The position numbers and the translations under genes are program-made. Shown here piece after piece: positions 1 through 64,000 of a stretch of DNA of 64,000 nt. Under the pieces are notes generated by a model. The model was not told the DNA's origin. It ran no database searches and was given only the letters and a program-made list of their open reading frames with translations. The number at the start of each line of letters is the position of its first letter. Positions within the stretch are counted from its first letter, which is position 1. The stretch lies in assembly GCA_947561715.1 (NCBI GenBank), contig OX387200.1, forward strand, positions 1,552,501 to 1,616,500, given 5' to 3'. This DNA is from Ascidia mentula. Its lineage: Eukaryota > Chordata > Ascidiacea > Phlebobranchia > Ascidiidae.

Positions 1-1306
1 AATTTTACACAAAAAAATTGTTTTGGAACATGTAGGTACACAGCACATAGAGATTCTTTTAGGTCTTGGCATTGTAGGTAAGCTGAAGACATGTGGGTGA
101 AGTCAAACGTGTTCGAATGTAAACATTTCGAAAAACAATTTTCTATATTTAGTTGTGAGTGGGTTTAAAACCGTGACGTGTTCAACCGGCCCACTCTGCA
201 AACGGCGGAAAACAGCGTCAAGCCTTCATTTGTGTTTAATTAAGTGTAGGTAGAATAACTCTGCACACGGAAGTAAACTTATTTCAGCTTGATTGTTGCA
301 TAGTGACGATATGACGTAACGCCGAAACTGCAAAACACAGCAAGCACAACGAAAATACAATATGTATGGACTAAAAAAAAACCGTCCGGCCTAAATCAAC
401 CTTCCACTGACGCTGATTTGAATTAGCATTGGTAATTGTTTTGTACTTCGGTGAAAGTGCGCACATGTGGAGGATATGATTTAGTACGACCATAACTATT
501 GCCTGACGCAATATTCTTTCCAGTGCCAGAGTCAATCAAGTTGCCCTATCAACGCCAAACAAAGAAATAGCAGGACGGCGAATTGGGGAAACCTAGGTCA
601 CGTGTGTAAGTGCGATTATATTTGTTTTTCCAACGATTATTTGCGATTCCCACGACATGAAGTTGTTGACCGACCTGACGGAGTTAAATGAAAGGGCGAG
701 GATGTGAAAGGACGGAGAATCAAACTGGGGTAACAAAACACAAGTTACACTTGGGCAGACCTGGATTTAAAACACTATCTGGGTAAAAACAAAACAGGAG
801 TCGGGTTTTTAGTTCACATATATCTACCACCAGTTACAGCAAACATGTTCCGTTAAAACTATGACCCAAGCGAAAATCACCGAGTGACGAATTGACAATT
901 ACTTCTCGTGTTTCATGTAAAACTTGCGGATGTGTGGCTCTAACGCGCTTCAGAAAACCACAAGGGAAAAGCGTCGCCACCACACGATACGCATATATTA
1001 CTAGGAGCACAATAGTAGCGTGCACAAAATGTAGCGTTTTTTAAGGGTTAGACATCACGCATGGACCAGTTGTTACTTTGGGGTTAAACAGCAAATCAGA
1101 GTATGTGAACTACAAAGACTTAATAAAAGTAAGTTCTTTTTAATTTTACAACAAGTAGCAGTGTAAATTTGGTGAGATGCCAATATACTTACACAATAAG
1201 CGCTAAAACTGACAAAGCAGGAAGCACAACCAAAGGTTGACAAAACACCTCCACAAAATAAATGTGCCAACAGCTGAAATACCTTTTACAAAACATTTAA
1301 CAAAGA
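1..1306. other. No recognisable gene
   Basis: Reading both strands I find only short open frames with no domain, no convincing splice chain and no repeat structure. The stretch lies downstream of gene 1 (minus strand) and may include distal untranslated or intergenic DNA. Confidence 0.4.
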
Positions 1307-1402
1307 ATTATGAATCTGGCGTTCTCCTGGTGAAAAACAACAAATATCACCTTTTGTTTAAAAAAGATTGTATTTTCACCGGAAGAATGTCAGATTCATA
1401 AT
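1307..1402. repeat. 96-bp imperfect hairpin
   Basis: The left arm starts ATTATGAATCTGGCGTTCTC and the right arm, read in reverse complement, starts ATTATGAATCTGACATTCTT. Arms are about 30 bp with roughly four mismatches around a loop of about 36 bases. It could be a tiny MITE remnant or a precursor-microRNA-like fold in the region downstream of gene 1. I cannot decide between them from sequence alone. Confidence 0.6.
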
Positions 1403-2699
1403 ACATTATTTATGATACCTGGTGGTCACAACCTATTTTCAGTTTTCAACATTTAACAAAACCATTTAAAAGAGTTTACAAGCAAAATATTATGTACACT
1501 TATAAGACAGAAGTCTTGTACAATAAAATATCAATGGAAACCGTCCAGCCAAACATTATATTCTGGATACAAAGAGACATTTTAAAAACAATGCACCAAA
1601 GTTCCTGTGTTTTCATGGTGTCGACAAGCCAAACACATGACTGTAATCCATGAAAGGAAGCTACCAGTTATAAAGGGCAAAATTCAACAACAAGGAAGTG
1701 GGTGTTTGTAGAACTAAAGACGTCAAAACAAAATGATGTTTAACCAAATTTTGCAATTGTGAAATGTTGTGTGTGACTGGAAATTTAAACACACCAAATT
1801 GGAAGTGTATCTTGTAAGGTTACCTCAAATAGAGGAAAACTCAAGGAGGAGATTTTTGGGCAAAACATGATTTAGCTGCAATAACCTCCTGGATTATACA
1901 CATATTAGTAGGTAATGAAAAAAACTTATTTATTTGCAATCGCAAGGCCCAAACATAACCTTGCTTTTAAACAATGTAAAGCCAAAAACAACAAACAGCA
2001 CTGCAATTATCAAGGACACATGGGTAAAAGTTGCAGGAACACAGGAACTTCAAGAACACAAACATTAAGCTGTGCATTATTTTAGCTAAGCATGAATATT
2101 TAAATACAGTTTAAAGTTCAAGTGTCTAAACAAGACATTCCAGACAAACCTAAAATATGTAACAAATTTACTGTTTACATCTGTATGTTTTTCACAGGTC
2201 AGTTGTACAACACTTTACACAACTACAAACATGTTTATGTAATTGCATGACCAACAAGCTAAGAAGTACAACAATATAATTGGTTTGAAAATAGTGTGTG
2301 CGATGCTGTGAAGTTTAAATTTAACTAGAATAACTCCAGACAAGGTTTTAAAGAATTTGAACCAAATAATAACCATAGTGAGATAAACCAACCACAAAAT
2401 ACTGAATGAGGTTAATATACAAAATAAGAAAGCAGACTTTTTAACTGTGTAATTGTAGTGCTGCTATGTATGGTACTCAAAAAACATGCTTGTCACGCTT
2501 TAGGAAAAACACACTAGGTTCTAAGTTTACAGCTAACGGACAGTTTTTTTTGAAATCGTAAAGCAACAAAGTCTGTGACAAATCAGCTTGTATACAAAAA
2601 CATATGTTATGACAATATCCAGCAGTATCATCATGTTGTGATTGTTTAACCAGTGAAAACTCCAAGATATTCTGAAAAGGAAAGTTCTCCATTTTATGC
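1403..2699 (-). other. Region downstream of gene 1 stop, possible 3' UTR
   Basis: This is the sequence directly 3' of the gene 1 stop codon. On the minus strand an AATAAATAAG stretch near 1925-1935 could serve as a polyadenylation signal, which would make a 3' UTR of about 770 bases. No coding sequence is recognised. Confidence 0.3.
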
Positions 2700-2788
2700 T
2701 TAAGTTGTAACATCAACATTTGGTGAACGATTTTCAGCTGGATTTAAATTTATTTGTTCAGGAGGTGGGGTAGATGGTGGTTTCGATG
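2700..2788 (-). CDS. Gene 1 exon 15: short proline-rich cytoplasmic tail
   Basis: Encodes 29 residues after a TTTTTTTGCAG acceptor, beginning ASKPPSTPPPEQ and ending NVDVTT before TAA. The KPPSTPPP run has PxxP spacing that could bind SH3 or WW domains. There is no tyrosine, so direct SH2 signalling is unlikely. Confidence 0.8.
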
Positions 2789-5700
2789 CTGCAAAAAAAT
2801 TATTAATTACACTATAAGCAGCACTACTTAAAGCTTGTTAACAAAGCAAAATTTTTTTATGATTTTGTGAAACATTTTTTACTTGTGCAAAAAAAGCCAT
2901 TATAATATTGTCGAGCTGCAGACAGGGTGTACACGCACTGTTTCGACCTGTGAGATCTCATCAGTGCAGCTGTTGCAGTGGAGATCTGCTTGGTAATTGC
3001 ATTGGTGTTTTGCCTTTAGTGCTATCGGTTACCAAGCAGATCCGTTTGGCCATAGTGCGCTTCACAGTGGTTCGTCTATGTTGTTTGGTACTCAGTGTAG
3101 GTACCACAAAGCGGAATCTAGTGTGCTTGCTAGTGTAAAAGCTAGCACAGTGCCACTACAACAGCTGCACTAATGAGACCTCACAGGTCAGAACAGTGCG
3201 TGTACACACCCTGTCTGCAGCTTGCCAATATTTTTTACTTGCATAAATGTTGTCATGTAGTTAAATAAGTTTTAAAAACACAACCGCACAAAAAAACAAA
3301 ACCAAACAATAATTTATTTTGCCTAATCACAAAAACTTATCTGCTTGGAACAAAACCAAAACACAAAGCCACAAATCAAACGGAACAACATATTGAACAT
3401 AAAATGATCAATTTAGAAACCAAGTCTCGACTGACCTTGTGTTCATGAACCTAGCAAACAATTACAAATTATCACAGACTTTTAAATGTGAGTACTTAAG
3501 GTATTCAGTCTGGTACCTAGGTAACCTTTGCCATCATTGCAACATTTTCTGTTTCTGTTGGTTTTGGTGACACTTTTTTGAGGCCTGTTATAATTTAATA
3601 TGTGCTAAATTTCCCAAATTGGAAAACAAATGAAATTTTGAAGAAAAGCGATAGTAACTGGTCAATTGAAATTGTACTCTAGATTTGGTTAATATGTCTG
3701 CTCAGGCAAAAGGTTCATGTTTTAGATAAGATTGGCTATTTTAGCATGCAGAAATATTTACCTTTAAATTTATTTCTTTAAATTAAATATTACTTCCAAG
3801 TTTTTAGAAATAAATTAGGACTTGGTAAAAACTTTTAATATATAGCAAGATAAATGTGTTTTCCTATAACCTGCATGCTGATGACACACAAAATTATGTT
3901 AAGTTTGGTTAGTAAGCAATTTATTGTGTAATTTAAATCCAATTATGAAAACACCACATCACACACTGTGGTAGTGCTCTACATGCAGGGTATAAATTGT
4001 TAATTCAATATAGATCATCACAAACAAAATAGTAAAGAAACTAGAAATACAACATTGCATTCAAAAAAAAAATAAACTTTTGATATAAAGTTCAGGAAAG
4101 ATTGTTCAAGAAATACTTTTAAAATCCCTAACAAACAGAAATCATCATTAATGGCTTTGTAAGAAGCAAAAGGCAAATATTACACTTTTTTGGTTACAAA
4201 TATATCATAGTAATTCACCTCCAAATCCAAACCACTGAGTTTTCACTCCAAAATAAATGAGGACTCCGAGGCCAATTAAGACAAGGCCAAGCACAATCAT
4301 CCCAATTATTAGTCCTGTTTGAGTTCCGACTGAAAAAAATATTAGGAGTTAAACAAGGCTTCCCATTTGTTCATAAATATTGTAGGTTCATGTTCATTTA
4401 AATTTATTAAGATCGACAAAGCTGTCCTAGTTTAAACTTACCAAAACGCAAAAAAAAACATTTTAATATCAGTTTTAAATTTACAGACAATTAATCATGT
4501 AATACATATGCCACCAAATGTCAGGTTTGTTGCAAATCAAATCAGTAAAATGTTAACATATTAAAACTAAAACACTTTTTCACACCAGCAAAGAGGTTAT
4601 CATGCAGGTAAATCAAGCATAAGTAGATCATCTAACAGACAACAAGATAAATTCTTTCTTTTATAAACCTTGCTTTCATTTTAAAATAGTTATGAAGACT
4701 AGCAACAAAATTCTGAGGAAAGCATAAACCTCACAGTTGGTAATAACAACATTAATTACCACAACTTTGAGTGGTATAGGTTAAACCCAGAACAGAATCC
4801 GTACTAAATGTGCTCACAGTATTTTCATATATATCGACACATAACAACCCAACGAAGTAGAATTTTTGCATACATTGTAATTATATTCTGCAGTATATAC
4901 ACAGGGCAAAACCAGTCAGCACAAACACAAGTTTTTCATTGCATGGTAGGTACTGAGCAGGAAATGAAGCAAACAAAGCAGAAATATACAAATAAATTGT
5001 TTTGCATCTGATGATATATATTATTTCTACAATAACTCAACATGAACTGTTCTACATAAAAGTCACTGAAAAGTGCAAAAAAAATTGTCACATTTCCTTT
5101 GGAGTGTATATTTGATCAGTTTACTGGCATCATGTTCAATTATAACTTGCCAAGGATAGAAGTTGATTACTGATTTATCTATGTTTTTGACAGTAATACG
5201 AAAGTGTAGTTGCAACAGTAGTAAACTGACAAAAAACGAAATTTATAACATACATTTCAATCACAGAATAACCAACCAAGCTGCACAAACATTTCTTCAG
5301 TATTTACATCACATAAAAATTGTTTCTGTACAAAATACTGCATAAAACCAATATTTCAGGTTTACTGCATACTGTGACATTTTTGTATAGATTCTATTGG
5401 TTTTTGGTTTTGATTTGTAACAGCAGCTACATTCAGAAAACTCGTACTAAGGATTTTTATAAGAAGAAATTTTTAGAAATTTTAAACATTTTAATCAAAG
5501 GCATGCAAACATAAAAGTGTTTTTGCATGAAAATTTACATGTGATTACAAACAACAACAAATAAAAGCATGACTAGTGGTGTGCCATTCCAGAAGGTGAA
5601 AAAAACTGAAAAATACAGGGAGAAATTTAGTAATTAATCTGTTAGGTTTTGCGAAGTCTAGTTTAAAAGAGAGTGCATTCTTCCATTTATTTTACCTCCC

Positions 5701-8700
5701 ATAGTCCCTGATCCTTGAATAGTTGTATTGTCTAATATAACCCAAATGAAGATTACAACTCTTAAAACTAGTGATAAATAGGAACACAACTCACAGTTTT
5801 ACTTACAATTCTGAGAATAAAAAGTCCATACTGTTGTTAACATCTTCTGCACAACTATTTCTATTCAATCTTTAATGTTTGTTTTGCGTTTTATGCCGTT
5901 TATTGCATATTTTTGAATTTTTGTTGCTTACTGCAGATTTTTCAACCTCTAGTGGTGTGTGGCCGATAGCAAAATGACGTCACCACCCGCACAAGCCTTA
6001 TCTGTAACGTCGGTCAGGTCAGCTCCTTATAATAATAGAGCTACACCAATCGCGTCATTCAAACTGATGATGGCAGAAGTTCTTGCCCAAACGTTTTTTA
6101 AAACATGACAATGTTAATAACAGTATGGGCCAGTCTTTTTATTCTCAAAATAGTGATAAATATATTTCTACAAAGGAGTTCATTTTGAACATGTGTACAA
6201 TCTCAAAAAACAAAGTTGAGTTAAAGCTGTTTTGATTCAGATTCTTTACAATTAAATCACAGACTGGGTTTGTATGCTACCAATATACATGCATTACATG
6301 TATTTACCTGTTGCTCCACCATTAGTTGTTGTTGCTGCTGTTATTGCTATTGGAGCGGTTGTAACTAAAATAAAATAATAAAACTCAATAATCTTGCAAT
6401 ACCATCATTTAACACTTGTGTAAGCTAATTATGCAGATTGACATCCACACCATGCAATATTAATGCTATGCAACACGCAATATGACTAAGTTTACCAACA
6501 GGAAAACTCCTGGACATATTGAAAACCAAGTTTTGAACAACTTAATTTATTACAATCACTGATGTTTCTTTTAGTTTCAAAACAAAAACAATAAAAACTG
6601 ACTCAGTAAATGATAAAAACCTTTCAAAATTGTTCTTATCTAAACTTAAAAAACATGACCTTTACATGAAAAGTTTGATCTGACGGATTACCAAAAACTT
6701 TACAACTCTACATTATAAAATTTCCTGAATATCATCCATGGGAATAAGACAATTTTGATGTTGTAATGGTCAAATACAATGAAAGACTAAAAACATCTGC
6801 AAACATGGTTTGAGCTTATGAGCCTTAACCTAAAAGTTTCAGATAAAAGTTTTAGAGACATGTTTAGTTGTGACTTATAACCAATTGCCGATTTAAAATC
6901 ACCACAAAAAGAAGTGTGCCTTTCACCTTATATATTACTGCATATCATACAAACATCAATATTAAATTGATAGAAACAAATTTTCACGAAACGACTCGCA
7001 GATAAAATTTCATTTAGGTCTCATTGCTACGATAGAATAAGCAAGACTGCATTACAAAACAATAAATGTGCTAAAGCTGTACAACACATTAACTATCACC
7101 TTCCTCTGCCATCCTAAGTACAGGTTGTCTTGTACTACTGCCACTACTACTATTGTCTGTAGTACTCCTGGCTGCCATACCACTGGTAGCTGCAACATAA
7201 ATTCATCTCAAAATGCAATAAAACATGGAATATAAATAATATCACAAAAATTATACAGCTCATCTAATGATTTGTTCTGGTAACAAAACTATTGTTTACT
7301 GCTATGTTTACTTGTTTAACAATTTTATGTGAAGCAACAGAGTGCATATACAGAATGCATACAGACAACTTTATAACCATATAAATACATTTGTTAAATT
7401 CCTTTTCAACAACCAACAATGCTTAGAAAACAGAAATATATTACAAGTAATTAATAATATGAAGACTTTGCTGTCAGCCATCATAACATTTCTCTGATAC
7501 TAGTGTATATACCAACAGGACACTGCATTATGCCAGTATTGAAACTGCAAATAATACCAAACATCACCTTTCTCGGTTAAACTGAACACAGCTTGCTCTG
7601 AACTAATACTGATATCTGTAGTATTTCTTTTTGTCATGGCTGAACTAGCTGCAAAAACATAATGCAGTAAATTTGGACAGGACTTAAATGTCTCTAGATG
7701 CACAAACATTATTCCACACATAAAGAATTTATCATTGATTAGAAGTCCAACAGTACCCAATGCACTAGAAGAAGATTGTGTCGCAGAACTGCCTGAGGTG
7801 CTCATGGTCATTGTGGTTACTGGAAAACAATTCATTGCAATGTTTAAACAAAAAATTCAAGTTCTGGCTGACATGCCTCATGCAAATGGTGTTTTTTGAA
7901 GACAAAGGGATAGAAGACAAAGAACATGTGTACAGAGCAAGAAGTTTTGCATTTTGACCCATACATGCTTCACATCAGCAGTTTCTAATATTGCGCAACA
8001 AATTTAGTCAAATATATACTTGAATATCCTTTTTCCAAACAACAAATAGTAAATTAGACCATGTTTATACCAAAAAACATAAATATCCTCTTAGAAAAAG
8101 TTTGTGACTTCATTTTTGGGCAAAACTCAAGTTAACAGCGTCAAATAGTTGAATGAATTTATCAAATATATGTTTACATATTGGGGATTTAACAATTAAT
8201 TATGTCATAGCAGATAAGGAGCATGTCAACAACTGTCAGTAAAGATGGCAATTTCTCGCATTTCAAGAATCCAAGAAATTAAAATGGGAAAGTGACAGCT
8301 AAGAAAATAAATGTTATTTGGAAAGGAATTTTTTAAGCATGATATGCATAATACCTGGTTGTGTTACTTCACCATTATTAGTTACCATAGGTGATGCATC
8401 AATGGCATTGGTACTAAATATATTTGGATCAACAATGCTATGTACAGTCATTGTATTATTGTCTATGGAAGTACTACTTTCAGACGAAACCAATGTGTTT
8501 ACAACAGACATGGTGGTTGTATCAACTTTAGATTCAACAACACTGGAAGTTGTAGCAACTGTAAAAAGGAACAATTTTCTAAACAAACAAACCAAGACTT
8601 AGATAACTTTGTTGCCTCCATAATAAAAAAAACTAACAATATCTTATCTTACATTCAATGTCACTTTTTTTGCTCTTTATTCAAACTTTAAAAACAAGCA

Positions 8701-11700
8701 GACTCTGCAAGTTCCTTCGAAATATATTACCATAAATGTATGTTCATATCTACATTCATGTAAAAATTGGGGGGTAAAAACAGACAATATATTAAGTTTA
8801 CCAACAGGAAGCACTCCTGGTCACATTAAAAACCGAATAACTATGTGTACCATTAACATCAATAACCCATGTTTATTTTAGATAAAAAACAAAAACAATG
8901 AAAACTGCCAAGGTAATTAAAAAAAATTATGGAAGGTGCCATATCAGTCTTGCCTCTTTGAACTGAATTATCCTGGTTTGGTAGAAGACTGACTTATATT
9001 TTCCAAAATGCACAAGCTTTCGCGTACCTCTTGCTGCATAATGTGTAAATGAATGCATTAGAAGAAACAAGTGCAGAATGGGGGAGCTTGTGTATTTTAG
9101 AAAATAAATGTTAGACTTCTTAAGGTGTGCCAAACCAGGATAATTAAATAATTAAAGGCTTTAAAAATAGTTTTTATCTAAACTTAAAAAAGTGGACCTT
9201 TGCACAAAAAGTTTGAGTCTGGCAGATTACTTACAAATCCACATTATAAAACTTCAAGAGCACAAATGTCACCCATAGACTTTTGACGTTGGGTTTGTTC
9301 GACAAAAACAACTACATAACCAAAATATAACCTGTATTGCCTACATTACTCATATCCATTATAGAAGTGGTAACTGGAAAACAAGTTTGCAGTTGAAAAA
9401 CATCAATTACAACATGTTTCCTACAGGTGCTAAGCAACAATTGTTAATGAAGTAGTCTAATGCTGGCAATTATATCCAAGAAGTAAATACAGACAAGAAA
9501 AAGTTTTAAAACAGAGAGAAATGGAATGTTATGCAAAAAAAAACTGACAGAGGATGCAAAGACTTTTGTACAGATTTTAGCACACCTTTTAAATTTTTGT
9601 TGAAAATTCATTGATATTTGCTGTGAAGAGCACCAAAGACCACTTTAAAACAACACAAAGAGTGTAACTAATCTGTTGCATATGTATTTGACACCACATT
9701 CATGCAAAGAAACAAATAGCAAAGGACACATGAGACAAATATTTGTGCCTGTAACAACAAAACCCCCCAAAAAATACTACCCATATTTTAGTATAATATG
9801 TTCTATTTTGTAGCACAGTTTAGTAGCTTCGACATGTCTAACTGCTATAAAATTGTTAAAATAGAAACTATGAACTTGTAAATCATGCTTGTGAGAAAAG
9901 CAGACTGAACAATTGCAAAAAAATTCTTTATTCATGCAAATTATATCACAACCAACACAAAGCACATTAAGCAACAGAAGGATAAATAATGGTGACACAA
10001 CAATTCTGTATCTTATTGTCAGCTTAAGCTTAAAAAAGAAATTTTATTTGGCTTCAAGAAATGCAGTGAATCTATTGAAAAATTACAAGGTGTTGATTTC
10101 ATTGGTCTCAAAAAGATTTGTCGCAGAAAAAGTTTTTTCAATACAAATTGCTTGGAAATATTTTTTTTACCTTGGCAATCTGGAACATCACTTATTATCC
10201 GATTATGTGCACAGTTTGCATTTCTACCATTATTGACATCATTACAACAAACTACAAAACCAACAGTTCCTTCAATAATGGTTGAGTTTGTGCTGTTTGT
10301 GCAATATGTTGCACTGGAACCCAAAGGGTCTACTTCACAAACAGCTAAACAAAAATTTGAAAAATAACCCTGTAAAACATTTATATAAATACTCAATTGC
10401 AATTATACCTGAGCATTCTGTAACATTCCATAGCCCTGGACTAACACATAGTGCAGATGGGCTTCCAGTGTAGCCAGTATTACAAACAAGATTTACATTT
10501 TTATTAACCAGCAAAACACCAGTGGAATTACTACTATATGACATGTCAGTTGGTATGGCTGATTTATCACATGAGCCTGAAGCAAAATCATAAAGTCTAT
10601 TAGGCACAGATACTTGTGCAAGATTAATGGTTAGATAAATTAATCAAGATCAGTGGACTCAACCTTATTAAATTCACGGACCCCTTTTGCAAACTTCTAA
10701 AAACTATACCTAAAGCTTTTGTGACAAACACAGTTGTTTTACTTCCCTAAATAAAAAAAATTATGTAACACATGACATAAAAAATTTTTAAAAACGAATT
10801 TATTCAACAATTGCTAAAAAATAATCAAACCAGAAAAAGAACAAAACTTGCAAAAATTGGGACACAGCTAGTGTTTTTTATGTACCACTTCCTAAATAAG
10901 AAGGGTGCAAAAATGTGTTCCCATCATTAAAAAATGACATATATTTGGAATGTTATGGAAAGCATATTTACGTATATGTTGGTCTATATTTAACACTGTT
11001 AAACCACGCTTTTCTATCCTTTTTGTACAGAAACTTTTAATTGAGATTTGCTTCTGTGATAACTTAATTCGTTAAGACATCATGATGCATGAAATACAAA
11101 CTGCTTGCTGCAAAAAGTTAGTGTAGCCCGTTTCACAATTTCAATTAATGCAAACAATTACCTGGTTTTGAGACAATAACCAAGCTGAATGGCGTTGGTT
11201 ACACATGACAAATGTTGGTCAGTCGGTGGCTATGGATTACCGCATAACCAACTTATGACAGCAGAACATATTTATTAAAATAACTGATTAGGTTGTGCAC
11301 ACATCCTTGATACTATTTGGGGTCCGTGACAGGTTGGAGAAACCACTGATTTTAATTCATACCCATGCAGTCGTTGGTAATGTTCCATATGTCAACTCCC
11401 ACACACACTGCTGCTGCTTTTCCAGAGTAATTTCCAGCACATGTCAAGTTTACAATCTCCCCAAAAGCAGTTGAGCCATTTTGGGGCACAGTATAAGAGT
11501 CATTTTGTTGTACACTAGTATCAGCGCACTTAACTAAAATATAACAATGTGATATGAAACAATCAATACTTGTATCTTGCAAAGCAGATCAAACATATTG
11601 CTATTGTTGGTTAATATGCAAAACAGAAGTCTATCATTGCCATTGAACAACTAGTTGACAGTGTACTATTTTTATGCAATTTTGTAACACACTATACTTA

Positions 11701-14700
11701 ATACTTCACCATAATTTACTTGTAAGCAACACATCTTTTCTGATTAAATGCCTTTAGACTAAATATGCTGCTCAAAAAATATCTAACACACAAACCAAAC
11801 ACACTCTGGATCGAATTATACTGCAGCTGTGTGAGTGAGCCAGTGAAACAAAACTGAGCTATAATACCAATTAAACTTTGCTTCTATACCAAACATGACT
11901 TTTGTCCGGGCACAAATATCCTTATATTTTACACCATATTTCCTAAGCAAACAGCTATTTTTATGCATGAAACCTTTGCTTGCACTTTTTTACATACCAA
12001 GAACAAATTTTGCCATAAAACATACAAATCAACCACATTACGGATTTAAATAAACTAAAAAAAGTTTGGCAGCTTGGTTGTAATAGAAAAGTTCACATGG
12101 GTTTCCTACATAGTTGGGTTGGACCATGCAACCACAACTAAACTGGTGGCGTGGGTAGAAAAAATATAAGGGAGGTGTTCGGCTTCGGTACCTAATTAAT
12201 GAAGCTGTTAGATGCATTTTCATCAGACATTTACCATGCAGGTTCAGCTTTAAAAACAGGTAGCGAAAAAAAAAAACAACTGTGGAAAAAACAAACCAAC
12301 TGTGGAGACGAAAACTTTACGGTAGTGTACGTTCCTGCGTAGCGGGAAATTGACCGCACTTTCACACCCCTTAAAAAAACAATGTGCAAAAATGCTGAGG
12401 GGGTGTTCTGACACCAAAACACCCCCCTGGATCCACCACTGGTAATGGCATTGCCAAACTTTGCAATTTGAAAGAGCAAAAAGAAACCCAGAAACATGTT
12501 AATTTTTGAAAGGTATAGAGAATCCAACCTAGCTTTGTGTTTCTTTTTATAGTTGTACAAAATGAACACATTATTATCTGTAAAAAAAGATAGCTCTACT
12601 ACTTCGAAACAAGGAATGCATTTACTTAATTTGCAATCAGGAGGTGGGTTCCAGGTTGCATTAGCTTGACATGTGGAAGGTTGGTTTCGTACTTCATACC
12701 CTGTATTGCATGAAAATGTGTGTGAGCTCATGTAACCTTGCTTGGCTGGCACATCCATAATGATATTAGGAGTTGAGACATTTCCACAATCTGAAAAAAA
12801 TTTAGGCAAATATTGGCTAAAGATAGAATGGAAAACCTACCACAGAACATACTGATATTTGCGACAAGCATCACTAAATTATTAAAAAAACTGTTTGTAA
12901 CATGTTTTAGTAAATATTAACAACTAGATTCTCTGTAAATTATGAAAAATATTTTGTAACAACCTGTTTGCTGTCCTGGCACTGCTAAATTATTCATCCA
13001 AACACCTTTGTAAGGTGAAATGTAAACTAATACATTAATCACATGATCCAATTTATTGCATTTTATCTCTATTTTTTGTGAAGAAAAAACAGTAAATAGC
13101 ATAATCCAGATAATTGCTTGTTATTTCAAAGATTTATTCCAAATGTTCAGTAGGTATAAGGTTCACACAGCGTTATGTTGCTCTTAAAATACACCAAAAG
13201 CATAGTCAGTTTTGCAACATTTGTAGCTATGATTAACCAATACAGACTGAAACTTTTTTATAAATTACTGTTAAACAAAAATTTTACACAAACAGGAATT
13301 GAATAAACTTGAAATATTTATTCAAAAAATAAAATCTTTTAAATTGTTTTAACTTTAAACTTCGAATATTTTTTAGGGGAACAAAAATTACATGAATCGA
13401 TTCGTCATTTACATCTTTTTTATGAATTAGCATTTTTTGGTTGAAAACTGAATGCATATGAGCCATATCAAATAGTTAGTGATTTGGTAATATTTCCTTT
13501 TCTTCTATGAATACACTTACACTTGGCTGTCAATGTAAAACTTGGGTTGCCGATTGATGGGTTCAAAGTGATGTCAATTGTGATATCATTTGTTATGGCA
13601 GGTGGTGAATATGTTGAAATTATGTTTGGTCCTGATATTGAGCAAGTTATATTATTCATTGTCAAAGTTGTATTTTCAACACATCCGCTATTATAGTAAG
13701 TAGAAACCGCAACCGTGTTTCTTCTCCATGTACAAACAAAAACTGAGGCAGCAGGAACACTGCCCGTGAACAAAGGGCTAAAGTTGAATGATACATTACC
13801 ACCATCCTCTAAGCCACCTGATGCAGTGATGGTTTGTGCATCTGAAAAAAAATTTAGTCACCCTCAATACAGCACACACAGTTTTCAGTTCCCTCATGCA
13901 CAACAATTGTTCAATACTCGAATTAAACCCTTCCTTCCAAAGACAATTAACTAAGTGTCATTTATTAGATTCAAAGAAAACCAGGAGTAGAAAACCAAGT
14001 CTGATTTTACATGAAATGAACATGTAATTATGTGATCCTTGCAGATGCACAATAATATCACAAAGGTCAGGGCATGCTGTGACATCACAAAAAAAAATTT
14101 GGTCATTGTAACATCACACACTAAGGTTACAAGCACTGGCATACCTCTGATTTTGGGCAAAAAGTACACCAACCATAAAATTGGTCTGCATGTTAACAAT
14201 TAAACTTATTTCAGAGATAGGGTTTAAATTAATAGTAACTAAGCCCCTAACCCCTAAACAGTTTAGTTATGCTCAGTTTGTATTAAACCATGCTGCATAA
14301 GTGTAAAAACTAGAGGGTTTTTATTTCGTTGATGTTATGCCATATGGCATCAAATGCTCTTACATGAGAGCCGCTTATAGGTCAGGGAAGGTGTGCAGGA
14401 AAACACTCCATCTATCACATCATATGACTATTAAAACATTTGCCATGAACTACCTTTGTGACCTTTCAGAATAAAACAATAACAAAACATATCACATACC
14501 TTAGATTTAACGTTAAATGCGGCAACGAGAGCTTTGCTTCAATCGCATAACGTTTTTCATATTCCCACTTGTCTTATTCTTCGCTTAGCTTATTCTTCGC
14601 TAGCGTGGCGTATATTTCGATATAGGCTATATACGATTATTGAAAGTAAAAAAAATAGTGACATGGACAGGATTATTAAAACATCAATTTATTTATTAAA

Positions 14701-15057
14701 CCTAAAGCCAATTTTCAATATGTCAGGCAGAAGCCAAGCGATTAACCCAACGTACCATATGCGCATCAGCATGTATGTGACGTAATTACAAATCCGACAC
14801 AAAGAATAATAAAGTTTGATGCAGGTGCATTTTTTTACAGTTTGCAGCTCAGTGATATCACATTGACGTATTTTTTGGTGTGATGTCATAACTTAACCCC
14901 ACCTTTATGGTTTCGCAACTGGGGGTTGTTGTTATTTCTGGAACATAGTTGCGTCTCGGTGCATAGTAATATTTAAACACTTTTTTAACAACTTACTTGA
15001 TTTATAGAATAAACATGCAAAAACAAGTCCAAACACAAACCATCTTTTTATTTCCAT
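2700..15057 (-). CDS. Gene 1: CCP-domain type I membrane receptor with mucin-like stalk (vCRL-like)
   Basis: Fifteen exons, minus strand: 14997-15057, 13521-13841, 12626-12790, 11363-11533, 10409-10576, 10171-10344, 9332-9373, 8355-8558, 7757-7819, 7568-7648, 7100-7189, 6308-6364, 5696-5731, 4219-4329, 2700-2788. They total 1833 nt, an exact 610 codons plus stop, and every intron is phase 1, which supports the model. Layout: signal peptide 1-20; unrecognised four-Cys domain to 127; CCP 128-182, 183-239 and 240-295; six-Cys CCP-like domain 296-353; Ser/Thr-rich stalk 354-544; membrane helix near 545-575; short tail to 610. CCP domains bind complement or cell-surface ligands. The layout resembles the polymorphic vCRL proteins of Ciona, but orthology is inference. 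Large introns hold several MITEs. Intron 6 uses the only weak-looking donor nearby (GTTATA, after exon 7). Confidence 0.85.
2904..3232. mobile_element. Palindromic cloverleaf-like MITE in gene 1 intron 14
   Basis: Outer arms of about 75 bp are inverted repeats: the left begins AATATTGTCGAGCTGCAGAC and the right, in reverse complement, AATATTGGCAAGCTGCAGAC. Between them are further hairpins: a perfect 14-bp stem (GATCTGCTTGGTAA at 2983-2996 with 3029-3042), a second imperfect stem near 3058-3114 and a third near 3123-3148. No coding capacity. Confidence 0.8.
4219..4329 (-). CDS. Gene 1 exon 14: transmembrane helix
   Basis: A 37-residue phase 1-1 exon with a Gly/Leu/Ile/Val-rich core running from about GLIIGMIVLGLVLIGLGVLI to YFGVKTQW. 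It carries no charged residue within the membrane, so there is no obvious charge-based pairing with an ITAM adaptor. Confidence 0.9.
5696..9373 (-). CDS. Gene 1 exons 7-13: Ser/Thr-rich mucin-like stalk
   Basis: Seven phase 1-1 exons (9332-9373, 8355-8558, 7757-7819, 7568-7648, 7100-7189, 6308-6364, 5696-5731) of 14, 68, 21, 27, 30, 19 and 12 residues. They are cysteine-free and rich in Ser, Thr and Asn, with stretches such as STSGSSATQSSSSA and TAATTTNGG, typical of an O-glycosylated spacer. Each can be skipped or repeated without breaking the frame, so alternative splicing and allelic length variation are plausible. The smallest exons are the least certain individually. Confidence 0.7.
5781..6150. 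mobile_element. Short interspersed element flanked by a 12-bp direct repeat, gene 1 intron 12
   Basis: TAGTGATAAATA occurs at 5769-5780 and again at 6151-6162, flanking 370 bp like a target-site duplication. Inside lie imperfect inverted repeats near both ends (GAGAATAAAAAG then CATACTGTT on the left, and their reverse complement on the right). A 12-bp duplication is long for a DNA transposon and would suit a SINE-like insertion. Confidence 0.6.
8797..9300. repeat. Duplicated stalk-intron block (copy 2; copy 1 at about 6490-6770)
   Basis: AGTTTACCAACAGGAA at 8797 and near 6491 begins two long similar stretches that go on through TATCTAAACTTAAAAAA and CTACATTATAAAA-like sequence. One lies in intron 7, the other in intron 11. 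This shows that stalk exons arose by local segmental duplication. Confidence 0.7.
8966..9145. mobile_element. 180-bp inverted-repeat element in gene 1 intron 7
   Basis: Perfect 16-bp inverted ends AATTATCCTGGTTTGG at 8966-8981 and 9130-9145, with a weaker extension inward. It sits within a duplicated stalk intron block and is missing from the paralogous block near 6.5 kb, as expected of a later insertion. Confidence 0.6.
10171..10344 (-). CDS. Gene 1 exon 6: six-cysteine CCP-like domain
   Basis: A 58-residue phase 1-1 exon with AVCEVD, ATYCTNST, FVVCCND, NANCAH and PDCQ. It keeps CCP size and end pattern but has six cysteines and lacks the usual tryptophan, so it is either a derived CCP with an extra disulfide or a separate small Cys-rich module. 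Confidence 0.75.
10409..10576 (-). CDS. Gene 1 exon 5: CCP/sushi domain 3
   Basis: A 56-residue phase 1-1 exon: GSCDKS, NLVCNTGYTGS, ALCVSPGLWN, TECS. The four Cys plus Trp pattern is intact. The GYxGxxxxxCV layout is closest to domain 2, suggesting they are sister exons. Confidence 0.87.
10651..11348. mobile_element. hAT-type non-autonomous element remnant in gene 1 intron 4
   Basis: Left end CAGTGGACTCAACC with CACGGACCCC following; right end, in reverse complement, CAGTGGTTTCTCCAACC then TCACGGACCCC. These match hAT-style termini (CAGTGGTTCTCAACC). No clear 8-bp target duplication survives and there is no coding sequence, so this is an old MITE. Confidence 0.6.
11363..11533 (-). CDS. Gene 1 exon 4: CCP/sushi domain 2
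   Basis: A 57-residue phase 1-1 exon: IKCADT, VNLTCAGNYSG, AVCVGVDIWN, TNDC. The four cysteines and the tryptophan before the last cysteine fit a CCP, with several N-glycosylation sequons. Confidence 0.85.
12626..12790 (-). CDS. Gene 1 exon 3: CCP/sushi domain 1
   Basis: A 55-residue phase 1-1 exon with the four sushi cysteines and tryptophan: YCGNVS, TFSCNTGYEV, STCQANATW, PPPDC. This is the most canonical CCP of the gene. Confidence 0.9.
13521..13841 (-). CDS. Gene 1 exon 2: unrecognised N-terminal four-cysteine domain
   Basis: A 107-residue phase 1-1 exon. Cysteines occur in FVCTW, NSGCVE, NITCSIS and TAKC, with many N-glycosylation sequons (NVS, NFS, NTT, NIT). I do not recognise the fold; the spacing and the CTW motif would allow a divergent Ig-like or beta-sandwich domain. 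As the outermost domain it is the likely ligand-facing part. Gene 2 also has an orphan N-terminal domain ahead of a CCP, containing NISCTNTSG where this one has NITCSISG. Confidence 0.8.
14062..14906. mobile_element. MITE copy in gene 1 intron 1 (family also at 24899-25105)
   Basis: Starts AAAGGTCAGGGCATGCTGTG and ends with GTGATGTCATAACTTAACCC then CACCTTT. The ends are inverted repeats of each other and match the compact copy at 24.9 kb. Here the ends are about 845 bp apart, so this copy either carries an insertion or represents the longer parent. Confidence 0.6.
14997..15057 (-). CDS. Gene 1 exon 1: signal peptide
   Basis: Encodes MEIKRWFVFGLVFACLFYKS, a basic start followed by a hydrophobic core, ending at a GTAAGT donor in phase 1. 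The join to exon 2 adds NAQ, a reasonable signal peptidase region. This ATG is the only one ahead of a hydrophobic stretch and a strong donor in this region. Confidence 0.85.
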
Positions 15058-16514
15058 TTTTCTTGGACTCAGAAGAACCTGCGCACTATCAGCAGCGCAT
15101 GTAAGATATTAAGACTACTGTCATTCTGGCAGAATCCAAAATTATTGTTTCGCAAAATGCGTTCCGCATCAATGAGCACCATTGCACAAGAAGGTTTAAC
15201 GTATACAAAGGAGTTTATTGTTGGTATATATCATACCAGTAAGCATTATTTTGCAAAATATTTCACTTCTTCATCATTTCGTACTAATACATCGGTAGAA
15301 GTCCCAAGTTTATATTCAAAATAACCTGAAATACGGATCTTTTTGAGCCTTTTTGCATTGCCAGTGACGTCACTTTCAATCAAGTGTCAAACCACTTTCC
15401 GCATTATAGGATTTTATTTAAATCTCATTATCTGTCAAGGATAGAGTGAAAAATAGCGTGAAAGTAATAAAAATCGGTAGAGATCCCACGTATTCCATCA
15501 GAATGACCTGAAACACGGGTGTTTTTGCGCCTTTTTGCATTGCCGGTGACGTCACATTCAATCCAGTGCCAAACCACTTTCCGCTTCATAGGATTTTTTT
15601 TTAAATTTCAGTATCTGTCAAGGATAGAGTGCAGAATAGCGTGAAAGTAATAAAAATCGGTAGAGATCCCACGTATTCCATCAGAATGACCTGAAACACG
15701 GGTGTTTTTGCGCTTTCTTGCATTGCCGGTGACGTCACTTTCAATCAAGTGCCAAACCACTTTCCGCTTCATAGGATTTTATTTAAATCTCATTATCTGT
15801 CAAGGATAGAGTGCAGAATAGCGTGAAAGTAATAAAAATCGGTAGAGATCCCACGTATTCAATCAGAATGACCTGAAACACGGGTGTTTTTGCGCATTCT
15901 TGCATTGCCGGTGACGTCACTTTCAACCAAGTGCCAAACCACTTTCCGCTTCATAGGATTTTTTTAATCTCTGTATTTGTCCAGAATTTATGTCGTCGCA
16001 AAATCTAATGGAGTGACACACTCGATTTTTCACACAATCTCATATATTTTCCCTTCTAATCACAATGTGTCACGAACTTGCAAAGAACGTTTTATTGTGC
16101 AATATGCGTCCAATTGTTTTTCCTTCTTTTTGTAGTGAATATAAATGACCGTAAAGGTATACCAAAATAAATATTTTGATTTAACATTTTCAAATGAAAT
16201 GATATTTTCTCTTAAAAAATGGTAAATTTATACATGATGTTGATGTATCACAGGTGAAAGTGATCTTTGCTTGTTACACAAACATATAAGAAACACAATT
16301 TTTATGGTGGCCACTAAATCTAAGAAACAAATTGAGTAAACAGGCACAATTAAAGAAGAAACATTGCACGTTTATTCGGACAGTTTTAAATTATCAGAAG
16401 CTTTGATATCTGCCACATCTTTGACAATTGAGTTCATAAACATTTCTGCATCATCTGTAGTAAGTACCTTCTGGTAACAGGATCAAAGATTGCTGAAATT
16501 TTTATGAGTCGGAA

Positions 16515-17566
16515 ACGTTCGCTATTACTGTACATGTACCTTAATAGGATACATTTCATGGCCAACCGTGTAATAAGTCAAACTCATGTACGCGTACTTA
16601 ATTAACGAACATGCAACTTATTAACGTGCTCGTAACTAATTAACGTGCGCGCATGATAAGTTGGTCAATAGTGTCATAATCCTAGGTAAAATTACATGTA
16701 CTGTCACCAGCTTATGGGCGTCGATATGCTCTTGTTTTCTGCTTTCACCTTTGCAAATATCACTCATGTATCCATCTAGTGGCAGGCAGCGTCAGATCTA
16801 TGTCAAATCCTCAAATGTTATCGCAACTGCTTAAAAATGTAAGTGTTTCATCACAGGCCCAAATATACCATGGCCCCGCACAAATTTGTAAGTACCGAAA
16901 TGTATGTTTCAAATATTTATCCTCTGTCAAATTTGTCCTCTTTTTCCAGAATTAAACATTTGAACAGCGAAGTTGCGCTGTATACTCAGCTAACCTTGTA
17001 CTTTTACGTGCGCATATGCCCTTACAAATTATCTTGATTTTAAGTTATAGTAAACATGTACATACTTTGTTTTAGTGCGCATGGGCTGCCCATATTCAAA
17101 AGAATTTTACAGCGCTTGCAATGCCACACAATAATTTTACAAAGTTTGCATCTTTACGTCGCAATTTAATTGTGTTAAGCTTGCCAAAAAGCAGAGTTGA
17201 TTGCAGTGAAACCTCACGTTTTAAGTTCTCTTTGGGGTTGCGAGACATCAAAGTAAACGGTGCGAACCACAGATATCCACAAGATGGATACATGAGTGAT
17301 ATTTGCAAAGTAAAAGCAGAAAACAAGGGCATATCGACTCCCATAAGCTTTGACTTGAAGCTAACTATTTGTTCTTTGAAATGAAAAAATACGACGACAG
17401 TACAGGTAATTTTACCTAAGATTATTACACTATCGGCCAACTTAACATGCGCGCACGTTACTTAGTTGCATGTTCGTTAATTACGTATGCGTACATCAGT
17501 TTGACTTATGACACGGTTGGCCATGAAATATATCCAATTAAGGTACATGTAAACTAATAGCGAACG
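16515..17566. mobile_element. Nested inverted-repeat element inside the fold-back
   Basis: Arms of about 165-185 bp at 16515-16698 and 17403-17566. The left arm reads ACGTTCGCTATTACTGTACA and continues to TAGGTAAAATTA; the right arm is its reverse complement with modest divergence. The core 16700-17400 has no recognised domain. Arms are rich in alternating CG/TA steps such as TACGCGTAC. Confidence 0.75.
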
Positions 17567-17627
17567 TGCTGCTTACTAACGCGCGCGTACCTTATTATTC
17601 CACATGATGTCGCTCTTATTCGGAATT

Positions 17628-17792
17628 TGACACTGTTGGCCAGGCTTTAGATAACGCGCACGTTCATTATTACGGCACACGCACGTTATCTAAGGTACGC
17701 GTACAATATGGCGAATTATGACACCGATGTCCCAAACAACATAACGAACGTGCTCGTTATTTAAAGCCTGGCCAACAGTATGTCCAAAACAA
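17628..17792. repeat. Palindrome with TTGGCCAG ends
   Basis: Left GACACTGTTGGCCAGGCTTT, then AGATAACGCGCACGTT; the right end in reverse complement reads GACATACTGTTGGCCAGGCT, then AAATAACGAGCACGTT. A smaller palindrome, CTTAGATAACG to CGTTATCTAAG, lies within. It shares its motifs with the neighbouring nested element. Confidence 0.7.
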
Positions 17793-19289
17793 CATAATTT
17801 ACGTTTAGGGTTTGAATGTGAAGTTGCAATATGTCACGATGATAATGGTGGCTAATTGCCTTTAAATTGTCCCTTTACCAGTGCACTTGGCTAAGATGCA
17901 GGCAGTTGGGTGTAATTGTTTATTGATGAAATGTAACTAAATAGCATAAAATAAAATGGAATATATTTAGAATCAAATAGAACGGTCAGAAAAGGGCGAA
18001 ATGCGTTACCGTATAAACATATAGTCTCGTGATATGCGATATTGTGAGAGAAAGACAGTGGGCTCGTAAATAAAATTTGGGTAAGAAAGCCCCAGCCAAT
18101 TACGTAGGGTGAAGTATCCCTGTCACAAACAAACTCCCCTAACAATGGAATGCGATGACAAATTTTTATCAATGCAGCTTCCAGTTCTGACATTGTCCCA
18201 CATGCGACTTGGTGAGTGTCAATGCAAATTCTTATCAACGCGATTGCGGGTACATTTTCACCCATATGTCAAAGGCGGTTTGCGTCACACGACCGCAATG
18301 TAAATCGAATGACGCTAAAAAGTACTTAACCCTGATATTGGGATGTACTTCAGAACGTGAAAAAAAATGTTTGAAAAATAATGTATGTTCACAGTACGTT
18401 TTACACGCAAAATTGACGATAAAGGTGTGCGCAATGCTAATAATAGGCCTAATGGCGGTCATGCACATTCGCAATACAAAAAGGAAAACAAACGAGAGAA
18501 AAAATCATTTGTTCAAACCTTACTGGATGATGGAACCAAGCTACCCTGGCAGGCTGTCGATCGATTACCGTATCTATCGTGCTGAGTAAAAGGTTTGATA
18601 CTTGCTGGACCTATGTTTCAAATGTTTATCACATTGCTTATATGTGTTTTGCATTCCACGCAAACTGATGACGCCCTTTACAAGGCGAAATATAAATCTA
18701 AGCAACCTTCGTATTAAAAGGAAGTCAACATAAATGGTTACATGTACATATTCGCAAGGGTTAGGCGTGTTTATGAAAAGACTAACAAACGCGTTTGGTA
18801 TGTGTATCAACATACTTTATACAGCGACGTAAATCGAAATTAAACATGCACAATATCGAATCAAGTCAACCAGCATGATGGGCAATTGGCATATTTAATC
18901 AAGAAGTCTTGCAAAGGATGTTAATGTCGGTATGGAAATAAGGTTAAAATCCGACGATTTCGCCACTACCATTCGTCAATAAAAACTCCCAATCGGATAA
19001 CATTAAGTACCTCAAAGGCTATCGCATAACGAGACAGGATCGTCACAATGCGAAAACCCTCATTTGGCAGCTATGGTATTTGGCAGCTATAGTACATGCA
19101 ATGTAAACATTTCTGTGTTGTTTTATTACAATGGTGGATATCGTAAATGCAAATTTTGCCAGGCAATTTGTGCACAAAACACTGCATTGGCCAAAATCTG
19201 ACTTCTCTAATCGTTGCGACCATGTACAGCTCATCTGGTGGAGCGTTGGGCCTCATTAAAAATCGCAAAAAAAGTGAAAAAGCCCTGGT
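17793..19289. other. Core of the fold-back, no recognised gene
   Basis: A minus-strand open frame at 17891-18265 (124 residues) and some shorter frames occur, but none shows a family motif, a splice chain or similarity to neighbours. Two near repeats of AAATTYTTATCAAYGC lie near 18159 and 18226. Treated as non-coding or decayed transposon interior. Confidence 0.35.
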
Positions 19290-20114
19290 TTGAAGTCATT
19301 CTGATGAAAAACGTGGGATCTTTTTTACTTTCACGCTATTCTGCACTTTATCCTTGACAGATACTGAGATTCAAAAAAAATCCTATGAAGCGGAAAGTGG
19401 TTTGGCACTTGATTGAAAGTGACGTCACCGGCAATGCAAAAAAGCGAAAAAACACCCGTGTTTCAGGTCATTCTGATGGAATACGTGGGATCTCTACCGA
19501 TTTTTATTACTTTCACGCTATTCTGCACTCTATCCTTGACAGATAATGAGATTTAAATAAAATCCTATGAAGCGGAAAGTGGTTTGTCACTTGATTGAAA
19601 GTGACGTCACCGGCAATGCAAAAAAGCGCAAAAAAAACGTGTTTCAGGTCATTCTGATGGAATACGTGGGATCTCTACCGATTTTTATTACTTTCACGCT
19701 ATTCTGCACTCTATCCTTGACAGATACTGCGATTTAAACAAAATCCTATGAAGCGGAAAGTGGTTTGGCACTTGATTGAAAGTGACGTCACCGGCAATGC
19801 AAAAAAGCGAAAAAACATCCGTGTTTCAGGTCATTCTGATGGAATACGTGGGATCTCTACCGATTTTTATTAGTTTCACGCTATTCTGCACTCTATCCTT
19901 GACAGATAATGAGATTTAAATAAAATCCTATGAAGCGGAAAGTGGTTTGGCACTTGATTGAAAGTGACGTCACCGGCAATGCAAAAAAGCGCAAAAACAC
20001 CCGTGTTTCAGGTCATTCTGATGGAATACGTGGGATCTCTACCGATTTTTATTACTTTCAAGCTATTCTGCACTCTATCCTTGACAGATAATGAGATTTA
20101 AATAAAATCTCGTT

Positions 20115-22899
20115 CCGCCATTCTAAGCGCTGCGAAACTCACCCAACCGTCTCTGAAAAGTTACTTAAAAATTATGGCAACCTTAACAAGTTGTTATCCG
20201 ATGTCGCATACATAAAAAAGCAGATCAAGCACTTCCACATTTAAACCCTGCAACTGAGCTATATGCCAATTGTTCCCAAACAAAGGCTGGATTATTTTCT
20301 CACTTATGGATAATAAGTGACAACAGTGACAAAGTTTACAGTGACAATAAACAGTGAGAGATTTTTGTGTCTTTTTTTCAGGCTAAGCTTTTTTTATGTA
20401 TTTTTAGCTTAAACATTATTTAATTATTTTTTTGTCAAATCATAATTGCATGCGTGTTTCTCAAAGGTAACTAACTAATAACAAGGAAAAAAACAATAAA
20501 ATAACAATGAAAAAACAACAGTTGAAAAGCACTACCTGAAATTTTCAGGGACATATATATATTTTTTGTTCTTTTAAGGTGGAAATTACATGTCATATGC
20601 ACATGTAAATAACTTTAATTGTCTCAGAGATATTTAACAGTGCCTCGATAGCGCGAATTGAGCCTCTTTGACTGTTTAGCCTGCTTCTGCCAGTCCTATA
20701 AAGCAATTAGAATTCGGATAACTTCGCGAATAATTTATGTATTTTAAACTGTCATCGGCTTCATTAAAACGGGGCTTTTTGAAAGCTCCTCAATAGAATA
20801 TTAAAAGAATCGAATCGAAGAGAATAAAATAAAATAATCTTTTTAGGTACACACTGGGCTTTTCAAAAGCTCTGCATTTTGAGTGCTGATTGGTCAATAA
20901 TGTCACGTGATACCATGAGCCGCTTGAAGTAATATAATACAATGAATCACTTTACTCGAGAACATTCGATGGATAAATCATTTGGGTCACATTATGGGAT
21001 TATACAATACATGTGCAAAGCTGCACGCAATACAAGGACTCTGGTTTCTGTGACGTATGTTACAAATACTTCCCCCCAGATTTGCAGGTGATGAACATAA
21101 CATCAGCTGTAGGCGATTAAGAAGTCGGTTAATGCGATTGAGCGAACAAAATGCACATTCAAAGTAACTACGAAATTTTAATGCGTTTGATGGTATTCAA
21201 TATTGTACAGTTTGATGCAAGCATTACAAAATCAAAGTCTACAAAATCAAATTTGCCAATGCGAGAAATTGGCCTGTTAGAAGTTACGTGCTTCATCAAA
21301 CCGAAACAACTCAAGTTTAGTGCAAGGAGTTAAGGTTTAAATCCACACATGGCCTCTAAAGACGTCATTATCGCAGGAAGAACGTCTCGGTGATACGGCT
21401 ATAAAAAAAAACAAGCACAATATCAAACTAAGTTGTCCTCCTGGATCCACTGAAATGTTCCAAGCGGGGCATCATTGTAAATTCTCAAGAAAGGAGTCGA
21501 CCCAAGCGGGGCACCTTTGTAAATAACTTTAGGTTGTCGATACATACAACCTTTGCAATACGAACGATTCAATCGAAGCGAATATAATAGAATGTAACAA
21601 TCGTTAGGGCAAAAACACTACACGCAAAACATTATGCAATACAAGCACTGGTTTCTGTGACGTATGTTACACACAAATTTTGACAAGGTGTAATCAACTG
21701 TATTTTGGCAACAAGCGACCTGATAAAATCATTTTGTTTTGCTTAGCAAACTAAATTTTCCACAATTTGACACCAGAAATAATGTCCTCGAACAATTTAT
21801 TATTATTTGGAACATTGAAGATCAACTCACGAATATTTCGCCTTTGTTCCTGTACCTACCAAACAAAAGAAAGATAACTAAAATGCATTTTTTGATACGG
21901 GAACAAGTTTATTTTTCTCTTTTTAAAGTCAATAAAGATGGTATTAAATCTTTTTCGGCGAGATGAATTTATTTTGCAATCAATATTTTGATGGCTTTGA
22001 TGAAACAAGTTCAATTCAAAAGAATGGATAATTATTTTGAATTAAGAAAAATAAAATTTCACAAGTTGATCTTTCTCATAGCGCCCTCTATTATAAAAGA
22101 TGAAGAAGTTTTCAGAACTTGCTCGTATGCAAACACTTGCATACAAAATAACCAGGGGGGCTAATGCCCCCAGGGGATGGCTAAACCATTTTTTAGTGAC
22201 TAATTTTGATCAATTTTTTTAGATATGGGAGGGATCTTTCATAAAATTAAGAATGATCGGCCACTTAAACGATTTATTTTTCCACAAATACAGCCTGAAT
22301 TTTGTGCTCCATTTTCAACATAATTTTCAGCAGCACCCACCAGCAAGTAACTACCTAATTGAAATAGCCCAACACCTCACTAAAATTGCCCCAAACACCC
22401 TAATTCGCCATGACAACAGCACGCACATGTGCGCTCATTCAACCGTAAATTTAACTTATATGCATCACTGCTTTGCTTGGTGATGCATGAATTTCTATTG
22501 TGGCATAGGTTGGGCATTTCCCAGCAACAAAACTTATTTACATAGAAATACCAATATGCGTCCTAAAAAGCGTTTCTTCATTAATTTCAACAGGAGCGTC
22601 ACCAACAACGGGCAAATTAGTGAAAGCGTTTTCAGTAAATACATCCTCACCTTCAACAAAATTACTTGATGAAGCACAATGGTGGTCAATATTAGCAAGA
22701 GCTTCGGTTATTTTTACAATGTTGTTTTCCTTTGGTCGCTTCACGTTTTAATCAATTTTTGGTTCAGAAATTCGGAACATTTTCATCTTTCTCCGATGCT
22801 CCATTTTTTCAACCACAGTATCGTCGGTCTGTTGGGTTTCTCCGGCGTGGCTTGAAACCCTAGAGCCGGAAACTCGTTCTTCTCGGAAACTCGTACAAT
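20115..22899. other. Intergenic, with a diffuse direct duplication
   Basis: No gene recognised. Two segments near 20991-21070 and 21620-21690 share CTGGTTTCTGTGACGTATGT preceded by a GCAATACAAG-type stretch, so a local duplication is present. A short direct repeat, CCAAGCGGGGCAYC, occurs near 21458 and 21503. A small plus-strand frame near 20115-20240 (containing KLLKNYGNLNKLLSDV) looks like a coding relic but cannot be assigned. Confidence 0.45.
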
Positions 22900-23725
22900 G
22901 CCTCTTTTAACTTTCTCCTCCACCTGTGAAAGAAACAGTTTTGAACCTTCCTCTGTTAAGTGAATACCATCCCTTGCAAGAAAATGCGTTGGAACCGCAG
23001 TTTCTATGAACGTTCATTTCTGCGGCGCAAAATCCTCGTCTTCCAGCAAGCGGCATGAGTATACCACTGTGGCAAATCTGCATAATACACATAATTAATT
23101 AAAACCAAAATCAACCCATCAATATGTTTCATACTTATCCATTTTTCCCATACGTTATCTTTTCAAAACTTTGTACTTATCCATGTAGTCAACCATAACC
23201 GATAGCGGAGACAAATATTGTGACGGACGACGGTGATAGAACTAAATACATTAGTCCCACAAGTTTTGTGATAAGAGGTTTCCTTTGTAGTTAGACGATG
23301 AAACCATTTGTTAGAAGATCGTTTTTTTTGTTTAGTTTGTTTTCATTTAGTTGCAAACAAGTTACAAAGCAAAGCAACAACAATGTCGAAGTTCAAAATT
23401 ATAAACTCAATTTGGCCTTGGGGTAAAGAACATTAACCAAGTTCATGAGCTACTTTGTAAGCACCACGACTTTAGCAATGCTTTGGTAGCTCCCGTGTAT
23501 GTTGAGGATGTTGTTTGTACCGAAGCTTACGACGACAGCTTCGACATCCTCAACAATGGGAGTGTTGGATAACTCAACGAACGCGTGGTCAATCCTTCCT
23601 CCGGGCATACTCAGAGCCGCAATGTCTAAACAAAAGTCATCGCTTGGTTTGACTGTATACGGAGATACAAACCGCCTGGCGTGGACAGCAACCGATCCCG
23701 AACACTCTTCTCCGGAATCCCCCAC
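22900..23725 (-). pseudogene. Decayed SGNH/GDSL-hydrolase-like coding relic
   Basis: Two separate minus-strand pieces carry family-like blocks. The piece at 23450-23725 includes VEAVVVSFGTNNI, like the block with the GTND signature. The piece near 22900-22990 includes ARDGIHLTEEGSK, like the catalytic DxxH block (here DGIH) with the usual following LTxEG. SGNH domains of this sort occur in ORF1 proteins of CR1-type retrotransposons and other mobile elements, so an element origin is likely. The relic is clearly broken, and I give no reconstruction. It does not belong to either receptor gene. Confidence 0.55.
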
Positions 23726-24898
23726 TTTGTCTGCTTGCCAGAGAAGCCCGTTTCATAAACCTCTCGACTCAGCTGGACTAAAACCGATCCAACGTCAACA
23801 ACCGCAACAATTTATCAACAGAAGATCAAGCATATCACAAACCTTTCTTTGGCTACAGACTATCTTAAAACCATTGAACATGGAAGAAGACATTTCAAAA
23901 CTTTTTCGAAAACTTACAAAGAAGATTGCTGTAAATTTTGGCAGTACTTCCTTGTAAAAAACGAAATGGATCGAAACAGCATTTTCCCTAGTGTGGAATT
24001 CAAGTCCCTCCTCCATTCTACCTTACAGTTCTTGAACTGGTTGCATAAGGTCGGTCAAGTTTTAATATTAACGTTTATTTCAGTATTCTCGAAATAAATT
24101 TCTAGGTTTCGATTTTGAAAGATTTAGACCACACCTGTATTCAAATAGAATATTAAAGCACATACAGGCTCATTGCACCGGCCTCAACATTACATCGGCC
24201 GAAACTTGGGGATCATATAGGTTCTTATTACGTCACAAGACGTCGACAACAAAATCACTGTAGTGGCGGGAAATAATTATTTTGTACTGGGGAGCTTATT
24301 GTCCGTAACATCTAGGTTTATATAGAGTTTCTTAAAAAAACATAAAAATAGTTGATTAACTCTGATTGGAAAACTTGCCGACGACTTTGAGCCTTTTCAC
24401 CTCCGATCAGATGCGCGGCCGCTCAAGTCAGCGGGTAATGAGGCCGATCACTCACGCTCCCGACACCCGAAAGCATCCACACTGATTGAAAGGTGCAAGC
24501 GAAAAAGTAGAAAATTTGCCATAAACAAGTTTTATAAATATTTTTGCAAGAAATAAAATATTTTTATACATGTTACACAATTAAATATAATAATTATTAG
24601 TGTAATCGCCAAAGTTTGTGTCCTTAACGCAACCAACTTGTAGGCTTGATTACTCGCGTGACTTAAAGTGCACATGACACGGCCATGGCAACTTTGCGTA
24701 AAATTAAAGGTACATCTACAACAAACAGTTATCCAAAGTTTCACGGTTCTACGTCAACTAAAAAATGTAGAAAACTCGCTTGACATGACACAAGGCGCTC
24801 GCGTCGAAAAAATGCATTGTTTAGATAGGAGAAGTCGTCTTATATTGCAGATATCGAATAGTTTTTAGCATAGGAGAATCCAAAGAACACGTTACCTC
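23726..24898. other. Intergenic, one unassigned reading frame
   Basis: A plus-strand frame near 23820-24097 (about 90 residues, containing TDYLKTIEHGRRHFKTF and FKSLLHSTLQFLNWLHKV) has protein-like composition but no recognised domain, and no clear start or splice context. It could be an element relic. The remainder holds nothing I recognise. Confidence 0.3.
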
Positions 24899-25105
24899 AA
24901 AGGTCAGGACAAGGTTTTACATCACACAAAAGTATGTCACTGTGACGTCACAAACCAAAGGCTTATTTGTCCCTGATTATCGGCAGACCAAAGGGTACAG
25001 CAGATACAACATTACTTCGATGAGACGGGGATGTTGCGTTTCTTTGCTCAGTGACATTACATGACGTCATTTTGGGTGTGATGTCATAACTTTAACCTCA
25101 CCTTT
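24899..25105. mobile_element. 207-bp MITE, compact copy
   Basis: Left end AAAGGTCAGGACAAGGTTTT, with ACATCACAC following; right end in reverse complement AAAGGTGAGGTTAAAGTTAT, with GACATCACAC following. Inverted ends of about 35 bp and repeated TGACGTCA-type steps inside. Same family as the copy in gene 1 intron 1 (14062-14906). Confidence 0.7.
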
Positions 25106-26080
25106 GTGCTGACTTTAATTTGATGATTCCAACATTTCTAGTTACAACTATGTTGCGAAAAATACATTAGTGGTTGATTGTGGCGAATTAAATAAATCAT
25201 TCATGACGCGAACTCGTTGGCAACGCTACTGTCGAAAAAAAAAAAACATATTTTTCTTGCTGTGCCTAGAAAAAAAAAAAGTTATGATCGAAAATGTTTT
25301 TTGGGGGGCGAGGTTATGAACAATATTCGGCCGGTAAACATATTTCCCCCGCGAAATCGCGCACAAGTTAGGTATCGCTGTAAAGGGATTTTAAAGGGCA
25401 TTCAAAGGGCTTTCCAACGGTGGTAGAATTATTATTCCTGTCGACCTATGAAAAAAGTTATAGCTGATTTATGAAAATGCGTATTAATATGCGTTACAAA
25501 ATTTCAAAAATTTTGTGTCAATCTATACACCTTCTCAAAAAAAAGGCAAATTTAACTGTGTTCTTTTTTGAACAAAAATCGATGGTTTAGAACAGACCCT
25601 TCTGCTCGTTTCCTCGTATGTACTGCTACTCGTACTCATTAAATAGCAAATAATGGCCTCAAAGTACAAAACGTTGTTTAGGAAAAAATTTACATCCAGT
25701 ATTTTGTCCATCACCATTTCACTCAACATGGTTCCTTCCACAATCAAACCTGGTTTCAAATCTCGGCCGCAAAATGATTCAATACCAACAAGTGGTTGAC
25801 CCAGGAGACGTCGACAAAACAAATATTCCACGAATCGCATTATATTGTTCATTTCATTCTGGGAAATTGTAAGGGGGGAAAGTTTTTTGTTGTAGTTTAT
25901 CAACATATTTTTTTTACCATGGTAATATAAACATAGGCGGTAACATTCTGGTAAATTTTTGGCTTGTTGAAATGATTTTAATAAAGCCGCCGACTCCTTG
26001 AAACGTCTTGGCTTGCGACGGACAAAAATCTTAGGTTGGGCTGGGTTGCTGGTTGAATCAATACCGGTCTTAACTTTCAG
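25106..26080. other. Intergenic upstream of gene 2
   Basis: A minus-strand open frame at 25535-25906 (123 residues) has no family signature and no visible splice partners. Otherwise only A-runs and short frames. Treated as non-coding. Confidence 0.35.
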
Positions 26081-26515
26081 GTTTCAAATGTTCGCCTATA
26101 CAAGAGACCTTGTCGCCAAGCTGTACGCAGGCAATGGGCTCTATGCCGTCACAGCCGGTGACCTGCAGTTAAGTTCATTTCGCTGGGAAATTTGAAATGA
26201 GTTGGTATTTTAACTTATACCACGTTCATCAGCAGGCCTTAGACAAGCCCTGTGCAAAATTATAAAAAATCCTATGGACCGGAAAGGTTTCAAATGTTCG
26301 CCTATACAAGAGACCTTGTCGCCAAGCTGTACGCGGGCAATGGACTCTATGCCGTCACAGCCGGTGACTTGCAGTTAAGTTCATTTCGCTGGAAAATTTG
26401 AAATGAGTTGGTATTTTTACTTATACCACGTTCATCAGCAGGCTCCAGGCAAGCCCTGTGCAAAATTATAAAAAATCCTATGGACCGGAAAGGTTTCAAA
26501 TGTTCGCCTATATCA
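26081..26515 (+). repeat. 206-bp tandem duplication upstream of gene 2
   Basis: GTTTCAAATGTTCGCCTATA begins at 26081, 26287 and 26493. The first two starts head nearly identical 206-bp units; the third copy is cut off after about 22 bases. The array ends about 380 bp before the gene 2 start codon, so it lies in the likely promoter region. Confidence 0.9.
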
Positions 26516-26893
26516 CGCGACTATACCACTATCTGCTTGATATATGATCGCATCAAACTTACAAGTTTTCTTGCCTTAAATTATATCTTGTATGAACGTC
26601 AGAGTCAATAGCATAGGGATGTTAAAGTTACATTTGATGTTTATTGATTGTCATTGTGTTCTAATTTGTGTATGTACATGTGTTTTGTTTTTGATAAATC
26701 CCCAGAAGTTGTGTTCACTCGTGCGTGAAAAATATTTCGTTGAAACAAAAAAATATTTCGCATTTCCACTAGTAACGACAGAGGGCAGAGTGTGCGTTGA
26801 CGTTTTGTTGACTCGAAAAAAAGTTTTGTCGACAATCGTCTCATTGGTCGTCTCTTAGGATAATAAAACAATCTTTGAAGTTGTGTTTATGCA

Positions 26894-26987
26894 ATGTGTC
26901 GAACTGGCTTGTATAGCATTTTTGAAACAAATTCATTTAAAACCTTGATTGTGATTTTATATCTTGCAATTGGCTTCACCTCTGCTG
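26894..26987 (+). CDS. Gene 2 exon 1: signal peptide
   Basis: Encodes 31 residues from ATG with a hydrophobic core TLIVILYLAIGFTSAG, ending at GGTAAGTC in phase 1. The small-residue TSAG end suits signal peptidase. A start at this ATG is the only one that gives a secretion signal joined in frame to the following exons. Confidence 0.85.
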
Positions 26988-29900
26988 GTAAGTCTCATGG
27001 ATCCTGTTACTGTTGTTTAGTTCATTTATTTAATGCTAGTTTTGTAGTGAATGGTGAAATATATATTGCTAAATTATGAGGAGGTAATTATTAGTGGTTG
27101 CTAAACACTTAGATAATAGATATCATATAGCCTATGCCAGGGTACAAATTAGTTAAAATGTTTGAACCTAAATTCGCAAAAACGTTTTTTACCCTAAATT
27201 TAATTACTGGAATAATTTACTGCATGCTAGCGATGCTGCTTAATTTGGATTTTTTGTATATATTCGTTGAATGTTTTCTTGTGTTGTCACGGTACTTCTA
27301 ATTCGAACCCCGTATGCTAATCCATATATATTTCTTTATTGGTAACAAGTGTTATTGCATTGTGGATGTGCTTTGTTTTACTAGATATGATGTGCTGATA
27401 TTTTGTTGTTCTGTTATTCATCACTGTGCGTTACACCAAACAAGTCGAAGTCAATTTGTGTTGCTACAGTTTATGTTTAAGATCAAAGGCGAAAAAAAAA
27501 TACTGACGTCAGAAGGTCGTTTGCACGCCATAATATACAAATTATAGCGTTGTCATATACAAATATGCTAGCAACGTTTTTGGACGAAAATACGAGTGTG
27601 ATCAGAAAAGTAATGCGTCTTCATCTTTGCTGCCGTTGCCGAAAGGACGCAATGCGATTGTGTGGTTAAATTTAGTAAAGGTCGGGGGTGCGCGGCATCC
27701 CTGCACCCCCGTATTCTACGCCAGTGTTTAAGATCATTAATATCAAAACAAAATGTTTGTGTATCAACTTTCCAGTTTAAAAATTACTTTTTGACAGAAA
27801 TCGTTTCCAATGTTACACTTTTTCCTGTACCCAATCAAGCAACCAATGCAGATGTTACACTTTTTTCCACATTTTGTGGTTCCTCCTTTGCCTTCTTATA
27901 CCTGAATAATCAGAATATCACTAATGTGAGTATGGCACTTTTTTCCAAGTTAAAAAGGTAGTTTTTAAAGTTTGGTTTATATTTGCAGCTTTTCTAAACA
28001 CAATATCACCAAGCTGGTAGAGTTGCATATTACTTATTTTTACTTTCAATTAATCACATTTTTGGGTTTGCTAGAAACACAATTAAGTGGTTGTGTATTT
28101 ACAACTATGGGCATTTTATGCTCTTGTTCAAACAATTAAGCCTCAGAAACTTACCAGTTAAAAGTTACAGTTGTGCCCATCTTTACAATTTGGCAGATAG
28201 ATGACGTTTATATTTGTAAAGGTTTTTAATGCTACTCTAGCACAATAATAACAAAAACATTTTATGTTTTTAGGGTGTAGCATCAGTTCAATTTCAGAAT
28301 AATCTGCAATGTTCAGTGCTAAACAATTTTCATGGGAATATAAGGTATTGCATTGTAGCAGTAGTGCCTTGCTTCTTTTTAAAAACATTGGTTTTGAGTA
28401 AACATTTTTTTGTATAGATTTGTTTTGCCTATCATACAGCATATGTCAAAATCCTACCATTTTCAGTGCATCTAGCCTGCCCACCTACAGTTTTACTTTA
28501 TTTATGGTTTTAAGGTGCAATTTGAAAAGTATGGTTTGTTGTATTTAGAAATGTTAATATTTGATTTTAACTTATTTTTGGAATATTCCCAATAATATGA
28601 CACATTCTTAAAATTTATTGTTGCTGTTAATATATACAAACACTTTGGTCTCCCATCAGCTGTTGGCTAATTAATGTCAGATAACAAACAAAAATATATA
28701 AAATGGAAGATTTTGGACATCTAAAACACAGAAATCATAAAATGTTACTCATTTAATGCAGAAATATTTTTTATGTGTTTCAGTTGTACCAACACATCAG
28801 GAGTTACAAACGTAGTTTTCATCTTTTTTAATGTGCTGTCCAATTATTCCACTGCCACTTGGACTATTGGAACAAGTTCATTGATTAAGACGGCAAATTT
28901 TTCAGTAAAAGGTAATTGATATTGTGAATTTTACTTTACGTATTTACAACAAGAAACCTGCTTCAGTTGTTATCAATATTTCTTTAAACTACCTTTGAAT
29001 GAAAGTCTTTATCCTGGTAACACAATTTTAATTGTAACACAACCATTATTAAATTACATTCAAAACAGTATATATATTATTGGGAATAGTGTTTTGTGCT
29101 TTGAAATTATTTGAACAGTGGTTACTGAAATGACTTGCATTTACTTTCTGCTGGACCTAAGTGCCACCATTTATCTTTGTAGTTTTTTTGAGGATTTTTA
29201 AGAGAAAAATATAAAATTTGTAGAACAACCTGGTTAGTCATTTATTTACAAAACTAGCTAAGCAATAAGAACCACCTTAGGCTGTTTTAGGTACTTAAAT
29301 TAAACATTATATTAGGCTTAACATTTTTTTTAATGTTTAGATTGTCCGAATGACACTTTACCTTCCAGACCATTTATCGAAGCACTGAAACTTAATTATA
29401 AGTCACCAGGTCAGTTTAAATGTCCAGCAGGTCAAAAGTTGTTTTACAGCAACTCAACTCCTGGTATTGTTAATACAACTTGTCAAAATGATGCAACATG
29501 GTTTGGAGCTGATGGATTAGAATGTTGGTCAGGTAAACTTGCTAACATTAGTTTAGCTAAATACAAAAATAAAGTTAAATAGAAACACTTCATGATTGTG
29601 ATGATGAACTACAGATGTCTAATGCACTAAATTAGTTATGGCATGGAAAGAAAACCTTTAAATGATTTTTATATTTATTTCGTATTGTTATAATATGATA
29701 GAAACTTTTTTTGACAAAAATTCTTGTACATGTCTTGTTAACAGCACTTCATGAAAACTATTACTTCTAACAAAGTGTTTTGCTAGTGGTAATTATGTTG
29801 GTATAATTTCATTGGCAATGGTGAGTGTTTGTAAATCGATAGATAGCAGTTGAACATATCTTTGATTCACATATTTTGTGTAAAATATTGTCTCGGCAAT

Positions 29901-32900
29901 AAATTGTGATGTAATACGTTGCGCTGTATATTTTACTAGACCCAATGCCACAGCTTTCTGGAAACTTTACTGGGGTAGAAAAAACTGTGGTGGTTTTGAA
30001 GTGTTATGTTGCATCACATGTGTTTCCGCCTGTTACAAGCTACTCCATCTACATTGGAAATGTTGTTTATATACAACAGGTTTGTCATTTGAAAAAGACT
30101 ATTAACATTGCTAATATCAAAAACGTACAAACAAAAATGCTCTGTTTTTGGCAAAGAAATTACAAAACACTATCAGTAGCTATGGTATATTTTCTGTGTA
30201 AAATGTACCCCTAAACAGTATGTGGAAGGTCAACGAAGTCTGCTACTGAATTTATAATATGATACATGGCAGTGGCAAATCTTTTAAATTTAGATCCATG
30301 TAAGTTTATATTTGCAGGAATCACAAAACTTCAGTTTTCAACTGAAAAGAGAAATGAACAATCAAATGGTTCATTGTCAGGTCACCTCAAACTACACAAA
30401 GTTAAAAAGTACATCAGGAAATTCTTCTGACCATCGACTTACAGTATACTGTAAGTTAAAATGTTTTCTTATTATTGCACAATTTAGTTATATATAGCTA
30501 TCAAATAAAAATTGCGAGAAAGTAAGCAAACCGAATCAGCCCTAAGGGGCATTTATGTGTCAGGGTGTATTTGGTCTAACAAAAACTTGAATTATAGAAG
30601 TTAAATAGAGCAATTGCTATATTAAGCCATTAACAGCATTGAATAAAAATTTTTTTTAATCATTTTATTTTTCTAGTGTGACAAATTTCTGATGTAATTG
30701 ATTCTAAAACTGTTGATTGGGTGAACTTTTGCATAAATTCTACCAATAATTTGGTGAAGTTAAATGTTGCTATATGTAAAGAAAATGGACTTAATTTAAT
30801 CTTCTTAAAATTAGAATTCAGAGTAAATAGTTGCAATAGTTGAGTGGTTGGTCTTGCAGTTATAGCATTCACTTTCAGCAAGGAAAAATGGTGCGCTCAC
30901 CATATGCCACAGCCAGGTGGTTTGTAAAATGTGCCACAAACTATTATCAGGGCCATTCCATTACATTTTTACTTCCTCAACCATAGTCTTAAATCTTGCT
31001 AAAATATGTGTGTGGTGGTAAGAAACAGCAAAAGTCATGTGTTTCAAGTTCCTAACAAAACAGAAGTTGTCTGGCCATTGGCCACACGTTGTAAGTGGTC
31101 AAATTTTCATGCTATCATTGTTATATAACCTGTAATAGCTTCTTTATTTGGGCTTGGAGACTGTTAACATCTTTCAGTCAAAATTTCATTTTTTAGTAGT
31201 TGTGGTTAGTTAGAGTGGTAGGCTTGATAACACACCCAATTTTGAACATAACTTAGTTTTTTTGTTACTTTTGCATCATGTGGTTCAGTCTTCCTAGAAG
31301 CATGCCTATAGGAAGTGAGATTTTTATGGTTTTGCTCTGTCTGCCAGTTGTGTCAATATAGTGATCAAAGACAAAATAGTCAAAACAATATTTGGCATTG
31401 TTTGTCTGGCAAAGTCGCTGGTTTTATTCTAGTAAAAATGTTTTGCTTACTACAGTAAAAATTTCTGGTGTTTGGTTAGTTAAAAAGTTAAAAAAATAAA
31501 AAGTTAAAAATGTGTGGTTAATTTATGTTTCCTCAAACCTTAAGTTGCATTTCAATAGAGAAAGTCATCATTTAATGATAAAAAACAGCTTGAGTTAGTC
31601 AGTGATGTAAATCAATTGCATCAGAAAATCTACCATTTGGGGTCCATTTCAGGGTATGTTGATCATGTACATCACTTTTTTTAGAACCAACATAAATTCA
31701 AACCAGTATATTTTTTTCTGGTAAAACGTAACTGACCTTGTTTTAAGTTTACATTGTCATGGTAAAATGCTGTATGTTGCTACTGTGAATATTTAATAAA
31801 ATTGTGATTAATAAAAAAAATGTGATAATCAACCTTTGCCATTAATTTGCATATAGTTACGTTTTTTTTCTATGTATTTGGACAATAAGGACAAATGATA
31901 AATTTAAAGAAAGTTGGTGTAATCATCTAAATTACAAATTTTAATGATTCAACAAATGCGTTTTTTAGCCCCACTGATTTGTCTGTACTTGGTTTTAAAG
32001 ATTAGGTACACTTTTCTCATATATCTGATTTAAATATCAAATAAATCATCTTGCTCAAGATGATATAAATCATTTATGGTTACTATGTTTTTAACTACTC
32101 CTGAATAAACTTGTTTAGCCTTACAGAAATCCACCAAGTTTTTTTTTACAAACTGTCCACAAAAAAAAAGTTGTCACATTTTCACTGAAAAATATCAGTT
32201 TCTAAACTGTAAACATATTTGTTGGATGATTATTCTTACTTTAATAGAAAAATTTTACCATGTTTTAAACGTTTTATTAACTGTGATTTGCCGTTACTGT
32301 CAATTGAGTTAATTTTCCATTTCTGCTGTCTTGCCACACTTAGAAGAACCCATAAGCTGTGTTTAGAACAAGTTGGTGATTCCCTACCAAGTGAATCCGT
32401 ATTGGTTTCCTCAAATCCTCTTGCAACTAACCTGGCTTTTGGCCTTACTCCATTTTCATTTTCTTTTAATTTGCAAACCCACCGCACAGAGATGCACTTT
32501 TGATTTTTCTTAGGTACAACTTCATAAACACCATTTCTTTTCCAGCTTTCAAGTTCTTCTTCTTTAGCTGTTTAAAAAGAAACGTCACAATTATAAACTT
32601 CATCCACAACTTCAACTGTTTCTGGCATCACCGACAAAACCCATGTTGTTTTTCCAGCTAGATTGCCAGGAGTAATGAATTCAATGTTAAATGTATTTTC
32701 CGGTTGCCTTTCCAGCTCTACTCAACACTTTTGCAGTACAATCGACACCATCCAAATTGGAAAAACTTACATTCCTGTGTAAGAGGTTTTTACCCGATGG
32801 TCTGTTTCTGTTAAATGTTGGTTCTTGTGTTGACGTTTGTGGCTCAGGGTCTTCATCTTCACTTGAATCTTCTTTTTCGTCACCATCTCTGATAGGAGTC

Positions 32901-35900
32901 ACCAGACTCCTGTATAATCACTTTGTTGTGCACAGGCTGCACTCGACAAACATGAACTTTAACAAATTGCCCACCATGTCGAATAAAAATAACTGCTCCA
33001 TCTTGTCCTAAAACTTTGCCTTTCTATTCTGCCTGATCATCTTGTTTATAAAGGACATGATCCCCAATGTTGTAAGTTTGCCCAGTTTGGCGTGTTTGTT
33101 TATGCAAAGCCCTCCTAACCTTTTCTGAGGTTTGAACTGCTATAAATTCTTTCCTTGCTCCATGCAAGACTGACAGATGCGACCCAACAGTACCATAGCC
33201 TTCTTCTAAAGCTGGAAGGTCACCTGTAAAAATAGATGGTAGTCTTGGATTGCTTGCAAAAACAATCTGACTGGGACTAAATCCATTGTTGTTAACAAGT
33301 GAGTTTTTAGGTGAAAGTGCCCAGACAAGGCATGTGTCCCAATCACATCCTGTATCAAGCTTGATCTTCTGCAAGATATCTGTGATAATCATGTTGTGTC
33401 TTTCACAAACACCACTACTCCATGGAGAGTATGTAGGAGTTGTTTTTACTTCAATTGTAAACCTAGAACACATATCCCTGAATTCTTGGTTATTAAATTC
33501 TCTGCCATTATCACTCAGTACATTCTTTGGGGAACCAAAAATGCTTACCCAATATTTCAAAAAGTTTTTCACAATGACCAAAGCAGACTTGTTTCTTATA
33601 ATCACAGCACAACTAAACCGTGACAAAAAAACAAATCAATCATATGGAAATAACACAAACTGGGCTCAATTTCATGTAAATCCATTGCTACTGTTTCAAT
33701 TACATCTTTTACCCAGGGAAGTGCGACAATGGGTCTTGCAACAGGACGTTTGTGTAAAGCAGAAACTTCACAATTTTGAATCGCATTACAGATTACTGCA
33801 GAAAAGTCATCTTTCCACGCCTTTGCACATTTCAATAATTTCAACAAGTTTTATTCTGACGCATGTCCAAATTGAACATGTAACTTCCTCATGCACTTTA
33901 GAGCTTCATCTGGAGGCAAATTATCCAATATCAGGATATCAACACTTTCTCTAGGTAAAATATCAATGCAATAGTGACCACTGCTTGTCAAGCGAACTTT
34001 AATCTTTTTACCAAACATTGTCACTTTATCTTGAGATAAGTCAAGTTGAGTTGATGCTTTTTCAAAGATGCTTTACTCAATAAAAGAGGGATTTCTGACG
34101 GTACAATACACATTCTAATAGATAAACTCTTTCCAGCAATGAAAGCAGGAATTACAGTTTGCTTCAAGGAGATAACCTTTTTACCATCTCCAAACGTAAA
34201 GATTGATTGTTGGTTAATGATTTTGATTTTATTTTTAAGACGGTCAGTTAATTTTTTACAACACCCATCAAACAAAGATTTACCACACACAGTCTTTGTG
34301 CAAGCAGTGTCTATAATGGCTGAGCATGAAGATTCCACCACAAATACTTCATTGGAAGACTGACCAGTAGCCAATATTATCTCCACTTCTTCACATTGCT
34401 CCGCACTAACATCTTTTTGTCAGTTCTTCTACACAATCTTTATGAGGACATGTGGGCCCAATGCATGATAGAATCACAAATCCTACATCTAGTTGTTTTA
34501 CTTTTAAAAGAAGTGTTTCTCTTTGTAAGAGACTTTGAGCCACCAATATAAGATTCCTCCTTAATGGATTGAAAAGATTCAGGGTTTTGAAAAACCCTTT
34601 TTAAAGCTGATTTCATTGTACAAAATTTCAAATCACTGCCAACTGTGAGAGCCAACTGTCTTTCACTTGGGCTTAAGTTAGCACCATCTAGCAGTTTGAA
34701 GGCCAGTGTAGTATTTGGCAGTTTCATATCATGCAATGTTAACCGATGGTGCAAGTGTTCAAACTCTAAGACATAATCATTCATTTACATACCTGCTTTT
34801 TTTGAAAAGCTTGTAAAATTTGTATATGCAGAATATGCACCATCCACTTTTTCAGTTTTGTAGGCAAGATCTAAATGGGCGAGCAAGCGCTCCATCCCAT
34901 TATCATTGTGTATAAATTCAGTTCTGAGTTCAGAAGCAGCTGTTTCTGCCTTGGAATTGCCATCAAATGATTCCAAAATTACAACAGCTGCTTGTTCGTT
35001 CTTGGGAACATCAGTGACCAGTTGCCACATTCCAACTTTATTCTTCCAACTAGAATATGGCAAGTCATCGTTAAACTTTGGTGGCGACCTTTTAACCATC
35101 TTCTGCTACCATGAAAACTTATCTTATTCTTGAAGTCAATATATCCAACAAATGCACACATGTGCACAGTTTATAACATTGTATTAGACCTTGTTCAAAT
35201 AGAATCAAAACATAAAGCATTAACATAAACATATGACCTACCCATGCTAACAAGTAGATAACACAATCCTAACACAAACAAATAGTAACACCAACTGAGG
35301 AGGATGAGTGACAACTCATGCATGTTGCCACATATATAAAATCACTCATGCAATAAATTAAAATATAAATAAAGAAAATAGAACTCTATAAAGAAAAGTC
35401 AAAAAGACACATTCAAGAAAAAATGTATGGTTAACAGTTACGACTGTGCTTTTCCTATGATATATCTAATTTTCGCCTATCAGAAAATTTAAATATATAT
35501 GTCAGAAAAATTGCTCATAACTACAAATAAATGATACCAAGTCTTTGTTACCTAAAAGTGTGTTTGGTGATGCTGGTAGACAGAGTTTTATGGACATATG
35601 CAATGGTATGCATGGACAATAAGGTCTTTTATTAAGTTGCAAAACAATCTGTATGCATTCTAAACTCAGGAGATGGTTTCCAACTTATTTTATTATCATT
35701 TAGAAATACTTTAAGTGAAACCAGTTCTAACAGTGAATCAGTACTGTGACTAGTAAGAAAATTCTTGTTCAACCAGTATTCTGACCTCTTCTGATGCTTT
35801 GTTAAAAAAAGATGCATCAGGGTAGCTGTGTGTGAGTTAATTTCTATATTCAAGAAACTAGAATTATTTGTTTCTTACAACTTTAAACTGTATATTAATG

Positions 35901-38900
35901 CCTAAAGCTATAGCATGTTATTCATTGTATTAATCTGTTTTCATGTCCTAAATGGTTTCAGCAGGTACAAGATATAAGTTTAAATTAGAAATACTTGTTT
36001 TTTGATATTGTAACTGCGTTACGTTAAAGTTTTTTTTTAATTTTTGTAATGTACAATGTTTGTGGAATGTAATGTTTGTCTCAAAGGACTTATTATATTT
36101 TTTTGTGGTTAAAAGGTGGTTAAAGAAATAAACTTTCAGAAGCTATTTTAAGTTTTGGCCAATGCTGATGAACAGCACGTCTTACATTTTAGATCCTCCA
36201 TCCATTTACAACATCTCTGCACAGGGTTCACAATCGCAAAACATAAATCAGTTCATATTTAATCAAAATGTCAATATAACTTTGACTTGCTTGGTTGATT
36301 CAAATCCCAACTCCACTTGTGTTTGGTTGTATGACAACTTCATTGGAAATGACTCTGTGTGCAATATTACCAAAACATTTAATAATTCGACAAATGCAAC
36401 CTGTGAAGCCTCCAATGGCATCGGCAACAAAACCACTAAAACCATAGAACTTGTGTCAGTCCCAATAGAGAGTAAGTTCGTCAGTTTACATCGAAATCCT
36501 TTCTTTTTGACATATTTTTTACACAGGGCAACCAATAATACTAGTTAATGGTGAAGCTGTTGAAAATAATAAAACACAACATTTTAACGAAAGCAATGCT
36601 GTCAATTTCACTTGTACGGAGGATTTTCAGCTTTACCTAAATACAACATTTAAGTGGAAAAAAGATGGAAGTATTGTTGCAAATGACAGCACATATAACT
36701 TTTATCATAAAAATATAACAAGAATTGACTCGGGTACATATACTTGCCACACTTCTGATGACTATAGAAAGTTTCAATCAAGTGTTGTCATCAATGTACA
36801 GTGTAAGTAGCTGCTCCGTGTATGTTGTAGTAAAAAAAAATCAAAACTGCACTGAAGTTTGTGCCAACCTTGATCTGAAAGCTGAGAGTCTTCATTAATG
36901 TAAATGTTTGAAACTTCAATTTGCTAAATATTAAGTGACTAATTTGTTTCATTTCATGCTGATGTAATAGAAAGCTAGCTTGAGATAAAAGCAGTAGATG
37001 GCACGAAAGTTCTTCCTATATTCTTTGAAACAGTTTCTTTACTGTCTGTGTTGCTGTTTTACCAATAGAGTCTGCAGGTTGTGTGGTCAGAACTTGTCAG
37101 TTGCTTTTTTTTACCTCTGGTTGAATTGATTTTTGATCAGTTAAAAATAAATATGTGTTTGGGAAAAAAAAGTATGAAAAATTGTGTATTTGAAGTCATC
37201 CAAACCTGGCAATGTGTTTTTGTTTTCAGTGAACTTTGCATGAATAGTTAAATGTAAAAACAAAACTGACCTTCCCTTGAGTGTTTCAAACTTTTATTTG
37301 TTATTATGAAAGGCTGCATTTGTTGCCATAAATCTTTATTCATATTAATGTAAAATTTACCCAACAATGTCATAAACATATAAAGTATCTCTCAATACCA
37401 TAACACATGCATGGCCACTTTTTTGTACATCTGATTGGTTTTTGGCTTCATTTTGCACAATCTGTTGGATTTATTAACTGGTGCTACATTTTTAACTGCT
37501 CTTGAAAACCTTGTTTAGTCCTGGCTTTCCTCTTGGTTATTTGAGTCTACCAGGTAATTTATATGTACAAAAAGAAAACTGTTGCATGTCTACTTAAAAT
37601 GTTACCATTTTGAAGCATGTTTGGAATTGTTAACTGTATTTCTTGTCTGGAATATTTGTTCTTACTTCAATAGACAAATGTAACTATTGAGTTTAAACAA
37701 TTTGGTTTTTGTGAGTATTGGTTGTTTGGATAATATTGGTTGTTTCAAGTTTCAAGACAACATGAGTATTAGGAATTAATAGGGAAAAAAACAGTAATAT
37801 GCGTATGGAACAAGCCATTTTACTTGTTGAGCTACTTAGTAAATTAAAAAATAATTTGTATACGTTCTAAACTCAGGAGATGGTTTAAAGCTGAACATTG
37901 TCATCATTGGGAATTACTATTTGCTTGTGAAACTAGTTCCAAAGAGAAAACAGTAAACAAGTTGCTTTATACAAAATATTTGTACTTGTTTTTTTGAGAA
38001 TTTTAACGTTTAAGTTTTGTATTTGATTTGAATATACAACATATGCTACTGGTAAAGCCTTCTGTGTATTTTATAAAATTTTCAATGTGATGAAAAATCA
38101 ATTTTATTTGAACTAAGTCACTAGGTTAACTGAGACAGCGAACAATGTTTTGTTCATTGTAAAAAGTGTCATAATTGTGGCTGCTTGATTTTCAAAATTT
38201 TATGGTATAGATCATTTGTAAAATTTATTGTTTGTTCAATTGGGCTTGTTATAATATTTTTTTATGTGGCTAAAAAAATAATGTTCAGGGGCTTTTTCGA
38301 TTTCTTGAAGCATGCTGATGAACAGCATGTCTTACATTTTAGATCCTCCATCCATTTACAACATTTCTGCATATGGTTCACAAAAGCAAGACATAAATCA
38401 GTTCATATTTTATCGAAATGTCACTATAACTTTGACTTGCTTGGTTGATTCAAATCCCACTTCCACTTGTGTTTGGTTGTATGACAACTTCATTGGAAAT
38501 GACTCTGTGTGCAATATTAGCAAAACATTTATTAATTCAACAAATGCAACCTGTGAAGCCTCCAATGGCATCGGCAACAAAACCACTAAAACCATAGAAC
38601 TTGTGTCAGTCCCAATAGAGAGTAAGTTCGTCAGTTTACATCGAAATCCTTTCTTTTTGACATATTTTTTACACAGGGCAACCAATAATACTAGTTAATG
38701 GTGAAGCTGTTGAAAATAATAAAACACAACATTTTAACGAAAGCAATGCTGTCAATTTCACTTGTACGGAGGATTTTCAGCTTTACCTAAATACAACATT
38801 TAAGTGGAAAAAAGATGGAAGTATTGTTGCAAATGACAGCACATATAACTTTTATCATAAAAATATAACAAGAATTGACTCGGGTACATATACTTGCAAC

Positions 38901-41900
38901 ACTTCTGATGACTATGGAAAGTTTCAATCAAGTGTTATCATCAATGTACAGTGTAAGTAGCTGCTCCGTGTATGTTGTAGTAAAAAAAAATCAAAACTGC
39001 ACTGAAGTTTGTGCCAACCTTGATCTTAAAGCTGAGAGTCTTCATTAATGTAAATGCAGGTTATGGTCAGAACTTTTCAGTTGCTTTTTTTACCTCTGGT
39101 AGAATTAATTTTTGGTCAGTTAAGAATAAACATGTGTTTAGGAATATAAAAAGTATGAAAAATTGTGTATTTGAAAAAATCCAAACCTGGCAATGTGTTT
39201 TTGTTTTCATTGGACTTGTGTTGCATAAATAGTTAAATGTTGGAGGTCATTGTGTCCAGCTTTTTTATTTTTAGCGAAATATTTTTTTATTCATTGTAGT
39301 TCAGTGATGTGAAATGCATTTATCAGTATATTGGCTGTTTTAAGTATAATGTTGTATTGGTTTTCTCTTTAAAATGTAGGCCGGTTGTAGCCACTATAAC
39401 CCTTGTATTGTGAAGTCACATCCCAATCCACATGTGTTTGGTCTTAAGATAATGTGAATCAAAGCAACAGTTTGTGTAGCTTAGATAGAAAATTTAATGA
39501 TTCAACAAATGTAACTTGTTTAGCATGCAAATGCTAATACTGCCAACAAAACTATTTCTATTGTGTCAGTTCCAACAATAAGTAAGTTAACTTTTGCGTA
39601 ACTTTTCACTTCAACTTGATTTTTGCATTTAAACATTCTCATTCAGGAGAACTAATGATAATAATTAATGGTGAAAAAGTTGACAACAACACAACCAAGC
39701 TTTTCAATGAAAGCACTGCTGTTACTTTTAATTGTTCTGTGGACTGACACAGTTACCTTCATACAACCTTAAAATAATCAAAAGGCAGAAAAGCTGTTGT
39801 GATTGGTGTTATCGGGTATAATGCTTTGTTAAGAAAATGACATTGGGACATATGTGTGAGAGTCTTCTGATCAGCTTGGAATTTTTCAAACACTGCTGTA
39901 CATAGATGTTTAGTACAAGTTGGTGCTATTGAATTGCACAATTCTCTTCTTAAGTTATCTATTTAAAATATTGCAGATTTTATTGGTTTTGAAAACTGTG
40001 TATTGGGTAAACCTAATGTATAGTGCTTTAAATGATTGTGTTCAAAGTATATCTTACTTAAACTTAAAGTCCTATCTTCTTATTCCAAATATTTTGTTAC
40101 ATTTCAAAAAGTTATGGGATTACCAATGAAAGATACTACTGAGTCTATAACAACTTAATGTAAATGGTTTACTTTTTCCATTTTAAATATTGCCATCCTC
40201 ATGTTAATGCCCTGAGTAAATTGTAGCATTTAGTCTTCATTACCTGGGTGGTTGCTTGTGATTTGTCAACATTTGCTTTCTTCCACAGTTTTACTGATAA
40301 AAATTTATGGATTAGGAAAACTACTGTTTACTCCCGGTGTACATTCATTGTGATACTAATTCCTCATGTTCATCACATATTCCAAAAAAGTGTAAATTCT
40401 ATCAAACGATTTCTTGAGTAAAGTTTGATAATATCTGAAAAATGACATTTGTCTTCTTCATAGTCTTATATGTTCATGTATATTGCTATATAGTTTACTT
40501 GTTGATAAACAAGTTTTCTCATGCAAAAATAAGCTGGAAATTTAACACATTGAAAAGAAGATATATGCCTGGAATGTGGCAGTAACGGTATTTTTATCAG
40601 AAAAAAATGTTTGTTGATCATTTTGCATTTGTTGTATTCAGACCCACCTTCAATTTCCAACATCACTGTACAAGGCTCATTTAAGAAGGTTGAAAACCAG
40701 TACATTATTCTTCGAAATAACAGTGTAACACTAAATTGCTTTGTGGAATCAAATCCCCAATCCACATGTGTTTGGTCCTATGATAACATGAATGAAAGCA
40801 ATGGTTCATGCAGCATAGATAGAAAATTTAATAATTCAACAAATGCAACTTGTGTAGCCACTAATGGCATTGGTAATTCTGACAACAAAACTATTTCAGT
40901 TGTGTCAGTTCCAACATTGAGTAAGTCTCGTTGTTTGAGATATTGTTCAGTTGAAGTAATCCGCATGTAAACATTACTAGGACAACCAAAGATAACAATT
41001 AATGGACAGACAGTTGATGAAAACACAACAAAGCTAGTCAACCAAAGTGATGATGTATTTCTTAATTGTACTGTGGCCTACCAGAGTTATCTGAATACCA
41101 CTTTTAATTGGACGAAAGATGTTGATGTTGTGGTGGATATTAAAAATTATGCTGACATTTCAATCCAAAATATTACAAAAAATGACAGTGGGACATTTGT
41201 GTGTGAGTCTTCTGATGAGTTTGGAACTTTTCAAACAATGGTGTACATTGATGTTCAGTGTAAGTTTGCACTATGAGATGTTGCATGTTGTATAATTCTC
41301 TTCAGAATTTAACTTGATTCAATATAGAAAATTGTTTATTTGGCAAACTTCAAATCAAATACTTCAAATAATTGTGTTCAAAGTAAAAGACTTCGTTTTG
41401 ATTCAATATTTTTTTACTTTCATTAGTTATAAGTTTGGCCTTCTTTAAGCAACATGAAGCATTTTCCTAAGGAGTTCCTTGACTTAGTGGTTGCTTACTG
41501 GTGTGATTTGTCCAGATTTGTACCCTTAATTATTGATGTGAAAATACTTCATGGAATCTATTGTCTGTTTACTTCTCTTGTCCCAATAAAAACACCACAT
41601 TAGTTGTGTAAATTAATGTTAATTCTGATTTATTATGTATGTCAAAATGGACCATGAAACTGTAGTTTTATTTGACAATCTGAAAATATAAAAGTTTGAT
41701 TATGTCTGAAAAATGACATGTGTCTTAAAAAATGGTGGTTTTTGATGTTTTGTCGATTAAATGTCAGTTGCAAAATAAATTAACAAGTTCTTTCATGCAA
41801 TAATGTTCTATAAGACAATCTTAAAAACTAAAGTTTAATTCTGTCAGAAAAATGATAGTTGTAATAAGTTTATAAACAAGAGCTGAATTGAACATGAATT

Positions 41901-44900
41901 TGTGTGTTTGTTGAAAAAACAAATTTGATACAAATTAACAAGTTCTCTCATGCAAAAATAATGTTTAAATTCCAAACTTCTAAATTGCAATTGAATGCAT
42001 TGTAAGATGAATGGGTACTACTTCATATTTTACAGGATTTTGTTTGTTGATTGTTTTTTGTTTGTTGTATTCAGATCCACCATCAATTCCCAACATCACT
42101 GTACATGGGTTATTTCAACAAACTGAAAACCAATATATTATTTTGCGAAACACAAGTATAAGGTTGAATTGCTCTGTGGATTCTAACCCCCAATCTAAAT
42201 GTGTTTGGTCATATGATAACTTAAATGGACGCAATGATTTATGCAGCATAGACAGAGAATTTATTAATTCAACAAATGCAACTTGTGAAGCCTTTAATGG
42301 CATCGGCAACAAAACCACTAAAACCATAGAACTTGTGTCAGTCCCAATAGAGAGTAAGTTAGTCAGTTTACATTGGAATTATTTTTTTTGACATATTTTT
42401 TACACAGGGCAACCAATAATACTAGTTAATGGTGAAGCTGTTGAAAATAATAAAACACAACATTTTAACGAAAGCAATGCTGTCAATTTCACTTGTACGG
42501 AGGATTTTCAGCTTTACCTAAATACAACATTTAAGTGGAAAAAAGATGGAATTATTGTTGCAAATGACAGCACATATAACTTTTATCATAAAAATATAAC
42601 AAGAATTGACTCGGGTATATATACTTGCAACACTTCTGATGACTATGGAAAGTTTCAATCAAGTGTTATCATCAATGTACAGTGTAAGTAGCTGCTCCGT
42701 GTATGTTGTAGTAAAAAAAAATCAAAACTGCACTGAAGTTTGTGCCAACCTTGATCTGAAAGCTGAGAGTCTTCATTAATGTAAATGTTTGAAACTTCAA
42801 TTTGCTAAATATTAAGTGACTAATTTGTTTCATTTCATGCTGATGTAATAGAAAGCTAGCTTGAGATAAAAGCTGTATATTGCACAAAAGTTCTTCGTGT
42901 TGTCTTTGAAACAGTTTCTTTACTGTCTGTGTTATTGTTTTCCATAGGAGTCTGCAGGTTATGGTCAGAACTTTTCAGTTGCTTTTTTTACCTCTGGTAG
43001 AATTAATTTTTGGTCAGTTAAGAATAAACATGTGTTTAGGAATATAAAAAGTATGAAAAATTGTGTATTTGAAAAAATCCAAACCTGGCAATGTGTTTTT
43101 GTTTTCATTGGACTTGTGTTGCATAAATAGTTAAATGTTGGAGGTCATTGTGTCCAGCTTTTTTATTTTTAGCGAGATATGTTTTTATTCATTGTAGTTC
43201 AGTGATGTGAAATGCATTTATCAGTATATTGGCTGTTTTAAGTATAATGTTGTATTGGTTTTCTCTTTAAAATGTAGGCCGGTTGTAGCCACTATAACCC
43301 TTGTATTGTGAAGTCACATCCCAATCCACATGTGTTTGGTCTTAAGATAATGTGAATCAAAGCAACAGTTTGTGTAGCTTAGATAGAAAATTTAATGATT
43401 CAACAAATGGAACTTGATTAGCATACAATGACATTGCTAATACTGCCAACAAAACTATTTCTATTGTGTCAGTTCCAACAATAAGTAAGTTAACTTTTGC
43501 GTAACTTTTCACTTCAACTTGATTTTTGCATTTAAACATTCTCATTCAGGAGAACTAATGATAATAATTAATGGTGAAAAAGTTGACAACAACACAACCA
43601 AGCTTTTCAATGAAAGCACTGCTGTTACTTTTAATTGTTCTGTGGACTGACACAGTTACCTTCATACAACCTTGAAATAATCAAAAGACAGAAAAGCTGT
43701 TGAGATTGGTGTTATCGGGTATAATGCTTTGTTAAGAAAATGACATTGGGACATATGTGTGCGAGTCTTCTGATCAGCTTGGAATTTTTCAAACACTGCT
43801 GTACATAGATGTTTAGTACAAGTTGGTGCTATTGAATTGCACAATTCTCTTCTTAAGTTATCTATTTAAAATATTGCAGATTTTATTGGTTTTGAAAACT
43901 GTGTATTGGGTAAACCTAATGTATAGTGCTTTAAATGATTGTGTTCAAAGTATATCTTACTTAAACTTAAAGTCCTATCTTCTTATTCCAAATATTTTGT
44001 TACATTTCAAAAAGTTATGGGATTACCAATGAAAGATACTACTGAGTCTATAACAACTTAATGTAAATGGTTTACTTTTTCCATTTTAAATATTGCCATC
44101 CTCATGTTAATGCCCTGAGTAAATTGTAGCATTTAGTCTTCATTACCTGGGTGGTCGCTTGTGATTTGTCAACATTTGCTTTCTTCCACAGTTTTACTGA
44201 TAAAACTTTATGGATTAGGAAAACTACTGTTTACTCCCGGTGTACATTCATTGTGATACTAATTCCTCATGTTCATCACATATTCCAAAAAAGTGTAAAT
44301 TCTATCAAACGATTTCTTGAGTAAAGTTTGATAATATCTGAAAAATGACATTTGTCTTCTTCATAGTCTTATATGTTCATGTATATTGCTATATAGTTTA
44401 CTTGTTGATAAACAAGTTTTCTCATGCAAAAATAAGCTGGAAATTTAACACATTGAAAAGAAGATATATGCCTGGAATGTGGCAGTAACGGTATTTTTAT
44501 CAGAAAAAAATGTTTGTTGATCATTTTGCATTTGTTGTATTCAGACCCACCTTCAATTTCCAACATCACTGTACAGGGCTCATTTAAGAAGGTTGAAAAC
44601 CAGTACATTATTCTTCGAAATAACAGTGTAACACTAAATTGCTTTGTGGAATCAAATCCCCAATCCACATGTGTTTGGTCCTATGATAACATGAATGAAA
44701 GCAATGGTTCATGCAGCATAGATAGAAAATTTAATAATTCAACAAATGCAACTTGTGAAGCCACTAATGGCATTGGTAATTCTGACAACAAAACTATTTC
44801 AATTGTGTCAGTTCCAACATGGAGTAAGTCTCGTTGTTTGAGATATTGTTCAGTTGAAGTAATCCGCATGTAAACATTACTAGGACAACCAAAGATAACA

Positions 44901-47900
44901 ATTAATGGACAGACAGTTGATGAAAACACAACAAAGCTAGTCAACCAAAGTGATGTTGTATTTTTAAATTGTACTGTGGCCTACCAGAGTTATCTGAATA
45001 CCACTTTTAAATGGACAAAAGATGGTGATGATGTTGTGGTGGACATTAAAAATGCTGGCATTTCATTCAAAAATGTTGCAAAAAATGACAGTGGTACATA
45101 TGTGTGCGAGTCTTCTGATCAGTTCGGAACTTCTCAAACAATGGTGCACATTGATGTTCAGTGTAAGTTGGCGCTATGAGATATTGCATGATACATAATT
45201 ACCTGAAATTTGGCCTATACATTATAGAAAATTGTTCATTGGTGCAATTTTTTGTCAAATACTATAAATGACTGTGTTCAAAGCAAAAGATTATCTTTTA
45301 TTTTATAACTTTTTTCAATTTGAAAACATTTAATGATTTTGGATTCCAATCGGAAAAGTTTTTTAGGCTAATTTCATAAGGTTGCGTTTTTTTGTATTTT
45401 AAACTATGCCAAAGCAAAATGCAGCATTTTGCTCAGGAGTATTTTGGCTTGGTGATTGCTTGTTGATGTGATTTCTGCTCTAAATTATTCACATGAAAAT
45501 GTTACCATGCAACCAGAATCATAGGCGTCGATTCCTATCTTCTAGAGAAGGCCAGCCTAACCTGCAAAATACCCAGGTTAGGCGGCCTACCCTGGATTTG
45601 GAAAGTCTCCTTCGTTCTTTTAGCTGATATACCCGCAAAGGCAACCATTATCTCGCATCGTGCGATAGTTAAATGCTCGCTTTGTGTTTCACTGTTTAAA
45701 TGTGTGGCGTGCATTTGTCTAATCGTCACGGATTGGAACAGTTTATTCATTAAAGTGATGTACCGAAGCTTCGGATTCCAGATTTCATTTACTGAATCAG
45801 CGATAATTTTCAATACTATGAAAAATGATAGTATTTAGCGTGTCTTTTCTGTGTAATTGTGTATCACACAAGACACAATCTTACAAACTGTGCTAAAACC
45901 AACGAATAAACGACGCCTTGTGATAGTTCAGTGACGTAACATTTTCGTAATGTAAGTCTTGGCATATACTGTCGCTGAAGACATATCCTTTGAGAAACGG
46001 GAGTCTAGTGCTTGGTATTGAATTTGCTCATGTTTTGCTCACGCACGGTACAAGATTGGTAATACATTTGGAAACTACCAATGACGGCCAAGATAACCTA
46101 TAAATCTAAACACGAATTTAGACGATCTGGCGATAACGTATAACGAATTTAGACGATTCGGTTCACCACCAAAAAGCACTAAGGCCGTAAATTGACTCGG
46201 CACTCGCAGGACCAGTCCAATACGAATACGTCTCAGAACTTGTGGGCCGAGTAATGATTTTACTTGGCCTAATCTGGAAACTTAAGAAATCGACGCCTAT
46301 GACCAGAATTAAAAATGTTTATTTCTCATGTCCTCATAAAAAAGCTCATTATTTGTATAAATTAATGTTAATTCCGATTTTTCATGTCTTTCAAAGTGGA
46401 TCGTAAAAGTGTGGTTTGGGAGAAAAATCTTAAAACGTAAATTTTAATGATATCTGATAAATGAAAAATACAAATTTGACGTTTGATGTATATAGGTTTA
46501 AATATCAATTTAAGTTGCTGTTGGAGTTAACAAGTTCTCTTATGCAAAAATAAAGTTCAAATTCAATATATTTAAAATGCTATTACATGCTTCTTATATA
46601 AATATGTTACTTCTGGATATTTTACAGATTTTTTTTTATATTTGTTCATTCTTCAATGATTGTTGCATTCAGATCCACCTTCAATTTCAAGTATCACTGT
46701 ACAGGGCTCATTTCAGCAAATTGAAAACCAGTACATTATTCTTCGAAACACCAGTATAACCCTAAATTGCTCTGTGGAATCAAATCCCTTGTCTATATGT
46801 GTTTGGTCTTATGATAACTTGAATGAAAGCAATGGTTCATGCAGCTTAGTTAGAAAATTTAATGATTCAACAAATGCAACTTGTGTAGCCACTAATGGCA
46901 TTGGTAATTCTGACAACAAAACTATTTCAGTTGTGTCAGTTCCAACATTGAGTAAGTCTCGTTGTTTGAGATAATGTTCAGTTGAAGTAATCCGCATGTA
47001 AACATTACTAGGACAACCAAAGATAACAATTAATGGACAGACAGTTGATGAAAACACAACAGAGCCATTCAAACAAAATGATGATGTATTTCTTAATTGT
47101 ATTGTGGCCTACCAGAATTATCTGAATACGACTTTTAAATGGGCAAAATATGTTGACGTTGCGAGGGATATTAAAAATTATGCTGGCATTTCATTTGAAA
47201 GTATAACAAAAAATGACAGTGGGACATATGTGTGCGAGTCTTCCGATCAGTTTGGAACTTTTCAAACAATGGTGTACATTGATGTTCAGTGTAAGTTTGC
47301 ACTATGAGATGTTGCATGCTGTATAATTTTCTTCAGAATTTAACTTTATTCAATATAGAAAATTGTTAATTGGTTAAACTTCATGTCAAATACTTTAAAT
47401 GATTGTGTTCAAAGTAAAACACTTTCTTAATTAAATATTTTTTTCACCTTGATTAGTTATAAATTTGGCCTTCTTTGCAGCATTTTGCAAAAGGTGTTTC
47501 TTGGCTTAGGGGTTGCTTACTGATGTGATTTGTCAAGATTTGTACCCTTAATTATTGATGTGAAAAAACTACATGTATCAGGAATACTATTGTCTGTTTA
47601 CTTCTCTTATCCCGATAAAAAGGACATTAGTTATGTAAATTAATGTTAATTGTGATCTATTATGTCTGTCAAAATGGACCATGAAACTGTAGTATTAATA
47701 GACAATCTTAAAATATAAAGTTTGATTATGTCTGAAAAATGACATATGTCATAAAAACAACGGTGACGTTTTCATGTTTTATCGATTTAAATGTCAGTGT
47801 AAGTTGCAATATAAATTAACAAGTTCTTTCATGCAATAATGTTGTATAAGACAATCTTGAAACTAAAATTTAATTCTTTCTGAAAAAGGACATTTGTGAT

Positions 47901-50900
47901 AAGTTTATAAACAAGAGCTGAATTGAACATGAATTTGTGTGTTTGTTAAAAAAAAAAAATTTGATACAAATTAACAAGTTCTCTCATGCAAAAATAATGT
48001 TCAAATTCCAAACTTATAAATTGCAATCAAATGCATTTTGAAATGGGTATAACTACATATTTCACAGAATTTTGCTTGTTGATTGTTTTTTGTTTGTTGT
48101 ATTCAGATCCACCATCAATTTCAACCCACATCACACCACAGGGGTTATTTCAACAAACTGAAAACCAATATATTATTTTGCGAAACATAAGTATAAGCTT
48201 AAATTGCTCTGTGGATTCAAATCCCCCATCCAAATGTGTTTGGTCATATGATAACTTGAATGAACACAACAATTCATGCAGCATAAGCAGAGTATTTAGT
48301 AATTCAACAAATGCAACTTGTCAAGCCACTAATGGCATTGGTAATTCTACCAGTCCAACCATTTCAATTGTTTCAGTTCCAACATTGAGTAAGTTAACTT
48401 TGAAGTTAGTTTTTGAATTTATACATTTTTTCTTTTAAAACATTCTTATTCAGGACAACCAAAGATAACAGTTAATGGTGAAACAGTTGATAACAATACA
48501 ACAAAGCTTCTCAATGAAAGCAATGCTGTTAAATTTAAATGCACTGTTGATTACCAAAGTTATCTTGGTACAATCTTTAAATGGACAAAAGATGGAATTG
48601 ATGTTGAGATAGATGTTAATAATGATAGCATTTTGCCAAAAAATGTTACACCAAATGACACTGGTACATATGTATGCAAGTCTTCTGATGAGTTTGGAAG
48701 TTTTCAAACAAGGGTTAACATTGATGTTCAGTGTAAGTTTGCACCATAGAAAGTTTGCATGTGGTGTTAATTTGAAATAGTTTGTCCATTCAAATCTGCA
48801 TGTTTCCATATTTCTCTTAAAAACAGAGTGTTGTTTGACATGTTGCGTAAATAATTTGTTTTGGAAGCTATTGCAAAATGTAGAATTTGGTAGAAATCTT
48901 AACCGACCCAAATTTGTTCTGTTTAAGATTAACTACACCTTTGAGTGTATTAATAGAATACCTTAATTGTGCTATGTATGCTATCTGGTGAATGATTTAA
49001 TTATGAATAATTTTGTTTTGTGTTTTATGTCTTGCTTAACCTGTTAATAACTGGGTGTTCAGTAACGGTTTCTATTGGTTGCATTGGTTCTATTCCGAAA
49101 ACAAGTTCTTATTTTTTGCAACCTATTTCCTGTATTCCCAGCATAACTGTAGACATTTCATCGTAGAACAGGTCTTTTGTAAAATTATATCCCTTACATT
49201 TAAACCTTTACGCACATCATGCAGCAAATACCTGGGTTTTAATCTTAGTAATATAATGTAATAACAAGTATGAGAAATGCTTCCAACTATGTGTGTAGCA
49301 TGTGGAAAGTTTCATCGCACTTGTGACATAGCAACTAATAATCTATTAGGATGATTTTTCTTCTGTTTTTGTGATTATTATCAGTTTCATAAATCTGATA
49401 ATGTAAAATGCCACCCGAAGATGTCACCTAACATTAAAATTTACAAAAATACCATTACTTGCTTTACAATCAGATAAAGCTAGAAACTCTTTTGGTACAA
49501 GTAGCAGATTTTTTTCCCAATAAGCAATTTGTGCATCAAAGCCAATTAATGATTGAGCACTTAGCACAATGCTAATAGTTACCTCTAGACATTTTATAAA
49601 TCATGTGTGAATTTAAATTTGGTTTACACTATTTCAAATGATAATTGTATATATTTTGTAATTGTGCTAAATGTTGGCATTTCGTAGACCAACCATACAC
49701 TGTTGGCAATGTGAACTGCCAACCAAACCAACCATGTGATATTACTGTGTATTCAAATCCTCCACCTTATGCCCCTGTTTTAATATCACCAGGTTTGTAA
49801 TGCTTGAATACTTGCCATATCTTAACATTTGATTTATAAATATATTTTTTAGGAGGTGGAAATGAAACTTCTTCATGGTTGATAAGTACTCCACCAGTTT
49901 ACACATATCAAATTAAGGTAAATTATGTTGTTAAACAGTAGGGAATCATTTATTTGTTATTGTAAGTTACTTCAAATATAGAATAGTATTAAAGGAATGT
50001 TTATCTTAAATCCCATAATCATGGGCGTATCCAGGAGCGATCCGGAACCCCGTTTTGTGAAATATTTTGTTCTGTTTTGATAGCTAAACAAACGCCACTG
50101 TATTTTTTTGTCAAAATCTCTGTGAAAACCAGATATTTTCTTTAACGTTGACCTAAAAACCCAAACAGGGGGCATTGTTACCGAACACTTGGCATTGTTA
50201 CCAAACATGTTGTATTGTTAAGAAACAAATATAATTTTTCGTCAGTCTAAGGACGAAATGCCGTTTTTTAGTGGTCATGTTGTTGTAATGGCGAGCGGTT
50301 TACTTGTGTATAAAGTCAATTAGTTTAGTTGGTTAACACGTTGCCAATATTACACATGTTGAAAACATTTACTTTTGTTGATGCCAGTTACCAATACTTT
50401 TTTACATATTTCAAGCCTTTCTTTAAAAGCAGTAGTTATAAAACTACGGCGCAAGCACTACCACAAAAACTCGCATCAAGTGTTCCACAACGTTACGCGA
50501 TTGTGCAAGCCAGGAAGCCACCGTTTATGTGACAATTTGCACCAACACTGGCGTTTGTATTTTGTAACTTTTGACCACATTTAACCTTAGTTTTCACCTG
50601 AAAATCGGGAAATTCCCAAGAAGTTAGACCCACCCCCCCCATTAAAAAATCCTGGATACGCCTATGCCCATAATGGTTGCTTTAGTTGATGCCAGTTACC
50701 AATACTTGTTTAATATGAAATGTGTCCATAAGGTTGACTTAAATAAAAGATGTAGGAAAATGCGATAAAAATACAATTTAGAATATAATCCATTAAAAGA
50801 AACCATTGTTCTCTATGGGCATTAGCCAAGTGTCAAAGTAAAAATATTGTGCATTTGTGGCATTAACAAACTATGCACAGTGAGTTCTTTGTAATCCTAG

Positions 50901-52728
50901 TTTAGTTATTTTTTTGTAGAAGCCTGTAGGAACCTACACTTTGCATGTTACAAATGCAATTGGAATAGGCTCGATTACAATAACAATACCTGCAATCACT
51001 ACCATCCAACTGGGAATGATTATTGGAATATCTGTAGCAGCTGTTTTTGTAATTGCATTAATCATTCTGGTTATTGTATTGCATAAAAGAAAATCCAAAA
51101 GTAAGTTTTGCTTTACGCAATGCTAGACCATTGGTTCCAAAGGTAGGAAGCTACTAATTGAGTTATGATTTAATGACAGTTCTGATACTTTCTTGAAAGT
51201 GCATCGTTTTTTGTTGTTTACTTCAGTAATTTACTACATACTTGTAGTTATGACGAATTGTGTGCAAAGATTTACATATCATAAGAATATGTCAAATGTA
51301 AAGATATTTTTGAATGACAATGCATGCTGATGCAAAATTGTTGTACAACCGTGCAATATCAACACATAAGACCTGATGAAACTAATTTATAGTTTAAATT
51401 TATTGTGCTGTAGAATCTGAGAGAGAGGAAAGAGACAACCCGATATATGGGAGTTCCCCCAACAATGGGACAGATGATGCTCAGGTTAAAAAGAAAAACA
51501 AAAAATCCAAGGAGAAAGAAATGACAGTGAATGTCGCTTACCAATCTGCATCCTCTCCTGAGGCTATTGAGGACGCCTATGCTTCTGTTAGCAAAGGTAT
51601 GTGATGAATGCTTTTTTCTTTTATGGTTATGAAAATTTTTTACTGTTTTGTCCTTTTTATGAAACTGTTTTTTTAAAACTTTTTTTTAACTGCTAACAAA
51701 GGGTTGAAAGGTCTTGTATTGTGATCAAACACAAACTTTGATAGCTTAATTTAAAGTAATTAGAAATTAACCTATTTAATATTAATAATCCCCAGTGGTT
51801 TTTGAGAAAATTAATTTTATTTTGGTTCTTCTGCACAAATCATTTAAAATAATTTCATCCTTAAAAAAGGTTATCAGGCGTTGCACTTTTAGGTGAGAAG
51901 GAAGTTAAAATGAATATCTTGTATGGATCAGCTGGTGCTCATTCATCACAAACTGAAGATGCATATGCTGAAGTGGATAAAGGAAAGAAAAAGAAAAGTA
52001 GTTACATAATAAAAATATACTTGCATGCATAGCTTTACATGGCATATTTCAATCAATAGATAAAAGCAAAGAAATGAAAGTAAATGTTGCTTATGTTCCA
52101 ACCCCTGAAAATCCTGATGCCCCTGAAGAAGCATATGCTGAAGTGAACAAAGCCAAGAAAAACAAGGGCAAGAAAGGTGCCATAAACTTTGTGTAAGGCT
52201 GAAATACGTCTTTCTTAATACATCCTCGGTCAATTTTAGAGAAAGAGATGAAGGAGAATATTCTGTATGGTTCCTCTCCAGCTGGAGGAAGTGGAGAAGA
52301 TGCCTATGCAGAGGTGGATAAAAGGAAGAAAAAGAATGCTGGTTTGTTGTGTATAAGCAAATTTCTTTGCTGTTTTCTTACTGTGCATTATATTGACAGG
52401 CCAAAAGCAGGGTGAACACAGTGGTGGTGCAACCTACTCTGTGGTTAAGCCTAAAAAGAAGAAGAAAGAATCAACATCCCCACCCCAAAGTCCCAGTAAG
52501 CATTATTTTTTATTACCGTATGACACCAAATACTGATTTGAAAGCACTACTAGTTACATAGTGTGTTGTGTTTGATTTTTCTTACCTTAGAAATTTTCAC
52601 ATATTTCTGTTTAGATGATGACCCATATGCTGAAGTTGATCTTCATGGTCAGGTGTGTATTTTGAATGTTTTCAAGTGTATAGAGATACATAATAAGATG
52701 ACATTTTGTGTGTAAACAGGAAGATTGA
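26894..52728 (+). CDS. Gene 2: multi-Ig, CCP-bearing transmembrane receptor with repeated tyrosine-motif tail
   Basis: Thirty-one exons: 26894-26987, 27798-27925, 28274-28344, 28784-28911, 29341-29532, 29940-30079, 30318-30450, 36193-36471, 36527-36802, 38343-38621, 38677-38952, 40642-40920, 40981-41259, 42075-42353, 42408-42683, 44545-44823, 44884-45162, 46673-46951, 47012-47290, 48107-48388, 48454-48732, 49688-49792, 49853-49917, 50920-51100, 51414-51596, 51893-51997, 52060-52176, 52240-52341, 52400-52495, 52615-52652, 52720-52728. Total 5787 nt, exactly 1928 codons plus stop, with matching phases at every junction. Order: signal peptide, N-terminal domain to residue 140, CCP to 204, split Ig to 295, seven Ig pairs to about 1595, membrane-proximal domain, helix near 1683-1707, signalling tail. 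It should act at the cell surface as an adhesion or recognition receptor coupled to tyrosine phosphorylation. Ligand unknown. Confidence 0.88.
27798..28911 (+). CDS. Gene 2 exons 2-4: unrecognised N-terminal domain
   Basis: Three exons (27798-27925, 28274-28344, 28784-28911) joined in phases 1, 0, 2 and 1. About 109 residues with FSTFCGSS, NLQCSVLNN and NISCTNTSG, many Asn sequons and alternating hydrophobic strands (VVFIFFNVL). No known family recognised; a divergent beta-sandwich is possible. Phase use differs from the rest of the ectodomain, so it is an older or separately acquired module. Confidence 0.75.
29341..29532 (+). CDS. Gene 2 exon 5: CCP/sushi domain
   Basis: A 64-residue phase 1-1 exon with DCPND, QFKCPAGQ, NTTCQNDATW and GLECW. 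The four cysteines and the tryptophan after the third match a CCP. It is the only CCP in gene 2 and a domain-level link to gene 1. Confidence 0.8.
29940..30450 (+). CDS. Gene 2 exons 6-7: Ig-like domain split by a phase 0 intron
   Basis: Exons 29940-30079 and 30318-30450 encode about 91 residues with VVVLKCYVAS and MVHCQVTSNY as the two Ig cysteines. An intron between them is in phase 0, unlike the downstream one-exon Ig domains. It ends with HRLTVY, leading to the YPP start of the first Ig pair. Confidence 0.75.
32236..35099 (-). mobile_element. Broken Ty1/Copia retrotransposon fossil, antisense in gene 2 intron 7
   Basis: On the minus strand the parts come in Copia order: Gag-like (about 34440-35099), aspartic protease-like with SAIIDTACTKTVCG (34021-34386), integrase with VLSDNGREFNN (33024-33847), then only the beginning of the reverse transcriptase with PKARLVARGFEE (32236-32487). 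Integrase before reverse transcriptase separates it from Gypsy types. The rest of the polymerase is absent and no LTRs are recognised. It carries several breaks and is a dead, moderately old insertion that does not disturb the host splice sites. Confidence 0.85.
36193..36802 (+). CDS. Gene 2 Ig pair 1 (exons 8-9)
   Basis: Exon A (36193-36471) encodes a 93-residue Ig-like domain starting PPSIYNIS, with LTCLVDSNP, TCVWLYDN, SVCNI and NATCEASNGIG: two Ig cysteines, the core Trp and a likely second disulfide. Exon B (36527-36802) encodes an I-set domain with NFTCTED, FKWKKDG and IDSGTYTCHTS. Both exons are phase 1-1. Together 185 residues. Confidence 0.9.
38343..38952 (+). CDS. Gene 2 Ig pair 2 (exons 10-11)
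   Basis: Exons 38343-38621 and 38677-38952, nearly identical to pair 1 at a distance of exactly 2150 bp, including the short intron. Exon B has IDSGTYTCNTSDDYGK where pair 1 has CHTSDDYRK, so pair 2 keeps the common form. A very recent tandem copy or a gene-conversion product. Confidence 0.9.
39380..39914 (+). pseudogene. Decayed Ig pair 3 (relic exons)
   Basis: A-type relic 39380-39581 (STCVW-like and the VSVPTI end recognisable) and B-type relic 39647-39914. The A relic has lost its first third. The B relic reads GTGGACTGACACAG where intact copies read GTGGCCTACCAGAG, giving a stop, and its donor is TAGTACAAGT instead of CAGTGTAAGT. It must be skipped for gene 2 to be read through. Confidence 0.85.
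40642..41259 (+). CDS. Gene 2 Ig pair 4 (exons 12-13)
   Basis: Exon A 40642-40920 starts PPSISNITVQGSF with TLNCFVESNP, TCVWSYDN, GSCSIDR and NATCVATNG. Exon B 40981-41259 has FLNCTVAYQ, FNWTKDV and NDSGTFVCESSDEFG. Both are 93 residues, phase 1-1. It differs from the pair 1/2 subtype mainly in exon B. Confidence 0.9.
42075..42683 (+). CDS. Gene 2 Ig pair 5 (exons 14-15), with a chimeric A exon
   Basis: Exon A 42075-42353 begins like the A exon of pair 9 (ITVHGLFQQTENQYIILRN) but ends like pairs 1 and 2 (GNKTTKTIELVSVPIE); the switch lies near 42290. Exon B 42408-42683 is of the pair 1/2 type, with IDSGIYTCNTSDDYGK. The exon looks like the product of unequal crossing-over or gene conversion. 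Confidence 0.9.
43278..43817 (+). pseudogene. Decayed Ig pair 6 (copy of relic pair 3)
   Basis: A-type relic 43278-43484 and B-type relic 43550-43817. It shares the same lesions as pair 3 (GTGGACTGACACAG and the lost donor at TAGTACAAGT), so the decay came before the block duplication. The A relic differs slightly (GGAACTTGATTAGCATAC). Confidence 0.85.
44545..45162 (+). CDS. Gene 2 Ig pair 7 (exons 16-17)
   Basis: Exons 44545-44823 and 44884-45162. The A exon is almost identical to pair 4 (NATCEATNG instead of NATCVATNG; VPTW instead of VPTL). The B exon has diverged more (KWTKDGDDVVVDIKNAG and FKNVAKNDSGTYVCESSDQ). Offset from pair 4 is 3903 bp. Confidence 0.9.
45530..46301. mobile_element. 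772-bp hAT-like MITE between Ig pairs 7 and 8
   Basis: Perfect 8-bp target duplication ACCAGAAT at 45522-45529 and 46302-46309. Terminal inverted repeats start CATAGGCGTCGATT at both ends. An 8-bp duplication is characteristic of hAT elements. No transposase inside; a short direct repeat, ACGAATTTAGACGAT, occurs near 46112 and 46144. Confidence 0.9.
46673..47290 (+). CDS. Gene 2 Ig pair 8 (exons 18-19)
   Basis: Exon A 46673-46951: PPSISSITVQGSFQQ, TLNCSVESNP, ICVWSYDN, GSCSLVR, NATCVATNG. Exon B 47012-47290: FLNCIVAYQ, FKWAKYV, NDSGTYVCESSDQFG. It is a slightly diverged relative of pair 4. Confidence 0.9.
48107..48732 (+). CDS. Gene 2 Ig pair 9 (exons 20-21)
   Basis: Exon A 48107-48388 is one codon longer than its sisters (PPSISTHITPQGLFQQ) with LNCSVDSNP, KCVWSYDN, NSCSISR and NATCQATNG. 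Exon B 48454-48732 has KFKCTVDYQ, FKWTKDGID and NDTGTYVCKSSDEFG. It is the membrane-proximal pair and the most distinct, consistent with an older edge copy. Confidence 0.9.
49688..51100 (+). CDS. Gene 2 exons 22-24: membrane-proximal domain and transmembrane helix
   Basis: Exons 49688-49792, 49853-49917 and 50920-51100. The first two encode a degenerate Ig-like region (VNCQPNQPCDITVYSNPPP, then WLISTPPVYTYQIK). Exon 24 continues with PVGTYTLHVTNAIGIG, resembling the last strands of an Ig domain, then a helix containing LGMIIGISVAAVFVIALIIL and a basic stop-transfer HKRKSK. The helix has no charged residues. Confidence 0.85.
50020..50666. mobile_element. 647-bp hAT-like MITE in gene 2 intron 23
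   Basis: Perfect 8-bp target duplication CCCATAAT at 50012-50019 and 50667-50674. Inverted ends are CATGGGCGTATCCAGGA and CATAGGCGTATCCAGGA. The terminal CATAGGCGT is shared with the MITE at 45.5 kb. Inside, CATTGTTACCAAACATGT with flanking sequence is also found near 59.5 and 60.1 kb. Confidence 0.92.
51414..51596 (+). CDS. Gene 2 exon 25: tail module 1
   Basis: A 61-residue phase 1-1 exon just inside the membrane. It has NPIYGSS (an NPxY motif, as bound by PTB domains), a lysine-rich stretch KKKNKKSKEKE, then NVAYQSA and, 13 residues later, DAYASV (YxxV, a possible SH2 site when phosphorylated). It appears to be a fusion of an extra NPIY segment with one standard module. Confidence 0.85.
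51893..51997 (+). CDS. Gene 2 exon 26: tail module 2
   Basis: A 35-residue phase 1-1 exon with NILYGSA and, 14 residues after that tyrosine, DAYAEV, then a KGKKKK basic cluster. Same plan as modules 1, 3 and 4. Confidence 0.85.
52060..52176 (+). CDS. Gene 2 exon 27: tail module 3
   Basis: A 39-residue phase 1-1 exon with KEMKVNVAYVPT, then EAYAEV 14 residues after the first tyrosine, and a basic end KAKKNKGKK. The NVAY type groups it with module 1. Confidence 0.85.
52240..52341 (+). CDS. Gene 2 exon 28: tail module 4
   Basis: A 34-residue phase 1-1 exon with KEMKENILYGSS, DAYAEV 13 residues on, and KRKKKN. The NILYGS type groups it with module 2, so modules 1-2 and 3-4 look like a duplicated two-exon unit. 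Confidence 0.85.
52400..52495 (+). CDS. Gene 2 exon 29: single-tyrosine tail module
   Basis: A 32-residue phase 1-1 exon with GGATYSVVKPKKKKKES and a Ser/Pro end TSPPQSP. It has one YxxV-type motif and the strongest lysine cluster. The TYSVV stretch is like, but not equal to, an ITSM (TxYxxV). Confidence 0.8.
52615..52728 (+). CDS. Gene 2 exons 30-31: C-terminal YAEV motif
   Basis: Exon 30 (52615-52652) encodes NDDPYAEVDLHGQ and ends in phase 0 at GTGTGT. Exon 31 begins at 52720 after TGTGTGTAAACAG and adds only two codons before TGA at 52726-52728. If the last intron were retained, the frame would run on with a different tail end; the splice is the better reading but is the least secure junction of the gene. 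Confidence 0.7.
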
Positions 52729-54839
52729 GAAGTAGTCAAAGTAAGATCTCTATGCATGAAAACAATTAGTTGACTCACTTCAATTGTTTTTTTATAAGTC
52801 CTGCATAACAAATTCTAACTTCTCAATTACATTTTTGGTACAATGCTAATGACAGCTAACTAATTACAGCACTAACAATTTTCCAATAATTCTTAAATAG
52901 TTTTTATTTTTTGTCTTGAAAGACTTTAGTACTTCCAAACATTGTTTGTAACTTTCAAATTATTACTTGTATATCCAATGAATTGTAATATCTTCATAAT
53001 ATGTTATTTTCGTGAGACTCCACAAGGAGTAAAGGACGATCAGCACCAGTGTATAATCTTTATTTTTGAACAGAAATATTATTTTCGCCGTTTGGCATCC
53101 TCAGTTTCTGTCTTAAAGAATAGCATTGAAAGATAAAAAAGCATCCTTCACTCATTGTGAAGTCTCAGGAATATAATATTTATTGATTTGTAAGACAGAA
53201 GGCCACTGACCTACACAGGTTGATTCATGTAGTAATTTTAACGTTTTCTCTATTTTTATGATAATTAGGTTTTTGCATGCCTGATTTCATGGAATTACTA
53301 AACCACACAAAATAATATGCATATGAAGGCACTTACTTATTTCTAGTGATCAGCAAATATTTTCTGTGACCACAGTGCTTTGTGTGTGTAACTACCAAAG
53401 GGCTGTGATTGCCAGGTTTACAGTTTTGGGATTTATTATGACTCAAATGCATACAATAAGTTACTAAAGTGATCTAATTTTGATGTTACTTTTGCCCAGG
53501 ATTCATCCAACAAGAATTGACTGAGAAAATGACTATAAGTCTCATCCATGGACAAGCTTGAAGCTTGTTTTGCATTTTTATATGCAGAACTGCTGTTTTT
53601 TAATCGTTTTATATTTACCACATTCTTGTATTGTAGTCGGATCAATATGCACTGTATTTCTGTTACTTAAGTTTATGCACGCTACTGGCCATGACAAGAT
53701 TTTATCGCAAACAAATTTAGTTAAATCCTATGTAAAGCCAACTAAACTGTTTACCTTATGAGGAGTCCCAAGTGAATTTTAACATACACAAATATTCAAC
53801 ACTTGCACTTAAGTTTTTGGAAAGCACTGTGGTTTCACATATTTCCAAAATGCAACAGGGTATATAACTCATCACTCACAAAATGTCACAGTTTTAGAAA
53901 AAAAAATATTGTTATTGTAGTGATTTGTTTACGTCGTTGAACTAACATTCTTAGAATTATTTCTTGGATATTAAGTGAGTTTTCATGTGCAATATTTAAT
54001 TTTTTCTTCAATTTTCAAACCCATCTTTCGTTCATAAACACTGCAGTTTTGTTTTTATTGTGAAATTTTGAAACAATTCAAGTGCAATTCCTGATGTTTT
54101 TCAAGTGCCGCTAGTTTTATGCAGAAATGCGTGCTTCTGCTGTTTTTCCAGTATGCCAATTTTTTGAGTGTTTATAACTTCCTATTTCAAGCCCTGTGTA
54201 TTTGCTGCACTGTTCCGTCAATGATTTGTACAATGTGATTTTGCACCAATATAAGAAAAATCCAATCTGCGTTGTCCCCACGTTGACTCTAAGATAAGGT
54301 TGATACAACAGGACAGTGGGGAGCTTGGTTTCAACGTAAAATGAGTCACATGTACAGCAAGTCATAAGGAAGTAACATACAGTGAGGTAACCTGGTCGCA
54401 ACGCTGTTCTAAAGGTGACTGTACACTTTGTGTCATGTAGCGGCAATACACGATATATTATAAGAAAAAATATAAAAATCAGCAGTTTTTGATACTTAGA
54501 TGTATGGTCGTCCCATGCTGGTAAAAAAATACACATTGCTCAAATGTCTCAATTAAGCGAAAGTGTTGCTTGTAAAACGTCACAGGCGGATGACGCGCCA
54601 TTCAGCGCACCATCATAACAATGCAAAATTTTACAAAACTTCGTTTGTTGTAGGAAATAGTTCTACTTCGTCCTGAAACAAAACTTCGATGTCGTATATT
54701 TAATACAAGTCGCCAAATTATAACGAAGAAATCTTATGATAAAAAGCGTGAAAATGTTGAACAGATTGTGAGAACCACGGGTTGCACACGACAAAGTTAA
54801 TATTTGCCATTCATACAAAGCATTATACGAACGAGGCAA
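52729..54839. other. Region downstream of gene 2, no recognised gene
   Basis: AT-rich sequence that presumably includes the 3' UTR. I do not find a clear AATAAA close to the stop. Short frames lack domains and splice chains. Nothing else is recognised. Confidence 0.4.
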
Positions 54840-56420
54840 TAGTCAATGAACAATAACGGGTAACGAGCAACACTTTCGTTTTATTGTGTGTTGTAACCGA
54901 CCACGCAAACATTATCCCGTTCTGAACAAACAAGTTTTTACCGGGAAATTTTATTCCGTTGCGTGAAACGACACTTTCGGTATTGAGTTTGTTTAGCAAA
55001 CAATGAAGAGAATGCGCCTTTGCTAGACATTTATCGCGGCATAAATGTTAGTGTATATATTGATTACTCAAAATTGATCACAGACAGTCCTCTATACCCC
55101 CGTCGCCCACCCGGTATATTGGTTTCAAGGCTCATCAAGTAAAATTACCCAACGAGCATCTAAAACAATGTTGTAAGCAGTGGCATCTCCGCTTCGACAC
55201 CCTTGCAAGATAATCATCGGTTATTAGAAAAACAAGTATTCTTTATTCATACAAAGTGTTTGTATAAAATTGCCATTAAATCCCTGGTTGTACAAGTGAC
55301 GTGATTCTTTCAAACAATCAACTTCTTTCGGGGGTTTGAAGTGTGAATATTAAGCCATGTCTTATGAATTGTTGTATGTAACAAGGCGATGAGGGGCAGA
55401 ACATGTCAGGAATTAATTACTTTCCAGTCTCGAACAGCATGTATGCATTGGCCTGTACAAGGAAGTACCGTAGCGTAACATGAGCGCACCGCGGGTTGTT
55501 CAGCAGAATGTGCGTAACGCATGCATTTGGCTGAACAAAATGACGTTTAATACTTTTTGTGGCGACACCTAAAACTTTGATGGCTCCAACATGTCCCTCA
55601 TTGCATTGACCAATGAATAAAAGTAAAAAACAAAACAACGAAACATAATAAAAAATTGGAGTACAAACAAAGTTAAAATGCAGGTGGTATTTATTCGATT
55701 ACAAGCGACATGCAAATGGAAATACTTGGGGTTTGTATTGCAAGTGAAAATATTGTTACCAAACCTGTCGTATAAAATTGTTAAGCTAATCTATCGCACG
55801 AGTGGATGACTTCAAAAAATGTAAGCCGCTTCGATTGCAAGTCGTACTAACAGTGACATAAAAATAATCTTCTTAAATCGTGGCTCACAATCGAGTAATC
55901 ACGGTATCATGAGACCATGTGTGCTTCCACAAGGTTCAGAGCCGAACATTTGGAGGTCGCCCAAAGTTTAATTACGTTTGTAAAGTGGGTTGCTACGAAA
56001 TATCGAAACAAACACTTCAATCTTCCATGGAGGGTCACCAAAAGGGCTTATGCTACGTGACAGTTGAAGAACTTGGGACATTGTTACGCAACTAATGCAC
56101 TCCGGAACTACAAATAATGGTCCGAGAACCGATTTTAGTTTCCAGGTTTTTCGTGCGACGACCACAATGCCAATATTTGTCAATTCACAATACAGACGTA
56201 ACGGCTAACGACATACGATGTAAAAGCCTGACAAGAATGGCACCACTTTCGCTTTGTTATGTGTTGTAGCCGTTTATAGAACAAATTGAGACCATTGGTA
56301 TCGGGGAATCAGTAACTGCTTGTTTATTTTTTTAAACAACTTTCGGTATTGAATATTTGGTTGCCCTGCTTACGTCAAAGGAACTGAAGGAAATGACCTT
56401 ATAAGGTCAATGACCCGCAC
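54840..56420. repeat. Diverged direct duplication, two blocks
   Basis: The blocks at about 54840-55040 and 56200-56420 share, in order, CACTTTCGYTTTRTTRTGTG with the following TTGTARCCG, and later CTTTCGGTATTGA. They are diverged and non-coding. Between them lies unassigned sequence. Confidence 0.5.
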
Positions 56421-56690
56421 ATGTTGTTTAGTGTCTGGTATGTTCATTAGTTTATTAGCGAGACAACACCCAATTTGCATTACTTTCTTCTGACGCATAA
56501 GTTTGTCGGCAAGTGGTGCATGTTATTAGACAGGTTTTTGCATGAGAACAATACACCTTCTGCCTTGTGTCTAGCTTCGTGCGATGAGTTGTGTTCCGGC
56601 ATTAAACAATGCAACTTTTATTCAAAATGTACCACGCCAAACAAATTCATTTCTGAAAAACTTTTTGAAACCAGTTTGTGTCATAGTCTC

Positions 56691-57066
56691 AAAAGCTTTT
56701 CATGCCTTAAAGGTCATTCGTTAATTGAAGTTTCGCATCCGCGTATAGTTGATAAATTAGACTTGGGTTCTTTGAACGCGAATTTCGGTCTCACTGCGCT
56801 TCCTCTTTCCGTGTATGACGTCACGCGTTTGTAGGAGGTACAAACACAGTCGCCACATAAGGTGATGCACAAAACATCACCCATATTAAACCGTGGCCAG
56901 TAAAACTTACGTATGTTTGGATTAGGACATCTCCAAACATTTTATATCTCTAATATAGCAATCATCAAACACGAAGGTGTGACTTTTTTGAAAAAGGCAC
57001 TCTGCACCATGAAGGGAATAAAGCTCCCTTGCAATGACAAAATGTTTCTACCAACCAAAAACAACG
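56691..57066 (+). repeat. Segmental repeat, copy 1 (copy 2 at 59685-60058)
   Basis: Runs from AAAAGCTTTTCATGCC to ACCAAAAACAACG and is closely similar to the later copy, in the same orientation. The open frames here (for example 56475-56834) cross the copy boundary and show no domain, so I do not call a gene. Confidence 0.85.
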
Positions 57067-59458
57067 TAGCCTTTAATCAGGAAGTTGGATGCAACAAGCT
57101 TCCTGGTATTCCACCATTTCACAGTATGTGGGATGCCAGGATTTCCCTAGGCGTGGGGAGTACGGCCGCCCGCTTCCATTGTTTGCCAAATTTAGCGCAG
57201 CTTGTTTGCGATATACGTTCATCCCACAAGTGGTTTCAATATATTGACACAACAATATAAACGTTAAGCACTCCCATCGCAACCAGTTTTGATTCTGACA
57301 ATTTCGCTTTGTGATAGGAATGCTTTGTAAACGCGAAACCGAAACACGTTCTCGATTTCGCGTTTTTGCAACACAATCGCACAAACACGTCACAGCATCA
57401 ACTTCCTCTTCGTTTGGTTGTGACAAGGACTTTACAAAACGTAAACGGTTAAACCGTAGATTGAACAGAAAACAACGTTTTATAATCAGTCAATTAGAAG
57501 CATAAACAATCTGATTCATGTTGCTTTGCGATGAACCCGAATACGCAGCAAATGAGCTCGAAGGTGACTAAATCATTCCATCTTGCGTCACCATTAGTTA
57601 CTCACCTTATCCAATCGTATATTGACAAATCATCGATGTGACCCAATGTATATGAACAAGCCTTGGTCCTAGCCAATAGTTGTTGTATGTTTCTTAGATG
57701 TTTACCTTTATACAACAAATAAACCCACGTTCCAACGTAATACATGAACGAACGTAGTGCTGTTTGGCCAAAAACATTTGGTGCTCCCTATTAATTTATC
57801 TGGATGTGACTTATGCGATGTGTTATATGTAACATATATCCCACATGGTGTGCTAAGTAGCACAATTATCTAGGTTAGTTTTTCCTAAACTCTTTTTGTC
57901 TGTGAAACACTGCACAAACAGTATTCAAATGAAATTCAAAGGAGTCAGTTTCATGCCCAAAGGCTTCATATTTAGAATTATGTTTAAATCTAGCCTGTAG
58001 TTTATGGAGCCTCTTTAAATTTCTGTTTGGAACCCAAGGATTTTTCGGAACCCACTATGAGAATCGCTGCCCGAGGTTAACGTCCTCTATTTTCGTGTGT
58101 TACTCGAGGTCATGCACTGTTCAAGAGTTCGAGTTGGAAATGCCCGAATCTCGACTGCAAGAAAGATCTGAGGCGAAACACTTCCTTGAGTGACGCACAC
58201 AGATATTTCTGCTTCATTCAACGAATTTGCTTGATTTTGAGCGCCATGGCGACATCGTGTGGTTATTATTTTGTCTTAGTCAAGAATTACAATATTACAC
58301 ACCATTATAATTGTTAATAGCCTTTATTGACAAACTGAATATTGTTGTTATTGACAGGGTATATTGTTTACCTTTTGTATATGTTGCTCACCATAACATC
58401 GGAAACCTACATTGTTGTTTGCCAAAATACGTCCTAATCTTCGCAACGCGTTCTGCAATACCTCTGCATATAATTCTTCCTTGAAATTGTTTGAGTCTCT
58501 GTAAATAAAAAAAAAAAAAAATGCCGGTAAAAAAAACGTTTTTACGTTGAAAAACAAAAGTTTAGATATAGCGTTTCGGTACATCTTTAGTGGTTCGTAA
58601 CGACTATAAACATATTTTCATTGCAGTTGACGATATTTAGAAACATTGTGTTTATAACCCAACATCATTTATGTTAAATTTTCAAGATAATAACTTATTC
58701 TGGTTAATATGCGAGTCCAATCCTTACATCAAATTAAATATCATTACATCCATAGCAGATTTGATCAATTAACGGTTGTTTCTATGGTTACTTTTATATT
58801 TATGTAATCTAGGAGTGTTGATACACAAAAAACGATTGTTCCAAACGTATTTTAGCATAGGCTATTACATGTACAAATATTTCTTTGCTGAATTTACAAA
58901 TATTCTGCAACAAGTTTGATGATTTTCAGCTTTTACCGAAATGTTTGAAAGTTTTTCGAAAGACGTCACATCCGAACAAACAAAAAATCCTAAAACACTT
59001 GCTTGGAATCGACACAAACATCTACCGTGGGCCTTTACATCTTGTTCATGCTGATAAATTATGCCCGAAATTATCAATGCAATCACGAAACATACACCAT
59101 AGTGGCACGACGCTGAACCAGCTACATTCCGTTGAAGTCCAGTCACGATATGTTCGTGATGATTTTTTTACTCATTTCTCAAAAGCTTTATTTAAGGATC
59201 ACCGGTGATCATAAGCTTTCAATGTATGAAGTGATGTTGAACATGGGCTAAAAAAATGAAATGAGTGAATATTTTAACTACAATGCTTGTGTCCCACTGC
59301 GTATGCTATACTGAAAAGTATGGAGCAGGTCCCCCCTCAAATTTTCAGTTTTTTGGTCCCAATCACAATGTTGCGCTACGACGCGTTGGAACGAGTGAAA
59401 ATTAAAGATGTAAATAACCAGGAATGTCGGTAAACTGACCCACATTGTATGAAATCTG
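57067..59458. other. No recognised gene
   Basis: Contains overlapping open frames on both strands (57073-57426 minus, 58885-59208 plus) without recognisable motifs. An early partial copy of the 59.5 kb repeat (AAAGCTTTATTTAAGGATCA, then CCGGTGATCATAAGC) lies near 59145-59250. Confidence 0.4.
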
Positions 59459-60280
59459 GCGTCAAGTGCATTAGATTGTCGTGCTTAAATTTGCCATTGT
59501 TACCAAACATGTCGCATTGTTACGAAACAAGTTCCATTTTTATTTGCTCAACTTTAAGAGGCTGTTATTATGAAAACTTGGCGCCTATCACGATATGTTC
59601 GTGACGATTTATTTAACTTATTTCTCAAAAGCTTTAACTAAGGATCATCGATGATCATAAGCTTTCAATGTTTGAAATGATGCCAAAAGCTTTTCATGCC
59701 GCAAAGGTCATTCGTTAATTGAAGTTTCGCATCCGCATAGTTGATAAATTAGACTTGGGTTCTTTGAACGTGAGTTTCGGTCTTACTGCGCTTCCTCTTT
59801 CCGTGTATGACGTCACGCGCTTGCTGGAGGTGCAAACACAGTCGCCCCATAAGGTGATGCACAAAACATCACCCATATTAAACCGTGGCCAGGAAAACTT
59901 ACGTATGTTTGGATTAGGACATCTCCAAAAATTTTTTATCTCTAATATAGCAAACATCAAACACGAAGGTGTGACTTTTTTGAAAAAGGCACTCTGCACC
60001 ATGAAGGGAATAAAGCTCCCTTGCAATGACAAAATGTTTCTACCAACCAAAAACAACGCGTCAAGTGCATTAGATTGTCGTGCTTAAATTTGCCATTGTT
60101 ACCAAACATGTCGCATTGTTACGAAACAAGTTCCATTTTTATTTGCTCAACTTTAAGAGGCTGTTATTATGAAAACTTGGCGCCTATCACGATATGTTCG
60201 TGACGATTTGTTTTACTCCTTTCTCAAAAGCTCTATCTCTCACACCGGTGATCATAAGCTTTCAATGTTTGAAATGATGT
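59459..60280 (+). repeat. Composite repeat: 374-bp block flanked by 222-bp direct repeats
   Basis: Left direct repeat 59459-59682 and right 60058-60280 both begin GCGTCAAGTGCATTAGATTG and end at TTTCAATGTTTGAAATGATG. Between them is copy 2 (59685-60058) of the 56.7 kb block. The flanking repeats contain CATTGTTACCAAACATGTCG, shared with the MITE at 50 kb. The small palindromes GATCATCGATGATC and ACCGGT mark the repeat ends. Confidence 0.85.
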
Positions 60281-62734
60281 TGAACAAAAAAAACTAAAAA
60301 ATCGAAATGAGTGAATCTTTTGACTACAAAGTTTTTGCGAAACAGTTAGCGTTTATCTGTGGCAAAATTATATTTTTTCAATGGCTTGTGGCCCACTGTG
60401 TAGGCTATTCTGAAAGGTACGAGAAAAAATTACAAGGTAAAAAGCATTTAATATTGTTTCGAAATTCATGAAACTCGAACAACCCATGTTTTAGACAATA
60501 CTTGTAACGTAATTTTGCGTTACATAGCAACGTTTGCATTCTTGGAAATATGAACTATGGTCACATAACAGCCAGTTTCGTCACCAACGTCCGGAATCTC
60601 TTTCCATGGGTTTTTGTGTTAAGGCATTTTAGGTAGCGTCTTATCCAGCATCTCATTTCAAAATGTATAGCAACGGTTGCTTTCTCGAGTGATTTGATCT
60701 CGTTACTAGTTTCTACGCAACAGCTGTGTTTTTATGTGATTTCATTGGCCAGCTTAAATGTGTCGCCTTAGAGAAGTCCTTCATTGTTTTGTGTAAGAGT
60801 GCGTCTTTTGTTAACTGTTCGCTGACCGTTAGTCCTTCTTTTCAAAATCCTTCGTTCGCTTTGTTTCTCTCCGGTTTAAATAATGAAATTTTCCGTGTGC
60901 GTTTAGCTGAGGTGGAGCGGGGCAGTGCAGCGGTACTGTGCTTTCCTCAGTTCGTAAATTCACTTAGTTTGGCGTTGGTATAATTGTGCATGTTAATTTC
61001 GTATCCAAAATTGTTCGTGGGAAATAAATATTGGTGTAGTGTTTGCATCGACAGTTAATTAAGTCAGGTTAGAAAAACACAACAATTAGAACTCACGTGC
61101 GATCTAATGTCAAATGCGCTAATCAAATAGGATTTCCATCGATCATAAATAATATTGTTAAGACCAAATTCGAGACTCATATTTGACATAACAAAGGCGC
61201 AAAATACGTTTATAAAATATCATAATCTGTTCAAATAGCTCTGTGGCCAAATGAAACTGCATATGTGACCCACTACTGAGGCATGCCTAAACACAACCTG
61301 GAACCACTAGCCTAAACACAACAGTTAAATTTAGCTGTAGGCTAAATCTGCAAAGAAGTTTGGATTAATCAAAACAACCTCTATTTAAAACATCCCGAAA
61401 AATGCTATTCATACTTAGTAGCGTGTTTTGCAAAAGCTTTAAAGCCTCGCAAAATTTACAGACGTTTTGTACAAAAAAACATATTGCTGAACATCTGCCG
61501 TGTTAATACAGTTTTACTACTTTTATATTTTTGTTTTGTGGGTACACATTTACCGGTAGGGCACCTTTATGGGTGTATGGTTTTGCGGATCTTTAAATTA
61601 AACACTAAAACGTGTAAATATTACCAAACGTAATTCACAGTGAATTTCTGCTTTACCGAGACAAGGTTAAAATTTTTTTGTTGGATTCTTTCTAAAAAAT
61701 AAGTTTTTTTTACTGAGCTTATTAAAAGAAAAAGATTTTTAATTTTTACAAAAGGAATATGTCAAGAAAGGTTGGAAACCACTGTTACAGAGCTTAATGA
61801 CTCCAACCAAAAAACTAAGTCATATCTATTAGGTTACAGGTATTTATTTGGGTTTTATAATTTCTACACCTTATTTGAATACGCGTGATAGGGAGCTGTT
61901 TTACAACTTAAAAGAACAAAATAACGCTTTATTTCAAAATATGCCTTTAGAAATTTTATAAGCCAAGTAGTTTCGGAAACAGCAATGTGGTCTAACTACC
62001 GATTCGATTAATAAAAAAATCCTGGCTACACCCGCCTACTAATACAGCTAACAAAACCTTACATACCTCTGCCTTTCAGTTCAATCTACTGGCAACTAGT
62101 TGACGGAAAAAATGACGAGGTTTATTTACATTATAGTATGAACCTATTCACCACACGGTCTGCCACAGCCTTCTTTAACTATTCCAGAACTAGTCTCAAC
62201 TTTTACTTCTAAAACATCTGACCACTTGGGTTCGCTACACTCACTTTCTCGGTCAATGATAAAAAAATACCTCATAAATTGTTTGAACCTTTTGAAAATA
62301 ACCGAATGAATTTTTTCAGGTTCAGGTAGGTTTAAATCAACGCTTTTAAAGAATTTTCAAAATCTAGTTTTTCAAATGCTGTCTAAACATTCCTCCTGCG
62401 GCGCTGAACCTAAAATTCTGCCTGGCAAATAACACAGCCGCGGGCCCCATATATCGACAATAAAACATTTTCAGCCTTTGCTACACAGTCTCACTTTTAG
62501 GGAATGGTAAAACTAATAAAAAAAAATCACCCATCCTCAAAATAGGAATTATCGATCAATTTACGATTAAATATGTCGCACCATGTACACAATTTCCCCC
62601 CGTTAACGACACATTAAACCGCAAATCAAAATTTGTTAACGCACCCAAAAAATAATCTGCCAATACCCCCTTTCATTCCCAAATTACTTTATACGCCGTC
62701 AAACGACATTTAGACAAAAAGCGTATGCGTGAAT
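60281..62734. other. No recognised gene
   Basis: A weak echo of the 59.27-59.33 kb sequence occurs at 60370-60420 (GGCCCACTGTGTAGGCTATT). Otherwise AT-rich sequence with only short frames and A/T runs. Confidence 0.4.
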
Positions 62735-63420
62735 TCAATTTTCAATTCAATTTATTTTATTTTCGTCAGCAAAAAAAATAAAAAATAGTACGACGTGCAA
62801 ATCGAATGCAGACGGTGACAAGAGACTGATGAAAACATTCTTGGTTATGAAGCCGCGTTCAGGCGTTACAAGAATAAAAACACAAAGCGGCAATTTAAAA
62901 ATAAACTCTTTTATCAAAATAAACTTTGATGATTGTTTGATAGATTGATCGAGCGTCGCGCCTGTTTGAACCACAACAATCCTAGGGGTGTTTACCCCGC
63001 CCATGTGTTTTTGTATAAAGTTATGTTAAGCAGGCATTAGATTTGAGAAGGAATGAGTGCAGTGCTTTGTGGATTCCGGTGCGAAAAGTACGATTGGTTA
63101 CTAAGCGCAGTGCTCGATTCTGCACAACTACTGTAGTAACCAAAGGATGTAGCAGTGATGCACTAGCAAATGCCAGAAGACAATATCTTAAATGAGAGTG
63201 TACCGGCTTATATGCTAAAATTAGCAAAAGATCTGTAGACAGCTCAGATGGTGGATGTTTTTTTTTAGAAAAATATATTTCGCCTATAAAAGACATCATC
63301 ACTTTCTCCGAATTATTCTGTAAACGCATTGGAGAGTGTACCAGTGCATGATACACGGCTCACAATGTGCCCTGGCCTATGTGGTGCCTAAGCTTGTACA
63401 CAATTGCGGTGCTTTTAGCT
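62735..63420 (-). mobile_element. LINE 3' fragment (Jockey/CR1-like reverse transcriptase C-terminus)
   Basis: The minus-strand frame 63021-63356 contains AYKPVHSHLRYCLLAFASAS and VVVQNRALRLVTN, matching the conserved end of LINE reverse transcriptases (HxxLxY...W/F and QNRAxRL). The piece ends downstream in an A-rich tail with repeated AATTGAA steps near 62740. Strongly 5'-truncated, with further small lesions near the VV run; a dead copy. Confidence 0.7.
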
Positions 63421-63605
63421 AGTTTTTGTAGACCGTGTCAATATACAGTCCCCATTACAGTTGGTTATCAAACTCTATGTGAAGGTATTAAATACACAAT
63501 AAAACTTATCCAAATTTAAGTGTTTTTTGTATCGAGTCTTAAACGAGAGTGGGATTGTTGGAAGAGATGACAATAACCCTATTATTCACAGTGTTTCCTC
63601 TAGTG

Positions 63606-63999
63606 CAGTGGTTCTCAAACTGTGGTACGCGAGAGCTTATCAAGTGGTACGCGATTTAGTCTACTCTATACAATTTGCCGCACTTTGCAGAAGCCAAAAC
63701 CGCTGCAAATACATGATGTCGGTTTTCTTTATTGTGTATTTGTGACGCAATAGTATCAACGTGAAATTGTTGCACTGTTGAAGTAATTCTGACATCGTGT
63801 ATTCACTGTGCATCAATTTCACGTTGATACTACTGCGTCACAAATGCACAATAAAGAAATAAAAGCAACTGGTGATATTGGCTAAATTGTTATTCATTGG
63901 TGTTATGCCATACCAGGTATGGTGCTGTAATACGGTGGTATGATGTGTATTAAAAAACAAATGAGCGGTACGTGATTGGAAAAAGTTTGAGAAACACTG
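63606..63999. mobile_element. hAT-type MITE at the right edge
   Basis: The left end CAGTGGTTCTCAAACTGTGG and the right end in reverse complement, CAGTGTTTCTCAAACTTTTT, are hAT-type termini. The left flank CTCTAGTG would be the 8-bp target duplication; only its first base (C at 64000) is visible on the right. Inside is a strong palindrome at about 63727-63859. Confidence 0.8.
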
Positions 64000-64000
64000 C

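Follow-up and report, generated by a model that had tools for sequence, protein, structure and literature searches.

The receptor system that most resembles the one analysed here is the fester co-receptor (FcoR) of Botryllus schlosseri, a type I protein of 520-610 amino acids encoded at the fuhc allorecognition locus, with sushi and Ig domains, one transmembrane (TM) segment and a long tail carrying an ITIM, a hemITAM or a core YxxI/L/V motif (PMC12065747). FcoR genes form a large clustered family in which the tail differs from member to member; ahead of the TM segment the proteins have an N-terminal variable-type Ig domain, a sushi domain and two C2-type Ig domains, and their neighbour at the locus is a three-TM fester gene. 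Half of its core motifs have an acidic residue upstream, and the core tyrosine motif is described in the same source as of "unknown function" (PMC12065747). Homologues of Src, Syk, SHP-1 and SHIP are expressed in Botryllus (PMC12065747), and ascidians are reported to be without LAT and SLP-76 (for LAT, in PMC12065747). Like the motif described below, the site of the hemITAM receptors (Dectin-1, CLEC-2 and DNGR-1; also tetherin) is a single Yxx-hydrophobic one, which in Dectin-1 and DNGR-1 is directly preceded by acidic residues (PMC12669754, PMC5932189, PMC4161388). Among the literature matches listed, from a search of sources other than bioRxiv, no title on tandem, multiple or repeated hemITAMs concerned ascidian receptors, and none of the 10 of 66 receptor papers listed named Ascidia mentula. 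KIR, LILR and SIRP are vertebrate paired receptors with ITIM or ITAM, in which similar ectodomains carry different tails within one cluster. The tails of CED-1, Draper and MEGF10 pair NPxY with YxxL, a mix of site types also present in the tail analysed here, but are not known to be repeated as exon modules, and the ectodomain differs.

We analysed a window of 64,000 nucleotides from chromosome 4 of A. mentula, containing a receptor gene (W) whose features are given in window positions, all on the + strand. W is best read as the kind of receptor described as Botryllus FcoR, a probable likeness of architecture and motif, orthology apart. It belongs to a clustered multigene family whose members' tails vary, and combines a single TM segment with a long tail bearing six core Yxx-hydrophobic motifs. 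Unlike FcoR, it comes from a solitary phlebobranch, has seven Ig pairs and repeated modules with NxxY, and stands beside 29 array members with YxN tails; in its motif the −1 residue is Ala instead of Gly and the +3 residue Val instead of Leu. From the hemITAM receptors, two of which share its upstream acidic residues, W differs in having Ala or Pro rather than Gly at −1, Val rather than Leu at +3, five copies in one tail, type I topology and an unrelated ectodomain.

Tandem receptor array

The tandem array found comprises 30 IgSF/sushi receptors, and W stands at its end. Of 67 matches to the sushi exon, 60 fall within 0.72-2.16 Mb of C67, and the family has at least four tail types. YxN is a Grb2-type docking motif and NPxY a PTB-type one. 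For all of the other array TM matches (29/29), a YxN tail begins 239-271 bp past the start of the match. All 29 tails reach a stop, with two (one gene), three (11), four (14) or five (three) YxN motifs per tail, and in these read-out tails NxxY, ITIM and [DE][DE]xYxx[VIL] were each found in 0/29. The TM exon of W (50920..51100) encodes the end of the membrane-proximal Ig-like domain and one hydrophobic segment, corresponding to a single TM (IIGISVAAVFVIALIILVI). It is 63-78% identical to the array TM exons and about 31% to those of two genes, A and B, whereas the W tail instead matches A and B. On these identities, the W tail is placed on a TM exon belonging to the tandem array, and W looks like a natural signalling switch within a family of recognition receptors. 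An array-type tail was sought as an alternative exon of W, and no match was obtained in the window at E<=0.1, the best candidates being scored. That one tail differs among the 30 array members could not be seen within the window covered by the first-pass annotation, which did overlook the NxxY (PTB-type) character of the first tyrosines.

Several docking sites per tail are also a property of LAT-type adaptors, which the 29 array tails resemble with their 2-5 YxN motifs each, as do two short-tailed genes, p1 and p2, with NPVYVNV/NPVYENI and SEYENV. However, these sites are built into receptors rather than into a separate adaptor, and the W tail is without YxN.

Ectodomain

An N-terminal V-like domain probably has its last exon at 28725..28914 (ending ...TANFSVKG), where the end of the ORF resembles that of the exon preceding the sushi exon in paralogues. 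The V fold is putative, as two related V-like exons of paralogues matched nothing in Pfam and nothing convincing in PDB. The sushi (CCP) exon (29340..29534) has family-level support: of 12 sushi exons from the family, 7 matched Pfam Sushi (PF00084) at E<=1, with 1e-6 the best value, the W copy itself having no Pfam hit, and the family profile matched the C1r CCP at E 0.013. These matches point to a sushi domain in the receptor family of W. The halves of a C2-like Ig domain are encoded in an ORF at 29915..30211 (N-half; family HMM E 6e-14) and at 30324..30452 (C-half; E 4e-22). Joined, they gave a weak C2-set_2 match (E 0.005, below cut-off), and of two paralogues one gave E 0.054 and the other matched no Ig model. 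Extra relative to the FcoR layout are seven Ig-exon pairs (14 open Ig exons), which lie at 36132..48746 together with two broken pairs and include a 2.4-kb duplication of 96% identity (39055-41420 / 42953-45321). In a Pfam comparison of six of the 14 exons, all three of the second type scored above the cut-off of an Ig model, and all three of the first type matched Ig models only below cut-off. The second, membrane-proximal Ig domain of W was recognised by eye only.

Modular cytoplasmic tail

The cytoplasmic tail is encoded by seven exons with consensus borders (216 residues, 11 tyrosines). An AG acceptor is present on all seven and a GT donor on the first six, and E25 to E29 have lengths that are multiples of three and are joined in phase 1-1, starting from the TM exon. 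E25 (51414..51596) contains a shortened module with NPIY (NPIYGSSPNNGTDDAQVKKKNKK) followed by a full module (NVAY...EDAYASV), and is homologous in A and B and, more weakly, in p1 and p2. One full module and a lysine cluster are encoded by each of E26 (51893..51997; NILY...TEDAYAEV), E27 (52060..52176; NVAY...PEEAYAEV) and E28 (52240..52341; NILY...GEDAYAEV). E29 (52400..52495; GGATYSVV and a lysine cluster) and E30 (52615..52652; NDDPYAEV) look like half-modules, and the last coding exon, E31 (52720..52728), supplies the codons for E and D and the stop, A and B having an equivalent split last exon. Strong lysine clusters (+5) come after the second tyrosine in each of E26, E27 and E28 and after the only tyrosine of E29; the basic stretch after the full unit of E25 is weak, +1 net over residues +4..+16.

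By comparative criteria the predicted tail exons of W can be regarded as real, the retention of the exons and most tyrosines in two paralogous genes giving independent support. The 11 tyrosines of the first-pass annotation, including NPIY and two further YxxV, are borne out, and the AG/GT borders, phases and paralogues agree with them. Its N-(V/I)-(A/L)-Y modules in phase 1-1 exons also stand, but its "13-14 residues between" the two motifs is the Y-to-Y offset, the gap being about 10. One unit per exon fails for E25 with its two units, and the lysine cluster claimed after each of four modules is found in E26, E27 and E28 and only weakly in E25.

In order, the tyrosines of W lie in NPIY, NVAY, DAYASV, NILY, DAYAEV, NVAY, EAYAEV, NILY, DAYAEV, TYSVV and PYAEV. 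Every one is thus of class NxxY (five) or YxxV (six), with none outside these two classes. Within each module the first tyrosine belongs to an NxxY motif, which is PTB-like, and the second is preceded by an acidic pair at −3/−2; five sites read [DE][DE]xYxxV. When the residues of the W tail were shuffled 20,000 times, at least five NxxY were obtained in five shuffles, at least six YxxV/I/L in five, at least five [DE][DE]xYxx[VIL] in none, and all 11 tyrosines in either class in none. The tyrosine motifs of W are commoner than chance.

Motif scans of the W tail found no ITIM ([SIVL]xYxx[IVL]), no ITAM (Yxx[LI]x(6-12)Yxx[LI], Val permitted or not) and no strict hemITAM ([DE][DE]GYxxL) against five of the relaxed form [DE][DE]xYxx[VIL]; YxN was absent from the tails of W, A and B. 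The earlier statement that the modules are neither ITIM nor ITAM is literally correct for W (0 and 0) but misleading, as A and B have an ITIM, VTYAEV, at the equivalent place in E26. The multi-copy tyrosine modules it proposed are supported; their second motif resembles the hemITAM/core motif of Botryllus FcoR. No relatives of the tail were found in Pfam, NCBIfam or PDB, the best matches being at chance level; the tail also gave three weak genome matches on C70 and C2, with E above 5, which were taken as chance.

Paralogous tails

The modular tail also occurs in A and B, which lie 0.80-0.85 Mb from W. The dN/dS of the tail is 0.27 (W-A), 0.29 (W-B) and 0.28 (A-B) at dS about 1, values that place the W tail, on this comparison, under purifying selection. 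Tyrosine columns are common to W and A in 10/11 cases, to W and B in 9/11 and to all three in 9/11, and a tyrosine is present at all six YxxV columns in each gene. The first tyrosine of E28 (NxxY) is absent in A and B and the NPxY site of B is lost (NQLC), so not every site is indispensable. [DE][DE]xYxxV sites number three each in A and B versus five in W. The proposal that a receptor tail was amplified by exon duplication is supported, and the duplication is older than W, A and B. E27 is 95-96% identical between W and A/B over 108-109 nt and was apparently exchanged (converted) between these genes; homogenisation within W was rejected in favour of this exchange.

With DVTYAEV in E26, A and B bear a likeness to KIR, LILR and SIRP, but W itself is without ITIM and ITAM, and there is no sign of shared ancestry. 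The ITIM pattern occurs once each in A, B, p1, p2 (SEYENV) and m2 (SEYMNI), of which p1, p2 and m2 have YxN tails.

Possible function of the W tail

Our main reading, to which we assign a probability of roughly 0.55, is that W is an FcoR-like type I IgSF/sushi receptor in which a YxN (Grb2-type) tail has given way to a docking platform with many copies of the core motif, with a modulatory or inhibitory leaning. The tail may have grown from a one-exon ancestor with NPxY and YxN sites, as retained in p1 and p2, by loss of Asn at +2 and exon duplication. Once the receptor clusters, the tyrosines after the acidic pairs would become substrates of Src-family kinases; SHP/SHIP-type phosphatases or Syk-type tandem SH2 proteins would bind [DE][DE]xpYAxV and PTB proteins NxxY, while the lysine clusters would keep each module close to the membrane. 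Since E25 to E29 are symmetric, splicing could determine how many modules a tail carries. We lean towards W as a modulatory or inhibitory counterpart to the 29 YxN (Grb2-type) receptors. As the W tail has no ITIM, this leaning rests on the paralogues. Against it, A and B are not alone in matching the ITIM pattern, which p1, p2 and m2 match as well, and the acidic residues before YxxV suit Syk/hemITAM activation equally.

Activation through a multi-copy hemITAM-like tail is possible, though clearly less probable than the main reading. Src-phosphorylated [DE][DE]xYAxV would here provide half-sites to which Syk could bind with its tandem SH2 domains, and, with one half-site per motif, one chain or two clustered chains could seat several Syk molecules. 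The five [DE][DE]xYxxV sites are consistent with this, as are the DEDG before the hemITAM tyrosine of Dectin-1 and the coupling of hemITAMs to Syk (PMC12669754, PMC5932189). A hemITAM is a single YXX-hydrophobic site, noncanonical in tetherin (YDYCRV) (PMC4161388), and the monomorphic FcoR pairs of Botryllus bear hemITAM or core motifs, the core-motif FcoR1 being read as activating (PMC12065747). However, W has no strict [DE][DE]GYxxL, the −1 residue being Ala at the four module sites and Pro at E30; a Gly-to-Ala change in CLEC-2 impairs signalling (PMC12669754), and the essential tyrosine of tetherin lies outside the YxxV context (PMC4161388). The ITIM at the place of E26 in A and B also argues against activation.

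The NxxY sites might instead be the main functional element, with PTB/FERM proteins (talin, kindlin, Dab or Shc type) or endocytic adaptors anchoring or internalising an adhesion receptor of great length, while the lysine clusters bind acidic lipids. Five NxxY sites including one NPxY, the expanded ectodomain with seven Ig pairs, and three NPLY in the part read of the tail of a distant gene, D, point this way. Yet four of the five sites are NVAY or NILY without Pro, and B is without NPxY and A and B without one NxxY, whereas the YxxV tyrosines are kept at 6/6 columns in W, A and B, so that we consider this doubtful. That the tail is merely an expanded repeat with no part in signalling, or a set of misjoined exons, is very improbable: the low-complexity repeats are rich in lysine, the ectodomain is still duplicating (the 96% identical 2.4-kb repeat) and E27 was apparently converted, but dN/dS is 0.27-0.29 at dS about 1, splice phases and tyrosines are conserved in three genes, and no tyrosine lies outside the two classes.

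Returning to the FcoR-like platform, a wider and rather speculative extension is that ascidians built the scaffold step of immune-receptor signalling into the receptors. In the array, 29 members would each carry 2-5 YxN sites of LAT-like kind, one member would have swapped to a splice-tunable ladder of PTB and core motifs that reverses or re-routes the signal, and single-exon gene conversion would match modules 0.8 Mb apart. If the main reading is true, FcoR-like receptor complexes exist in a solitary sea squirt too, and such receptors are therefore not for colony fusion alone. A block to self-fertilisation in A. mentula is cited in PMC7344649 and is one possible use of W-type receptors besides immunity. 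Being repeated, exon-encoded and under selection, the core motif of W offers a concrete test case for that of Botryllus FcoR, and with related TM exons and two unrelated tails in one array, the locus is a natural experiment.

Tail exons and tyrosine motifs of the window receptor

The 3′ end of the window gene (W), an IgSF/sushi receptor gene, consists of seven tail exons (E25 to E31; window 51414-52728), in which all acceptors are AG and all donors are GT. E25 (183 nt, following the transmembrane exon), E26 (105 nt), E27 (117 nt; window 52060-52176), E28 (102 nt) and E29 (96 nt) are each a multiple of three in length and in phase 1-1. The spliced tail of 216 residues contains 11 Tyr, 38 Lys, 3 Arg and 38 Asp/Glu, and Phe, Trp and Cys are absent from its composition. 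Two motif classes, NxxY (N = 5) and YxxV (N = 6), cover all 11 tyrosines, which happened in none of 20,000 residue shuffles of the tail. Acidic residues occupy both -3 and -2 in five of the six YxxV sites, a count likewise reached in 0 of 20,000 shuffles. Each module comprises NxxY (first tyrosine), (D/E)AYAxV (second tyrosine) and a basic stretch. Around the second tyrosine (residues -6 to +3) the net charge is -3 or -4 in E25-E28, and over residues +4 to +16 it is +5 in E26, E27 and E28 and only +1 in E25.

Tandem receptor array

Close relatives of the W transmembrane (TM) exon (window 50920-51100) were found at 29 places on the plus strand of chromosome 4 (0.93-1.545 Mb; 63-78% identity), with six further weak matches on the other strand, and W is the 30th and last gene of this array. 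The tail of the gene next upstream of W, used as a query of its own, matched 29 places on chromosome 4 and, weakly, one on contig C71. Every one of the 29 TM matches was paired with one of the 29 tails, which start 239-271 bp past the start of the TM match, and all 29 tails, when read, were closed by an in-frame stop. They carry two (1 tail), three (11), four (14) or five (3) YxN sites, typically VYENT, TYENT, EYQNV and YQNT, and none contains NxxY, ITIM or [DE][DE]xYxx[VIL]. Such tails are LAT/Grb2-like; the lineage of Ascidia mentula is reported to be without LAT and SLP-76 (PMC12065747). The array-tail query did not find this type of tail in W.

In the W ectodomain, seven Ig-exon pairs extend over 21.6 kb from the sushi exon to the TM exon. 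The nearest upstream sushi match lies 3.6-8.4 kb before the TM exon in 25 of the 29 other array genes and 15.6-38.9 kb off in four, where a nearer sushi exon may be missed. Over the stretch read, which begins at 1,542,501, the nearest upstream neighbour of W shows a single Ig pair; its sushi exon is located another 1.5 kb upstream. The Ig exons of W contain a 2,376-nt internal repeat with 96% identity (window 39055-41420 and 42953-45321), each 2.4-kb copy holding remnants of a broken Ig pair; this identity shows that the Ig pair number is still changing.

Relatives and origin of the modular tail

The W tail was matched by those of two other chromosome 4 genes, A (about 755.0-753.9 kb, minus strand) and B (803.6-804.9 kb, plus strand), despite only about 31% identity between their TM exons and that of W. 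The simplest reading is that W is an array-type receptor that would have acquired a tail of the A/B kind; joining in the opposite direction is possible. A more distant relative, D (2.047 Mb), has the modules NPLY...TYSEV and NPLY...TYAQV. Three genes at 732-743 kb (m1-m3) have yet another type of tail, which combines YMN/YVN/YIN with YEIP or YETP at the C-terminus.

Two short-tailed paralogues at 821-830 kb (p1 and p2) possess a single tail exon with NPVYVNV or NPVYENI, and SEYENV. The p1 exon aligns to that of p2 (E = 3e-11) and to E25 (E = 0.002-0.004, in a small local ORF set), and such a one-exon NPxY and YxN tail is thus the probable ancestor of the exon that multiplied in W, A and B, the YxN sites having probably dropped out in the process. 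Every module exon is common to W, A and B; therefore, the amplification is older than these genes. The NVAY/NILY/NVAY/NILY alternation suggests the doubling of a two-exon unit. The E27/E28 intron is present in B and W and missing in A, which has one open exon (754.5-754.3 kb).

Selection and probable gene conversion

Between W and A or B, E27 is 95-96% identical over 108-109 nt, against 73-84% for E25, E26, E28 and E29. The identity of E30 is likewise elevated (93-95%), though the stretch compared is just 38-45 nt. Synonymous divergence is 0.20-0.21 in E27, 0.60-0.74 in E25, E26, E28 and E29, and 0.31 on 8 sites in E30-31 (E27 versus all other tail exons, Fisher's exact test on rounded counts: p = 1.2e-4 and 3.5e-4). 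The high-identity tract ends near the exon borders, staying inside the exon, and its partners at 754.5 kb (A) and 804.2 kb (B) are about 0.8 Mb from W. This pattern points to a likely gene conversion of the single exon E27 between W and the A/B receptors, whereby overall dS would understate the age of the other tail exons.

The dN/dS of the tail was 0.27 for W-A (dS = 1.02), 0.29 for W-B and 0.28 for A-B (dS = 0.18). Residues within three of a tyrosine gave 0.20 in W-A, against 0.30 elsewhere; the order was reversed in A-B (0.34 and 0.25), and extra motif constraint is therefore not shown at short distance. Tyrosine is kept at 9 of 11 columns in all three genes (W and A, 10; W and B, 9), the NPxY tyrosine being missing in B and the E28 NxxY tyrosine in both A and B.

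Possible function of the tail

The W tail probably serves phosphotyrosine docking in one form or another. The most telling comparison lies inside the cluster: YxN sites number zero in each of W, A and B, two to five in array tails, and two each in p1, p2 and m2. At the E26 site, A and B have VTYAEV, their single ITIM-pattern site, and W has EDAYAEV. Because p1 and p2 (SEYENV) and m2 (SEYMNI) conform to the ITIM pattern as well, VTYAEV taken alone is a weak pointer. The fester co-receptors (FcoRs) of Botryllus are described as having ITIMs and hemITAMs, besides a core motif, YxxI/L/V, to which no function is assigned; half of the core motifs are preceded by an acidic residue (PMC12065747). Together with the hemITAM precedents, these comparisons rank modulatory or inhibitory docking first (probability about 0.45). 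Activating Syk docking ranks second and seems less likely. The W motif, EDAY or EEAY followed by Val at +3, resembles a hemITAM without being one. Ahead of the hemITAM tyrosine, Dectin-1 carries DEDG and DNGR-1 carries EEEI; signalling is impaired upon Gly to Ala change in CLEC-2, and DNGR-1 recruits SHIP1 (PMC12669754). Adhesion or trafficking through the NxxY sites ranks last of the three and is improbable.

Receptor family and genome searched

The genome searched comprised 79 contigs (195.8 Mb); the published assembly is summarized as 95 scaffolds (197.0 Mb; PMC11109543), and the genome searched is thus less than the full assembly. The open frame translated from a mitochondrial COX1 contig has 18 AGR codons (2 upstream of the likely start); TGA encodes Trp, AGA/AGG read as Gly gives a normal COX1 sequence, and the genetic code is the ascidian one.

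At E ≤ 0.001, the sushi exon query matched 67 places, which sets a minimum for the number of exons; not all of them are shown to be genes. They comprise 60 at 0.72-2.16 Mb of chromosome 4, one elsewhere on it and six on other contigs. Members near A and B (150 kb read) have exons for sushi, split C2-like Ig and TM domains, and a V-like exon was identified in some. Pfam Sushi was matched by 7 of 12 family sushi exons examined (E ≤ 1, best 1e-6); two V-like exons scanned gave no Pfam match and no convincing PDB match. The W tail very probably belongs to this IgSF/sushi receptor family of the cluster. On the minus strand, a distant sushi-like exon near window position 12836 (family HMM, E about 1e-10) may belong to a further receptor gene in that orientation. 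Two ORFs (window 56904-57257 and 59719-60084) have the stretch KHEGVTFLKKALCTMKGIKLPCNDKMFLPTKN in common and are a putative repeat or pseudogene pair.
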